The notes under the pieces were generated by a model that was not told the DNA's origin, ran no database searches, and saw nothing but the letters and a program-made list of their open reading frames with translations. Of a stretch of 64,000 bases of DNA, positions 1-64,000 are shown in pieces. Source of the DNA: Xestospongia muta (Eukaryota; Porifera; Demospongiae; Haplosclerida; Petrosiidae); the NCBI GenBank assembly GCA_963693285.1, contig OY848917.1, positions 20,962,245 through 21,026,244 on the forward strand. Direction: 5' to 3'. The number at the start of each line of letters is the position of its first letter. Position 1 is the first letter of the stretch. Made by a program: the position numbers and the translations under genes.

Positions 1-221
1 CATCATTACATCATGACTTATCCATTACATCCGTTGGGTCAGTTGACCTAAAACTCTCCAATACAAGTAATCTTCCATTGAGAAAAGATGTTCAAAATGA
101 GCCTGTCCTTGAAACATGACCATGAATCATCCTCTTCTTCATCTACAGAAAGTGAAGATGTACAGGAACATCAGATCATTTGACCACCATCACTGACAGT
201 ATGTAACCATCATTATTCCAG

Positions 222-314
222 AGTACAGTCTCAACTAATACCACAATTTTCACATGAGAACCTTGTTAATACATCAAGTGATGAAAGTGAAGACATTGAC
301 AAAGAAAACAGTTA
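222..314 (+). CDS. C-terminal exon of an unidentified gene
   Basis: A short open stretch follows an acceptor-like TTCCAG and ends in TAA at about 314. It encodes a Ser/Asp/Glu-rich tail ending SSDESEDIDKENS. An AATAAA polyadenylation signal follows at 396-401, which fits the end of a + strand gene whose body lies left of the window. Upstream bases 1-220 hold another Ser-rich stretch (HDHESSSSSSTESEDVQ) that runs into a stop. The family is not recognised. The acidic tail is of a kind common in nuclear and transposon-derived proteins, so it could be either. Confidence 0.3.
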
Positions 315-395
315 ACACATAATGGACATGATGTGACTTTTTATATTGTTTTATAAGCAAATAATAATATTGTATACTGTTTTAACAATATTTAA

Positions 396-401
396 AATAA
401 A
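396..401 (+). terminator. AATAAA polyadenylation signal
   Basis: A canonical AATAAA lies about 80 bases after the TAA of the + strand tail exon. It also separates that gene from the convergent acyl-CoA synthetase on the other strand. Confidence 0.45.
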
Positions 402-551
402 GTTAATATGTACTGAATTCAGCAGAAAAATAAGGTCAAATGAGTAAAGAGTTGACTATTAGCCTACTGTTTTAAATATTTTAATATTCCAGCAGACATT
501 AATAGTATCAAATAGTAAAGTGTCCAGTTACGAGGACAAAACTTATACAAA

Positions 552-3459
552 TCATTCAGCATACATCTGGGTGACATAATCATGATATTTCTCCACAACT
601 GTTTTTCGCTTGATTTTGAGTGTAGGAGTAAATTCACCACCATTAACACTGAAATCACAAGGTAGTATACAAAATTTCTATAAAAAAGTAGAGTGATCAT
701 ATTATTTCAAGAATCTTTCCAGAAATGTGTTAAATGTGTCTACAATCTTTGAAGCAATGGAAACATCCAATGCTTCAAAGATTGTAGTTTGTATAGACAG
801 TACACTATGTAAATTGTACAAACAAAACTACAGACATGTACTTCACCTACCTGAACTCTTGTTGATCTGCTAATAGCCTCTTCATTAACTTGTTCCATGC
901 CTTGTTGAATGTAGTCTTTCACAAGATCATCAGTCCTAGCCTCAGAAACTGAAAAAGAAAACATTCTCTAACTTTAAATCAAATTGTTTTATTATATAAA
1001 CCATAACTAGGATAATGTACATAACTGATGTATTACCTCAATGATAAGGACATATATGAACTATGAAGAAGTTATACACACCTAATTGTCATAATCAGAA
1101 AGTGGTATATCACTTACATATACTAACTTTACACAATTCATACATTACAAATTCTCATAGTGAGTACTAATGCTATCTGTATTTATTATAATAAATCACA
1201 GTGGCATTTTCTGGTTTGCACCTTCCTAAATAGCTAGTACTCTAGCTTTTTTCCGAAAATTTGCAGACCTACAAGGAATTTGAAATGATGCAAACCATTT
1301 CTAGTCAGAGTTATAACTCTTGAGCTAGTGATCATTCTCATTGTGAACGGAATATAGCAATCTGAACCAAAAAACCAAAATGACACAAGTAGCTAATGCA
1401 ATGGTATCACAATAACTATGATGTTTTTATTACAGTTGATTGTTACCTGTTGTAGCAGTGCAGCCAATTTCATTCAACATAAGTTTAGCAAGAGAATCTA
1501 ATTCTTCAGTAGGATTGCCAAGGTTATCAACCTAATAAAGATTTAAAGAATGACAATCACAAATGAACAAGAATTAGTGTACTATAATTTACTATAATTA
1601 TTGAGCAACAATTACCCGACATTTGATGGTTACAAACATAGTGAGGTAATGTTGATCATCTCCTATAACCATCACATTACTTAGAAGTCGCATCAACTTT
1701 AACATACGCTGGAAAAAGACAACAATAATATGATTAATATTGTATTAATAGGATGGATGATTGTTCTAGGGTTGCAATAAACATACAGGACCTTAAACAA
1801 ATTTTATTATACTTACATTTTCAATAGGTACTGGTGCAATATTTTCTCCTGCTTTAGTAATTATTAGTTCCTTAGATCGTCCAGTAATATAATAAAATCC
1901 TGCAATGTAGTATCATGAAATGAGTCATTAAAAATAATAAATATTGAAAGTGTAACATAACATGTAAATTAGCAAATCACAAATGAATTTAATTTGTTAT
2001 CTAATTGGTCAATAACAGGTCACAATTATCCATAAATATGTGTCGTGGACACATGTCACTCTAATTCTAACATACACTAAGTTCGTGCTTTTTTTCCTTA
2101 AGGAATAGAGACTACTAAAGCAATATTGTACACTAACTACTAAGTCAGTTAAAAACCTTCCCACCCATTATTTCATTGCTCAGTAACACTCAGAAGGATA
2201 AAATTTTCAAAAGTCCTATAATACCATCCATGCCATTTGGGCATCATACTGGCCTCTTTGGGCAACTAGTAACTTCAATTTTCATCTATAATCTATCAAT
2301 TTCACATATTGAACAATGTGAAGAATATTCCATGTCATTATTGTGAGAAACAAATCATAATAACTTTATTGAACATACCATCATCATCCATATTTCCAAT
2401 ATCTCCTGTGTGAAACCAGCCATCTTCATCAATACAAGCTTTAGATTTCTCTTCATTAAGATATCCCATAAACACATGGCATCCACAAAGACATACTTCT
2501 CCATCACCATTTGGTCCAGGACTATCAATTTTAACCTCACCAGCCATAAGTGGACATCCAATAGAAGTCTGTTTGAATTTGTCTAAGGAGAAAGTAAACA
2601 AATAATAGATAACTATATACTAAATGTATATCTCAAAGTGAACAGAATATATATGCATCAACAACATTAGTCAACTATTACTTCAGAGCTTCATTCAACT
2701 TGTTACTGATTAATTCACATGTCAGACAATCCTATAATTAGTTCTTATATTACTTTATTCTATTGTCATATGTAACATTTGAAAATAACAAACTAAATTT
2801 ACCACATACTCTAACAGTCAATAAATATTGCAACCAACAAATCTTTATGAAAGCATCAACAGCAATACTGTGATTTTAATAGCTCTAAAACAGCAATGAA
2901 AGTACCATCAAAACAATGTTGAGACATTTTGACATTTTGACATTTTGATTAGACTGTCGTTGAGGAAATTCACTTCTACAACATGTCCATTATTACAAAT
3001 GACAAACATAGTAAAGAAGCATTACACTACTATAATCCATCTTTCATAAAACACTCAACACACATGTTTATCCAGTCATCCTATCACCACTAGATAATGG
3101 AAAGCTGCTTGGAAAAATTAAAGATTAGATATAGTCAATGAAATTACTAATATGACAGTAAAGCCAGTCCTATTTATTGTACAAACATTCCAAGTCCAAC
3201 AAATTAAGAAACAGTGGATTGAGACACAAGCAACTTGTGTCAATGGTCAATCTAATATTCTTTGGACTAATCCTTTCTTAGCTAACAGTTTGGTTAACTT
3301 AACTATGTTTTTGCTAGACAACCTTCCAATGAACAGGTGAAATATATATTGTTTACCTAATGTGTTTAGACAACCTGCTGCTGTTGTTTCAAACCATATA
3401 CCTGAATAGTCAGGAAAGAAGTCACTCACTGTGGTAGGCAAAGGAGCAGCTCCAGAACC
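552..3459 (-). CDS. Long-chain acyl-CoA synthetase, bubblegum (ACSBG) type, 3' half
   Basis: Seven - strand exons with GT/AG borders splice in frame: 3357-3459, 2379-2582, 1817-1899, 1616-1708, 1447-1531, 851-948 and 552-677 (stop 552-554). The product is the C-terminal half of an AMP-forming acyl-CoA ligase, which activates long-chain fatty acids as acyl-AMP and then acyl-CoA. Visible landmarks are GSGAAPL, then GEVCLCGCHVFMGYL, then GWFHTGDIG, then ITGRSKELIITKAGENIAP, and the end segment GGEFTPTLKIKRKTV with the catalytic-type Lys. The order and spacing match vertebrate ACSBG1/2. The N-terminal half with the P-loop-like AMP motif was not found up to about 5 kb, so the gene either has a long transposon-filled intron or is a truncated copy. 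The intact phases argue for a real gene. Confidence 0.8.
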
Positions 3460-4978
3460 CTAGAAAAGTCACACCAAACAAACATATATTATCATTATGA
3501 CAGTAAACATTATATCACTAAGTCAGTCAGTAAACAAATGCCTATTGCAAGTGAATGCAGTGTTGTTCATATAAACAAGCACTCATGTGAACTAAAACTC
3601 CGCCCTATTTTAATGTCAATTTTAAAATGACACAGGTAATAATAAGACATCCATATTTAGAACTAATTTCCTCAATGGTGACAATGACTCCATAACAATG
3701 ATTCAACCTTTTATGTATATCAACCACACCCTCTCTAGTGGGAATTTGTAGTTATGTGTGAATCACAACACCTCAATGTTATCACACCCTAATGTTACCA
3801 CACCCTCCATAGTGGGAATTTGTAGTTATGTGTGAATCACAACACCTCAAAGTAAACAATTCAATGAATATTTTCAGATAATTTCAAGAATTGATGAATA
3901 TAGTTTGTCAGAGTTGAGAAGAGTCACTTATTAAAAAAGGTGTTGTATGCATGGAATGCATATAATAGGTGAGGTATTTCCTCACCTATTTAATACAATT
4001 AGTGGCTGTAGTGCTGAAGTGCATTTTAATTTTATTCATTATTTGTTCATGTGTATGTGCATGTCATACAAACACACCTCATTTTCTCTCGTGTTCATGA
4101 AGACGTCAAAGCACTTTTTTGAAAAGGCATGTAAATAATGTTTGTACTTTAAGTACTTTTGAAAGTACTTGTGCTTGTGCTTCAAGTACAAGCATTTAGT
4201 ACATGACCCCAACCCTGATTACAAGTACAAATCACATTGTCAAAAAACAAATAGTGAATCATGGCACTACATTTCTACACATAGCAATGATCAAATCATA
4301 AAATTCTTATTGTTGTACTATTAATAGGATCTGGATCTAGTTGATAAAACTCAATACTCAAGTACTAGTAATAGCAAAACTGTTAGAAGCCAATAGAAAA
4401 CACTAAATCCTGAGCTTTTTGAATGGAGTATAGGGTTCAAATTCAGTAAGTAATAGTGAAATATATACTTAATTAGGAAGCAGAATACTTGCAACAGTTG
4501 ACAGTTACATTTTGTTGTTGAAATGTCTGGTTAATTTCTATAAACTATGCCAATGGCTATTAAGAAAAAAGACAGCTTGAGTTTAACCATAGATACATTA
4601 AAAGGAGGGATTGGAAACAGAAGCTTACTCACGTGTTCATTCCCATATAATTTATATGACTGGGTGGTACACCTTTCATCTTCTCCGTGTTACGCCTCCG
4701 ATCCACTACAATCACCAGCTGTTTGTCCCTTTTTTGGAAAAATCAAAGTGAGTAGATACCTTAGAAAGACATATTTATGAAGGACATAACCTCCCTTGTG
4801 GACCTCTGACTAACTTTTGTTTTTTTGGCTGTAAATACTGAGGCTATGATGTTTTTTTACCATGTTTTGTCCCGTTTTGTCCCCATAACTATCCTCAGGA
4901 GCAACTCTGTTATTTGAAACTTTCAACTTAAATTTAGACTGAAAAGAAAAATAGACTAGTAGTATTTTTGTTATAGGT
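3460..4978. other. Noncoding stretch with a two-copy direct repeat and a small palindrome
   Basis: No convincing exon was seen on either strand. A repeat of about 55 bases (containing AGTGGGAATTTGTAGTTATG) occurs at 3723-3780 and again at 3797-3851 with few changes. An 11-bp palindrome, AATAGGTGAGG and its complement, sits at 3964-3990. Confidence 0.6.
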
Positions 4979-6003
4979 ATGCCACGTCATTTCAGACTCA
5001 GTCACAAAAAAGACAGGGCCCGAGCTAAGAGACAGAAGGTAATTATAAATCTGTTACAAAATTAATACTCATTTATTGTATAGGGTAGTGAGTCTTCACT
5101 GATTACTGAAGATGATAATGAGTCAGCTATAGATTCAGTAGGATTGTCATGTACAAGCTTTTCCTTGACAGTTTTCTCAGATTCTGATGTAACATCAGCT
5201 CCCTTGTCACCAACCAGACCAACCAGATGAACTGGAAGTTGAACCTGGTCATATATCCAAGCAAATCAATCAGCTAATTGGCCCTCTAGATATGGACCAA
5301 TTTAAATTATTACATCACACTTAGTTAATGTCTGGCCTTAGAGGATCAGGAAATGATGACAACAGTAACTTCATTCAACTTCTTCTTTTTTGTTGTGATG
5401 AAGATGATAGAATGACATACTAGATGGAAAAGAAATGGAATAGTTTTATCTCACCTCAAGCTCAAAATGAACTTATTCAGACGATGGCTATACAAGTATT
5501 GCCTGATCTTGTATGTACTATTCAATACACCCCATTCTTTACCATTATAGTTGATGAAACTACTGATATTTCAAATAAAGAGCAAGTACTTATCACACTT
5601 AGATAGGTTGCTGAGGATCTACAGGTTCATAAGGATTTCATTGGTTTGTACATTGTTGATGACATTAAAGTTACTACACTAGCTGAAGTTGTGAAGGATA
5701 CTCTTTCTCGTTTAAATCTTTCAATTAATAAAGTATGTGGTCAACGTTATGATGGTGCTTTAGCAATGGGAGGTTGAAAAAGTGTGTTGGCAAAGTTGAT
5801 TGTGGATGAAGAACCCTGTGCTATCTACATACATTGCTATGGCCATGCTCTCAACATCGTTGTTGATGTTGTCAAAGGTTGTGCTGTAATGAAGGATGCC
5901 CTTGACGTGACCCATGAGGTGACAAAGTTGCTAAAGTTTTCACCACATTGCTGTCAAATGTTGCTGCTGAGGATGATTAGGAAATGGTTGAAAAGAACAT
6001 AAA
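4979..6003 (+). pseudogene. Broken hAT-family transposase (ZMYM1/DUF4371-like)
   Basis: The frame from 5424 reads as the RNase H-like core of a domesticated-type hAT protein. IIVDETTDISNKEQ carries the first catalytic Asp, CGQRYDGALAMGG follows, and then the CYGHALNIVVDVV segment. The reading is interrupted by in-frame stops at about 5604 and 5775 and by frame changes after 5940. A possible N-terminal exon at 4979-5038 (MPRHFRLSHKKDRARAKRQK, followed by a GTAATT donor) may belong to it. No C-terminal dimerisation domain is seen; the sequence gives way to a fragment on the opposite strand at about 6005. This is a dead copy. Boundaries are uncertain. Confidence 0.7.
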
Positions 6004-6381
6004 GCTAAGTCAAGTTCACCATTAGAATTCTGAACAACACAATTACTCCATTCATATATACTGTGGGCAACAGACATACTTGATAAAGTTCTGATGACAG
6101 CCAGCATTAACAGAAAGAACATCCTTTTTGGACTTTGGAAGGTTTGCGATAATTGATTCAGGAAAAGATGGAACAATTTGACTTAGGGTAGAAAAGAAAA
6201 TGCTAAAAAACTTCTGAAAGACATTAATAGCAGTGTCTGATAGCTTGAAAATGTCTGAAACATCAACATGAAAAACGTGTACAAGTGAACGACATCTACT
6301 TTGTCTTCCATCACACTGTACACATATATTACAACCATTAGATGTTGGAGTTTTCAAGAGTTTAAAGGCAAATTTCAACAA
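6004..6381 (-). pseudogene. Fragment of an unidentified transposon-type protein, opposite strand
   Basis: Two overlapping - strand frames read as one frameshifted protein piece. It begins KLLKTPTSNGCNICVQCDGR, passes SKKDVLSVNAGCHQNFIKYV, and ends CSFQPFPNHPQQQ. The Cys pairs plus the FPNHP motif look like the conserved N-terminal part of a group of metazoan transposon proteins, but I cannot name the family with confidence. It lies back to back between a hAT remnant and a pogo remnant, both on the + strand, so it is probably a separate insertion or an inverted scrap. Confidence 0.35.
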
Positions 6382-6404
6382 AGTATGTAAAGATTTTCTC
6401 TTCG

Positions 6405-7231
6405 CTCATCCCGGAGCGAAGTATTCGCCCTGAAGATCTAACTCACCTTCTTTCTCTTGCCTGGCCTAAGGCACTGACTCCAGTCAATGTAATGAAAGGA
6501 TTCAAACAATATCAGATAGGCTTTTGGCTCCATCAAAGGTGTTTTCTCCTGAACCAGAACGTGACGAAACACCTGAAGCAGCTAGTTTTTGTGACCCAAG
6601 AAATATTTCAACAGATATTTCTGATATTCTTTCACTGCCTAAAGCTCAGTCTTCACAGAGTGTGGGATCGTTCAATAGTGATAGTGCAAGATGTATTACT
6701 AATGATTCATTTATTGCCGAGAAGGAAGAAGAAGAGAAAAGAAAAGAGGAAGAGAAGAGAAAGAAGGAAGAAGAAAAAAAAAAGAAGAAAAGAAGAGAAA
6801 GAAGGAGAAAGAAAAGAAGAGAAAAGAAAACGAGAAGAAGCGTAAGGAAGAGGAGAGGCAGAAAAAAGTAGAGGAGAAGAGACGAATCCAAGAGGAAAAA
6901 AAGAAAAAGGAGGAGAAAGGAAAGAGAAAGAAAGCAGGTGATAGAGTAGTTAGTAAGATTCCAGCACAAACAAAAAAGAGGTGTGGTTCTGTTCAAGGTA
7001 CTGGAAGACCCATAAAACGGTGTAAAAAAAGAAAACATGGACACAAGTCACACAATGTCATGGCCCACTTGTTCTGGTTCTTACAATGACATCGATGTAT
7101 CTCATACATGGGTTTGTTGTGAAGGATGTGAACGCTGGTGGCACTTAGAATGCTTAAGTTTCACATTAAATGAACTATCAGATGAATATTATTGTAATGA
7201 ATGTCTGCAGACCTATTGTTTTTCTCTTTGA
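6405..7231 (+). pseudogene. C-terminal part of a pogo-like transposase with Lys/Glu-rich coil and PHD finger
   Basis: The frame at 6420-6510 reads AWPKALTPVNVMKGFKQ, the hallmark after the pogo DDE domain (AW, then T, then GF near the end). A frame change near 6515 leads to LAPSKVFSPEPERDE, which is the next conserved pogo piece. A Lys/Glu/Arg-rich coiled coil of about 100 residues follows (6720-6950, itself with frame changes), then a basic stretch, then a PHD finger at 7037-7231 whose core is WVCCEGCERWWHLECL and YYCNEC. The N-terminal helix-turn-helix and most of the DDE domain are missing. This is a decayed transposon end, not a host PHD gene. Confidence 0.65.
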
Positions 7232-7646
7232 AGCATTTTTATGCTTGTGTTTCATGATACATTTAAACTGTCTCATAATAGATATACTGTCTCATAATAC
7301 CTTCACTGAGGAGGTCAATAAATTGTGTGTGCATTTTGCATTTAGAATTCATTTGCAAAGTTTCTTGTAATCATAAAACCTGAGGTACTTAGTACTCTCA
7401 AATAGCACTAAAAGATTCATCTAAAAATCATTCCTGTAAAAAAGGAAAGATTAGTTTCTTAAGTGTCTCATAATTAGGGCGTGTATTCTATAGATGTTTA
7501 TGCCAGCTTCACTATAGTGCTGAGCGGTATGGAGGTATTATAGTTACACTGCATACATTAATTCCAAACTGTTTAGATTTTAGCAATACTGTATACCATT
7601 TTAACTTAATTAGAACAGGCAATATTGTACTAGCACATGTTACAAA
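7232..7646. other. Noncoding stretch with a candidate hAT end
   Basis: No gene was seen. At about 7515-7550 the sequence TATAGTGCTGAGCGGTATGG resembles the terminal repeat of ZBED-type hAT elements and may be the left end of the hAT copy that follows. A matching right end was not found. Confidence 0.3.
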
Positions 7647-9425
7647 ATGGCAGATCTCCATGCACTAGATGCTGACAGTTCTTTGGTGGATACTGGTGTG
7701 ATTGATGTTGAACCACAGCTAGTAAGCAAACCGAACACGACATCTAAGGTATGGAAATACTTTGGACTGGCTGTGGAGGAAAGAGGAAAGCCCAAGAGTA
7801 GAGTGATCTTCCAGTGTGCGGAATTTGTTTTTTAGAAGTATCTGCAAATTGGGGAAATACAAGTAATCTTTGCACTCACCTTCCAAAGAAACACCCAGAG
7901 AAGTACCTTGATGTAAACCTACTACGTCTTCATCTACAGCTGGCAGTACTACAACTCACTCCAGTAAACAAGGACAGCAGACAATGGAACAGTGTCTGGC
8001 TAACACACAATTGATCAGAACACAAGAGAATTACAAAGGCTGTAACACATTTCTTGGCTAAAGACATGGTCCCACTGTATCAACTTGACAAAGGTGGATT
8101 CAGAAAGATGATTAAAGCAATCAATCCTCGATATCAAGTCCACACAAGGATTGTTTTAACAGAGTCACTATACCATCTCTGTATGATGAAGTACACATTG
8201 ATGTGGAGAAGGAAATGGCAGACAACACATTCTACTATTCAACAACAACAGATCTATGGTCTTCCTGTACAACAGAACCCTACTTATGCTACACCATCCA
8301 TTACATTGATGATGACTGGATCTTGCAATGTCATTGTCTTCAGGCACATTTCATGCATGAAAGCCACACTGGTAACAACCTCCAGGATGCTTTCATCAAC
8401 TCTTCAAGAATGGAACCTCGATGACAGCAGACAAGTTGTCATTACAACTGATAATACATCTAATGTGAAGTTGACATGTCAGTTACTGAAGTAGAGACAA
8501 CTATCCTGCTTTGACCATAACTTATATCTGGCTATAAAAAATAGTCTATCTGAACAAAAGTGGATCATGTTCTTCACTTGTCTCGTCAGATTGTGTCTGC
8601 TTTTTCATCTAGTTGGACAAGAACCAAAACTTTTGCTGATGTTCAATAACAAAGAGGTTTGCCACTAAAGAAGCTAAATGATGACATGTCAACACATTGG
8701 GGTTTGACATCACTTATGCTTAAGTGAATTAAGGAGCAACTTGATGCCATTTGTATTGTTCTCAGAAATGACAGGAAAGCAAGTCACTTGGTGCCAACAT
8801 GGCAGGACTGTGATGTCATTGATTCAGTTATTGTCATTCTTTCATCATTGGGACAGTTGACAGACTTTTTATCAGGTGAGAAGAGAGTCCCCTGCTCAGT
8901 TATTAAACATATCTTCGAGAATATTCTTTCTGATAAAGATATCACTCTAACTCAAGAAATGAAACCCACAATTAAACAGGATTTACAAAATTGTTGATAT
9001 TTCTACTTTCTTAGATCTGTGTTCATTTCTTGATCCCCGCTTTAAGGGACAATATAGTAATGAAGAGAGTGAGGTTTCAGAAAAAGTGTATGAAGAAATG
9101 AAACTAGTTGGGACATCGAATGACCGATTGAGCAAGTCAGCTGACACTGAAGAACCATCACCAAAAAGAGGAAAGTTCAGTCAAGATTTTGGATAAAGAG
9201 TTGTTAGCATACCACAGACTACTGTTTCAGTAGAAGAGAAAGCTAAACAAGAGCTAATGATGTACAAGCAGCTACCAGTACCAAACATTGGTGATAATCC
9301 TCTAAAGTTGTGGAAGTCTGAAGCAAGCCGTCTTCCAATCATCTCCAGGGTAGCATGCAAGTATCTTCGTGCATGTACCACTAGTGTCGCATCATACCTT
9401 CAGTACTGGAGGCAATATTGTCACT
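7647..9425 (+). pseudogene. Broken hAT transposase, ZBED1-like
   Basis: The order of domains is that of a ZBED1-type hAT. A BED zinc finger spans 7741-7910 (VWKYFGLAVEERGK and then HLPKKHPEKY, with a frame change between the Cys and His halves). The RNase H-like core lies at 8090-8490 (TTDLWSSCTTEPYLCYTIHY and VVITTDNTSNV, followed by CFDHNLYLAI in a new frame). The C-terminal hAT dimerisation segment ends at about 9400 (KAKQELMMYKQLP, then RVACKYLRACTTSVAS). At least five frame changes or stops break it, so it is inactive. Confidence 0.75.
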
Positions 9426-9740
9426 AAAAAAAGTTCTTTAAAACCAAATAAGGTCAACCAACTAATTCTTTTAGCAAAGAACCTGAAATAATGATTCATT
9501 TTCATGATTTATCATTTTGTACATAATTAAGGTTTTTAGTTATGTCGTAGAACATGGATACTTTGTATCATTGATTATACCATGAGAGAAATCTGATACC
9601 ACTCAACACTATTTCACTATCAACAATTTCTTCATCTTGCCAGACTTCTATTACATCATCCTAGTTACAATTTAACAAAAATGATAATATCTACCAGAAC
9701 AGTCCACCAGTACATGTATTTGAGACCACTGACTGAAATA
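9426..9740. other. Noncoding stretch
   Basis: AT-rich, with no reading frame, repeat or regulatory element that I can support. Confidence 0.5.
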
Positions 9741-10320
9741 TTAAGACATGTAATAAATGAAAGTGAATGAAGGAACATATCTTACTCTATATGAGTAGTA
9801 CAGTGAACTCACTGTGTTTTTATTATCATTGTCTGTTGTTTCATTACATAAGTGATTAACATCACTGCTAGTATGTTTGCCAGCCACAGTATGTTTGGTC
9901 ATTTGACTACAGCATGGACCATCAGACACGATACGATCAAGCTCATCATTATGTACACCAAACTCTTCTTTTGAACAAAATACACTATTCTAACACTGCA
10001 GTAATGCATATGGTCAGAGTAACTCATTGTCAATGTTGAGTCTGCCAGCATATCAAATGGTTCCTCCAAAGCTTAATGTAAATAACCATCGTTGTCACCA
10101 TATTGATTATCTTATATATACATGACATACTAAACATCCTTAAGAGATTTGTGAAGCTATTTGTTACCACTACTTTTCTACTACAATTGTAGTACAAACG
10201 CTTATGAGCATAATACTTTATCCTGGAAACTTCTTTGTCACAGTGTCCACAATAAATAAACTTTGACTTCATTGTATTCGTCTTCATATTGGTCACCATT
10301 TCTAATGTGGGCTGGTCCAT
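9741..10320 (-). pseudogene. 5' exons of an unidentified transposon-type zinc-finger gene
   Basis: A - strand exon beginning at 10,320 encodes FIYCGHCDKEVSRIKYYAHK, one zinc finger of the C-x2-C, K-x-V-S, Y-x2-H type that opens many large metazoan transposon proteins. A second - strand exon (about 9741-9985) encodes FGVHNDELDRIV followed by SDGPCCSQM and an Asn/Thr-rich linker, and ends at a GTAAGA donor. No catalytic domain is visible downstream because the hAT remnant follows. It may be the start of the same kind of element as the fragment at 6004-6381. Family unknown. Confidence 0.4.
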
Positions 10321-10440
10321 TAACCCATCCTACATACAGAGCTCACGTGCTATCTGTACAAAGAAATGGTGGTATCAACTCGGGAGCTTTTTTATAGTCA
10401 GTGACCATTAGCACATATAGCTACCAGATGTGGCAGAAGA

Positions 10441-11570
10441 TTGCTACCCGTTACAGATAATTCATCATTGTATGGACCAAATGAAAGTTTAATTGACAGA
10501 AATGATTTGCAAGTTAGTTTAGATGAGCTCAATGATCATGGCTTTGGTACTGATGACTATGAAAGTTTTGAATCTGGTCTGGGAACACCACCTCCTACAT
10601 CCACTCCATTGTCTCACTGTGTTATAAACACATCCAGTTCTACTCCTGTTAGTGCTCCCTCTTATCATCGTGTACATCACTCAGTCTCAGCTGCCAGCAG
10701 TTTCTCCCCAGTCTCATCCCCACCACTTACAACCCACCACTTGTACACCTCCACAATCAGGTAATATCATAGGTATGTTACAAGAACAACAAACTCTTCT
10801 TCACCGAATCATCAATGAACAAGAAGAAATGAGTAAATCTGTCAAGAAAAACAATGAAAGAATTGAAGCCTGAATGATCAAAGTGAATCATAGTAATTCC
10901 TCTTCTGGAGAGAAGCAAAGATTGATCACAAGACTTAACTGTTAGTACAGTGTCCACATTCTCCACTTATTATTTTATCATTGCTTGTGTAAATACAGGA
11001 TAAACAAAATCCATGGGGCATTAGAGGAAGGATTTCATCCAGGTGAAAGGTATCTTTTTAGTTTTAAAAAAGTTTGATACTTTTATTATACATGCATGTA
11101 TTTCCCATAGCTCCCTTTCCCCTTTCAATATCAATGTGAAAGCTAAAACTATTGAAGAAATATGTGGTTATGAAAATTTGATGTATTCAGAGAAATAAGT
11201 GAAAGGTAAATGTTCAGAATGAAAGTTAAATATCGTTTTATACTATTTTCCTTCAAATTTAGCATGCTGTTCAAAGAAAAAATGATGCATGGAGATATAC
11301 CTGGAAGATGAATGATAATGAAAAAATTATGCTAAAAAAAGCTAAAGATAAAAATACAGAGCCAGACGACGACAAGTAAGTCAATGTGCAATCACTCTTA
11401 CCTTGACTCTTACCTTGTTAGAAATTTGATGATCGTTCACTTGTTGTCAGTGAAGCAGAAATGCCCCGCCCCATTGGAGAAAAATTAATATATGTCAGAA
11501 GAGTATGATGACAAATCAGATGATCAGTTACAATTGGTTGTACATCATCCACAGTGGTACAGTGGTGTTC
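10441..11570 (+). pseudogene. Remnant of a spliced coiled-coil gene (possibly BEN-like)
   Basis: A Ser/Thr/Pro-rich exon at 10,441-10,760 (ESFESGLGTPPPTSTPLSH) ends at a GTAATA donor. The continuing frame encodes a coiled coil, MLQEQQTLLHRIINEQEEMS. Short exon-like pieces follow at 11,000-11,045 (INKIHGALEEGFHPGER), 11,115-11,200, 11,265-11,378 (WRYTWKMNDNEKIML, ending DDDK) and 11,425-11,574. A last piece reads TELIVKPGRVGSPLLSRPP at 11,634-11,700, with a stop soon after. The coil followed by short exons recalls BEN-domain transposon proteins, but I do not see the BEN core clearly. In-frame stops suggest decay. Confidence 0.3.
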
Positions 11571-11799
11571 AAGAGGTTAGTTTATCAATTCCATTGTAAT
11601 TGTTAGTGAGTTTAGTTTCAAAACACCAGAACTAACTGAGCTAATTGTAAAGCCAGGACGTGTTGGTTCTCCATTGCTCAGCAGACCACCCACAGAAGCT
11701 CCTGACTGAGCTGTTGACCCCAATTGGAAAGGCAAGATAATGTTTTTTTTGTTTTTAAAATTCATGTCAACTGATTTTTTCGTTACAGATGCATCCATT

Positions 11800-12395
11800 T
11801 AAATCTACATAAAGCCACTAAACACCTGAATTCATTGAACAGTGATTGCTCACAAGCTACATGTATTTCATAATTGTTATTGTTTATTATCATCAACTCT
11901 CAATCATTGATTATCATTTTTTGTAAAATATACTAATATTTTAATGATTGTATAGCTAAAGAGTTCTCAAGGATACTTCGGTAGTATACAAGAGGGTGTG
12001 CATTGAGTAGGTATAGTGTACAAGTGATATTCAAGCTTGCATACATGGTGTTCTCCATCTAAACTACACTCTTGTACATGTGTGTGCATTTCTAACCCAA
12101 TATCTCAGCTTGTTCACACAAAGTGCCACAGATTGGACATGGAATTTCCAAGTTGTGAAATTTCCTAACAAATTGCTGTGTTAACTCATGGAAGTGAAAT
12201 TTTAACATGTAACAATTAACTTGTGAAAAGTACCTTTATATCACAAAAAACGCTGGAAAGGGAAGAAAATAGAAGACAAAATTTGCACTTTCTTGTTCTG
12301 CCATTTTACTTCATGTTGTGGGCATGGACAAACAATGACATAGACAGGGGGACTCGTGTTTTCATGTGTTAGTCTTTAGTATAGCCTTTATAACT
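11800..12395. other. Noncoding stretch
   Basis: No gene was seen. The phrases TTAACTCATGGAAGTGAAAT and TTAACATG near 12,180-12,210 are distant echoes of the minisatellite that is abundant from 13.4 kb on. Confidence 0.4.
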
Positions 12396-12785
12396 ATGGA
12401 AAAGAATTGTGTGGTTGCTGGCTGCAGTAATACTCATAAGAAAGGAGTTAGTCTCTTTAAATTTCCAACTGACAAGTTGTTAAGAATGAAATGAATAAAG
12501 TAAGTCAAGAGAACTCGAACTGAATGGAAGGAGCCTAGTGGTTACTCATGTGTGTAGTGACCATTTCACAGAAAACCATTTTCAACCATTGTCTTTAATG
12601 TCAGGTGAAGAGTTAAAATTGATATTTGTGCTGGATGTAGTCCATCAACAAATATTCTAGGCAAATTTGGTGTGAAGATGAAACAAATGCTGAAACCAGA
12701 TGCTATTCCAACTCTATTTTCAAGACCATCAGATATACTATCCTCCTCAAGATATTCACTTGCTTATGAAAAGAGAGAGAGCTAG
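12396..12785 (+). pseudogene. THAP-domain protein fragment, frame-broken
   Basis: Beginning at ATG 12,396 the sequence encodes the start of a THAP zinc-binding DNA-binding domain, KNCVVAGCSNTHKKGVSLFK. A stop follows within the domain. The rest of the C2CH signature then appears in another frame, VCSDHFTENHF. After a further shift comes the terminal THAP box, LKPDAIPTLFSRP, and the reading ends at TAG 12,783. All zinc ligands can be found but not in one frame. THAP domains occur in host regulators and in P and Kolobok transposases; the setting among transposon debris favours the latter. No transposase domain follows. Confidence 0.65.
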
Positions 12786-13369
12786 AGTTAGTGAGTAAAT
12801 TTCCTTTAAATACACACAGGATTATTTATATTTGTGAAAGGTTTTATCAAATATTAATGATGATGAAGCTGAGACTACTGCCTGTGATATGGATGAGGGA
12901 AGTCTAATGGTATTTTTAGATTTTAATAGTAACATGATAGTAAATATGGTATTAGGATATAGGGGCTGATGTTTCTTTGAACACAAGTTGACACTTTACT
13001 ATAGTAATTTAATCATGGCTTCAATTTAAGCTATTAGCAGATACTCTTTAAAATTGCTACTATCACTATCAGAGCACTCTGGCTCATATTGACATGGTTA
13101 CAACCATTTTCTTCTAGCTCTGTTTCAGACATTACTTTATGGTTGAAGAGATGAGGCCCCCCATCTACGTCATCTATGGGACACACCCACAACCGGAAGC
13201 ATTGAAGCAAAATGGCAGAAAAGTAAAAAATATGAATTTTGTCATCAAATTTCTTTTCATTAGAGCAATTTTGGGCAATGTAAAGGTACTTTTCATGAAT
13301 CATATATTATTATGATTCATGTACTGAATAATAATTTGTATAAATTATTTTGTTACTGGAGTTACTCTT
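12786..13369. other. Noncoding stretch
   Basis: No gene was seen that I can support. A - strand open frame of 89 codons at 13,034-13,303 has no recognisable motif. Confidence 0.4.
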
Positions 13370-13480
13370 CAAGCGATTGTGTCACAATTAACTCATGAGG
13401 TGAAAACGTTAGCATGTTCAAATTTTAGCAATATGTAACACTCAGTTAACTCATGAAGTGTAATTTTAACAGGTTCAAAT
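13370..13480. repeat. Minisatellite block 1 (about 58-60 bp unit), left of the hAT insertion
   Basis: Two diverged units follow the pattern TCACA...GTTAACTCATGAAGT...TTAGCATGTTCAAATTTTAG. The hAT at 13,481 interrupts the second unit at GTTCAAAT, and the same array resumes at 15,670. Confidence 0.7.
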
Positions 13481-15669
13481 TAGAGATGCACCGATTATCG
13501 TTTGAATATCGATATCGGTGCTGATTTTGAAAATTTGGTTTTTATCGGAATCGGCAATAACAACAGCATATTAACTGATAATTAATTGCGCATGCGCAAT
13601 GTATCATAATTATTGTGACAATGTGACTAAAAATACATCAAAATGGAGGCTGATAAAAAGCACTCGCCAGTGTGGAAACACTTCACCATAGCTGAAGACA
13701 ATAGTTTTGCTATTTGTAAGCATTGCCAAAAAATACCTCGAGGAGGGAACTGTAAGAAATCTTATGATACGACAAATCTGGTCAACCATCTGAAAGAGCA
13801 CTGTGAATCATTCAAGATTTACAATGAAGACAAGACTACTCAAGCAAAGAAAGTAACTGATGATATACAAAGAAGGCAGACTCTGAGACAACTCTCTTTA
13901 GAAGAAGCTAATGAGAAAGTAAAGAAATGGGGCATTTATGACGCGCACTCTGAACGTCTACACCGTAAACTTGGTGAAATGGTGGCAATGGACTGCCAGC
14001 CATACTCCATTGTGGAAGACACAGGCTTCAAAGGCTTTGTGACTGCTCTAGAGCCTCGATACCACTTACCAAGAAGGAAATTTCTTGTTGAAAATATTAT
14101 TCCAAGAATTAAGACTGGTTTAGAATGTGAATTACAGGTGTGTTTAAGTGATGCGTATTGTTTCAGCTTTACCACTGATGCATGGACCACCAATATTTCA
14201 AACCATAGTTTATTGAGTTGACTGCCCATTGGCTAACAGAAAAATTTGAACGAATGTGGTGCATATTGAATGTAATTCCTTTAGAAGAATTCACACTGGA
14301 GCTTACATCTGTACAAAAATTAAGTCTTGTTTAGAAAAATGGAAAATTAAGGGAAATCAGGTTCATGTTTTTGTCCGTGATAATGGTACTAATATGGTGA
14401 AAGCCATTAATGATGCTGACTTTACTGGTCAAGAATGTTTCGCACACACTTTGCAATTGGTGGTACATGATGGGGTGTTGTCACAGTGTGCAGTATTAGA
14501 CTTACTATCTGTTTCAAGACGAATAGTTGGACACTTCAAGCATTCAACTGCTGCCTGTAGTGCCCTTTGTAAGATTCAAGAAAATCTTGGTTTACCACAT
14601 CACACTCTTAAACAGGACATTCAAACAAGGTGGAATTCAACATATTATATGTTGAATTCCATTCTTGAGCAGAAAATGGCATTGGCTGCGTATAGCACAG
14701 AGAACAGCATACCCATTTTAACTACACACCAGCTTGATTTAGCATCTAAAGTTGTCCAAGTACTAGCCCCAATAGAGGAGATAACTCAAATGATATCTGC
14801 TGAGGCTGCTTGTATTTCTATGATTATTCCTTTAGTAAGAGGGCTAATGAAGACACTTGAGAAGCATAATCAAGACAGTGGCGTGTGTACAATGAGAGCT
14901 GAAATGTTAGCATCTTTGAAGCACCATTTTGCTGATATAGAAAAAGAGGAGCATCTGGTACTTGCAACAATTCTTGATCCGTGTTACAAGAACAAGCTCA
15001 TCAATAATCAAGATGCCACCACAGAAATACTGAAAGAGAAATATCATGCACAAGTATCTGCTGCAAGTGATAAAACTGAGCAACCACCCTCACAGCAAGA
15101 AATGTCTACAAACCAAGAAAAACAGTCTGATCTGTGGGAGAGTGTTACAGAGATGCTAGAAGAATCAGGAGTTAACTTTATTGGAGAAGTAAATGAATTA
15201 TCTTGTTATTTAGATGAACCACTAATTGATGTCAGAAAAGGAAATCCCTACAAATGGTGGCACAATAACATGTCATGATATCCTATATTAGCTCACTTAG
15301 CTAGAAAGTATCTCTCTGCTCCTCCAACCAGTGTCACATCAGAGCGTCTGTTCTCAACTGCTGGTGAGATATATGAGAAGCGACAAAACAGGCTCTCTCC
15401 CGATCATGCTGATACTCTTTTGTTTATTAAGCATAATATTGAATTGTTTGGTGGACAGTACAAGTTCTGATTGATGGATGTTTTGGTATTTTCAGTTTTT
15501 TACCTTTTTGAATTTTGATGAAATTTGATAAAATAGTGAAGTGCATGAATTTGGTTGACAGTTTTTTGTAAGCATCAAAATTATCGGATCGGTTATTGGA
15601 ATTGGCAATTTTGTACCCAAAAAATCAGAAATCGGATCAATTTTAAGTTTTGTAATCGGTACAACTCTA
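13481..15669 (+). mobile_element. Complete hAT transposon, 2,189 bp, with 8-bp target duplication
   Basis: The element starts TAGAGATGCACCGATTA and ends with the near complement (TAGAGTTGTACCGATTA read from the other strand); 15 of the first 17 positions match. It is flanked on both sides by GTTCAAAT (13,473-13,480 and 15,670-15,677), the 8-bp duplication typical of hAT. GTTCAAAT is part of the minisatellite unit, so the element landed inside the array. Confidence 0.93.
13643..15470 (+). pseudogene. hAT transposase, ZBED4/6-like, nearly intact
   Basis: Frame 1 (13,643-14,221, 192 codons) holds a BED finger (SPVWKHFTIAEDNSFAICKH, then TTNLVNHLKEHC) and the start of the catalytic domain (FTTDAWTTN). 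A frame change near 14,220-14,256 leads to frame 2 (to 15,278), with VRDNGTNMVKAI, CFAHTLQLVVHDGVL and TRWNSTYYML. TGA at 15,276-15,278 interrupts the dimerisation domain. Its remainder is still open after the stop: LAHLARKYLSAPPTSVTSER, then LSPDHADTLLFIKHN, ending at about 15,470. Only one frameshift and one stop separate it from an intact transposase of usual length, so the insertion is fairly young. It would not make an active full-length protein as it stands. Confidence 0.9.
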
Positions 15670-15780
15670 GTTCAAATTTTACAGATTATGTCACACTCAA
15701 TTAACTCATGAATTGAAAATGCTAGCATGTTCAAATTTTAGCAATTCTGTCAGACTTAATTAATTAAGTGGACCAAATTT
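15670..15780. repeat. Minisatellite block 1, right of the hAT insertion
   Basis: The array resumes with GTTCAAATTTTACAGATTAT and one more unit (TCACACTCAATTAACTCATG). It then fades after about 15,780 into unique sequence. Confidence 0.7.
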
Positions 15781-16202
15781 TCTTTCATGTCTATATCCTT
15801 GCTACAATAGTGACAATAATGAACTCTCTCAGCTCCACATACTGGGAAATGATGTTGGCAAATGTTTTGATTGATAATGTTGTAGATGGACATCATAGTC
15901 TTTTTCTAGAGTTGTAATTGCCAATTACATTATTTACATATTTTGTAATTTAGATATTTTTGTTATAGGAGAAGTTAGTATAGTCATGACTTAACAAGAA
16001 TATAGCGTAATTCATGAAAAGATTGTGTGCATCTTAAAATTGTGATTGCAAGTTTTGGCAGGAAACTGCATTTAAAAATCTTGTAATCTTTTCCATAATA
16101 TTTTTGGTTATGCCATGTGGTGCGAGGACGAAGTAACAATGAGTTTATACATCTACTTTCACCCAGTCTCTTCTCTCCCAATGTCACAACAGAGTGGTTT
16201 AA
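15781..16202. other. Noncoding stretch
   Basis: AT-rich, with no supportable gene. It lies between minisatellite and a pogo fragment and is probably transposon-derived. Confidence 0.4.
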
Positions 16203-16430
16203 GTGAATGTACAACCTTCAAAGCAAATAAGGCTGTGGAACAAGTTTTGGAAAAGAAAAAAAGCAGGTAAAAAACGAAAATATTCGAGTTTTACCGACAA
16301 AGATCGTGCCGCCATAGGCAAATTTGCCACAGAGAATGGAAACGCAGCTGCTGTAAAGTGTTTCAAGGTTAGCCACAATGTTGGTGAGAGTACTGTGTGT
16401 AATTGTAAGATAAAGTATCTTGATCATTAA
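16203..16430 (+). pseudogene. N-terminal helix-turn-helix fragment of a pogo-type transposase
   Basis: The frame reads KKRKYSSFTDKDRAAIGKFA, then ENGNAAAVKCFKVSHN, then GESTVCNCKIKYL. This is the N-terminal DNA-binding helix-turn-helix of Tigger/pogo transposases. Nothing after it continues the protein; the sequence passes into AT-rich palindromes. A fragment only. Confidence 0.65.
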
Positions 16431-16445
16431 TTAAGATACTTTATC
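16409..16445. repeat. 13-bp perfect palindrome
   Basis: GATAAAGTATCTT at 16,409-16,421 is matched by its complement at 16,433-16,445 with an 11-base loop. It lies exactly where the pogo fragment ends and may mark a deletion or end junction. Confidence 0.6.
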
Positions 16446-16639
16446 ATTAATAATAATTATTAATTATTATTAATTATTGAAAACACAATTAGAATTTAAT
16501 TTTGCAATTTGCAATTGTTTAATACAGCAATCTTTTCATGAATTACGGTATTGTGATAGACACATCAAAAAGACACCAAAATATGTATTTATAATATTTT
16601 GTAACACATTTTAATGTTAAGTGATAATATTCTCACAAC

Positions 16640-17530
16640 TGATCATTACAATTGACCCCACCCATATGTTCATTATACAACACAACTGACTGAAGACAAG
16701 ACTTATCTGTGTGCCATCCTTCTTCTTCACTGTGACAGACACACTTTTATTTGGTTGTGTGTTTGTGGATGTACAAAAAATGGTTTGGTGTTTTATAATA
16801 GAGTGACCACAAGGTTTCCACACTGTACAGTGATATGTTGTCCACGCTCTAGTAGACCCTTCTTGATATGCTTTTTCAATTCTGCTAGAAAGCCTTTCCG
16901 ATCAGTTCTTATGGTACCATTGGTGTATATGCCCTGTCATTACAAATCTAGTAGAAGTAAATTTATAGTGGTAAAAAAGTTATCAACATATACAATGATG
17001 AGTTTTCTTTCTTATATTTTTAGTTAAATTCATCACAACTGATCCACAGTGTCCTCTCTCCACTCTGTCGCCGTTCTTGCTAGTATAAATGTCAAATTCT
17101 GAGACATATTCACTCTTAAATTTAGTACGCATCTAGAAGTTTAATCCATGTCCAATGGTTTCTCTGGCATGTATTGATTCATAAAGGAGCGGCCTTTGAA
17201 AGGGACCATCACTTTGTTGATACTTTGGTCTCTACCAGATGTAAATAGAGAAGAGAACTTATTTGTTAAGGTGAATAAGAATTGGTCTCACTTTCCCAAG
17301 CTGATCATAGTTAGGATCACTATATGTAGGAAGAATACTGTTGTCAGTAAAATGTAAGAAGCAATGGATGTCAAAGAAGCAATTCCTAGATATTTTATTG
17401 GTAATTGGTTGATAATGAAAAATTTGATCTCTCTTCCAGTAATCACTAATTGAAGATAATTGTACTAATCTCATCGACAACATAAATCCCACATATGCTA
17501 GTATATCATCAATCAACACCTTATCCCATG
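16640..17530 (-). pseudogene. Broken piggyBac transposase (PGBD-like)
   Basis: The - strand frame at 17,259-17,519 encodes IDDILAYVGFMLSMRLVQLS, then ISDYWKRDQIFHY, ISRNCFFDIHCFLHFTDNS and LGKVRPILIHLN, in exact piggyBac DDE order. Lower coordinates continue in broken frames with VMVPFKGRSFMNQYMPEKPL (containing the Lys-Gly-Arg core), VYVDNFFTT and GTIRTDRKGFLAEL. Several stops interrupt it. The flanks return to minisatellite at about 17,610, so this too may have inserted in the array; a TTAA pair was not pinned down. Confidence 0.85.
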
Positions 17531-17614
17531 TTTTGTACTATAGGCTTTTTCTTTCATAAACAATATATTGAAAAATATTTCATGTGAAGAAGAGAAGAAA
17601 TATATTTAATAGAG

Positions 17615-18457
17615 CGGTTACGTCACACTCAGTTAGCTCATAAAATCAAAACATACCATGTTCAAATTTTAGTGATTATATCACACTCTGTTAACTCACT
17701 AAGTCAAAACATTAGCATGTTCAAAATTTAACAATTAAATCACACTAGGTTAACTCACTAAGTCAAAATGTTAGCATGTTCAAATTTAAGCAATTACGTC
17801 ACACTCAGTTAACTTGAGGACTCAAAATGTTAGCTTGTTTAAATTTGACTCATTATGTCACACTGTTAACTCAAGAAGTCAAAACGTTAACATGTTCAAA
17901 TTTTAACAATTAAATCACACTCTGTTAACTCACTAAGTCAAATGTTAGCATGTTCAAATTTGAGCGATTATGTCACATTCGGTTAACTTGAAAAGTCAAA
18001 ATGTTACCATGTTCAAATTTGAGCGATTATGTCACACTCAGTTAACTCAAGAAGTCAAAACGTTAGCATGTTCAAATTTAACAATTAAATCATACTCGGT
18101 TAAATTACTAAGTCAAAATGTTAGCACGTTCAAATTTGAGCGATTATGTCACACTTGGTTGACTCAAGAAGTTAAAACATTAGCATGTTCAAATTTAAGC
18201 GATTACATCACACTCAAGTTAACTTGAGGATACAAAATGTTAGCTTGTTTAAATTTGACTCATTATGTCACACTGTTAACTTGAAAAGTCAAAACGTTAG
18301 CATGTTCAAATTTTAACAATTAAAATCACACTAGGTTAACTCACTAAGTCAAAATGTTAGCATGTTCAAATTTGAGTGATTATGTCACACTCGATTAACT
18401 CAAGAAGTTAAAACATTAGCATGTTTGAATTTAAGCAATTACGTCACACTCAGTTAA
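17615..18457. repeat. Minisatellite block 2, about 14 units of 55-60 bp
   Basis: Tandem units read TCACACTCAGTTAACTCAAG, then AAGTCAAAACGTTAGCATGT, then TCAAATTTGAGCGATTATG. Variants differ by ACTCAAG/ACTCACTAAG and by TTTGAGCG/TTTTAACAATTAAA, so two unit types alternate. Open frames through the array (for example 17,970-18,227) repeat the same peptide and are by-products. The block is cut at TTAA 18,454-18,457 by the next element. Confidence 0.88.
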
Positions 18458-18577
18458 CAGGGGCATAGACAAGTTTTTGAACTAGAGGGGGTGCGCACAT
18501 GCTAGCGCAAATTTTGGCCACGCCCACCTTCAAAAAATTTGCGGCTGCACGCCTACGCACTAATTAAATTGTGAATA

Positions 18578-19487
18578 ATGTCTTTAAGAAAGTGGCTTGT
18601 GCCTTTGAAACCAGGTGAATCGTGTTCTACTAGTGCTGTAAATAGTAAATCAGACCACCAGGAGATTGGACTAAGTTCTCTCATCGAATGCCCAGTCACC
18701 AATTACTCTTCAAAAAATATTATGAACATCATCACTCATTATCAAGTACATCATACCAACATGAATGACTTTAATATAATTGTTGATGTCATAGGGAAAC
18801 CATTCAGAATGTCATGACAAATCTGCCTGTCGATGTTCTGGGTATAGCCCATCTAAAATTCAACTAACTTCTTCAGCTGCAATCAGTGCATATGAGAAAT
18901 GTTTGAAGCAGACATTAATTTACAGAGAACCTGAATCATATTGCAGGGTGAGTTTATATGGTCTGGAGCATTGTTCATCATAAACATTGTCTTTGTTAGT
19001 GCCGTGACACATACTGGGTTGAATCATTTAACCATCAGCTACTCACATACATTCCAAAAAGGATTCATTTTGGGACAATGACATTTAGAATGAGAATGAA
19101 TCTTGCTTGTATGGACTGGGTTAGTATATTTTGATTCATTTTCTCTATCGATGATTATGTCATACTAGAATGAGAATGTACAGAGGACAGCCACCAGTGA
19201 ACATTTTGTAGCTGATCTTCGAAGGCCAGATAGACGTACCCTGATGAAGGTCTTAGTAAATAAGTCTTTTGATTTTGTCAATGAAATATGGAAAACCTTC
19301 ATACAATACCATTTCCAAGACATAAGGTGATTTATCTTTTTATGTATCACCATTGCTAACAATGATTAGACCAGTGATTGAAGAGGAGCCAGAAACCAGC
19401 ATTGATGAAGAAGAGGATGATCTTTCTGATGATGGTCGTGAATTGGATGAAGATGAAGTTGAGTGTGAAGATGAGACGGAATCTTAA
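18578..19487 (+). CDS. Spliced transposon-type gene, C-terminal part intact
   Basis: Three in-phase junctions join four exons: about 18,799-18,955 (GNHSECHDKSACRCSGYSPS), 19,000-19,119 (CRDTYWVESFNHQLLTYIPK), 19,171-19,326 (NENVQRTATSEHFVADLRRP) and 19,370-19,487, which ends in a very acidic tail (EEEDDLSDDGRELDEDEVEC) and TAA. An AATAAA lies near 19,521. An upstream frame (18,578-18,817, MSLRKWLVPLKPGES) may be the preceding exon but is in another frame at its end. The His-x3-Cys-x4-Cys motif followed by a VES-FN segment resembles the C-terminal region of DDE-type transposases of cnidarians and sponges. The family name is not certain. Confidence 0.5.
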
Positions 19488-19499
19488 TTTACAAGATAG

Positions 19500-20334
19500 T
19501 ATCTTTCTTTCATTGACATAAATAAACGGGAGTTACATTATTATTATTTATAATAGTATTGATAGTTTTTATCATTTAGTTATACAGAAGATTTGGAAAT
19601 TCACATATGGTACTCCTTCAGGATTTGGAAATCGTCCTCTGACATCCTACAATTGTACGTCCAAATGTTATAATGTGTAACTTGAAGATAGCCTTACCCT
19701 GAGAATGCATTCTGGCATAACATCTCTTGTATCATAAATTGTGGTTCTTGTTAATTTATGATCAATGTATCTTGGCTCATTCTAGACCCCCAGCTGACCA
19801 AGAAGGGTCCAAAACTTCCTATATAGTTTGAACCGCTTAGCCTGATTGCTGAGACTAGCTTCTGCTGACCCTTTTAACCAACTGGGAGGCTGTAGGATAA
19901 TACATAGGTCTAGGTAACAGTGTGGGTAACAATTAGACCCTCCAAGGACTGGAGGATCGAACGTCTCATATCCACTAGTGTCTAAATTAGTTTAGAATCG
20001 CATTGGTCACTATACTATAAATAAAAGTACTTTTTTTCTTCTTTTATTTGTAGGTGCTTCACATTTAGAATATACAAGTTCCAATTTGATTCAACTTAGT
20101 CTGGCTCTCAGCCATAGGTTCTATCTTGTTCTTACACGTGTTTAAAATGACCACATGGCTAGGCTTAGTCAGCTAAATAACACGTGTTTTGTATATAAAA
20201 TAAGTTTTATAATATACCATGTGAACTGCCATTTTTATTTTGAATACACCCGCCATATTGTGCTCTGAACACACCCCTTAAATAGTGAGCTGAACATAAG
20301 TGTCTATAATTATTCTTATAGTGCACCTCCTCCT
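19500..20334. other. Noncoding 3' part of the TTAA-flanked insertion
   Basis: After the polyadenylation signal there is no gene. A moderately GC-rich stretch at 19,780-20,010 has no tRNA-like or SINE-like structure that I could confirm. Confidence 0.4.
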
Positions 20335-20802
20335 TTAACTCAAGAAGTCAAAACGTTAACATGTTCAAATTTTAACAATTAAATCACACTCTGTTAACTC
20401 ACTAAGTCAAAATGTTAGCATGTTCAAATTTGAGCGATTATGTCACACTCAGTTAACTCAAGAAGTCAAAACGTTAGCATGTTCAAATTTAACAATTAAA
20501 TCATACTCGGTTAAATTACTAAGTCAAAATGTTAGCACGTTCAAATTTGAGCGATTATGTCACACTCGGTTGACTCAAGAAGTTAAAACATTAGCATGTT
20601 CAAATTTAAGCGATTACATCACACTCAAGTTAACTTGAGGATACAAAATGTTAGCTTGTTTAAATTTGACTCATTATGTCACACTCAGTTAACTCAAGAA
20701 GTCAAAACGTTAGCACGTTCAATTTTAACAATTAAAATCACACTAGGTTAACTCACTAAGTCAAAATGTTAGCATGTTCAATTTGAGTCATTATGTCACA
20801 CT
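20335..20802. repeat. Minisatellite block 3
   Basis: Eight or so units, nearly identical in order and sequence to 17,870-18,370 of block 2, although one unit is missing here. The matching order of variants shows that the two blocks share a higher-order repeat and do not represent independent drift. Confidence 0.88.
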
Positions 20803-20870
20803 AAGTACTATAATAATCACTAAAATTTAAATTTTAGCATGTTTAAATTTTAGTGATTATTATAGTACTT
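20803..20870. repeat. Perfect 29-bp inverted repeat (hairpin)
   Basis: The arm at 20,803-20,831, starting AAGTACTATAATAATCACTA, is matched without error by its complement at 20,842-20,870, with a 10-base loop that contains TTAGCATG, a piece of the minisatellite unit. It caps the array. Confidence 0.95.
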
Positions 20871-21713
20871 ATTAAATTTGCTAAAATTAGCACACAACAG
20901 TAGGCTTAATGTACCAGAGAACATTACATCGATTTCAATTCAGACATATCATTACCTTCAAATGCTAATCACAAACAAGAACATGTCAACACATTTACAC
21001 TCACCATTATTAACTGTACTCTGGGTGCCATTAGCAAGAAATAGAGGCACAGTGTCAGGTCAAGGGAGTTGGTTCAATAGAACAAGAGGTTTGTGAAGTT
21101 TAACACATCCTTTCAACAATTCATCTTATAGACCTGAATACAAAATAATGATGTTATCATAGTAACTGAACAAAGTTGTAGTATGACCCATGAGTAAATG
21201 TTATATCTCAGGCTATCAATATGCTAAAGAAAATGGTTTGCACTATTCAACACAACCTTTGTAACAGTGTTTAAATATCCAAAACTATGACAATATTTTC
21301 ACAAGAAAGGATTGAAACTTGAAAATGCCTTATAAGGCAAAAACAACAATGAGTCAAGGCAAAACAAGAAAAGCTTCAATATGACTACCAAAAAACTCTT
21401 TAGATGAGACCACACCCACATTTCATTGCTTCATCATATCACATTTGAAAGTCAAACTCAACACAAAGTGTAGGACTATATAAAGACTACTCTGAACATG
21501 AAAACATCTAAGAACATAACATACACACTTAGGTATCTATCTCCCTGTATTCTAAGAAAGATAATTTCAGTATTGTTGTGTAGCATGAAGCTTTCCCTAT
21601 TCAGTTCTATTAACTATTATATCACAAGGTCAAAGATACAACACAAAAGATATAACTATCTTCACGCTCACTTTGTTAGATTTAGAAAAAAAAATTAATG
21701 AAGATGTAAGTTT
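20871..21713. other. Noncoding stretch
   Basis: No recognisable exon or repeat. It may contain an intron 3' to the AATF-like exon, since that exon ends in a donor facing this way on the - strand. Confidence 0.4.
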
Positions 21714-21714
21714 A

Positions 21715-21962
21715 CCTGACACTATTCCCCATTCTTGTTCTAGATGATGTCTTGAAATAGGACGGCCTTCATATCACATGTTATCTTCGTCTAATATCAT
21801 GGCGCTTAACGATCTCTGTCCATCAGTATCGTTAACATCCTCGCATATTTTAGCAACATTGATTTCGTCTTCAAAATCATCTGGAAGTGGATTGCTAAGC
21901 TCAGCTACTTGCTCAGCCAACGATAACTTTTCTTTCCTTTTTGACGCCACGTGCCAGTCTTT
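21715..21962 (-). pseudogene. AATF-like first exon, with nonsense codon
   Basis: The - strand frame reads SLAEQVAELSNPLPDDFEDE, then INVAKICEDVNDTDGQRSLS, then MILDEDNM, a TGA, and YEGRPISRHHLEQEWG before a GTAAAC donor. This matches the N-terminus of AATF/Bfr2 (a nucleolar protein of small-subunit ribosome assembly and transcription control): a Leu-rich start with an N-P motif, an acidic stretch, then a box with R-Y-x-G-K and S-R. The TGA sits where the family has Arg, so CGA to TGA is likely. No ATG precedes the frame; GTG-GCG-TCA stands where a start would be expected. Probably a dead duplicate of an AATF exon. The assignment rests on a short match. Confidence 0.5.
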
Positions 21963-22002
21963 TGCACGTGGTTAGGTTTTAATGGATGGAGATTAGACAC
22001 TA

Positions 22003-22372
22003 GAGTAACAGACCAATAGTCGTATGGACCGATTTTCGGACGTTTATATCTACTAAATGGTAAATGCTATAAAGCTGATTCTGCAGATACTGGTAGGTAC
22101 TTACCTGTACTACTTGTGTACAAAATATTAGCTTGCAAAAATACAGTATACGAGTGCTGCAGCTCGAAGATCAACATTGTACGAATACCGAGGTTTTCGT
22201 ACAGTTGAACCAGTTTTCAGACATCTATCTGGGAAATAGCTGGGAATTGGAGACAAGCAATGAAACGTGAGATTCTAGTTCATCAATGATTCCTCTTTCA
22301 AACATCCAAGCCAGAGCCCTGCACTTCTTGTATGACCGCGATTACAAGTCAGGTCGGTCACATGACCAGTAT
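22003..22372 (+). repeat. Left terminal inverted repeat of the pogo element
   Basis: Near-complement of 26,238-26,615. It contains an ATG (about 22,289) opening MIPLSNIQARALHFLYDRDY, and the same start occurs in the right repeat. The element's genes end toward this side. Confidence 0.92.
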
Positions 22373-22439
22373 TCGGACGTAAACAATCATGGAGGGTGGT
22401 GCATAATGAGTTATAAATAATTTTCCAACTTGACATTAA

Positions 22440-23549
22440 CTATTTCTTGGTGATCTTGCAACATGATTTACACTCCCAAACATCAGGAATGTTACCTGGA
22501 GTAACATGAACACAGGAACAGTGAAATCGCTGCCCACACACATCACAAGAGATCATCTCGTCGTAGTCTTCAGGCATTTTACAGTAACAATATAGGTCAA
22601 TGATGTGATGATGTTTCGAAGGTCGAGGTATACATTCCAGCTGGTTGTGCAATTTCTTTGGGAACAGAGACAATTCTCCTCTTTCAAAACAATCAATTAG
22701 TTGATTACACATTACATCTTGATGAAAACTAGCACTGTTTCCACAACACACTTCCATTGCCATAGCAATAGAAAAGAGGCCACAATCCCAGTTCCCTTTC
22801 TGCTGTTGTACAGACATTGTCTGCATTTTCGGAGAAGTTTCTGAGGAATAGGAGTATATTTGTGAAACTTGAAGAAGAGTGGGGGCTTGTTAAGTGTATA
22901 GAATAATGCCAAACTGTCCATAATCTGGACAACTCCAGGTCTTTGGGAACATGTACAGATCCAGTGATTAGATCCTACAATAAAGAGTTTACATGAAGAA
23001 TAATCCTTTATTCATTAAATTTCAGGGTATTTAATTTTCATTGCACCTACATGTAGGCGCATGCACAAATACTGGGTCAATATTTTCGTGGATTATAAAT
23101 CACCCACGAAAACAATGAAATTTAAAACCCCTCAAAAATTTCTACCCTTACAGTAAGTATGTAACAACTTGACAAGGTGAATTAATAGCAGTCTCTTTGT
23201 ATTACTACAACCAATAAGGATTATTACCAGACATAAATTTTTTGCTGTGGAAATTTTTAAATACTTTTTTGTTTTGATAAGGTATTATTAACCTTGCTGC
23301 TTAACTTATTAACACACATCACTGTACCTGTGTGAAGTATCTGAACAAAGGGTATCCTAGGAACAACTTTGAACTTGAGACGATAACCCAACAATGTATT
23401 CTGAAAACCATTTATGTGTGGAAATTGTTGACTTAGAAGAGTGTGGGCAGCATCGATCACATTGTCAGAAACTTCAGAACCACTTTCAAGATGATTCTTG
23501 TCTGCTATATAAAGATTCAGATCTTTTATCCACCAGGAATCTGCTTTAC
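22440..23549 (-). pseudogene. C48 (ULP1/SENP) SUMO protease with C-terminal PHD finger, one frameshift
   Basis: Exon 23,328-23,549 encodes the N-terminal ULP1 part (DSWWIKDLNLYIADKNHLES, VIDAAHTLLSQQFPHINGFQ and FVQILHTG). It splices in phase to exon 22,440-22,974. There SNHWICTC holds the catalytic His, VVQIMDSL the Asp, and SVQQQKGNWDCGLFSIAMA the Gln and Cys. A run of five C at about 22,884-22,888 marks a one-base frame change between Asp and Cys. The PHD finger follows: YCYCKMPEDYDEMISCDVCG, then FHCSCV and WECKSC, giving a full Cys4-His-Cys3 set. The stop is at 22,440. It is probably the C-terminal half of the transposase gene, joined through small exons. The role would be SUMO removal in the nucleus. 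Confidence 0.85.
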
Positions 23550-23984
23550 CTGTGACAAATATGACATAATATACATGTACATGTAGCAAAATGGGGCAAG
23601 CATTTTATGCAAGTGCTTTCAGGTGCTTTGATACTTTTCTTAAGTATAAACACTTGTGCTACTTTATATTAAAGTATTATATAATAAGCACTAAGGATTG
23701 TACATGTAGAGAGTGTTTTAGTAAGTGTTTAGGGCCAAAGGTGCCAGGTTAATGATAATAAGTTTCATAAATGTTCATTTTGATGTAACAAGGTGATTAT
23801 TAATGAATTGGCTTAACCAAAGTGCTCCTGCTTGTGGTTAAAACAGTTATGTGGTGCTTGAATGTGTCCTTCAGTGTATGTGCTTGTGCTTAAGTCCTTT
23901 TACAAGTGCTTGAAGATGTGGTTTAAGCACTTGAAGTAAATGCTTGCCCCATGTCTAAGTTTGACACACCTTTTATATTTTTTT

Positions 23985-24312
23985 CAGTTTGGCAAATCTC
24001 TAAAACGTCAACATCAACAGGCTCAGGGTTGAAGAAATCTACAATTACATGTATGGTAATAAAGGTACAGTAATTTTAATTTGACACACCTTTCTTTGCT
24101 TGTCTTGAAAGTGTCATCTCTAAATCATCAGCCTCAGACTCAGAGAACTCTACTACAACTAAACAATAAAGGTACAGTAATTTTTATTTGACACACCTTT
24201 CTTCTTATTCCTGGTTTGTCTTGGAAGTACCATTTCTAAATCATCAGCCTCAGACTCAAAGAACTCTCCTACTACTAAACAATAAAGGTACAGTAATTTT
24301 TATTTGACACAC
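23985..24312 (-). repeat. Three tandem copies of a small exon with tiny introns (about 107-116 bp period)
   Basis: Each unit, read on the - strand, has a pyrimidine-rich acceptor (CTTTATTGTTTAG), an acidic exon (EFFESEADDLEMVLPRQTRN and similar) and a GTGTGTC donor, leaving introns of only about 35-50 bases. The common block GGTACAGTAATTTT occurs at 24,064, 24,171 and 24,287. These units bridge the Lys-rich end of the transposase and the protease exon. The leftmost copy is more diverged. Confidence 0.75.
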
Positions 24313-26132
24313 CTTTCTTCTTATTCCTTCCACTTCTCTTTGTTTGGGACTGTTCTTTTTTGGCTTTTGCCTTTTCCTCTCTAACTCTTTTCTGCTCATC
24401 CTTTTGTAGAGTTTCCATTTCTTTCTGTCTCTGTCGTTCCCACAGAAATTGAAGATGATGACAGCTGGTAAGAACCTGCAGATTTTGTAGTGGCTTTACT
24501 TGGCAGTAAAAATGCAGGAAAAAAATTGCTGACAGTGATGCAGATCGAGTTGGTAATGAACTTTCTCCAAAAGATCTCTCGTGGAAGTCTGGATCAGACA
24601 ACGACCTTTCCAAGACCATAGATCTATCTGAACTAACAAACGTTCCATTGCCGAGGAGCTCATGATCATCCATTGACCAACGTGGAGTACTAGTAACAGC
24701 TTGACAATGGGACTTTGAACATCCAAGAGCAGGGCTATATAATGGAATATAAGCTAGGCCTGTTTTTCGAGCAAGAGCTTTGGGTTTGAATAGAGCAAAA
24801 TCTTCATTATCATTTGGCTCCAACACATGTGCTTTAGTAACTGACCGATCAAGTGGGTACACTCCAGTGACTTTAAAACTTGATACAATGTTTTCTATTG
24901 AAAAAGCCTTCAACCAAGCCTGAGAGAAAAGTCGACAAAAGTCGTACTGAGATACTGTCTTCCCAGGGTTTTTAGCAATGAATTGGTGACAAATCTGTCT
25001 CCATGATACTTTTAATGGTGCAAAGCATCTTCTGTCCAGTGGCTGCATCACATGTGTTGTATGAGGTGGGAGGGTGAAAATGATAACTTGATTTTGAGCA
25101 GCCATGTTGATAGTATCAGGACAATAATGAGTAGAGTGCCCATCCAGTAGTAGAATTACTGTACCTTTATTGTTTAATTGTAGTAGAGTTCTCCAAGTCT
25201 GAGGTTGATGATTTAGAAATGGCACTTCCAAGATAAAGCAGCAATATGAACTTGTGGGGCATATAATAGGAAATGCTTTGTGAACCAATGGAAAAATAGA
25301 TCCCTTGACATCCACCCACTATCAGACAGGCCATAGAGTGTTCCAGGGATTTCTCCTTTAGTTAAGTCCTGACTTAAAGATTTTCTGTTAAAAATGATGA
25401 AGGGAGGTATAACGTAACCAGCTGCACACGAGCAAGCCAAAACAGTTATTTGTGCTTTAGTATTTCCAGTTATGTGGCTAGGATTTCTAGAACCAATCTT
25501 GTCCACTATCTTCAAACATTTTGGGCTAAGTGGAAGCAAAGTTTCGTCACAGTTGAAAATGCGAGAAGGATCATCAAGTATGCCATTGGTTTCTAGAGTT
25601 TCTTCAAGCATATCAAAGTAACGATTGAGTACACCTGGATTGGTTGCAATTGCCCTTCCATAAGATAACGGTACAGCCATCTTCAGAGTTAATTTGGGAT
25701 GCCTTCCCAGAAATCTCTCCCACCATCCATTTGATAGTGTTGTTTCAATTCCCTTTCCCTCAACAATTCTTTGAACTAAAGCCAGTACTTGTTTCTTGGC
25801 ATGTGGGTACCCAATCTTAGCAGTTTGGATTAAAAACTCACTAATTCCTCTTCTTCTTCAAAACTTAAATAAGGGGTTGGACCTGATCTTGCCTTACAAT
25901 CAACTTTGCCACTCACTCTATCATGGAGTGAAGATTTTGGGACTGAAAAGATTTCACAAGCTTGTCTAATTCCCAACTCGACTTCCTTAACTGCTTTTTC
26001 CATACTCTCGCTGTTCCATCTCCTGTATGTAGTACCACGCCATGGCAAAGAGCAGGATGAGGTTTCATTATTCGAAGTACATCTATGCACGGCTTTCACG
26101 ACTCTTCTTGAAATGGGTGGGTGAGAATACAT
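24313..26132 (-). pseudogene. pogo/Tigger transposase (HTH, CENPB-type, DDE) with frameshift and insertion
   Basis: The N-terminal helix-turn-helix is TYRRWNSESMEKAVKEVELG, then ACEIFSVPKSSLHDRVSGK. A one-base change in a T run near 25,835 shifts the frame just before IQTAKIGYPHAKKQVL (CENPB-type domain). The DDE core follows: IFNCDETLLPLSP with the first Asp, VILLLDGHSTHYC with the second, and THVMQPLDRRCFAPLKVSW with the third, then AWLKAFSIENIVSSFKVTGV as in all pogo proteins. Between the first and second Asp a piece of about 80-90 bp (25,155-25,233) breaks the frame. The C-terminus is rich in Lys/Glu (KMETLQ-type coil, then RSGRNKKK) and ends at a GTGTGTC donor at 24,313. The start may lie upstream in the right terminal repeat. 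Confidence 0.9.
25155..25233 (+). repeat. Opposite-orientation copy of the small-exon unit inside the DDE domain
   Basis: The + strand here matches the - strand of the tandem units at 23,985-24,312 at roughly 90 percent over about 79 bases. The shared core includes the acceptor, TAGTAGAGTTCTCC, and GATGATTTAGAAATGGCACT. It separates the first and second catalytic Asp of the transposase. Confidence 0.8.
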
Positions 26133-26237
26133 CTAAATCTGTAAATAAAGAAAAACCAGTCAACCAGACTGAACCAGTCAACAAGGCTACAGGCTACCTT
26201 AAATTGGATGAGTTTGTATCTTCCACGTGCATCAGAA

Positions 26238-26615
26238 TACTGGTCACGTGACCCACCTGCACTCTCACACTTGTAATCGCGGTCATACAAGAAGTGCAGG
26301 GCTCTGGCTTGGAGGTTTGAAAGAGGAATCATTGATGAACTAGAATCTCACGTTTCATTGTTTGTCTCCAATTCCCAGCTATTTCCCAGATAGATGTCTG
26401 AAAACTGGTTCAACTGTACGAAAACCGCGGTATTTGTACAATGTTGATCTTCGAGCTGCAGCACTCGTATACTGTATTTTTGCAAGCTAATATTTTGTAC
26501 ACAAGTAGTACAGGTAAGTACCTACCAGTATCTGCAGAATCAGCTTTATAGCATTCACCATTTAGTAGATATAAACTTCCGAAAATCGGTCCGTACGACT
26601 ATTGGTCTGTTACTC
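26238..26615 (-). repeat. Right terminal inverted repeat of the pogo element
   Basis: It pairs with 22,003-22,372. On the - strand it opens an ATG frame, MIPLSNLQARALHFLYDRDY, pointing into the element toward the transposase. This repeat is on the 5' side of the genes and so likely contains the promoter and perhaps the first exon. Confidence 0.92.
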
Positions 26616-26748
26616 TAATTGTGTAAAAAATGTTTCGTAATTTCATACTTACCCAGATTAGGTGTATCATTTAACCTTTCAGACACTAATAGGAGATATT
26701 ATTTAATAAAACAAGGAGCTACTAACACTATACACGCTATACACAGAC

Positions 26749-27012
26749 CTTTAAAAAGTTGCTCAGATATCCTTTCAATATCACTTTCATTTAATGGTGG
26801 ATAACCAAGATCCTATAACAGAATGTTGTATAAGTATAATGCAGTATAGAATGTATGATACATGCTCAAACTAACATAGACTTACCAAAGGATTACGTCC
26901 AGCAAACACACTAAGTTGACTGCAATGTTCCTTTACTGACATGTGACTTGATGATAAGAGAGATGATGGGAAATAAGAACATTTATTTACTATGTGTTGA
27001 AGGTGGTCTTCT
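26749..27012 (-). pseudogene. Partial duplicate of the ankyrin-ROC-COR-Death gene: end of the COR exon plus the linker exon
   Basis: Exon 26,886-27,012 encodes EDHLQHIVNKCSYFPSSLLS and SVFAGRNPL, the last 42 residues of the big exon at 36,703-38,775. Exon 26,749-26,812 encodes LGYPPLNESDIERISEQLFK, matching 36,433-36,499 but one codon shorter. Both keep GT/AG borders and phase. The 5' border is a TTTCTAG acceptor created where the similarity stops, so the copy could be spliced as a short exon. No Death domain exon follows because the pogo element begins at 26,616. Confidence 0.8.
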
Positions 27013-27056
27013 CTAGAAACGTCAAACTTTTACACATGAATATATATGATAATCCG

Positions 27057-27105
<49 letters not shown>

Positions 27106-28289
27106 ATTGTCCATAATTTATTGACCATACCAAGTCACATTTGGCACCAACAAAGAACACTTTCCTCTCTTGTAACAACAATTACTATAAAAATCATGTA
27201 GATTTCAATTTTTGAAGTAAACAAATTCAAACATATTACAAATACAACAAAAGAATCTATATAATTATACTTAATTACTGTTACTATATAATATGTCATT
27301 AAATGTCTCAAAGTGTCAGCAGATAGAAAATGAAACACTTTAATTTATGAAGAAAACAATTATGCAAATTTTGAGGATGTACCTGTAATAAGACAAAAAG
27401 AAAAAATTGGTAAAATCTGATAATACATTAATTGAAATGGCTACCATTAACACGTGATACATCTACCATAAATACTGTGCATCTTTTTTATGGAAATATA
27501 TATAGAACAATATGAATTATTCTTTGTCTAATGTAATGATATGGTGTAATGTTAGCCATATCTTAGTCAAAAACCTGCTTGTTATGTCAGATATCTGTAT
27601 GTGACAGCAACCAATTCTAACATCAGTAACAATTTGTATGTACATTATATCAATGATTTTTATAACTACATAGTATCTAATGGAACTAGCATTGCTAAAA
27701 GGATATAATTAATTATACCTCTTGCATTTAGCAGTTATAATTGAGTTACATGAGGTCCAATAAATGTACTCCCCACATCTAAAAAAATTGAGATATAAAA
27801 CAAAAAGGCCATTAAATTTAGTACAAAATGGACAACACTAAGACTATGTAGTATGGTAACAAATTGACATTCACATTTATGTTGGTCAATGTGTTGTATG
27901 CAGTTGTAGTATAAATCAATGGTACAAACTAGAACCACTATGCTATCCTTACATGCAATATTTCTAATATAATAGTTATATCAATCAGATATGCTAAATT
28001 GTTCTATAGGTCTATAAGTTAAAGTATTTACTAACTCTATCAGTATAAGTCCAGCTTTGTATAAACACTAATTTCAAACATTATTACAACTATTGATTTT
28101 AACAAATTTGTTAAGTCAGTTATATTTTTAGCAGTAGCAGAGATAGCACAATGAAACAAACATGACTCTATACTTTGTGGTCCAGACAATACTGCCACAT
28201 AGACAGGAATAAATTAGGTAATGGACCCTGTAATTATACAAAGACAGAGAACCCTTTACATAATAATATGAGATAGGAAATAACTGTAC
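27013..28289. other. Intron-like noncoding stretch
   Basis: No exon recognised. It holds a CT microsatellite (below) and AT-rich sequence between the duplicated COR end and the degenerate Death domain exon. Confidence 0.5.
27059..27102. repeat. CT dinucleotide microsatellite
   Basis: About 20 CT repeats with one interruption (TCTCTCCCTCTCT). It lies 45 bases from the edge of the duplicated exon. Confidence 0.97.
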
Positions 28290-28548
28290 CTCCTTTTATG
28301 AGATACTGTCTAATATCAGTAGCCAATGACTTCTTTTGAAGAGGTCCTTCTATAATAGTAGTAGTTTGGGTTGATTCGTTATTGAGCCAATTCTGAAGTG
28401 TTTGACAACTTTACTTCATTCGGTAAATTTGTATCAAGCAAGCCATCAAGAGTATTATCATCAACTGCAAGTAGGCCACCAATCACATACCATTTAGAAG
28501 AAAGTGATGATAGAAACTCTAGCAAAACATGTTTCTGTGGTTCCAAAT
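28290..28548 (-). pseudogene. Degenerate Death domain exon
   Basis: Between a GTCACAG acceptor and a GTACAG donor, the - strand encodes LLEFLSSLSSKWYVIGGLLA, then VDDNTLDGLLDTNLPNEVKL, and after a one-base frame change TLQNWLNNESTQTTTIIEGP, ending SLATDIRQYLIKG. It parallels the intact Death domain at 35,783-36,090 (ADISDQWYVIGKALRVSNDV), helix by helix. The frameshift lies at about 28,410. It sits just outside the left end of the MULE, while the intact Death domain sits just outside the right end. Confidence 0.75.
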
Positions 28549-28850
28549 CTGTGACAAAGTATAGAATATACTATATCATGTGTTTGATATTTACTTCTTC
28601 CTTTCTTTCTTTCCTTAGATTGATTTTGCTTTCTTTGGTGATAAGTTATTAGTATTAGTAATAAATACATTGACATGCTCACAGATACAAAGATCAAAAA
28701 AATAGCTTAGTCAGTGAAACAAGCTAGGATCATTGAGATAATAAACGACTTTACCAGATTATTGACATATTTAAGTTATTACATCCAAGACAATTGCAGT
28801 TAAATCTAACAAGTGGTCATTTTGCAGTATACACTCCTCCCTCAAAGCGG

Positions 28851-28882
28851 CTAGTCACAGGAACGAAGCCACTTAATATTCA
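28851..28882 (+). repeat. Left terminal inverted repeat of the MULE
   Basis: It pairs with 35,590-35,620 over about 31 bases with about five differences. The best-matched block is AAGCCACTTAATATTCA. Confidence 0.7.
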
Positions 28883-29056
28883 TAAGATTCATTGATTATT
28901 TTGGTCGATCACGTGAACACTACTGTCGTCATATGAACGTTCAGAATAATCTGCATGTGTTGCTTTATATTATAATAATGGAGTAATGAAATAGTACTCA
29001 AGGTAAGATAGTCTGTTAATGAAGGTATTGTTGGTTGAGTATAGATTGTGTTAGAC

Positions 29057-32000
29057 TTATGATGTGTTTTGTCTTGTCTTCTTAGATGTTAAGCACATGT
29101 TACAATAAAAGTCAGTGCTGGGAGGATATTTGATGTTAACACAGGTCCTATTGAACGTAAGTGAAATTATTGTAATTGTATATTTGGAACAAAGATTATT
29201 GAAAGCCAAAATATGTTTAATCTATAAATTCTTTGGGTTGGTAAACATACCAGTGATACCACTCTTCACACACATCACATTGTATCATATTCATTGTTGT
29301 AGAAACATTGTTGCATAATTTACAGGCCCATTCACATTTCTTTTTGTTTACTATATCAAAAACATGTAAAAGAATTCTTTACATTGGATATTTTGATATA
29401 CCTCTTTGTAGTAATTCATACCAGGCATGATCAGTGAAAAAATGCTTCACATCATTAATGGAGTTGTCAACAATTTCATCTGGTAATGACGTTAAAAGAC
29501 CATTTGTTGTAATTAGTTGTCCATGTTTTGACAAGGTTTCGATACTTCTCTGATTGACAGTCATGGCTAGAATTTCTATGGCACAAGAATTATATATAGT
29601 TAGTAACAAATTCATTGTTCATTGTTCATAATATCTACTATTGTCCTCATGCAATAGCTTTTCATTATTTACAATTTTAATCTCATTATCACATGTAAAA
29701 AATTATGTGTATACAGTGTTTATTGATAATAAACTATCAACTATGTACGTTGCTACTTACCTATAACTGAGTTAGGTAAATTGAGTGATTGGAGTTTTGA
29801 TAGAAGTGACTGTTTTAGCTCATGTTTTTGTTTGTCGGTTGGTTTAGCTATTTTTGTCGATGGAGTTTTACGATGTTTTCGAGTTGAAAAGAATGGTTTT
29901 TGTGGCGATAGTGCTTTGTTTGCTGGTTCATTTGATAACCTGTTAAATCTAGATGATGGTTCTATTATATTGATTTCAACAAGATTTAACGCTGCTCTTA
30001 TGTTCTTTCTTACATGTTGCATGATATCTTCATCTGTACATTGATCTAACAAGGCATATAGATGATCCATATCTCTCTGTATGTCTTCTTACATGTCAGC
30101 TGTTGTGGTATATTCCCCTAAGACTTTTACTTCATGAAATATTTCCTTATTCCCAACATTGAGTGACTTCATAGGGACATTTGATGGTTCTGCTGTAATA
30201 CGATTGAAGTTAGAGTTGATATACCTAATAACAAGGTGAATGTGTTTACACATTGTTACATTGAGAAGAGAGTCAGGACATGTACATGTATACTCATGTA
30301 TACAAATGTTGCATTCCTTGCATCGTATATGGCAATTTTGACAAATTGTTTGTTGTTTCTTGATAGTGTAGTGGGTTTCAGGTTTTGATGTAGAAGTAAC
30401 TGTCCATTCATTACAGTTAGTGTCTCTTACAGCTTCTATTGAAAGCTTTATACTATGTACATGTCTGCTGTTAATAATACCTATTCGATAAGATGTCTTC
30501 CCCTTCTCTAATTTTATTAGTCTTTCAAAAGCTTTGTCTTTTGCTATCTTCATGAGGATATGAATACATTTATCAACACGTCGATTGATTTTACCTTTCA
30601 TGTACAAATATTTTAGTGTGTGGTGGAATGCTTCAACATACATATTGGTGTTGATACCAGCTGTTCTTCGGTAACATGTAGCCCACTGATGTTTACGTTG
30701 ACTGTACTCTTGCTTGAAGTACTTAGCGAAACGTTGTGTACTCTGGTTATTGTCAATAAGTGTCATAAACTTGTTGAAAAGTAGTTCAAACTTGTTGTCA
30801 TCTTCTTCATCAAGTAGTGTGTGGAGAGTATGGTAGATTTGACACTTCTGCTCTTTGTCACTGATAAATTTCAAGGCACTTCTCCAGGCACGATCTACAT
30901 GCCATGAACATAGGATTTTTTGTGGATGTCTATTGAATACTGATATCCATGCATTATAGAACCCATCAAAGTCATCAGACATAAACCATTCCGGTGATAT
31001 TCTTCCAGTCTTTTTCTTAAGGTGTTCAAAGTAATGTGTCAGTAGTATCTGATCCTCTCTGTTACTTAGGCACCATGAAACTGGATAGCCCTCACCATAT
31101 TCATCAACAATCATCACTGTGGTCAACTGAAAGTCGTATCCAGTTGTCTTGTGTGTTGAGTCTACACAAATGATGTTGTTTCCAAATTCTTTCATCATTG
31201 CACACTGCAATGGTGCCTGAAGAATTAGTACAAAGTCATCGTTGTCTAAGTACTGACAGTCAGTCGTTGCTTTATTTCCTTGTGGTTTGTATAGAAGTAC
31301 TGGATTATCAACACCCTTTTGTCTCATTTCTTCCACCCATAGTGCTACACTCATTGAGTCATTAGAATGACGTTCCACTCCCTTGAGACCATATGCTTTT
31401 TCTATGTTGACTATGTCCTTCCTCGTTAGTAAATGTATTCTGTCAATTTTAGTTGAGACACTGTCTCTGATGCCATCTAAAATTCTGTCAATAGGAATAC
31501 CTTTAGATAATTGACCAGCAATTTCAACACGTTTTGATTGTGATATTTGTAAGTGTCCAAGTTGTTTGTCATGATCATAGTGTGTGTCACATAGTTCTAC
31601 TCTAATTAATTCCATGTGCTTGTCACTTGTAACAGTTAAAGTTGCTGTGCAATGAGCATTTATCTTGTTTGATCCTTGTGACTTCAGACTTCTCGCACCA
31701 GTTGTTTCACTAACAAAAAATCCACTCCTGCTACAATAGAAGTAAATTGTCTCCTTATCCATTGTCTCCTTCTTCCCTGTAGCTCTTACGTAACATGAGT
31801 CTGTTGCTACTTCCAGTTCCTCTTTCCACCGTGAAAACTCTATAGAAGGTATGGTTTAGTGCAATGAAAGAAATGTTATAGTGGTATTGTATTAAACACA
31901 GAGCGAAGTGTCCTTTATCACATGCAACTGTTAAAGATTTATTACAAGTAATTAATCTTATTTAGCAATAGTGATGTATATTACCAATACTGCAGTACAT

Positions 32001-32567
32001 GTATAAAAATTGTATAATTATTCATAACAAACCTTGCATTGTTGAGAAATGTAATGTTTCTGTTTTGATATTGAAGTTGTGATGATCGTTAAGATGTTGT
32101 CTTAGTTGTTTGATGTAACGGCAGCTGAAGGTACATTCCTTTTCCTTGCACTTGATGGTATTTATTTCATTACCATCTTGGTTGTGTGTTTTTTTAATAT
32201 GCTTGTGAAGGCTTTGTTTGTGTTGGTATTGTTTCTTGCATTTAGGGCAAATGTTAATGTGAGGCAGTGATGATTTAGGAAGAGGAGATTTATTCTCTTT
32301 TCCTGATTTATTGGTAGAACTTGATTTAAGAGAAGACAATGTAATTTTATTGTTACTTCTATCTGTTAAAGTATTAGGGAGTTGTGACTGCTCATTAGAT
32401 AAAGATTGCAGTAGTGAACCATGAGTTGGATGTGCCTGTGATGGTTGTTTTGATGTTTGAAAGTTTGATTTCTTTCCTTTTAAGTCTGATGATTTAGATG
32501 ACATTGATGATGATATTGGTGCTACAGATTTTGCCTTTTCCATTGCTGCATTCCTATTGGAGTTCAC
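29057..32567 (-). CDS. MULE transposase with C2H2 fingers, SWIM finger and PHD finger; one in-frame TAA
   Basis: Five exons splice in phase: 32,033-32,567, 29,761-31,839, 29,402-29,575, 29,251-29,350 and 29,057-29,147, about 990 codons. The N-terminus is Ser/Lys-rich with two C2H2 fingers (ICPKCKKQYQHKQSLHKHIK and then CTFSCRYIKQLRQHLNDHH). The MULE DDE core shows NNIICVDSTHKTTGYDFQL (first Asp), WFMSDDFDGFYNAW (second), and CSWHVDRAWRSAL. The SWIM finger is YTCTCPDSLLNVTMCKHIHL. After TAA at 30,089-30,091 the same frame stays open for more than 100 codons. It then splices to a PHD finger split over two exons (WACKLCNN, IQCDVCEEWYHW, then TCVNIKYPPSTDFYCNMC). Without the stop the protein would be whole, so the stop is recent, a polymorphism, or read through. 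The likely role is cut-and-paste transposition in the nucleus. Confidence 0.88.
30089..30091 (-). other. In-frame TAA within the MULE transposase
   Basis: The codon lies between TTTADM and EDIQRDMDHL, in the same frame as the long downstream open stretch and upstream of the PHD exons. It would remove the C-terminal 250 or so residues, including the PHD finger, but leaves the catalytic and SWIM parts. Confidence 0.85.
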
Positions 32568-32642
32568 ACATAATGGTATAATAGTGTGATATTGGGCAAA
32601 TTATTACATCAGCTGTATTATATTGTATACTGTATACAAAAC

Positions 32643-35479
32643 TCACAATAACTTTGAGTTATGTAGTTCATGTAAAATTTCGTATCTAAATCTAGATATG
32701 TCCTCCTATTGTGTTGTAATGATAATCAACACCTTTACTTTTTAATACCTGCTGAAAGGAAGGCTTTACTTCACTTAAAATATATAGCGCCATCTAGTTA
32801 AGTGTTTGAAATAACTATAAAATGATTCACTATAGTCACCTTTATAGCAAAGACTCCGCAGTCAGAACCATTCTTTTGAACTGGAGCATTCTATACGTTT
32901 ACCAATATCTCATTATTATTAATGACTGCTTACCCAGTGTAAATCTACCTTCCAATTAGTCCATTGAAATGACTCACTTTTCTCTAAAATGTATCGTTGA
33001 CTTATGAATTGACTATAAGTACAATATTTAGGAATAATGGTTAGTTATGGGTTACTTGGTGCCACACTAACATGATTTTCTTAAGATAGGAAAACCCAGA
33101 TAATGGATTAAATGAGTCAGTATAGTGGAGTGTCTTGGATTGAAAATCAACAACCTAGAGTGTAAGGCATTTGAAACACCTTGACTGATATTTTGTTTGG
33201 ATAATTGTAATAATAATTATTATCAATAACAATAATAACTTTACATAACAATACTTACCATCATGGTCCAATGAGCCATTAGGTGTATAGGTACTACCCA
33301 GTAATGGTAGTCTTCAAGCATTCGTAACTATGAGCACATGTATACTAAGTCTGACAGAAAGCAAGTCAAATATGATTGTACCTTCTTGTAATTGTTTTGA
33401 ACAACATGATCAATGCCATGTTGTGAAATTAGTTGAAAGAAATATGATGTCAGAGGCAAAACATGACAACCCTACAATAACATATACCAATTTGTTCTTG
33501 TGAGCACATGTTTACCTTCATCTGCTGCACTTCATTTGCAATGAGAATGACATAACTGTTAATGACCTAATCATATTTACATGTGATTTTGATCTGACTG
33601 TGAGTGTTCACACCTTGTCATTGAGCCAGGAAGATGAATCATGTGTTTCTTCATGAACTTGTTTCAGACACTGTAACTGTTTACCAGTGATTGATACTGT
33701 TATGTGAAATGGCTGACTAATACATTCCCAATTGACTGTACACATTGTGTCATTTGATTGCATTTCATCATAGTATTGTTTGAGATCTATATAGGACAAG
33801 ATTATTTATTTAATGCATTGTAACTGACATTCGTATACCATCCATTGTTGGTAGTTTAGTTAATGTACCACATACATGTACTGATTGATGACAGAGCCCT
33901 TGTTTGCTTTTATTTTCTTGCTTTAGCTCTTGTGCACGTAGTAATGTGGCAAGCTTGCTTCTCTCTTTGATAAGTGTTTCATCTCTGGTTGATAATTGTT
34001 CTAGAAGTTTGTCAAATAGCTGTTTTTGAACATTAATAATTTCAGGAGACAGTGTTAGTGAACTCTAAAAATCACAAGAAGTAATAAGGTGTATAATATG
34101 TGTAAACTAGGTTAATGTGGTTGAAATTATGTGGCATTTAAGTGCTTGGGTTGGAAGGTGGTTTCACCATCTATTCAGGTTACCTTAACACTTTTCTTTT
34201 GATATATCAGTATATAAGCCTGCTTTTGTAAGATCTCATCAAGATCCATGTGGTATACCTTGAAGTAATTATATTTTATTATCATCACTTGTATAGCTTA
34301 CCAAGGAGACATCCATTTTGTACCACCTTTTGTTGTTTAATATGTAGGAAACATAATGACCTTGTGTACAAGATGGTCCAATGTGCTCTATCATTGCCAC
34401 CAGGTCAAACATAACTGTAGCTCCCTAAATTGTACATGTTATGATAACTTGTAATTTTGCTTTAAGCACCTGTGCATCACAAAGATGTAATTCTTCAGAA
34501 AATGGTACTAGTGATGTATATTTTTGTGCTTGGCCATTCTTCCAAAAGAATCTATATATGTAATTTGTTCTTCATATATTTATTGTCAAACAATGACAAG
34601 AGTATACCTTTGTAATTGAAGTATCAAAATTGATGGCAGTGAATGCAGATCTTGTTTTCCTGTTGTTTGAGTTTGTTTGTCACATCTATTGTTGGTAATG
34701 GAACTAATTATATTGGACTAATTGAAAATGCATTCATCACCTCAGACATATTACCCCCTCTTTTTCAGATAACATCACTTTTTGGAATGAATTTTTGATT
34801 GCTTTTTCTATGTTAGCTCCCTGGATGATATGTCCACTGTATTATCAACATATTAATAGTACTGTTTATGTCATACCTGTACAGCTACTTGTAGATTTGA
34901 TTGGTTGTTTTCAGAAGATCTGGACAATCCACATTTTAGACATTCAACTGTATTATGTTAAATATACATTTTTATGTATGTATATGTTCTTACTAGTAGT
35001 AGTTATTGTAGTTTCAGTTAATTTGTGCACACTGGTGTCACTTATATGATTAAATTAATATATCAAAAGCACTAATATTGACTATAACTACCTCTCTTCG
35101 ATTTGAAGAAGAACTTGAGTAAGAAACTCATGGGCATCTTCCTGATCACCTGGAGACCAGTGTGGAATGAATTCTATAAAATATGTAATTTGTTTCATAT
35201 TAGTTTTTGTCCATTACTGTTCATGTGATTGTAGATCTCTGTTGGCTGTATCACCTTAGCCCCTTCCTGCATGCAGAGATTCTTCAATCTTTTTATCAAG
35301 CATATACAGCATAATGTAGCTAAGAGTACATTTATATCATTATTATATTGATAATAACAATTCTTACTGCATTCTTTATGTTTATTTATATATTCTTGTA
35401 GAAGAGGAATATGAAGGATTGCCTGAAGAGTTGCATTTGCAAAACAAGTATTTCCTAAGGGGAGACTTGAGTCCATCAC
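32643..35479 (-). CDS. Fusion of ubiquitin-specific protease (USP) and ULP1/SENP SUMO protease, transposon-borne
   Basis: About 20 short exons give roughly 550 residues. The USP part starts at 35,479. LPLGNTCFANATLQAILHIP holds the catalytic Cys, then WSPGDQEDAHEFLTQVLL, a zinc-type pair (ECLKCG), LPSILILQLQRFFW, GPSCTQGHYVSYILNN with the catalytic His, RWYKMDVSLV with the Asp, and DEILQKQAYILIY, the usual USP end. Exon 33,896-34,064 is a coiled coil (QKQLFDKLLEQLSTRDETLI). The ULP1 part follows: SSWLNDKVINSYVILI, VVPIHLMAHWTMMV (His), LHYTDSFNPL (Asp), NAPVQKNGSDCGVFAIK (Gln, Cys) and DISRFRYEILHELHNSKLL, with stop at 32,643-32,645. Most junctions are GT/AG and in phase. The weak points are a G run at 34,755-34,759 that may be one base too long, the donor near 33,096, and the coiled-coil donor near 33,895. 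It removes ubiquitin and SUMO in principle. It lies just upstream of the transposase on the same strand. Confidence 0.88.
32840..32890 (-). other. ULP1 catalytic Cys exon
   Basis: This 51-base exon encodes NAPVQKNGSDCGVFAIK, the Gln-x6-Asp-Cys-Gly signature of C48 proteases, between a CGTATAG acceptor and a GTGACT donor. The flanking exons 32,934-32,983 and 32,749-32,793 join it in phase. Confidence 0.88.
35368..35479 (-). other. USP catalytic Cys exon
   Basis: The exon carries GNTCFANATLQ, the USP Cys box, and ends at a GTAAGA donor. The intron to the next exon is only 48 bases. Whether the protein begins here (in-frame ATG before DSSLPLGN) or a further exon precedes the TCTCCCCTTAG acceptor-like site is open. 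Confidence 0.75.
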
Positions 35480-35589
35480 AGCTCTCAGTAATCCAAACTG
35501 AGCACGGTATTATGTGCATTGTGTTTTATTACTTGTTTATTATTCATTGAAAATGTCAAATAATAATAAATAAAAGACCACGCCCATTG

Positions 35590-35620
35590 TGAATATTAAG
35601 TGGCTTGTTCCTCCGGCTAG
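35590..35620 (-). repeat. Right terminal inverted repeat of the MULE
   Basis: TGAATATTAAGTGGCTTGTT and the following CCTCCGGCTAG mirror the left end at 28,851-28,882. Confidence 0.7.
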
Positions 35621-35652
35621 GAGCAGTCATCTTTCAATATACACTCCTCCCT

Positions 35653-35782
35653 GGTACCCTCCCACTTTTAATAATATTATCATTACAAAAAAATTAATTG
35701 CAGCAAGAAGGGAAGTTACATAATAATATTTGTATTATGTAAAAAAATGTTTCAAACTAGTAGTAGATATAGGGTAGTTTAG
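35653..35782. other. Short spacer between MULE flank and the Death domain exon
   Basis: 3' untranslated region of the ROCO gene on the - strand. No canonical polyadenylation hexamer stands out; TTTATT-like complements are absent before the 27-bp flank repeat. Confidence 0.4.
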
Positions 35783-36090
35783 TTATTGACGTCTGAGGAG
35801 ACCTAGATGGTCACGTATTTCATTAGCTTTTGCTAAGTTATCAACGATCTTTCCCTCAAGAGTAGAGATCATTGTCTTCCAGGTAACAGGCGATGGTTGA
35901 GAAGTCAACCAGGTGTTGATTACCTGAATGAGTTTAAATTTATTATCTTCTGGACTCTTTTGTAAACCATTCAAAACATCGTTGGAAACTCTTAAAGCCT
36001 TGCCAATGACATACCACTGGTCGCTGATATCAGCTAATAACTCGAGTAGATTGTGTTCATCAGGGGTAGCATTTAAAATATCTGGAGAAC
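35783..36090 (-). other. Terminal Death domain exon of the ROCO gene
   Basis: About 101 residues run from the TTATGCAG acceptor to TAA. Six-helix Death-fold features are visible: DEHNLLELLADISDQWYVIG, NTWLTSQPSPVTWKTMIS and NLAKANEIRDHLGLL. It is 130 bp from the flanking repeat of the MULE. Confidence 0.85.
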
Positions 36091-39000
36091 CTGCATAAAA
36101 AAATAAAAATTTAAACACAGTAGCTAGAAGTCATTGTAATATTAGTATTTTTTGTTTTTACACATACTATATCCATTAGCTTGTATAGCTAGCTTATAAT
36201 CTTAAATAAGCTGACATTTAAAAGTACATGTAATAACAAAGAAAATCCTGTGTAAGTTTTATATAATTGTTTATGATACTTTAATGTATGCATATATAAA
36301 TTTAATAATATATTACACATGTATAGATGGTTTAACAAGTAAGACTGATGTATACTATCTTATCTAAACTTTCAGACACTAATAAGAGATATTATTTAAT
36401 AAAAGAAGGAACCACTAACACTATACACAAACCTTTAAAAAGGAGTTTCTCAGATATCCTTTCAATATCGTGCTCATTTAATGAAGGATAAGCAAGATCC
36501 TATAACAGAATATGCTATAAATACGATGCAGTACAAAATGCATTGTAAGTAAGATCCAGTACAGAATGTGGCATAAGTATTGTGCTATACAGAATGTGGT
36601 ATAAATATGATCCAGTACAAAATGTGGTAAATTATGATGCAGTACAAAATGTATGACACATGACATTACATTTATTGTATGATCAAACTAACATATACTT
36701 ACCAAAGGATTACGTCCAGCAAACACACTAAGTTGACTGCAACGTTCCTTTACTGACATGTGACTTGATGATAAGAGAGATGATGGGAAGTAAGAACATT
36801 TATTTACTATGTGTTGAAGGTGGTCTTCTCTAAGCGAGAATTCATCACTGAAAAGTGCTTTTGTGACTGAAGGAGCAATGCAAAGAAAAGGATCATGAGC
36901 TCCCACAATCTCATCAACACCCACCCTCTTGGTGTCGCTGTCATCTCTAACAATACCTTTTGTAAGGACTGATCGAGCAACGTTTTTTATATTATAAAGT
37001 GTGCGTTTGTCCATGATAAGACTACGAGCTTTTCCTACTTCGCTAGGAGCAATGAGGTACTCCTCACATTTAAATGAGTGCATCTTACTTTTTAACTCTA
37101 ATATGGTCTGAACAACGTCATTGAAAACTTTGTGGCTGTTTTCAATGTCATTCACTGATGTAATTACTGTAACACAACGATAGTGCTCTGTTACTTCGAC
37201 AATAACTTCAACTTCATCATCATTCTCCCAATAAATACCATTTGTCCATACATCACATCGACGAGCTAACATTAGGATTTGTGGATCATCAGCAAGTTTT
37301 CCAGCTTTATAATGACGTGGAAGACAAAAAATGTAGGAAAGGCTAAAAAGGAGAAGATGAAGAAATCGTGTTGAGAGGAATTGGTTGGGATCAGGACACC
37401 AGAGGCACCATCCCAACCCATTTTCTATTTTAATATCTTTGGGGGGTGTACCATGAATGAGAGATGGAAAAAACAACAGCTCATCTGATGGCAGAGGAAT
37501 TGAAGCTGATATATTGGTTTTGAACATTTGTAGCGTATTAGATTCTAAAACATGACAGAACTGAAGACTTTTAAGGAATCCAATTAACATATGAATATCA
37601 TGCTTTGGAAATAATCTTTCCAGAACAGATGTAGGCACAATGCCAGTATTACTAGCAATATCTCGATGGGCATGTTTAATTTCTTTTGGAGCAAAAAGGA
37701 CACCATTAACTTCAACAAGAAGAGCAGCTCTGTCGATAACTACCCAACTTTGAGCATCATCCTCATTTTTAAGAAATAAGATGAGACCTTTGTCACTTAA
37801 AGTGGTTAGAAATTCCAATAAGACTGATTTTTCTGAAGGAAGTGAAGGCTCATCACGCTCTCTTAATTTGATACATAGATTCTTTAGGCTAATAGCTACA
37901 ATATTCTCTTTGCTTCGAAGCAATTGCAAAAATGAGAATTTAACGTGGCAATAGAAACTAATTTTATCAGATCGATCAAGTATAGCTTTGCAGCTATAAG
38001 AAAGCATAGCAACAAACTCCTTGACACCTTTTCCTCCAGGACGATGACATTCCATAGGTAGGAACCCAACATATTCTTGTGAATGATCAGCTTTTTCAGC
38101 AACTTCAGCAACTACTTTTGAAATTTCCTCATAACCACCAGTCATCTCATCAAGTCGACTTCCAATAACAAGTATTTGAGATGGCCTTGAGCTGGATAAT
38201 TGAAGACTGACATTCTTTATAAAATTAAACCAGTAATATAAATCATACTTAATCATGCAGAGATCATCAGTCATCTTAGAAAGTATGGCAAAAACAGCAG
38301 GTGTGTTTAGCATGAGATTTTCAAGAATTGCTGCATGACTACTGTAATATTCCTTATGCCCTGCAAGATCATAAAGGACAATGTTTCCCACTTCGTGACT
38401 TGAAAAGGTATGTGCATTAATCCCAGTAGTAAGTAAATCTACTGGAATAGGATCAGATGTGTCAAACACATAGTTAGGCGGTTTCTTAGCTCGTTCCATA
38501 ATGACTGCTGCAAGTGAACTTTTACCTGCACCAGTGTTACCACAAAAAAAGACTTTGCTGTAAGATTCTACAGGAAAGTCTTTTCGACATTGTTCAAATG
38601 GCTCAAACATCTTTAAAATACTGAAGCGAGTTTCGTTGTCACGATAAACAAGTTCCATCGCTGTTTGATCATGTTGGTTCTTAGCCATTGGGTTGACCTT
38701 TCCTGATGACAAAAGGGATTTCACAACATCACCATAACAACCCTTGCAAGCAGCATGAAGGGGTGTATTACCAAACTAAAAAATAAAATGTATTTCCAGT
38801 AAACTGTAGTAATTGACATTCTATTTATTTCAGATCAAACATGACAATTAGAATACTTCATTTATACCTAAATTTGAAAGAATTTTGTATGTATTTTAAT
38901 TATTATGTCACAAACCAACATTAATATTTTTGTACTAATTAAAACATTGGTAGAATATTTCTAAAGAAATGAGAATTACATATTTTGAAAAGGCTCAACT

Positions 39001-42000
39001 CATCCATATATTTTTGATATACAAACATCTAAGCCTTTTAAGAGACTTTGTTCCACTTCATTTTGTAATAGAAGTGTATCTACAGTGAGCGAAACTGACC
39101 GAAATTAGCTACTTTTTTTCTGAAAGCTCTAAAAATAGATCTAATCAATTGTGCTCTTACTTTCTATGATAATGTTTTGAGTAAGCCAGTTAAAATTGCT
39201 TAGGATATAGTTTATGTTATACATTAATTTGATCTTATTTAATAAATAAAGCATAAATGTATGTCACTACTTACATAATCAGCAATGTCAGGGTTAGCAT
39301 TGTTATTAAGAAGAAGCTGAACACATTCATGATACAAATGAGTTCAAAGTGTCAACAAACTGCTTCAACTTTTTAAATGACTGTATCGGATATAGCATAG
39401 CACTGTATCAGATACAACAAAGCTGTCACATCACTTTGAATTTACATGGTAATCACATAAGCCACAAACACATTTTAATTATTTTAATACAACAGATCTA
39501 ATCGATTGTGTCTTACTTTCTATGATAATGTTTTGAGTAAGCCAGTTAAAATGTTTTAGGACATAATATATGCTATACATTAATTTTATCTCATCTAATG
39601 AATAAACCATAAATGCATGTCACAACTTACATAATTAATGTCAGGGTTAGCACCATTATTAAGAAGAAGCTGAACACATTCATTATTGCCTTCCTTAGAT
39701 GCAATGTACAAAGCAGTTTGGCCATTCTATGTAAATGTAAAAGTACAAATAACAAATGATTGTTAGTGTATATATGAATGACAAAAAGTGTTTCAATTAA
39801 ATGATGCATCATTCCTTCTAACTATAGAAATTATGAGAGAGACATTCTTTAATATAATAACAATATTAGACTACTTATTAATAATTCATTAGGAAAACTT
39901 TTAATGTAGTGAACTTTCCAACATTGTTGATACAGATTAGACGATAATTATCTAAATGAGTCTTAGTCTTTATAATTGGGCTATCGTATGCTTACATTAT
40001 GAACACAATTAAGTCAAACTATAAGTATTACTGAGTGGCAGAGGTTGTTTGCTATAACATGTTAAAGTTGATATGATACAAAGGAGTTCAAAGTGTCAAC
40101 AAACTGCTTCAACTTTTTAAATGACTGTATCAGATATAGCATAGCACTGTATCATATACAACAAGGCTGTCACATCACTTTGAATTTACATGGTAATCAC
40201 ATAAGCCACAAACACATTTTAATTATTTTAATACAACAGATCTAATCGATTGTGTCTTACTTTCTATGATAATGTTTTGAGTAAGCCAGTTAAAATGTTT
40301 TAGGACATAATATATGCTATACATTAATTTTATCTCATTTAATGAATAAACCATAAATGCATGTCACAACTTACATAATTAGTAATGTCAGGGTTAGCAC
40401 CATTATTAAGAAGAAGCTGAACACATTCATTATTGCCTTCCTTAGATGCAATGTACAAAGCAGTTTGGCCATTCTATGTAAATGTAAAAGTACAAATAAC
40501 AAATGATTGTTAGTGCATATATGAATGACAAAAAGTGTTTCAATTAAATGATGCATCATTCCTTCTAACTATAGAAATTATGAGAGAGAAGTTCTTTAAT
40601 ATAATAACAATATTAGACTACTTATTAATAATTCATCAGGAAAACTTTTAATGTAGTGAACTTTCCAACATTGTTGATACAGATTAGACGATAATTATCT
40701 AAATGAGCCGTAGTCTTTATAATTGGGCTATCGTATGCTTACATTATGAACACAATTAAGTCAAACTATAAGTATTACTAAGTGTCAGAGGTTGTTTGTT
40801 GTAACATGTTAAAGTTGATATGATACAAAGGAGTTCAAAGTGTCAACTAACTGCTTCAACTTTTTAAATGACTGTATCAGATATAGCATAGCACTGTATC
40901 AGATACAACAAGGCTGTCACATCACTTTGAACTTACATGGTAATCACATAAGCCACAAACACATTTTAATCATTTTAATACAACAGATCTAATCGATTGT
41001 GTCTTACTTTCTATGATAATGTTTTGAGTAAGCCAGTTAAAATGTTTTAGGACATAATATATGCTATACATTAATTTTATCTCATTTAATGAATAAACCA
41101 TAAATGCATGTCACAACTTACATAATTAGTAATGTCAGGGTTAGCACCATTATTAAGAAGAAGCTGAACACATTCATTATTGCCTTCCTTAGATGCAATG
41201 TACAAAGCAGTTTGGCCATCCTATGTAAATGTAAAAGTACAAACAACAAAGTATTGTTAGTGTATATATAAATGATAAAAAAATTTAATAAAATGCTACA
41301 TTTTGTCTTCTAACTACATAAATTATGAGAGAGAAGTTCTTTAATATAATAACAATATTAGACTACTTATTAATAATTCATTAGGTAAAACCTTTAATGT
41401 AGTGAACTGTCAGACATTGTTGATACAGATTAGATGATAATTTTCTAAATGAGTCATAGTCTTCATCCTTGGGCTGTTGTATCAAACTATAACTATTACT
41501 AAGTGTCAAAGGTTGTTTGTTGTAACATGTTAAAGTTGATATGATACAAAGGAGTTCAAAGTGTCAACAAACTGCTTCAACTTTTTAAATGACTGTATCA
41601 GATATAGCATAGCACTGTATCAGATACAACAAGGCTGTCACATCACTTTGAACTTACATGGTAATCACATAAGCCACAAACACATTTTAATCATTTTAAT
41701 ACAACAGATCTAATCGATTGTGTCTTACTTTCTATGATAATGTTTTGAGTAAGCCAGTTAAAATGTTTTAGGACATAATATATGCTATACATTAATTTTA
41801 TCTCATTTAATGAATAAACCATAAATGCATGTCACAACTTACATAATTAGTAATGTCAGGGTTAGCACCATTATTAAGAAGAAGCTGAACACATTCATTA
41901 TTGCCTTCCTTAGATGCAATGTACAAAGCAGTTTGGCCATCCTATGTAAATGTAAAAGTACAAACAACAAATGATTGTTAGTGTATATATAAATGATAAA

Positions 42001-45000
42001 AAAATTTAATAAAATGCTACATTTTGTCTTTTAACTACATAAATTATGAGAGAGAAGTTCTTTAATATAATAACAATATTAGACTACTTATTAATAATTC
42101 ATTAGGTAAAACCTTTAATGTAGTGAACTGTCAGACATTGTTGATACAGATTAGATGATAATTTTCTAAATGAGTCATAGTCTTCATCCTTGGGCTGTTG
42201 TATCAAACTATAACTATTACTAAGTGTCAGAGGTTGTTTGTTATAATATGTTAAAGTTGATATGATACAAAGGAGTTCAAAGTGTCAACAAACTGATTCA
42301 ACTTATGAAATGATTGTATCAGATACAACGACGCTATCTCATCACTTTAAATTTCCATGGTAATCACTTAAGCCACAAAGACATTTTAATTATTTTAATA
42401 CAACTTAGATCATACTGTATTGCACATGTACTTTGCTGTGACATTAACAACCCTTGGGTCTGTTAGCCATTGGGTTTGTTTACATCACACCACCTGTATC
42501 TGCCATATAACGCTCATGGTTGTGTATGTATACTTAACACTATCAATTACAAGTCAGCATACTTTGTCTCCAATGTTAATATTAGCTCCCTTGGACAGAG
42601 CATCCTTAGTACCTTCCAAATTCCCTTTTCTTGAAGACTCTAAAAGTAAAGTGTCCTAAATAGAAAGGTAAAATTTCTTACTTTTAACAGAATACTATTA
42701 CAGAATTTTAAGATGTACATACACTCACATAGAACACTTATACTTCGAGTATGTATGAACTTCTAAATGTGATATTACCTTATTACACTAAAAACTGTTC
42801 ATTCACCAAAATGTTCTTATTACTTACTACCCAAACAATATTGACTAATAATTGCTGTACCTGTTTGATTTATAGGATATATATGTGCATATTTATATAT
42901 TGTGAATGCTATAATTACATAAAGTGTATATCACAACAAGCACTACAAATATAGAGCAAGAGATTTGGTGCAAAATACATAGAAATGTGTACAAACTCGT
43001 AACATATGACTTACAGCCTGTACAGCTTCTAAATTGTTGGCATTAGCATTAACTAACATCTTTATAATGTCATCATTTTTATTCCAATAAGCTGCATGAA
43101 GTGCTGTACGTCCATACTAAAGGATAATTGTGACAAAGATATGATGAGTCAAAATAAACAAATAAACAAAACATAGATATAAAGATCAAAGTCTAAAGTA
43201 TTGGATACCTCCCTGTAAAATCTTTTAAAGCTAAACTATTGGCCAAAAATAGTGCCTCATGAAGCTTCATCTAGTGTCATAGTGCCACATGAAATTTTTT
43301 TCTGTGCACCATGTGCTCATGATTGTATTACAAGATACAAGGTCTGCAATTATATCACCAAAGAACTAGTCAAGCCTAGTGTTGATCATAGACAACAAAT
43401 ATCATTTAAAGTCATAAAGGTTTGGAATTTATATTCCTTCTGAATTTAAGTACTATTTGAATTTAATCCCATCTGAAGCCTCATTTTATTAAAGGTTGTT
43501 AACCAGTCTCTTTTCTCAAAGCAACTTGTCCAAAAAAACCATCTTAATTACAAGTACTAAAGCTGGATTGGAACGCTATTTCAATGGACATAGTTTAAAG
43601 GTGACTTGTATACCATTGAGCAAATTAGAAAAATCTGTAGTGAACAGTTCATCCAAAGTGAAGTGGTCGTTTTAGTACTGAACCAGTTAAACACTATGAG
43701 GGACAACCACCTCCTGCAAAAAGTCTGCACAGGTACAGAAAACTCAGTAAATCAATAAATAAGATTGACAAAACTGTGGTTGCTCCAAAATGGTCACAAC
43801 TCTCTTCTAAAATCAATCCATTGCCTGAAATTACATGTACTCCTGATTTCTTTTGCATTGGTACAGTTTCTGAAACATTAAAAGGCAAATGACACAGCAG
43901 ATCAAATAGTTACATCCCAAAAATAAAGTCACATGTCTGTACAACTAGGATAGTACAATGTGTTAAGAGTTCTTAGATGAGTGCAATTCAAGTGCATACT
44001 AAGTGCAGAAGGTATGAATATTCCTAACTTTATCATGTCATGTTTCAGAGGAGACTAATGACTCAAAAAGGTCATTATTGGCATGGTAATAATAGTCATG
44101 AAACATAGAAATACATGTACCATGTTTGCAATTATTTTTGTGATATATAATTTTCACATTTGTTTAGGAAATGCTATCAACAGAAATTTCAATGATTTTT
44201 TTCACATTTCATTTTTTATGATATTGCCCATTGCATGTGACATACATATGTGCAGGTAAGAAGCAGTTGGAGAATGACTACTTACTTCACAGTAGAATCA
44301 ATGATTAGAGGTTACCACATATATATAGATGATTAGGAAAGTTCAGTTGGAGAGCAGCTCTTTTGTAAAATTAAATAAAATGATCAACATGATTCTTATC
44401 TTTTAATGCCATTAAAACTTGAACAGTCTTTAGGCATGTAACTCAAAATATGGCTTTGATCTACACCCTGTTTTGTGCTGGACTGGGTCTTCTATTTATT
44501 GTAAAGTTACTGGTAAAAGACAATACTCTTACATTCTACTGCAAGGATGACTGGAGATTCTCTGCAAATCATACGTCAAAGAAATTCTATTAACTGTAAG
44601 CAATCCACTGTAAAGTTAGAATAGTTGAATATCTTACAAAATAAACACAAATAGATGAAGATTGGCAGTAACAGAGAGGGTACACAAGAACCTCTAATTA
44701 AAAATAATAAGTTTGTTGATGAAAGTTGGAAAAACGTTACTCTTAGTGAAACTGGACACAAACAATGCCAATGGCTCTTTCATATCAAAGAAATGTATTA
44801 AATTCTATAATTCATAATAAAGAGTTTCCATCAATTAATTCTAGAATAACTTTTCAATGACTCAAGTCAAGCACTATTCCATAAACGTTTGTCATAAGAA
44901 GTCTTTCGCTGACTTATTGGCACTCAAATCTATGGGCTGTAGTCTGTCTGTGCAATTTGCTGGAATAGTAACTACAAAGACATTATCACAAGAGGTGGCA

Positions 45001-48000
45001 CTATATTTTCCTGGGTATCCAGGATGTGTTTTTTTTGTTTATTACGACATGTTATTTATTGAATTGATGAATTCAACGTGATCTTCAAGCAGGAAGTGTT
45101 TAGTCATAAGGATAACCAAGATGTAGTCTCTGTCATGTTAGCATTGGCATATGAACAGTAGCCTGGACAGATTTACTAAGTTAAACTTATGCCAGTCCTC
45201 TTAGGTGACCTTACATAGTAATAATACATTGTAGTTCTTTCTCTCTGAGTCTACCTGCTTTCTTCCCCTTTCAATGGCAGAAGAGCTGTAATGTTTAATT
45301 GTGTCAATATAATATTGTATTAATATTCATTAATTATACTATGTCATTAACTTTGTAATGTACAATCATGTGATGTTTTGTTGAGAGTTAAAACAATACA
45401 TGTTAAAGAGAAAGAGACCTGAGTGTTTGGGTAGATTAGTGTTTTGAAATAGAAGCTTTTTTACTTTTACTTTTTCATTATTTAAGCCACCTATGAAGAT
45501 AGTTGCTCTGAAACATTTGGCGTTAATATATATTTTTGTTCAGTAAAATTAAAAAATGAACATTCAAAACAATACATGTTAAACTTTGTATCCATTGTCA
45601 TTGACTATAATCGGGGAGTATAAGACATTATAACCAGCAACATAAGTTAAACTACTTATATTAACCTACTTATAGCATCAAGAATCAATTTAATACTACT
45701 TCCAACATTTGATCCAATCAGTGATCTTAGCTCCGTAAGTCAACAATAGAAAAGTTATCAATGACGTTTTTAGATTTACTTTGTAACCTTGAATATCACA
45801 TTCTTCAACCATTAAGATGGTTGAAGGATCCACTCCCTGGGTCTCCCACTTAATTGTTATTCCAAAGAAGATGGTGCTGTTAGACTCAGTGTTGTCATGA
45901 GAATGGCTAAGCTATTTATTGTGAAAGACATCCCAGTCCAGCAGTTGATGATTTGATTTATACATTAAATAGAACCACAGTATTATTAAAGCTTTACTTG
46001 TGAGTTGGTTATCACCAATTAGTATTATCACGAGAAATAACAAGAACAAGTGCGAATGTGATAGGAACTCTGTTACATTTTTGGTTTTGTGTTCTCAGTG
46101 ACAGGAATTTCTCCATACTCAAAGAAAGCTGAAATATTCTGCAAGACCAATCTACCAACTATAATTTTTGGTGTTAGATCTCTTTTGGGAATGATAATGT
46201 ATTGTGTAAACTTAAGTTTTAGTGAAATGTACCAGCCACTTAGAGAAATAACCAAAAAAAATGTTCAATTCCAAATGGACACAGCAGCATGATGATACCT
46301 TCAAGAAGATCAAGACACAGCTATGACTTCTTTTGACCAAACCAAAGAAACCCAGCTAATAAATGGTGAGTTGTAATGTCTTACAGAAATAATGCATGCT
46401 AACCATTAGGAACCCATGAACAGAAGACAAGCTGGATGTCAATTTGAAGAAGTTGATTGGGCAGACTACAGCTTTTTGATAGAACCAAAGAAAAATAAAC
46501 AGTAAATAACAACTCAAATATTATTATTCATTGTGGGAACCGTTTTGTGATACCAACATCTCTACATCAAACAGCCATCTCACTAGCTCACAAAGCCCAT
46601 CAGGAACTAGTCAAACCAAGAGATTATTAAGAGATGTGTGGTTTCAGAGAATCGATGAAAAAGTCAAACAAGTATATCCCATATCAAACCAATAGACCTG
46701 AGAACTGTCCAGACACATTACAGATGTCTCCTCTAGAGTATGTTATGATTCTGGTGGTAGAGGCTCTACCATCAAGTAAATTCTGAAGTTAAAAAATTTG
46801 TGAAATCTGTTCGCGAATTAAATTTTCACATGTTGAAGGGAGAAATTAGAAAAAATATCTTTACTGATTTCTGTTGAAGTTACATGCAAAATATTCAGAT
46901 ATTAATATTGGTGATGATGTTTTGATTCAGAATTATAAAGAGAGCAAAGCTTTACCTAATATGATCAAACACCAATTTATGCTGTGATATGAAAAAACAG
47001 TGATAACAACAGTTTGAAACAAGAGAAATGTGCTTTTAATATATTGTAAATGGACTCATCCCTTCATCTGTTGATACTGTTTCACCAAGCAATAAGATTG
47101 TCTCAAGAAGACATCCCACACAGGTTAAAAAGCAACCTCAATGTTATATACAATTGGTTACTTTATAATTAACACCAAGTGACACTAAACAATAATACAG
47201 GTTAATAAAAAGTTTGTACGTTCAGTTTATAATGTTATATGTCGTTTTGTTTATGTACAATTAGTCATTTTGAAAGAAAGGGAGATATGTAATGTTTACA
47301 GCAAGAGGGGATGGTATTAATTGGCATGATATCCATCCTGGGTTACCTCAGCCTGAATGTGAGACAGTTAAGTCTAAATTGTCAGGAAACCTAGTTCAAG
47401 TAATTGCATTGAAGTCATTCTGGTACCGGTAAAAGTGGCCAGAAAGTTGGTCAGCAGCTGTCATAGCTGTGAAAAAAGGTAATGGCAATGCTTCTAGCAG
47501 CAGCTAAATGAGAAAGTGAATGGACCAGACAAGTTGTGTTGTTTCAATGTGACACAGAGACAGCTATAGCTGGAGTGTATTCTAACACTAGCAAGCACAT
47601 ACATATGATCCAGCTGGTGAAAGTACTCACTTTATAGCACCATAGTTTGGATTTACCCACAGAGCTTCCTACATACAGGGCACCATCAATATTATCACAA
47701 ATTCATTCTTGTAGTAAAGGATCGATCATTTGGATTTATATCCTCCTTTCAGGATGCCTCAGTTACAGCACAAGTCAACCACAAGTTATTTCATCTGTCA
47801 TCAGACACTCAAGTGCACAGGCTAGATCAGAACTAGAAAATGTTCTTCTCCAGTTCTGTATATAATGTCTAGTTTAATCTACTCTCTGATGATCCTCTAA
47901 GCTAGCCCAAGAGAGATTTAGAAGATTTCGTTTTAGTGATAATCTAGTTGTGTCACATTAACTGAAAACATGTTATGTTCATAATTGTCCTATTTAGCCA

Positions 48001-51000
48001 AGGAGAAGGTCAAGCAATTATCCATAAAATCAGCTTTGAACCATTTACAGATTTACAGGGGCTGCCAGGACCTATTTAGAGACACATTGCTTCAGCTAGA
48101 GTATGTTGATGCTCTCAAAAACTATATTTTAGGCAGGATAAAAAATTGATATGCTCTTTATTCTCCAAAATAGAAAAATAATGACAAAACAATAGTTAAT
48201 GGAGAGGTTAGATTAGCTCTTCTTATGGTAGGAGTATCACTAGTTAAGTATGCTGGACATAACTTACATATTGGGGCAGCATCAAGAGCTGCACTTTGTG
48301 GGATTAAGGACTCTACAATCAAAACGTTGGGTTAGTAGAATAGTGAGGCATATATGCACTACTTTAAACTCACTGGAGCAGGATTGGCCTATTACTCTCC
48401 AGTTGCCTCTGAAGGTCAAGCTACTGGATTCAATGATGTGGTTCAATACTGTGGTTACAGGTAGTGACAACTCCTTCGTCGTCTGTTTATAAAGCTCCTG
48501 GATTCAATGATGCAGTTCAATTGCCATGGTTACAGGTATAGTGACAACTACTGCATCATCTGTTTATTAAGCTCTTCTCCTAAGAGCAATGGTCTTCCTC
48601 TCTTCACTGATGGCAAAGTATTCACACTCAGATCTATTTCTCCAGCTTTTTCATTATGTGTTCAAGATTATACAAGCTGTGTGTGTAAGAGCAAGAGTAG
48701 CAAAGTATCAATAAAGATAATAGTATGCAGACACTTGCTGTAATCATATCCATACATGTATTTACATAACAGAAGACCACTAGCCACATGATTAGTGTTA
48801 AGCCTGTTGTTTTGTATAGTGTAGTTGTTTCTCTTAGTTCTGTAGTCTGTATTTATTTGCTAGCACTCATTTTGTATTGGTATGTGTGTGTATTTATTCT
48901 GTATCCCTTTTCAAGTCTGTGTTAAGAATTGAATGGTATTTAAAGAGACTTTTTGTGGCTCAATATTTGGTATAATGTAATAATATGATAATAAAGTTGT
49001 AGTTTTTTGCATTATTAGTTCTAGATAACAAAGGAAATATATAAATAGTTCTGTCGTAATGTACGCCTAGGGTAGACAGTGGACAGTGATTACTTCTGAG
49101 TATTTGGCCTATTATGGAAATTATCTGTGCCAATGTGTTTTGTTATGTATAGTGATTTGTATGTACATACTATATTTTGTGTAATCATATTTACTCCATT
49201 ATTGTATTAACAAACATTTAGATAGTAGTTTCAAAGCCATTCCATTGGGAGGAAGAAACACTTATAAAAAACTTAGATGAACATAAACAGATAAAATTAT
49301 CCTGCCATCAAGCAGAAGTCAAATATGGCAAGTACTCTGTGACTATGCAACTGGAAAAGTGGAGAAAACAAGGTTCTTAGCCTGTACTTTCACATGGTGA
49401 AGAACAATGCTAACTACAGTGGACTACTGATGTGTCTAAAATAGGGTATGGTCAAAAAAGACAACAATATGTAAAAGAAAAGTCTTAATAAAGAGAAGAG
49501 TAATTAATTCCATTTGTAGAAAACAGACACAGAAAAATTGGTGGTATGCCTTTTAACAAGCAACAACATACTGTGTGCTTTTATCAAGCTTGAACATGTA
49601 ATGAAGAAAGGCTCCAACTATGGTACATTGACTCTAAACAAATATACCATTTCGAGGTCTTGATGATGACCCAAGATGTATTTGGAATTGAAATGAGTGT
49701 GTTTTTCAACATTGCACAGAGTCTGGCAAAGTCTTAGCTCCTATAGTTGTCAAGACCGTCTAGGCTTCTTGTTAAGTTTAGAAGCAGCAGATACTAATAC
49801 TTATTGTCATTAATGGAATTGGAGATGTGATTCCACCTATGCACACTTTTCCAGGTGAGATCTTGGTATATTTATCATTATGAACATCAGTTAAAGATGC
49901 ATACTTAAGATATTCATCAAATGGTTGGATTAACACTCAACTATTCTTTGGGTGGTTAAAAATGTTTTAGCAAACACATTGAGAGAGAGACCAATATGTT
50001 TGCTGCTCAATAGCCACTCAAGTCATATTGATTTGGAAATCTCTCATTCTGCAAGCAAAAGAGACTTACCCTTTATTTTCTTCCACTCTATTCATCACAT
50101 ATCACATAGCATCTTGACATAAGCTTTTTCTCACCTCTCAAAGCTAATTGGAGAAGAGTTGTAGATGCATACAAAATGGTTAACATAGGAAAGCCTGTTT
50201 CAAAGAGGTTTTTGAAAAGCCTGGATGACACAGTTAAAGTGTGAACCATAGTTAATACTTTTACCAGATGTATCCAAAGCACTTGAAGAAAAACACCTAC
50301 TTCGAAGATCTATTCAGACCTTCCACTTCTCACTTGTTCAACTAGAATACAACAGTCAACTCAAATTACCAAATCTATACCTTTACCTTTGCATATATAT
50401 ATATATAAGAAACTGAGAATATATCTAACGTCCTTAAGTCAACTGACAAGAAGAGTATCTTCAAAATATGTCAAAAAATGACTTAGATTGTAGAGCCAAT
50501 ACCCTCATATTTATTAAAGACATTGAATAAATGTGTGACTTTGGATCATTAATTTGCACCATTAATATACAATGTCAATAACATATCTTTAATATGTTAT
50601 GGGTATATAGTAGGTATATACTAGACAGATAATGATTACATTTCATATACAAAAACACCACTGACCTTGTCTGCAACATTCGCTTTCACACCAGCATCTA
50701 GAAGGACTTGAACAACCTTATCATAACTTTTATCAAAACATGACATATGGAGAACAGTTTGGCCATACTACACAAACAAAAAAATCAAAAATGTGATAAT
50801 GAAACTTAGTTATAAAGTCACTCATTAATTTAAGTCAGTTGATAAATAGTATGGAAAAGACATCAGAGGCAAAGGCATAATTATACTAGAGTATATGACA
50901 GAATTATATAGGTGGTTTATTAACACTTCATAACAAAATATATTTAATATAACTTAAAATGATTGTAAAGATTTATCTAAAAGGCCATTATCCATCATTA

Positions 51001-53863
51001 ATGATCTACTTTCTATTTTATTGAAAATTTAAATAGCAGTTGTAGTAAAACCACTTCAATGTGAGTTGGACAATGACACTCATCACAGATACTAGCTATT
51101 AATTGATGATTGTAATTGTAAAAGTACACAAAAAATTCTAGAAACTCTATGATGTAAGGATGATGATATAAACATCTGAAACAAGACCAAATAGGAAGAC
51201 AGTATAACAATCACTACATAGCAACCACAGAACCAGGAAAAAGTATCATTAATCATATATAAAATATATATAGACACATTATATTACATTCCTGCTAGTC
51301 AAATGTTTTATTGCCATCCCTGCATTCCATGATTTTTATAAATTTTTATGTACTTGTTTGCATTGCATTATTAGAAAAGAACTCTATAAATAATATTATT
51401 GTAAATTGAATATATATTTAAGTGTGTATATGTATGAGTAAGTAACTGATAATTGAGGTAACAGGTAAGCAAATACACTAAACCCTCTCTAGTCACACAT
51501 ATGTCTGTCTTTTATTAGTAGTAGGTTTGAGATAAATGAAAAGTTATCCTCTCCTTTGAATGAATAATTTATCAAGATTGTTTAATGTAGGATAGATAGA
51601 TACTGACAACCCTCTATTTTCTTCTCATAAATAATAACAAATCAATACAATGTAAATAAAATGTTGTCTTTTGGGGAGGCTACTTTCAAATTTTGCGAAA
51701 ATCACTATTTTTATTGTTAAATTTAAGCACTTAAAATAAATCAGATGTCTCATTTAAATTAAAACATAACTTTCTATGAAAATACAAATTTAAAAAGTCT
51801 TCTAGTTTCATAGTTATTGTGGTTTATAAAGAAGAAAGAACATTGTACCATTACTATATAAGCTGTGCTATCACTTGTCTGATGTGTGTACAATTGTGGT
51901 TACTGAAAGACTGAGTGTACATTTTACCAAATATAGCAGAAAAACAAATTACATTAGCTTCTTCATATCTTTTAACATGGACTATTTAAAACTATCCTAT
52001 AAATTTTAATTAAGAAGAATATTAGTTCTAAGAAAAGAGCAAGTTATAAAATTTCTGTCATCAATGTATAATATATAATTTGATCACATGAAGTAATCAC
52101 TAGACAATACTTACATTAAAAGAAGTAAACAAAAATTTCAGAAAAAATCATCAAATGGAGAGATGGCTATACAAACATCTCAAAACTACCAAAGTAGCCT
52201 ACACAGTAGCCACAATATCAAGGGTACAACCTTCATTTTGTCATAACAGTTGTTATAGAATCTTGAAGAAAACGCCCTCATAACAAGTCAAGTGAAAAGA
52301 TGTTCAGCAAAAAAAAATTTCATAAATTTGTGTTTGTGTACATTTATGTGGCTATGATGTAGGGATGTCCATATTGCTATTCCTACATTTGGTTTGTTGA
52401 CCACCATGGCTACATTAAACGAAACTTTAGAAAAAGTTTATTTACTTGCTTTTGTTATTATTATTTGAATTATAAATTAGCTAAAATATGTTCATAATCA
52501 ATGTCCTTTTGTTTGTAGTTATAGGCTAGATGAGTCTACTCAGACATACTATACAAGAGAGTGTTACTAAATTTATAATACTTATTAAATAAATGTATGT
52601 ATCAGATAGTGGAATTTATGTAAGGATGTGTAATCATACCAATAACAACAAACTAAAAACTAAACTTGCAATATGCTGTAAATATACCTGTTTCTTGACT
52701 ACAAAAAAGATAAGACTAATCTCATCTCATTAAATAGAAACATAGATTACTAACAAAAACTCAAGTTAATGCCACTTAGAACTGGCCTCATGGAAGAATA
52801 GAATCAATCTCCATTTTTCCTCTTGAATATAATCGTAATTCATTAAAATAGTGTCTACCACAAGGGATACTTTCAAGGTCCACATAAATCACTACTTTCA
52901 TTACTAGAAGCACTCAATATAAGACTCTAAAAGTGACCATTAATGTAAAATCATGCCTTGCAGTATAAATGTGATCTTTGAAAGTCTCCTACTTTTGTAG
53001 TTATCATGTTTTAAACAGATCAAAGAGAGAAGAAAGAACATCATGCCATCCTTTACACAGGCAATCTTATTTTATGTCAGACTAAAGAAAGCCAAATTGT
53101 CAACATATATTTATATGTCTTCATCATGACAAATAGTGGGACAAAAAAAGTTAAACAGGAACAAGTAAGGTATAATAAATAAAGATTTGGTATAATAAAG
53201 AAATTGCGGACTTCTTAACGATAGCAAGAAGCATATCAGCTCAGCTGAGAAATATACTGGTGTTGTATCATACTAAGGTTTAAATTCTTTAATACTGTCT
53301 AATTTTATAACAGGCTTAAATCATGATTATTAGCCATAGGATACAAATACAAGTAGTCTACATGACAATTGCTATCTTATGTATCTCCACAGCACTTCTA
53401 TTTTTAAACAATTTAAACTGAATAATTCGAAGCTAAACAAATGATTCATTTTGGTGAGAGCATCTGAACTGATTATTGAGAAATTCATGAAAAACTGATA
53501 TTTATACACCTGATGTCATCCAATATGAATAAGTAGCAAAACTGTTAATACACATGTTATAAAAACAAATTACACTTTCCTCCTAATATTGTGTCAAGTG
53601 CTTTGTATCTCCTTCTCCTTTTAATATCCATCATATTTGGGATATTTTTAAAAGACAATGTTTCAACCTTAGTAAAATAACTAATAGTTGTCTTTAGGGA
53701 AAATGAGTTACAAATCTTTAGTTATACAGCCTTTATTGTATAATATATGCACATGAACACTTACTTTATTGACAAAGTACAGATTGGCTGCTTTCTGTGT
53801 TAAAATGAAAACAACATCTTTGTGTCCATTCCTTGCTGCTAACATGATTGGAGTACATCCAAC
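35783..53863 (-). CDS. Ankyrin-ROC-COR-Death domain protein (DAPK1/ROCO-like architecture)
   Basis: A large - strand host gene. The ankyrin exons seen are 53,765-53,863, 50,666-50,767, 43,015-43,116, 42,563-42,655, four near-identical ones at 39.6-41.9 kb and a truncated one at 39,275. Exon 36,703-38,775 starts with an ankyrin piece (FGNTPLHAACKGCYGDVV). The ROC GTPase follows: P-loop VFFCGNTGAGKSSLAAV, switch motif VLYDLAGHKEYY, and IGSRLDEM in the NKxD position. The COR domain follows (DRAALLVEVNGVLFAP and similar). Exon 36,433-36,499 is a linker, and exon 35,783-36,090 is a Death domain (LLELLADISDQWYVIGKALR) ending at TAA 35,783-35,785. All junctions checked are in phase. Order and domains match DAPK1 without a visible kinase. 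It is probably a cytosolic scaffold of stress or death signalling. The 5' end lies beyond 53.9 kb. Confidence 0.88.
36703..38775 (-). other. ROC GTPase and COR exon of the ROCO gene
   Basis: A 2,073-base exon with no stop. ROC spans about residues 65-260 of the exon, with P-loop GNTGAGKSS and DLAGH. COR occupies the rest. The G4 motif is SRLDE where NKxD is usual, as in some ROCO proteins; nucleotide specificity is therefore unclear. Confidence 0.85.
38776..39274. other. Intron with the diverged first unit of the ankyrin-exon repeat
   Basis: From about 39,140 the sequence matches the intron part of the 745-bp unit (TTCTATGATAATGTTTTGAG). The first part is unique AT-rich intron. Confidence 0.6.
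39140..42410 (-). repeat. Tandem amplification of one ankyrin exon plus intron (about 745-bp unit, 4 full copies and one partial)
   Basis: Exons at 39,631-39,726, 40,375-40,473, 41,122-41,220 and 41,843-41,941 encode the same 33-residue ankyrin repeat: (N/D)GQTALYIASKEGNNECVQ, then LLLNNGANPDITNY. Intron sequence is repeated with them at periods of about 744, 747 and 721 bp. The 39,631 exon lacks one codon (PDIN in place of PDITN). A fifth, truncated exon lies at 39,275-39,336. The protein effect is a variable number of identical ankyrin repeats. Confidence 0.92.
39275..39336 (-). pseudogene. Truncated ankyrin exon at the array edge
   Basis: The exon's 3' part (CVQLLLNNNANPDIADY) and donor are present, but its 5' half is replaced, mid-codon, by intron sequence of the neighbouring unit (GATACAAATGAGTTCAAAGT). 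It has no acceptor, so it is probably skipped. Confidence 0.75.
42563..42655 (-). other. Ankyrin exon, 31 residues
   Basis: LLLESSRKGNLEGTKDALSK then GANINIGDK, between a CTATTTAG acceptor and a GTATGC donor. It is the helix-turn-helix of one ankyrin repeat, shortened at the front. Confidence 0.75.
42660..43014. other. Intron
   Basis: AT-rich intron of the ROCO gene with no other feature. Confidence 0.6.
43015..43116 (-). other. Ankyrin exon, 34 residues
   Basis: YGRTALHAAYWNKNDDIIKM then LVNANANNLEAVQA, between a CTTTAG acceptor and a GTAAGT donor. Confidence 0.8.
43117..45790. other. Intron with unidentified transposon debris
   Basis: On the + strand at 43,679-43,891 an open frame reads HYEGQPPPAKSLHRYRKLSK and ends at a stop. 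It looks coding but is not recognised. A + frame at 44,857-45,081 (SFADLLALKSMGCSLSVQFA) is similar in character. Both may be upstream parts of the retroelements that follow. The rest is AT-rich. Confidence 0.35.
45800..46995 (+). pseudogene. Ty3/Gypsy retrotransposon pol remnant
   Basis: In broken + frames the order of a Gypsy pol is seen. The start of reverse transcriptase reads MVEGSTPWVSHLIVIPKK. The end of RT and linker at 46,089-46,292 has ISPYSKKAEIF and then YQPLREITKKNVQFQMDTAA. The integrase zinc-binding region is at about 46,520-46,740 (NRFVIPTSLHQTAISLAHKA). An integrase tail is at 46,890-46,980 (GDDVLIQNYKESKALPN). Many stops and deletions; the catalytic YxDD box was not found. 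No LTR pair was recognised. This is an old endogenous retroelement inside a host intron. Confidence 0.7.
47500..48445 (+). pseudogene. DIRS/Ngaro-type retroelement remnant: RNase H and tyrosine recombinase
   Basis: At 47,540-47,700 the frame VVLFQCDTETAIAGVYS, then HMIQLVKVLTL and LPTELPTYRAPS, resembles a DIRS-type RNase H with an Asp-rich start and a linker to the recombinase. At 48,250-48,420 the recombinase C-terminus reads YAGHNLHIGAASRAALCGIK, then DSTIKTLG, two TAG codons, and SEAYMHYFKLTG with the Tyr. The H-x-x-R motif appears as H-N-L-H. It is inactive. Confidence 0.6.
48446..50665. other. Intron, probably further retroelement debris
   Basis: No domain recognised. Short + strand open frames (48,507-48,743) and broken frames near 49,640 have no identifiable motif. 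It returns to clear host sequence at the ankyrin exon at 50,666. Confidence 0.4.
50666..50767 (-). other. Ankyrin exon, 34 residues
   Basis: YGQTVLHMSCFDKSYDKVVQ then VLLDAGVKANVADK, between a GTGTAG acceptor and a GTCAGT donor. Confidence 0.8.
50768..53764. other. Intron, no feature recognised
   Basis: AT-rich, with no exon, repeat or transposon domain that I can support. Two stretches (51,660-51,850 and 52,810-53,060) share similar wording (ATTTAAGCACT..AAAATAAAT and a tail with AAGAAAGAACAT), suggesting an old dispersed repeat. Confidence 0.4.
53765..53863 (-). other. Ankyrin exon, 33 residues; most 5' exon recognised
   Basis: VGCTPIMLAARNGHKDVVFI then LTQKAANLYFVNK, between a TATTTAG acceptor and a GTAAGT donor. 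The gene must begin at higher coordinates. Confidence 0.8.
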
Positions 53864-54739
53864 CTAAATATATTATAATAACCACATTAACATGAACCAA
53901 GAGAATATATCATAATATCAGTACATTACCTATATGAGTACAGTAGTAACGTTACAAACTTAGAAAACATTATATCTAGTCAAAAAATAAGTTAAATCAC
54001 TCTTAACAATTGTCAAAACATTATGTTACAAATATAAATTTGAAACTTCACATTAGTCTGTGACACTAATTTAAAAATTATTTTTAGTAGCATATAGGAA
54101 GAGCTAACAATTCACTTACATATTTCCAAAAATACTAATAACAAATACTTATTCATTTTTCTGATAAAAATAAATTTAGCTAATGGCTCACTTATAATTA
54201 TGACAGAATTATGTACAACACTTGTCAATGCTACAAACTCTTAGTATAAAACAAATATGAAAAGCACTCACTATGCACCAATTTATATTAAAATAATTGT
54301 ACGAAGTTAACATCTTCCACCATTAGAAGCTAACAAGATAATACATCATCTTGGTAGTAACTTAATCAATATCATTTTTAGGATGCACAGTAATACAACA
54401 AACAATTTAGTAATAGACAGTTAAAGTTTTGCAATGGTGCTAAAATCACTTCAACATTCAGTACAATTAATTCTTAGGAGAATTTTAGACAATTTTGAAC
54501 AATGCTAAATACTGTAAACAAACAATGGATAAAATGCATAAAGTCAATAAAAAGTAACAAGATTATAATTAAAATTCCTCCTATACTGTTTTGGAGGTTA
54601 CTGACTTACACTGACTAGAGCTAACATTGAATAATTAGCTACAGTGTCTATAGAATACTATAGCTCTAAAATAATAAAACAATAGATAGAAAAACAAACT
54701 ATTAAGAAGTTTTAAGCATTCTAAGAAACATCTAAAATC
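53864..54739. other. Intron leading into the satellite
   Basis: AT-rich, with no exon seen. Similarity to the 656-bp satellite begins at about 54,740. Confidence 0.4.
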
Positions 54740-57700
54740 CTTACACTCACAGTTAGGGTTAATCAAATTCATTGGCAACTATAAGAATATGTAATTAAAG
54801 GATGCAGTTCATTGTCATTTCTTTGCTCTTAAAAACTGCATACAATGATATAATAAAATTACAAAGGTGGATACACCAATCCAAAATAATATAAGTAGAG
54901 CCTGACAAGCTTCCCATGCAAGGCATCAAAAATCATAAACATTATTACAAACAATAGGGTAAATAAAACAACATTCAATTAAAAACACTTAGAATTCATA
55001 CTACATTATATCACACTTACTTGCTATTATGTTGTAAACAACACATTCAGATGACAAGTAATCACACCAACATAAATTTAAAAAACAAAACAATAAAGTA
55101 AACAAAATCACAACAACACATTCAATATACTTTGAATTCATACCACATTATATCAAAATTACATCCTATTATATTGTAAAGAACACATTTAGATCACAAG
55201 TAATAACAGCAAACATAAATGTGCAAACAAAAACCAATACTGTAAACAAAATCACAACAACACATTCAGTATGCTCAAAATGCATACTAAGTTATAGCTA
55301 AAAAATGCTCAAAATATACCTAAAAAGAAACCTAGCAAGAAGCTTCAACTCTTATTATTGATAGATATCGAATGTTATAGCAATCACAGTTAGGGTAATG
55401 AAATCCATTGTTGATACATAAATTGGCAGTTACAGGATCCATTCACTTTAATCTCATTTCTTGCTCTCATAGGTTGCATATAACAATATAATAAATAAAA
55501 TTGCAAAAATGGATACACATAGATACCACACAATCTAAAACAATCATAGTACAGCCTGACAAGCTCACCATGCAAGACATTGCAAACCATTAACATTTAT
55601 ATAAACAAAAGGTAAATAAAACAACAACATTCAATTCAAAAGACTTAGAATTCATACTAAATTATATCACACTTACCTTCTATTATATTGTAAACAACAC
55701 ATTCAAATGACAAGTAATCACACCAACATAAATTTAAAAAACAAAACAATAAAGTAAACAAAATCACAACAATACATTCAATATACTTTGAATTCATACT
55801 ACATTATATCAAAATTACATCCTATTATATTGTAAAGAACACATTTAGATGACAAGTAATAACAGCAAACATAAATGTGTAAACAAAAAGCAATACTGTA
55901 AACAAAATCACAACAACACATTCAGTATGCTCAAAATGCATACTAGGTTATAGCTATAAAATGCTCAAAATATACATAAAAAGAAACCTAGCAAGAAGCT
56001 TCAACTCTTATTATTGATAAATATCGAATGTTATAACAATCACATTTAGGGTTACGAAATCCATTGCTGATACAGAAATTGACAGTTACAGGATCCATTC
56101 ACTTTAATCTCATTTCTTGCTCTCATAAGTTGCATATAACAATATAATAAATAAAATTCCAAAAATGGATACACATAGATACCACACAATCTAAAACAAT
56201 CATAGTATAGCCTGACAAGCTTCCCATGCATGACATTGTAAACAATTAACGTTTATGTTATACAAACAAAAGGTAAATAAAACAACAACATTCAATTCAA
56301 AAGACTTAGAATTCATACTAAATTATATCACACTTACCAACTATTATATTGTAAACAACACATTCAGATGACAAGTAATCACACCAACATAAATTTAAAA
56401 AACAAAACAATAAAGTAAATAAAATCACAATAACACATTCAATATACTTTGAATTCATACTACATTATATCAAAATTACATTCTATTATATTGTAAAGAA
56501 CACATTTAGATGACAAATAATAACAGCAAACATAAATGTGCAAACAAAAACCAATACTGTAAACAAAATCACAACAACACATTCAGTATGCTCAAAATGC
56601 ATACTAAGTTATAGCTACAAAATGCTCAAAATATACATAAAAAGAAACCTAGCAAGAAGCTTCAACTCTTATTATTGATAGATATCGAATGTTATACCAA
56701 TCACAGTTAGGGTAATGAAATCCATTGTTGATACAGAAATTGGCAGTTACAGGATCCACTCACTTTACTCTCATTTCTTGCTCACATAGGTTGCATATAA
56801 CAACATAATAAATAAAATTGCAAAAATGGATACACATAGATACCACACAATCTAAAACAATCATAGTACAGCCTGACAAGCTCACCATGCAAGACATTGC
56901 AAACCATTAACATTTATACAAACAAAAGGTAAATAAAACAACAACATTCAATTCAAAAGACTTAGAATTCATACTAAATTATATCACACTTACCCGCTAT
57001 TATATTGTAAACAACACATTCAGATGACAAGTAATCACACCAACATAAATTTAAAAAACAAAACAATAAAGTAAACAAAATCACAACAATACATTCAATA
57101 TACTGTGAATTCATACTACATTATATCAAAATTACATCCTATTATATTGTAAAGAACACATTTAGATGACAAGTAATAACAGCAAACATAAATGTGTAAA
57201 CAAAAAGCAATACTGTAAACAAAATCACAACAACACATTCAGTATGCTCAAAATGCATACTAAGTTATAGCTATAAAATGCTCAAAATATACATAAAAAG
57301 AAACCTAGCATAAAGCTTCAACTCTTATTATTGATAGATATCGAATGTTATACCAATCACAGTTAGGGTTACGAAATCCATTGCTGATACAGAAATTGAC
57401 AGTTACAGGATCCATTCACTTTAATCTCATTTCTTGCTCTCATAAGTTGCATATAACAATATAATAAATAAAATTCCAAAAATGGATACACATAGATACC
57501 ACACAATCTAAAACAATCATAGTACAGCCTGACAAGCTTCCCATGCATGACATTGTAAACAATTAACGTTTATATTATACAAACAAAAGGTAAATAAAAC
57601 AACAACATTCAATTCAAAAGACTTAGAATTCATACTACATTATATCACACTTACCAACTATTATATTGTAAACAACACATTCAGATGACAAGTAATCACA

Positions 57701-60700
57701 CCAACATAAATTTAAAAAACAAAACAATAAAGTAAACAAAATCACAACAACACATTCAATATACTTTGAATTCATACTACATTATATCAAAATTACATCC
57801 TATTATATTGTAAAGAACACATTTAGATGACAAGTAATAACAGCAAACATAAATGTGCAAACAAAAACCAATACTGTAAACAAAATCACAACAACACATT
57901 CAGTATGCTCAAAATGCATACTAAGTTATAGCTATAAAATGCTCAAAATATACCTAAAAAGAAACCTAGCAAGAAGCTTCAACTCTTATTATTGATAGAT
58001 ATCGAATGTTATAACAATCACAGTTAGGGTTACAAAATCCATTGCTGATACAGAAATCAACAGTTACAGGATCCATTCACTTTAATCTCATTTTTTGCTC
58101 GCATAGGTTGCATATCACAAAATAATAAATAAAATTCCAAAAATGGATACACATAGATACCACACAATCTAAAACAATCATAGTACAGTCTGACAAGCTT
58201 CCCATGCAAGACATTGTAAACAATTAACGTTTATACAAACAATAGGGTAAATAAAATAACAACATTCAATTTAAAACTCTTAGAATTCATACTACATTAT
58301 ATCACACTTACCTCCTATTATATTGTAAACAACACATTCAGATGACAAGTAATCACACCAACATAAATTTAAAAAACAAAACAATAAAGTAAACAAAATC
58401 ACAACAACACATTCAATATACTTTGAATTCATACTACATTATATCAAAATTACATCCTATTATATTATAAAGAACACATTTAGATCACAAGTAATAACAG
58501 CAAACATAAATGTGCAAACAAAAACCAATACTGTAAACAAAATCACAACAACACATTCAGTATGCTCAAAATGCATACTAAGTTATAGCTACAAAATGCT
58601 CAAAATATACATAAAAAGAAACCTAGCAAGAAGCTTCAACTCTTATTATTGATAGATATCGAATGTTATACCAATTACAGTTAGGGTTACGAAATCCATT
58701 GCTGATACAGAAATTGACAGTTACAGGATCCATTCACTTTAATCTCATTTTTTGCTCGCATAGGTTGCATATAACAATATAATAAATAAAATTCCAAAAA
58801 TGGATACACATTGATACCACACAATCTCAAACAATCATAGTACAGCCTGACAAGCTTCCCATGCATGACATTGTAAACAATTAATGTTTATACAAACAAT
58901 AGGGTAAATAAAATAACAACATTCAATTTAAAACTCTTAGAATTCATACTACATTATATCACACTTACCAACTATTATATTGTAAACAACACATTCAGAT
59001 GACAAGTAATCACACCAACATAAATTTAAAAAACAAAACAATAAAGTAAACAAAATCACAACAACACATTCAATATACTTTGAATTCATACTACATTATA
59101 TCAAAATTACATCCTATTATATTATAAAGAACACATTTAGATGACAAGTAATAACAGCAAACATAAATGTGCAAACAAAAAGCAATACTGTAAACAAAAT
59201 CACAACAACACATTCAGTATGTTCAAAATGCATACTAGGCTATAGCTATAAAATGCTCAAAATATACATAAAAAGAAACCTAGCAAGAAGCTTCAACTCT
59301 TATTATTGATAGATATCGAATGTTATATCAATCACAGTTAGAGTTACGAAATCCATTGCTGATACAGAATTGAAAGTTACAGGATCCATTCACTTTAATC
59401 TCATTTCTTGCTCTCATAAGTTGCATATAACAATATAATAAATAAAATTCCAAAAATGGATACACATAGATACGACACAATCTCAAACAATTATAGTACA
59501 GCCTGACAAGCTTCCCATGCAAGACATTGTAAACAATTAACGTTTATACAAACAATAGGGTAAATAAAATAACAACATTCAATTTAAAACTCTTAGAATT
59601 CATACTACATTATATCACACTTACCTCCTATTATATTGTAAACAACACATTCAGATGACAAGTAATCACACCAACATAAATTTAAAAAACAAAACAATAA
59701 AGTAAACAAAATCACAACAATACATTCAATATACTTTGAATTCATACTACATTATATCAAAATTACATCTTATTATTTTGTAAAGAACACATTTAGATGA
59801 CAAATAATAACAGCAAACATAAATGTGTAAACAAAAACCAATACTGTAAACAAAATCACAACAACACATTCAGTATGCTCAAAATGCATACTAGGCTATA
59901 GCTATAAAATGCTCAAAATATACATAAAAAGAAACCTAGCAAGAAGCTTCAACTCTTATTATTGATAGATATCGAATGTTATACCAATCACAGTTAGGGT
60001 TACGAAATCCATTGCTGATACAGAATTGGCAGTTACAAGATCCATTCACTTTAACCTCATTTCTTGCTCTCATAGGTTGCATATAACAACATAATAAATA
60101 AAATTGCAAAAATGGATACACATAGATACCACACAATCTAAAACAATTATAGTACAGCCTGACAAGCTTCCCATGCAAAACATTGCAAACCATTAACATT
60201 TATACAAACAAAAGGTAAATAAAACAACAACATTCAATTCAAAAGACTTAGAATTCATACTACATTATATCACACTTACCCGCTATTATATTGTAAACAA
60301 CACATTCAGATGACAAGTAATCACACCAACATAAATTTAAAAAGCAAAACAATAAAGTAAACAAAATCACAACAATACATTCAATATACTTTGAATTCAT
60401 ACTACATTATATCAAAATTACATTCTATTATATTGTAAAGAACACATTTAGATGACAAATAATAACAGCAAACATAAATGTGCAAACAAAAACCAATACT
60501 GTAAACAAAATCACAACAACACATTCAGTATGCTCAAAATGCATACTAGGCTATAGCTATAAAATGCTCAAAATATACATTAAAAGAAACCTAGCAAGAA
60601 GCTTCAACTCTTATTATTGATAGATATCGAATGTTATACCAATCACAGTTAGGGTTACGAAATCCATTGCTGATACAGAATTGACAGTTACAGGATCCAT

Positions 60701-63700
60701 TCACTTTAATCTCATTTCTTGCTCTCATAAGTTGCATATAACAATATAATAAATAAAATTCCAAAAATGGATACACATAGATACCACACAATCTCAAACA
60801 ATTATAGTACAGCCTGACAAGCTTCCCATGCAAGACATTGTAAACAATTAACGTTTATACAAACAATAGGGTAAATAAAATAACAACATTCAATTTAAAA
60901 CTCTTAGAATTCATACTACATTATATCACACTTACCAACTATTATATTGTAAACAACACATTCAGATGACAAGTAATCACACCAACATAAATTTAAAAAA
61001 CAAAACAATAAAGTAAACAAAATCACAACAATACATTCAATATACTTTGAATTCATACTACATTATATCAAAATTACATCTTATTATATTGTAAAGAACA
61101 CATTTAGATGACAAATAATAACAGCAAACATAAATGTGTAAACAAAAAGCAATACTGTAAACAAAATCACAACAACACATTCAGTATGCTCAAAATGCAT
61201 ACTAGGCTATAGCTATAAAATGCTCAAAATATACATAAAAAGAAACCTAGCAAGAAGCTTCAACTCTTATTATTGATAGATATCGAATGTTATACCAATC
61301 ACAGTTAGGGTTACGAAATCCATTGCTGATACAGAATTGCCAGTTACAGGATCCATTCACTTTAATTTCATTTCTTGCTCTCATAAGTTGTATATAACAA
61401 TATAATAAATAAAATTCCAATAATGGATACACATAGATACCACACAATCTAAAACAATTATAGTACAGCCTAACAAGCTTCCCATGCAAGACATTGTAAA
61501 CAATTAACGTTTACACAAACAATAGGGTAAATAAAATAACAACATTCAATTTAAAACTCTTAGAATTCATACTACATTATATCACACTTACCTCCTATTA
61601 TATTGTAAACAACACATTCAGATGACAAGTAATCACACCAACATAAATTTAAAAAACAAAACAATAAAGTAAACAAAATCACAACAATACATTCAATATA
61701 CTTTGAATTCATACTACATTATATCAAAATTACATCTTATTATATTGTAAAGAACACATTTAGATGACAAATAATAACAGCAAACATAAATGTGTAAACA
61801 AAAAGCAATACTGTAAACAAAATCACAACAACACATTCAGTATGTTCAAAATGCATACTAGGCTATAGCTATAAAATGCTCAAAATATACATAAAAAGAA
61901 ACCTAGCAAGAAGCTTCAACTCTTATTATTGATAGATATCGAATGTTATAGCAATCACAGTTAGGGTTACGAAATCCATTGCTGATACAGAATTGCCAGT
62001 TACAGGATCCATTCACTTTAATCTCATTTCTTGCTCTCATAAGTTGTATATAACAATATAATAAATAAAATTCCAAAAATGGATACACATAGATACCACA
62101 CAATCTAAAACAATTATAGTACAGCCTAACAAGCTTCCCATGCAAGACATTGTAAACAATTAACGTTTATACAAACAATAGGGTAAATAAAATAACAACA
62201 TTCAATTTAAAACTCTTAGAATTCATACTACATTATATCACACTTACCAACTATTATATTGTAAACAACACATTCAGATGACAAGTAATTACACCAACAT
62301 AAATTTAAAAAACAAAACAATAAAGTAAACAAAATCACAACAATACATTCAATATACTTTGAATTCATACTACATTATATCAAAATTACATCTTATTATA
62401 TTGTAAAGAACACATTTAGATGACAAATAATAACAGCAAACATAAATGTGTAAACAAAAAGCAATACTGTAAACAAAATCACAACAACACATTCAGTATG
62501 TTCAAAATGCATACTAGGCTATAGCTATAAAATGCTCAAAATATACATAAAAAGAAACCTAGCAAGAAGCTTCAACTCTTATTATTGATAGATATCGAAT
62601 GTTATAGCAATCACAGTTAGGGTTACGAAATCCATTGCTGATACAGAATTGCCAGTTACAGGATCCATTCACTTTAATCTCATTTCTTGCTCTCATAAGT
62701 TGTATATAACAATATAATAAATAAAATTCCAAAAATGGATACACATAGATACCACACAATCTCAAACAATTATAGTACAGACTGACAAGCTTACCATGCA
62801 AGACATTGTAAACAATTAACGTTTATACAAACAATAGGGTAAATAAAATAACAACATTCAATTTAAAACTCTTAGAATTCATACTACATTATATCACACT
62901 TACCGACTATTATATTGTAAACAACACATTCAGATGACAAGTAATTACACCAACATAAATTTAAAAAACAAAACAATAAAGTAAACAAAATCACAACAAT
63001 ACATTCAATATACTTTGAATTCATACTACATTATATCAAAATTACATCTTATTATATTGTAAAGAACACATTTAGATGACAAATAATAACAGCAAACATA
63101 AATGTGTAAACAAAAAGCAATACTGTAAACAAAATCACAACAACACATTCAGTATGCTCAAAATGCATACTAGGCTATAGCTATAAAATGCTCAAAATAT
63201 ACATAAAAAGAAACCTAGCAAGAAGCTTCAACTCTTATTATTGATAGATATCGAATGTTATACCAATCACAGTTAAGGTTACGAAATCCATTGCTGATAC
63301 AGAATTGACAGTTACAGGATCCATTCACTTTAATCTCATTTCTTGCTCTCATAAGTTGCATATAACAATATAATAAATAAAATTCCAAAAATGGATACAC
63401 ATAGATACTACACAATCTCAAACAATTATAGTACAGCCTGACAAGCTTCCCATGCAAGACATTGTAAACAATTAACGTTTATACAAACAATAGGGTAAAT
63501 AAAATAACAACATTCAATTTAAAACTCTTAGAATTCATACTACATTATATCACACTTACCTCCTATTATATTGTAAACAACACATTCAGATGACAAGTAA
63601 TCACACCAACATAAATTTAAAAAACAAAACAATAAAGTAAACAAAATCACAACAATACATTCAATATACTTTGAATTCATACTACATTATATCAAAATTA

Positions 63701-64000
63701 CATCTTATTATATTGTAAAGAACACATTTAGATGACAAATAATAACAGCAAACATAAATGTGTAAACAAAAAGCAATATTGTAAACAAAATCACAACAAC
63801 ACATTCAGTATGCTCAAAATGCATACTAAGTTATAGCTAAAAAATGCTCAAAATATACCTAAAAAGAAACCTAGCAAGAAGCTTCAACTCTTATTATTGA
63901 TAGATATCGAATGTTATACCAATCACAGTTAGGGTTACGAAATCCATTGCTGATACAGAAATTGACAGTTACAGGATCCATTCACTTTAATCTCATTTCT
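54740..64000. repeat. Tandem satellite, about 656-bp unit, about 15 copies, running off the window
   Basis: The landmark CACAGTTAGGGTTACGAAAT recurs at about 54,750 (diverged), 55,386, 56,040, 56,702, 57,360, 58,021, 58,678, 59,334, 59,990, 60,646, 61,302, 61,958, 62,614, 63,270 and 63,926. Spacing settles at exactly 656 bp from about 58.7 kb. Copies at 59-64 kb are nearly identical, and those at the left edge are more diverged. Units carry variants at one site (CTTACCTCC, CTTACCAAC, CTTACCCGC, CTTACCGAC). A repeated 80-codon - strand open frame in each unit has no domain and is a by-product of the unit. No ankyrin exon was found in the unit. Confidence 0.95.

Follow-up and report, generated by a model that had tools for sequence, protein, structure and literature searches.

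A Mutator-like element of the sponge Xestospongia muta with a transposase gene and a predicted USP–ULP1 fusion gene

RESULTS

Structure of the element

The window, a 64,000-nucleotide stretch of the Xestospongia muta genome, contains a whole Mutator-like element (MULE) of family A. As the initial annotation had described, two same-strand genes lie inside this single element, a transposase gene and a spliced USP–ULP1 fusion, both on the minus strand. The limits given there (28,851–35,620) were moved to 28,843–35,628 on the basis of aligned copies, while the inverted ends around both genes were retained. The boundary features, in window positions, are as follows.

28,843–35,628, no strand assigned: whole MULE, family A, 6,786 bp (aligned copies L041, L046, L047, and L043 lose similarity at these limits)
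35,587–35,628, minus strand: inverted end on the protease-gene side, GACTGCTCCTAGCCGGAGGAACAAGCCACTTAATATTCAC (comparison of both ends, aligned copies)
28,843–28,885, plus strand: inverted end on the transposase-gene side, CAAAGCGGCTAGTCACAGGAACGAAGCCACTTAATATTCAT (comparison of both ends, aligned copies)
28,819–28,842, minus strand: 24-bp imperfect direct repeat, copy 1, immediately outside the element (flank comparison)
35,629–35,652, minus strand: 24-bp imperfect direct repeat, copy 2, outside the opposite end (flank comparison)

The inverted arms are imperfect and ~40 bp long, with a 20-nt core that is 95% complementary; terminal inverted repeats of MULEs are described as spanning 14–500 bp (PMC6446971). 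The terminal motif of the transposase-side end, TAGCCGCTT, is also found terminally in elements of a second family, represented by L048. An exact 9-bp target duplication flanks three of the five family A copies in which both flanks were compared (L043, AATAAACAG; L046, ATGCTTCTG; L047, CTCTCTCTG), and flank comparison gave a 6-bp duplication for L041. The L048 family likewise has duplications of the ~9 bp characteristic of MULEs, with AAGTACTCA matching at 9/9 bases at C6 and 8/9 bases matching at C11. Comparison of the two flanks of the window copy revealed no 9-bp target duplication. The 24-bp repeat was considered as its target duplication and rejected, given that three siblings have 9 bp and the 24-bp flanks mismatch at three positions.

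The transposase gene

Homology, open reading frames, GT-AG splice sites, and the conservation of intron positions between families underlie the gene models here and below.

32543–32033, 31839–29761, 29575–29402, 29350–29251, 29147–29057, minus strand: transposase gene, five exons (homology, open frames)
30,896–31,174, minus strand: MULE (DDE) transposase domain (Pfam PF10551, E 6.4e-12, ORF aa 228–320)
32,033–32,543, minus strand: transposase exon 1, two C2H2-like zinc-finger motifs on visual inspection (sub-threshold Pfam zf-C2H2 match, E 0.033)
29,057–29,350, minus strand: PHD finger across the last two transposase exons (Pfam PF00628, E 6.3e-9)

The PF10551 match scores 46 bits against a cut-off of 27.6, which places the protein among MULE/MudrA-type transposases. 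Pfam reported no integrase family for it, and the gene thus lacks the Gypsy-integrase-like signature of Ginger1 transposons. A CTC...CKH motif follows the transposase core by eye; Pfam returned a ZSWIM RNaseH-like match and no SWIM domain. A premature in-frame TAA at 30,091–30,089, absent from the initial annotation, interrupts the window transposase. At this site, the 10 other aligned rows carry AAA (4/10), TAA (3/10, the C5 copies), or a 3-nt gap (3/10). The PHD finger, likewise a new observation, lies downstream of this stop in the window copy.

The fused USP–ULP1 gene

The second gene is modeled with 19 exons. The initial annotation had placed it at 35,479–32,643; its end stands, and its start was corrected to 35,476.

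32,643–35,476, minus strand: fused USP–ULP1 gene, 19 modeled exons, 614 aa plus stop (open frame, GT-AG introns)
35476–35218, 35173–35092, 35040–34994, 34947–34877, 34820–34755, 34717–34608, 34551–34470, minus strand: exons 1–7
34424–34302, 34258–34184, 34064–33839, 33786–33614, 33566–33516, 33471–33382, minus strand: exons 8–13
33327–33259, 33154–33072, 33012–32934, 32890–32840, 32793–32749, 32705–32643, minus strand: exons 14–19
34,202–35,458, minus strand: USP (peptidase C19) domain, aa 7–299 (Pfam UCH, E 3.6e-42, search with the first 579 aa)
35446–35444 (C11), 34358–34356 (H262), 34313–34311 (D277), minus strand: USP catalytic codons
33,629–34,201, minus strand: linker between USP and ULP1 (open frame)
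32,670–33,628, minus strand: ULP1/SENP (peptidase C48) domain, aa 434–606 (Pfam and catalytic residues)
33273–33271 (H504), 33118–33116 (D521), 32878–32876 (Q567), 32860–32858 (C573), minus strand: ULP1 catalytic codons

All 18 introns are GT-AG, and the only stop is the final codon. A spliced-alignment script queried with the first 579 aa recovered the first 17 exons identically, a result that serves as a control of the script rather than as independent proof. A frameshifted C-terminal end was considered and discarded, as exons 18 and 19, identified through comparison with L048, restore the open frame. The window gene lacks five residues directly before the Cys box (LPLGNTC vs LPSGLTNLGNTC, kept in other copies); its frame is otherwise the most intact among the family A copies seen.

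The catalytic residues, initially described as near-intact, are complete, with all seven present (USP C, H, and D; ULP1 H, D, Q, and C). The ULP1 motif, initially written Q-x6-DCGVF, has the spacing Q-x4-DCGVF. The 293-residue UCH domain with its Cys, His, and Asp predicts ubiquitin cleavage, and the C48 domain with its His, Asp, Gln, and Cys (Pfam Peptidase_C48 match at aa 434–579, E 4.2e-15, search with the first 579 aa) predicts SUMO cleavage. Among solved structures, the USP half is nearest to USP36 (E 5e-27) and the ULP1 half to SENP1, followed by SENP2. Judged by eye, a stretch of the linker in exon 10 (34064–33839) resembles a coiled coil. Apart from the two catalytic domains, Pfam recognized no DNA- or chromatin-binding domain in the fused protease.

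Sibling copies of family A

A genome search for further copies with the same ends and both genes, as the initial annotation had proposed, retrieved examples such as L041 and L046, in which the whole element is spanned at 98.2% and 98.0% identity, respectively. Copies holding both genes have transposed as units. The duplication-flanked copies L043, L046, and L047 have the same termini as the element; L043 has an internal deletion within the transposase and L047 a larger internal deletion. Counting the window, segments of both protease halves survive at no fewer than 12 genomic sites, several being duplicates of one another. When family A copies were projected onto the fused gene, the majority were disrupted by frameshifts or stops.

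Two candidate departures from this architecture were set aside. Five loci (L012, L013, L015, L037, and L038) share an internal deletion that joins element positions ~1430 and 4530, marking them as deletion derivatives rather than a second architecture. Protease-less C4 copies were evaluated as possible separate elements, which bears on the concern that some MULE copies might end between the two genes. L045, the only one of them retrieved in full, retains the 3′ end and has no 5′ end within 2,880 bp upstream; because it also begins inside transposase exon 1, it looks like a 5′-truncated copy, and no element ending between the genes was identified in this check.

Other MULE families in the genome

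On sequence comparison, four or more divergent MULE families of the X. muta genome pair a USP–ULP1 gene with a transposase gene; their transposases are 42–59% identical, and the place and order of the protease are constant among them. The L048 family has the same gene order as the window and a transposase 48% identical to that of the window. Its L048 and C11 elements are 9.8 kb long and 99.4% identical over 9,782 columns. The L048 transposase model is open and includes a PHD finger (E 1e-8), and the fused gene encodes 572 aa in an open, 20-exon model with 19 introns. L048 exon 2 is unlike that suggested by L057 and L058, and the first ~60 residues of the model are therefore uncertain. Between the window and L048, protease identity is 37.7% for USP and 37.6% for ULP1, both catalytic sets are complete, and 15 of the 18 window introns are identical in position and phase. 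The linker exon keeps both flanking intron phases, one exactly aligned and the other shifted in the gapped linker.

In L050 and L056, which represent two further families, 49 and 45 codons, respectively, separate the end motif of the USP from the start motif of the ULP1 within a single open frame, and the Cys boxes are altered (SANNCYASS and ASNCYASS, respectively). Because the end of USP and the start of ULP1 share one ORF in these families, the predicted fusion is real, with both domains in one gene. The same two families, together with the retained intron phases of the linker exon, argue against the concern that the USP and ULP1 exons might belong to separate genes.

For at least 15 of the 150 MULE-domain matches listed, a USP match lies no more than 7 kb upstream and on the same strand; for none of the 150 does a USP match occur in any of the three other arrangements. 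This count considers USP only, from 150 of 258 MULE and 149 of 219 UCH candidates scored, and is a lower bound that misses L050. A genome-wide Pfam C48 search returned three places, none in these elements; genes split into short exons, including that of the window, escape this method, and ULP1-bearing MULEs therefore cannot be counted by it. Searched with a two-sequence transposase alignment, and two peptide patterns each, viral contigs and prokaryote genome contigs yielded no relative. Given that the arrangement recurs in very different element families of the same genome, the fused protease probably has a function for these elements rather than being there by accident.

Selection on the genes

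For USP and ULP1 together, the ratio of synonymous to other differences was 26:53 among shared differences and 59:260 among unshared differences (one-sided p = 0.005). The same comparison gave p = 0.0002 for transposase exon 2, p = 0.054 for the USP half alone, and p = 0.19 for the PHD part alone, and the linker showed no constraint in its shared differences (p = 0.73). Amino-acid changes were thus depleted among the shared differences of both USP+ULP1 and the transposase, and not among the unshared ones. Shared differences are themselves partly decay, since stops are among them (four in USP, two in ULP1, and three in transposase exon 2).

The comparison of dN/dS between copies, suggested earlier for both protease halves, was carried out and yielded moderate and scattered values. 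Against the window, pairwise values were 0.40–0.92 for USP (14 pairs), 0.35–0.98 for ULP1 (12 pairs), and 0.41–1.55 for the linker (14 pairs); the other 10 pairs gave 0.56–1.12 for USP and 0.38–1.43 for ULP1. The initial proposal that both activities were under selection finds support in the test of shared and unshared differences and in the catalytic sets kept across diverged families.

DISCUSSION

Proposed role of the fused protease

SUMO-targeted ubiquitin ligases couple two marks in series: SUMO-marked DNA-bound proteins are ubiquitinated, which leads to their extraction or degradation. The action of SUMO and then ubiquitin in the removal of DNA-bound proteins is described as established (PMC8441304, PMC11402782). 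We tentatively propose that the fused protein may well be a trans-acting helper for movement of the element, removing SUMO and ubiquitin from element-bound proteins. Most likely, it would act on proteins sitting on the element DNA, and removal of both marks by one protein would reverse the signal of SUMO-targeted ubiquitination. The transposase–DNA complex would thereby be retained until the jump is completed, and the transposase PHD finger would aid in keeping the complex on chromatin. Counted against a helper role are the premature stop in the window transposase and the five-residue loss ahead of the USP Cys box, as are the disrupted frames of most family A copies, the scattered dN/dS values, the stops among shared differences, and the altered Cys boxes of L050 and L056. 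The USP half may have a substrate other than ubiquitin, since USP36, its nearest structure, also processes Fubi (PMC10611586). More broadly, it is possible, if somewhat doubtful, that these elements form an animal MULE lineage with a dual SUMO and ubiquitin eraser that would reverse SUMO-targeted ubiquitination of either the transposase–DNA complex or the silencing machinery.

PHD fingers are frequent readers of histone tails, and their presence on the transposase, together with the nuclear location of USP36, the PDB-nearest relative of the USP half, fits a role in anti-silencing. The protease would then mainly act at element copies, clearing both SUMO and ubiquitin from either chromatin or silencing factors, as an animal counterpart of the plant VANC/KIU proteins, which lift silencing from their own elements; the ULP1-carrying VANC genes of plant MULEs (KIU) are reported to direct hypomethylation of related elements (PMC13317346). 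We regard this as a real but doubtful possibility, as the protease has no Pfam-recognized DNA- or chromatin-binding domain outside its catalytic domains. It is unlikely that the fused protein instead acts on different ubiquitin-like proteins or a precursor (Fubi, NEDD8, or its own polyprotein). A NEDD8 protease does occur among C48 enzymes, and USP36 and USP16 are described as cross-reactive with Fubi (PMC10611586), whereas SENP1 and SENP2, the solved structures closest to the ULP1 half, are both SUMO proteases.

Other explanations would deny the protease any part in transposition. MULEs are reported to capture host gene fragments (PMC6446971), and an intron-rich gene would be expected of a captured host gene, yet passive, Pack-MULE-like cargo, a chance-fused host gene useless to the element, is very improbable: the same place and order of the protease in four families with transposases 42–59% identical, the conservation between the window and L048 of every catalytic residue and of 15 of 18 introns, and the paucity of amino-acid changes among shared differences all argue against it. 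We give little more than passing credence to a domesticated host gene, or a host gene struck by an unrelated transposon, with no role in movement. The window protease frame is the most intact of family A beside a transposase interrupted by a stop, but the inverted ends enclose both genes, and copies with both genes lie elsewhere with 9-bp target duplications. Two adjacent genes for USP and ULP1 are scarcely conceivable: in both the window and L048 an ATG lies close to where the ULP1 part begins, but the frame stays open across all 18 introns of the window gene and all 19 of the L048 gene, and the domain ends fall within one uninterrupted frame in L050 and L056.

To our knowledge, the ULP1-bearing MULEs of plants and animals have lacked a clear function since they became known in the 2000s. 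Retention of ULP1 and USP in one gene across at least four diverged families narrows this question, because the role of the proteases must require, or gain from, removal of both modifiers at one place. This points to pathways that combine SUMO and ubiquitin on DNA-bound proteins. An earlier proposal that ubiquitin or SUMO removal helps transposition (PMC2836005) is now directly testable by altering the catalytic sites singly and together. Provided that both halves are active, the protein would be a natural single-chain dual isopeptidase and a possible tool for studies of mixed SUMO–ubiquitin chains. Should the dual-eraser reading be true, this gene would provide the first known natural case of a deubiquitinase joined to a SUMO protease in the service of a mobile element.

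Comparison with known systems

Full-text searches of the open-access literature found no USP–ULP1 fusion in a transposon. The closest parallels carry one of the two proteases. Kaonashi-type MULEs (KIU, plant VANDAL elements) also have a second gene with ULP1 beside the transposase (PMC13317346), in agreement with the initial annotation; the sponge element matches them in its C48 domain, encoded in a separate gene upstream of the transposase. KIU elements are described as plant, non-TIR elements with VANC, and that description mentions no USP (PMC13317346), whereas in the sponge element inverted ends are present and a USP precedes the ULP1. Animal MuDR-type MULEs from Hydra and lancelet (Repbase) are reported to have Ulp1 and PHD, as here; the published description, on which the distinction rests rather than on the Repbase entries, names only these two and no USP (PMC2836005). 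Ginger1 transposons of animals are likewise reported to encode PHD fingers together with cysteine proteases of the ULP1 or OTU type (PMC2836005), but their transposase is Gypsy-integrase-like and that of the sponge element is of the MULE type. A peptidase C19 domain on a transposon gene has been described for the Trichomonas IS5-like transposase XP_001314237.1 (PMC2836005), which belongs to the Transposase_11 class and lacks ULP1, in contrast to the MULE with ULP1 reported here. Pack-MULEs carry captured, unconserved host fragments, whereas this is an autonomous-type element whose protease is conserved across families. Lastly, host USP36 and SENP1/SENP2 provide the nearest structures to the two halves, yet they are separate, unfused, and immobile host genes.

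Genomic extent and copies of the element

The initial annotation described inverted ends bracketing two same-strand genes, an arrangement that our alignments bear out. Comparison among copies set the termini of the Mutator-like element (MULE), whose imperfect inverted ends span ~40 bp. It is listed here with other features of the window:

28,843-35,628: MULE element, two genes, both minus strand, ends set by copy alignments
32,543-29,057, minus strand: transposase gene, five exons
36,688-38,775, 35,783-36,130 and 28,379-28,570, on both sides of the element: ankyrin and Roc-like GTPase gene
14,250-15,278, plus strand: hAT transposase-like long open frame (by eye)
24,275-25,318, minus strand: pogo/Tc-type DDE transposase-like long open frame (by eye)
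54,987-63,835: satellite of ~9 kb

The gene flanking the element matches Ank (E 6e-6) and, below the cut-off, Roc (1e-3), with death-domain-like C-terminal stretches recognized by eye. The satellite consists of 142-bp units ~81% alike within a ~656-bp higher-order repeat and shows strong strand asymmetry (GC skew ~-0.33).

The window corresponds to C1:20,962,245-21,026,244 of a 158-Mb genome in 28 contigs; judging from its spliced genes and the genes around them, the host is an animal, probably a sponge. Searching this genome retrieved at least 52 DNA matches to the transposase and at least 57 to the protease region, each counted as pieces. Both protease halves are retained, as stretches, at 12 or more places, including the window and several mutual duplicates. 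Further copies with both genes and the same ends were recovered: L041 and L046 align along the full length of the window element, with identities of 98.2% and 98.0%, respectively. With termini taken from copy alignments, exact 9-bp target duplications flank L043, L046, and L047, and a 6-bp duplication flanks L041. The window copy differs from its three siblings with 9-bp duplications, having no target duplication at its alignment-defined termini. A 24-bp imperfect direct repeat (28,819-28,842 and 35,629-35,652, three differences) abuts both of its edges; the 18-bp core of this repeat, allowing up to 3 mismatches, has no further occurrence within the window. MULE copies without the protease gene that end between the two genes had been proposed as counterevidence; L045, which lacks the protease gene, instead appears 5'-truncated inside the transposase. 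The protease and transposase genes are one transposing unit.

Other copies record rearrangement. Five loci (L012, L013, L015, L037, and L038) share an internal deletion joining element positions ~1430 and ~4530, which suggests a derivative whose spread or duplication was aided in trans. L041 and L046 are nearly identical and lie ~50 kb apart on contig C1 (~11.20 and ~11.26 Mb), with matching flanks and opposite element orientation relative to them. This points either to a duplication that was rearranged or to an inversion that took place between the ends. A cluster of 5'-truncated copies on C4 (3.41-5.33 Mb; L006-L011, L014, and L045), several of which have ~550 bp inserted into their transposase, probably represents segmental copies.

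The transposase encodes, in order, C2H2-like motifs (below the Pfam cut-off), a Pfam-detected MULE domain, a motif that resembles SWIM by eye, and, last, a PHD finger (E 6e-9). Its frame is broken in the window copy by a TAA at 30,091-30,089; among 10 other aligned rows, this codon is AAA in four, TAA in three (all on C5), and a 3-nt gap in three. L041 and L046 carry frameshifts elsewhere in exon 2.

A fused USP-ULP1 gene

Joining exons by hand at GT-AG sites yielded a 579-aa open frame, to which two exons were added by comparison with a second MULE family, represented by L048. The final model comprises 19 exons and 18 short GT-AG introns, encoding 614 aa up to the stop, in agreement with the proposal of one spliced gene. 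The USP domain is complete (Pfam UCH, residues 7-299, profile positions 6-254 of 254, E 3.6e-42), and the ULP1 part matches Pfam C48 (E 4.2e-15). Among solved structures, the USP half is closest in sequence to USP36 (E 5e-27), and the ULP1 half to SENP1 (E 2e-19), followed by SENP2. The catalytic residues, previously described as near-intact, are present in both the USP triad (C11, H262, D277) and the ULP1 set (H504, D521, Q567, C573). The USP of the window copy may nonetheless be impaired, as five residues directly N-terminal to the Cys box are missing and the second zinc-binding pair, present in L048, is partial (by eye).

Recurrence across MULE families

L048, picked from a MULE match on C6 with a long open frame, encodes USP, ULP1, and transposase in that order on one strand, the same anatomy as the window element. 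Its transposase (ZF-like, MULE, and PHD parts) is 48% identical to that of the window over 548 aa. The fused gene, a 20-exon model open for 572 aa, shares 15 of the 18 window introns at identical position and phase, with identities of 37.7% (106/281) for USP and 37.6% (88/234) for ULP1. The C6 copy and its sister on C11 share 99.4% identity across 9,782 columns and end at common termini similar to those of the window element. Each lies between 9-bp duplications, which agree fully at C6 and at 8/9 positions at C11; therefore, an element carrying both genes has transposed in the recent past. The family also includes L057 and L058, which are older copies. In both the C6 and C11 copies, a degenerate nested MULE of ~3.3 kb, with zinc-finger stretches that look C2H2- and CXXC-like by eye, separates the left end from the USP gene:

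L055+L051+L048 (C6:5,992,300 onward), joined coordinates 128-3476, opposite strand to the host element: nested MULE, 46-bp inverted ends, 97.8%

Two further families, L050 and L056, carry USP and ULP1 upstream of the transposase. The L050 transposase is 46% identical to that of the window and 44% to that of L048; across 219 aa, the L056 transposase shares 59% identity with that of L050. When the window and L048 proteins were aligned with splicing to L050, the sense strand gave scores of 167 and 168, versus 61 and 55 for the other strand; the corresponding scores for L056 were 132 and 140 versus 53 and 51. A hand-assembled L050 protein matched C48 (E 8e-20) and, in three stretches, UCH (E 6e-16). 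The USP Cys box is altered in L050 (SANNCYASS) and L056 (ASNCYASS), with the cysteine kept in both. In each of them, a frame without interruption runs from the final USP motif (DPFMLFY) to the initial ULP1 motif (YLTDEV), over a distance of 49 codons in L050 and 45 in L056. Because the domain boundary is thus crossed in a single frame, it is very unlikely that USP and ULP1 belong to separate genes.

When 150 listed MULE matches were crossed with 132 listed USP matches, 15 MULE matches, three of them from the window family, had a USP match upstream on their own strand at a distance of up to 7 kb. Among the matches listed, none fell within 7 kb in the same-strand downstream or either opposite-strand arrangement. 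The remaining 135 had no USP match in range, and L050, a true carrier, is among these misses. By listed matches within 7 kb, the protease gene is not demonstrated for most MULEs of the genome.

Selective constraint

Differences among copies of the window family were divided into those common to at least two groups (shared) and those in one group (unshared), with duplicates grouped. The alignments held 15 rows for the protease gene and 11 for the transposase; gapped codons were excluded, as were those readable in fewer than four rows.

Non-synonymous to synonymous (N/S) ratios, relative to neutral expectation, of shared and unshared differences, one-sided Fisher p for shared versus unshared, and stops among shared differences
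USP: shared 0.69; unshared 1.30; p 0.054; 4 stops
ULP1: shared 0.49; unshared 1.35; p 0.027; 2 stops
USP+ULP1: p 0.005
Linker exon: shared 1.62; unshared 1.33; p 0.73
Transposase first exon: shared 0.38; unshared 1.49; p 0.022
Transposase exon 2: shared 0.48; unshared 1.13; p 0.0002; 3 stops
Transposase tail + PHD: shared 0.48; unshared 1.03; p 0.19

The earlier suggestion of selection on both protease halves is supported for the two combined and for ULP1; USP alone gives p 0.054, and pairwise dN/dS is moderate and scattered. Given that some shared differences are stops, this class also contains decay. The conservation of both domains, with complete catalytic sets, across diverged families is stronger evidence than the difference tests.

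Possible function and relation to known systems

The analysis establishes which genes the element carries, their linkage, the USP-ULP1 fusion, selective constraint, and the mobility of units that include both genes. The fused protein would be an active dual protease serving transposition. SUMO-targeted ubiquitin ligases are described as using SUMO and ubiquitin in series on DNA-bound proteins (PMC8441304, PMC11402782). Because these ligases use both marks in series, we favor a reading in which the protease would strip combined SUMO and ubiquitin marks off the transposase-DNA complex. Nearly as likely, by analogy with the VANC/KIU proteins of plant MULEs (PMC13317346), the protease may lift silencing at element chromatin. 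The authors of PMC2836005 proposed that ubiquitin/SUMO removal helps transposition.

PMC2836005 also reports that MULEs of both plants and animals can carry ULP1, that PHD fingers occur together with ULP1, and that in Trichomonas a C19 domain accompanies a transposase of another kind. The animal Ginger1 transposons are stated there to carry OTU or Ulp1 "but not both." ULP, peptidase, and ubiquitin are all absent from the main text of one MULE survey (PMC6446971), as are six terms of this type from an arthropod MULE survey (PMC13359780), and full-text searches confined to open-access PMC retrieved no USP-ULP1 fusion in a transposon. Within that literature, the component parts are known; what seems new is that a single mobile gene fuses the two and that this pairing is retained across families.
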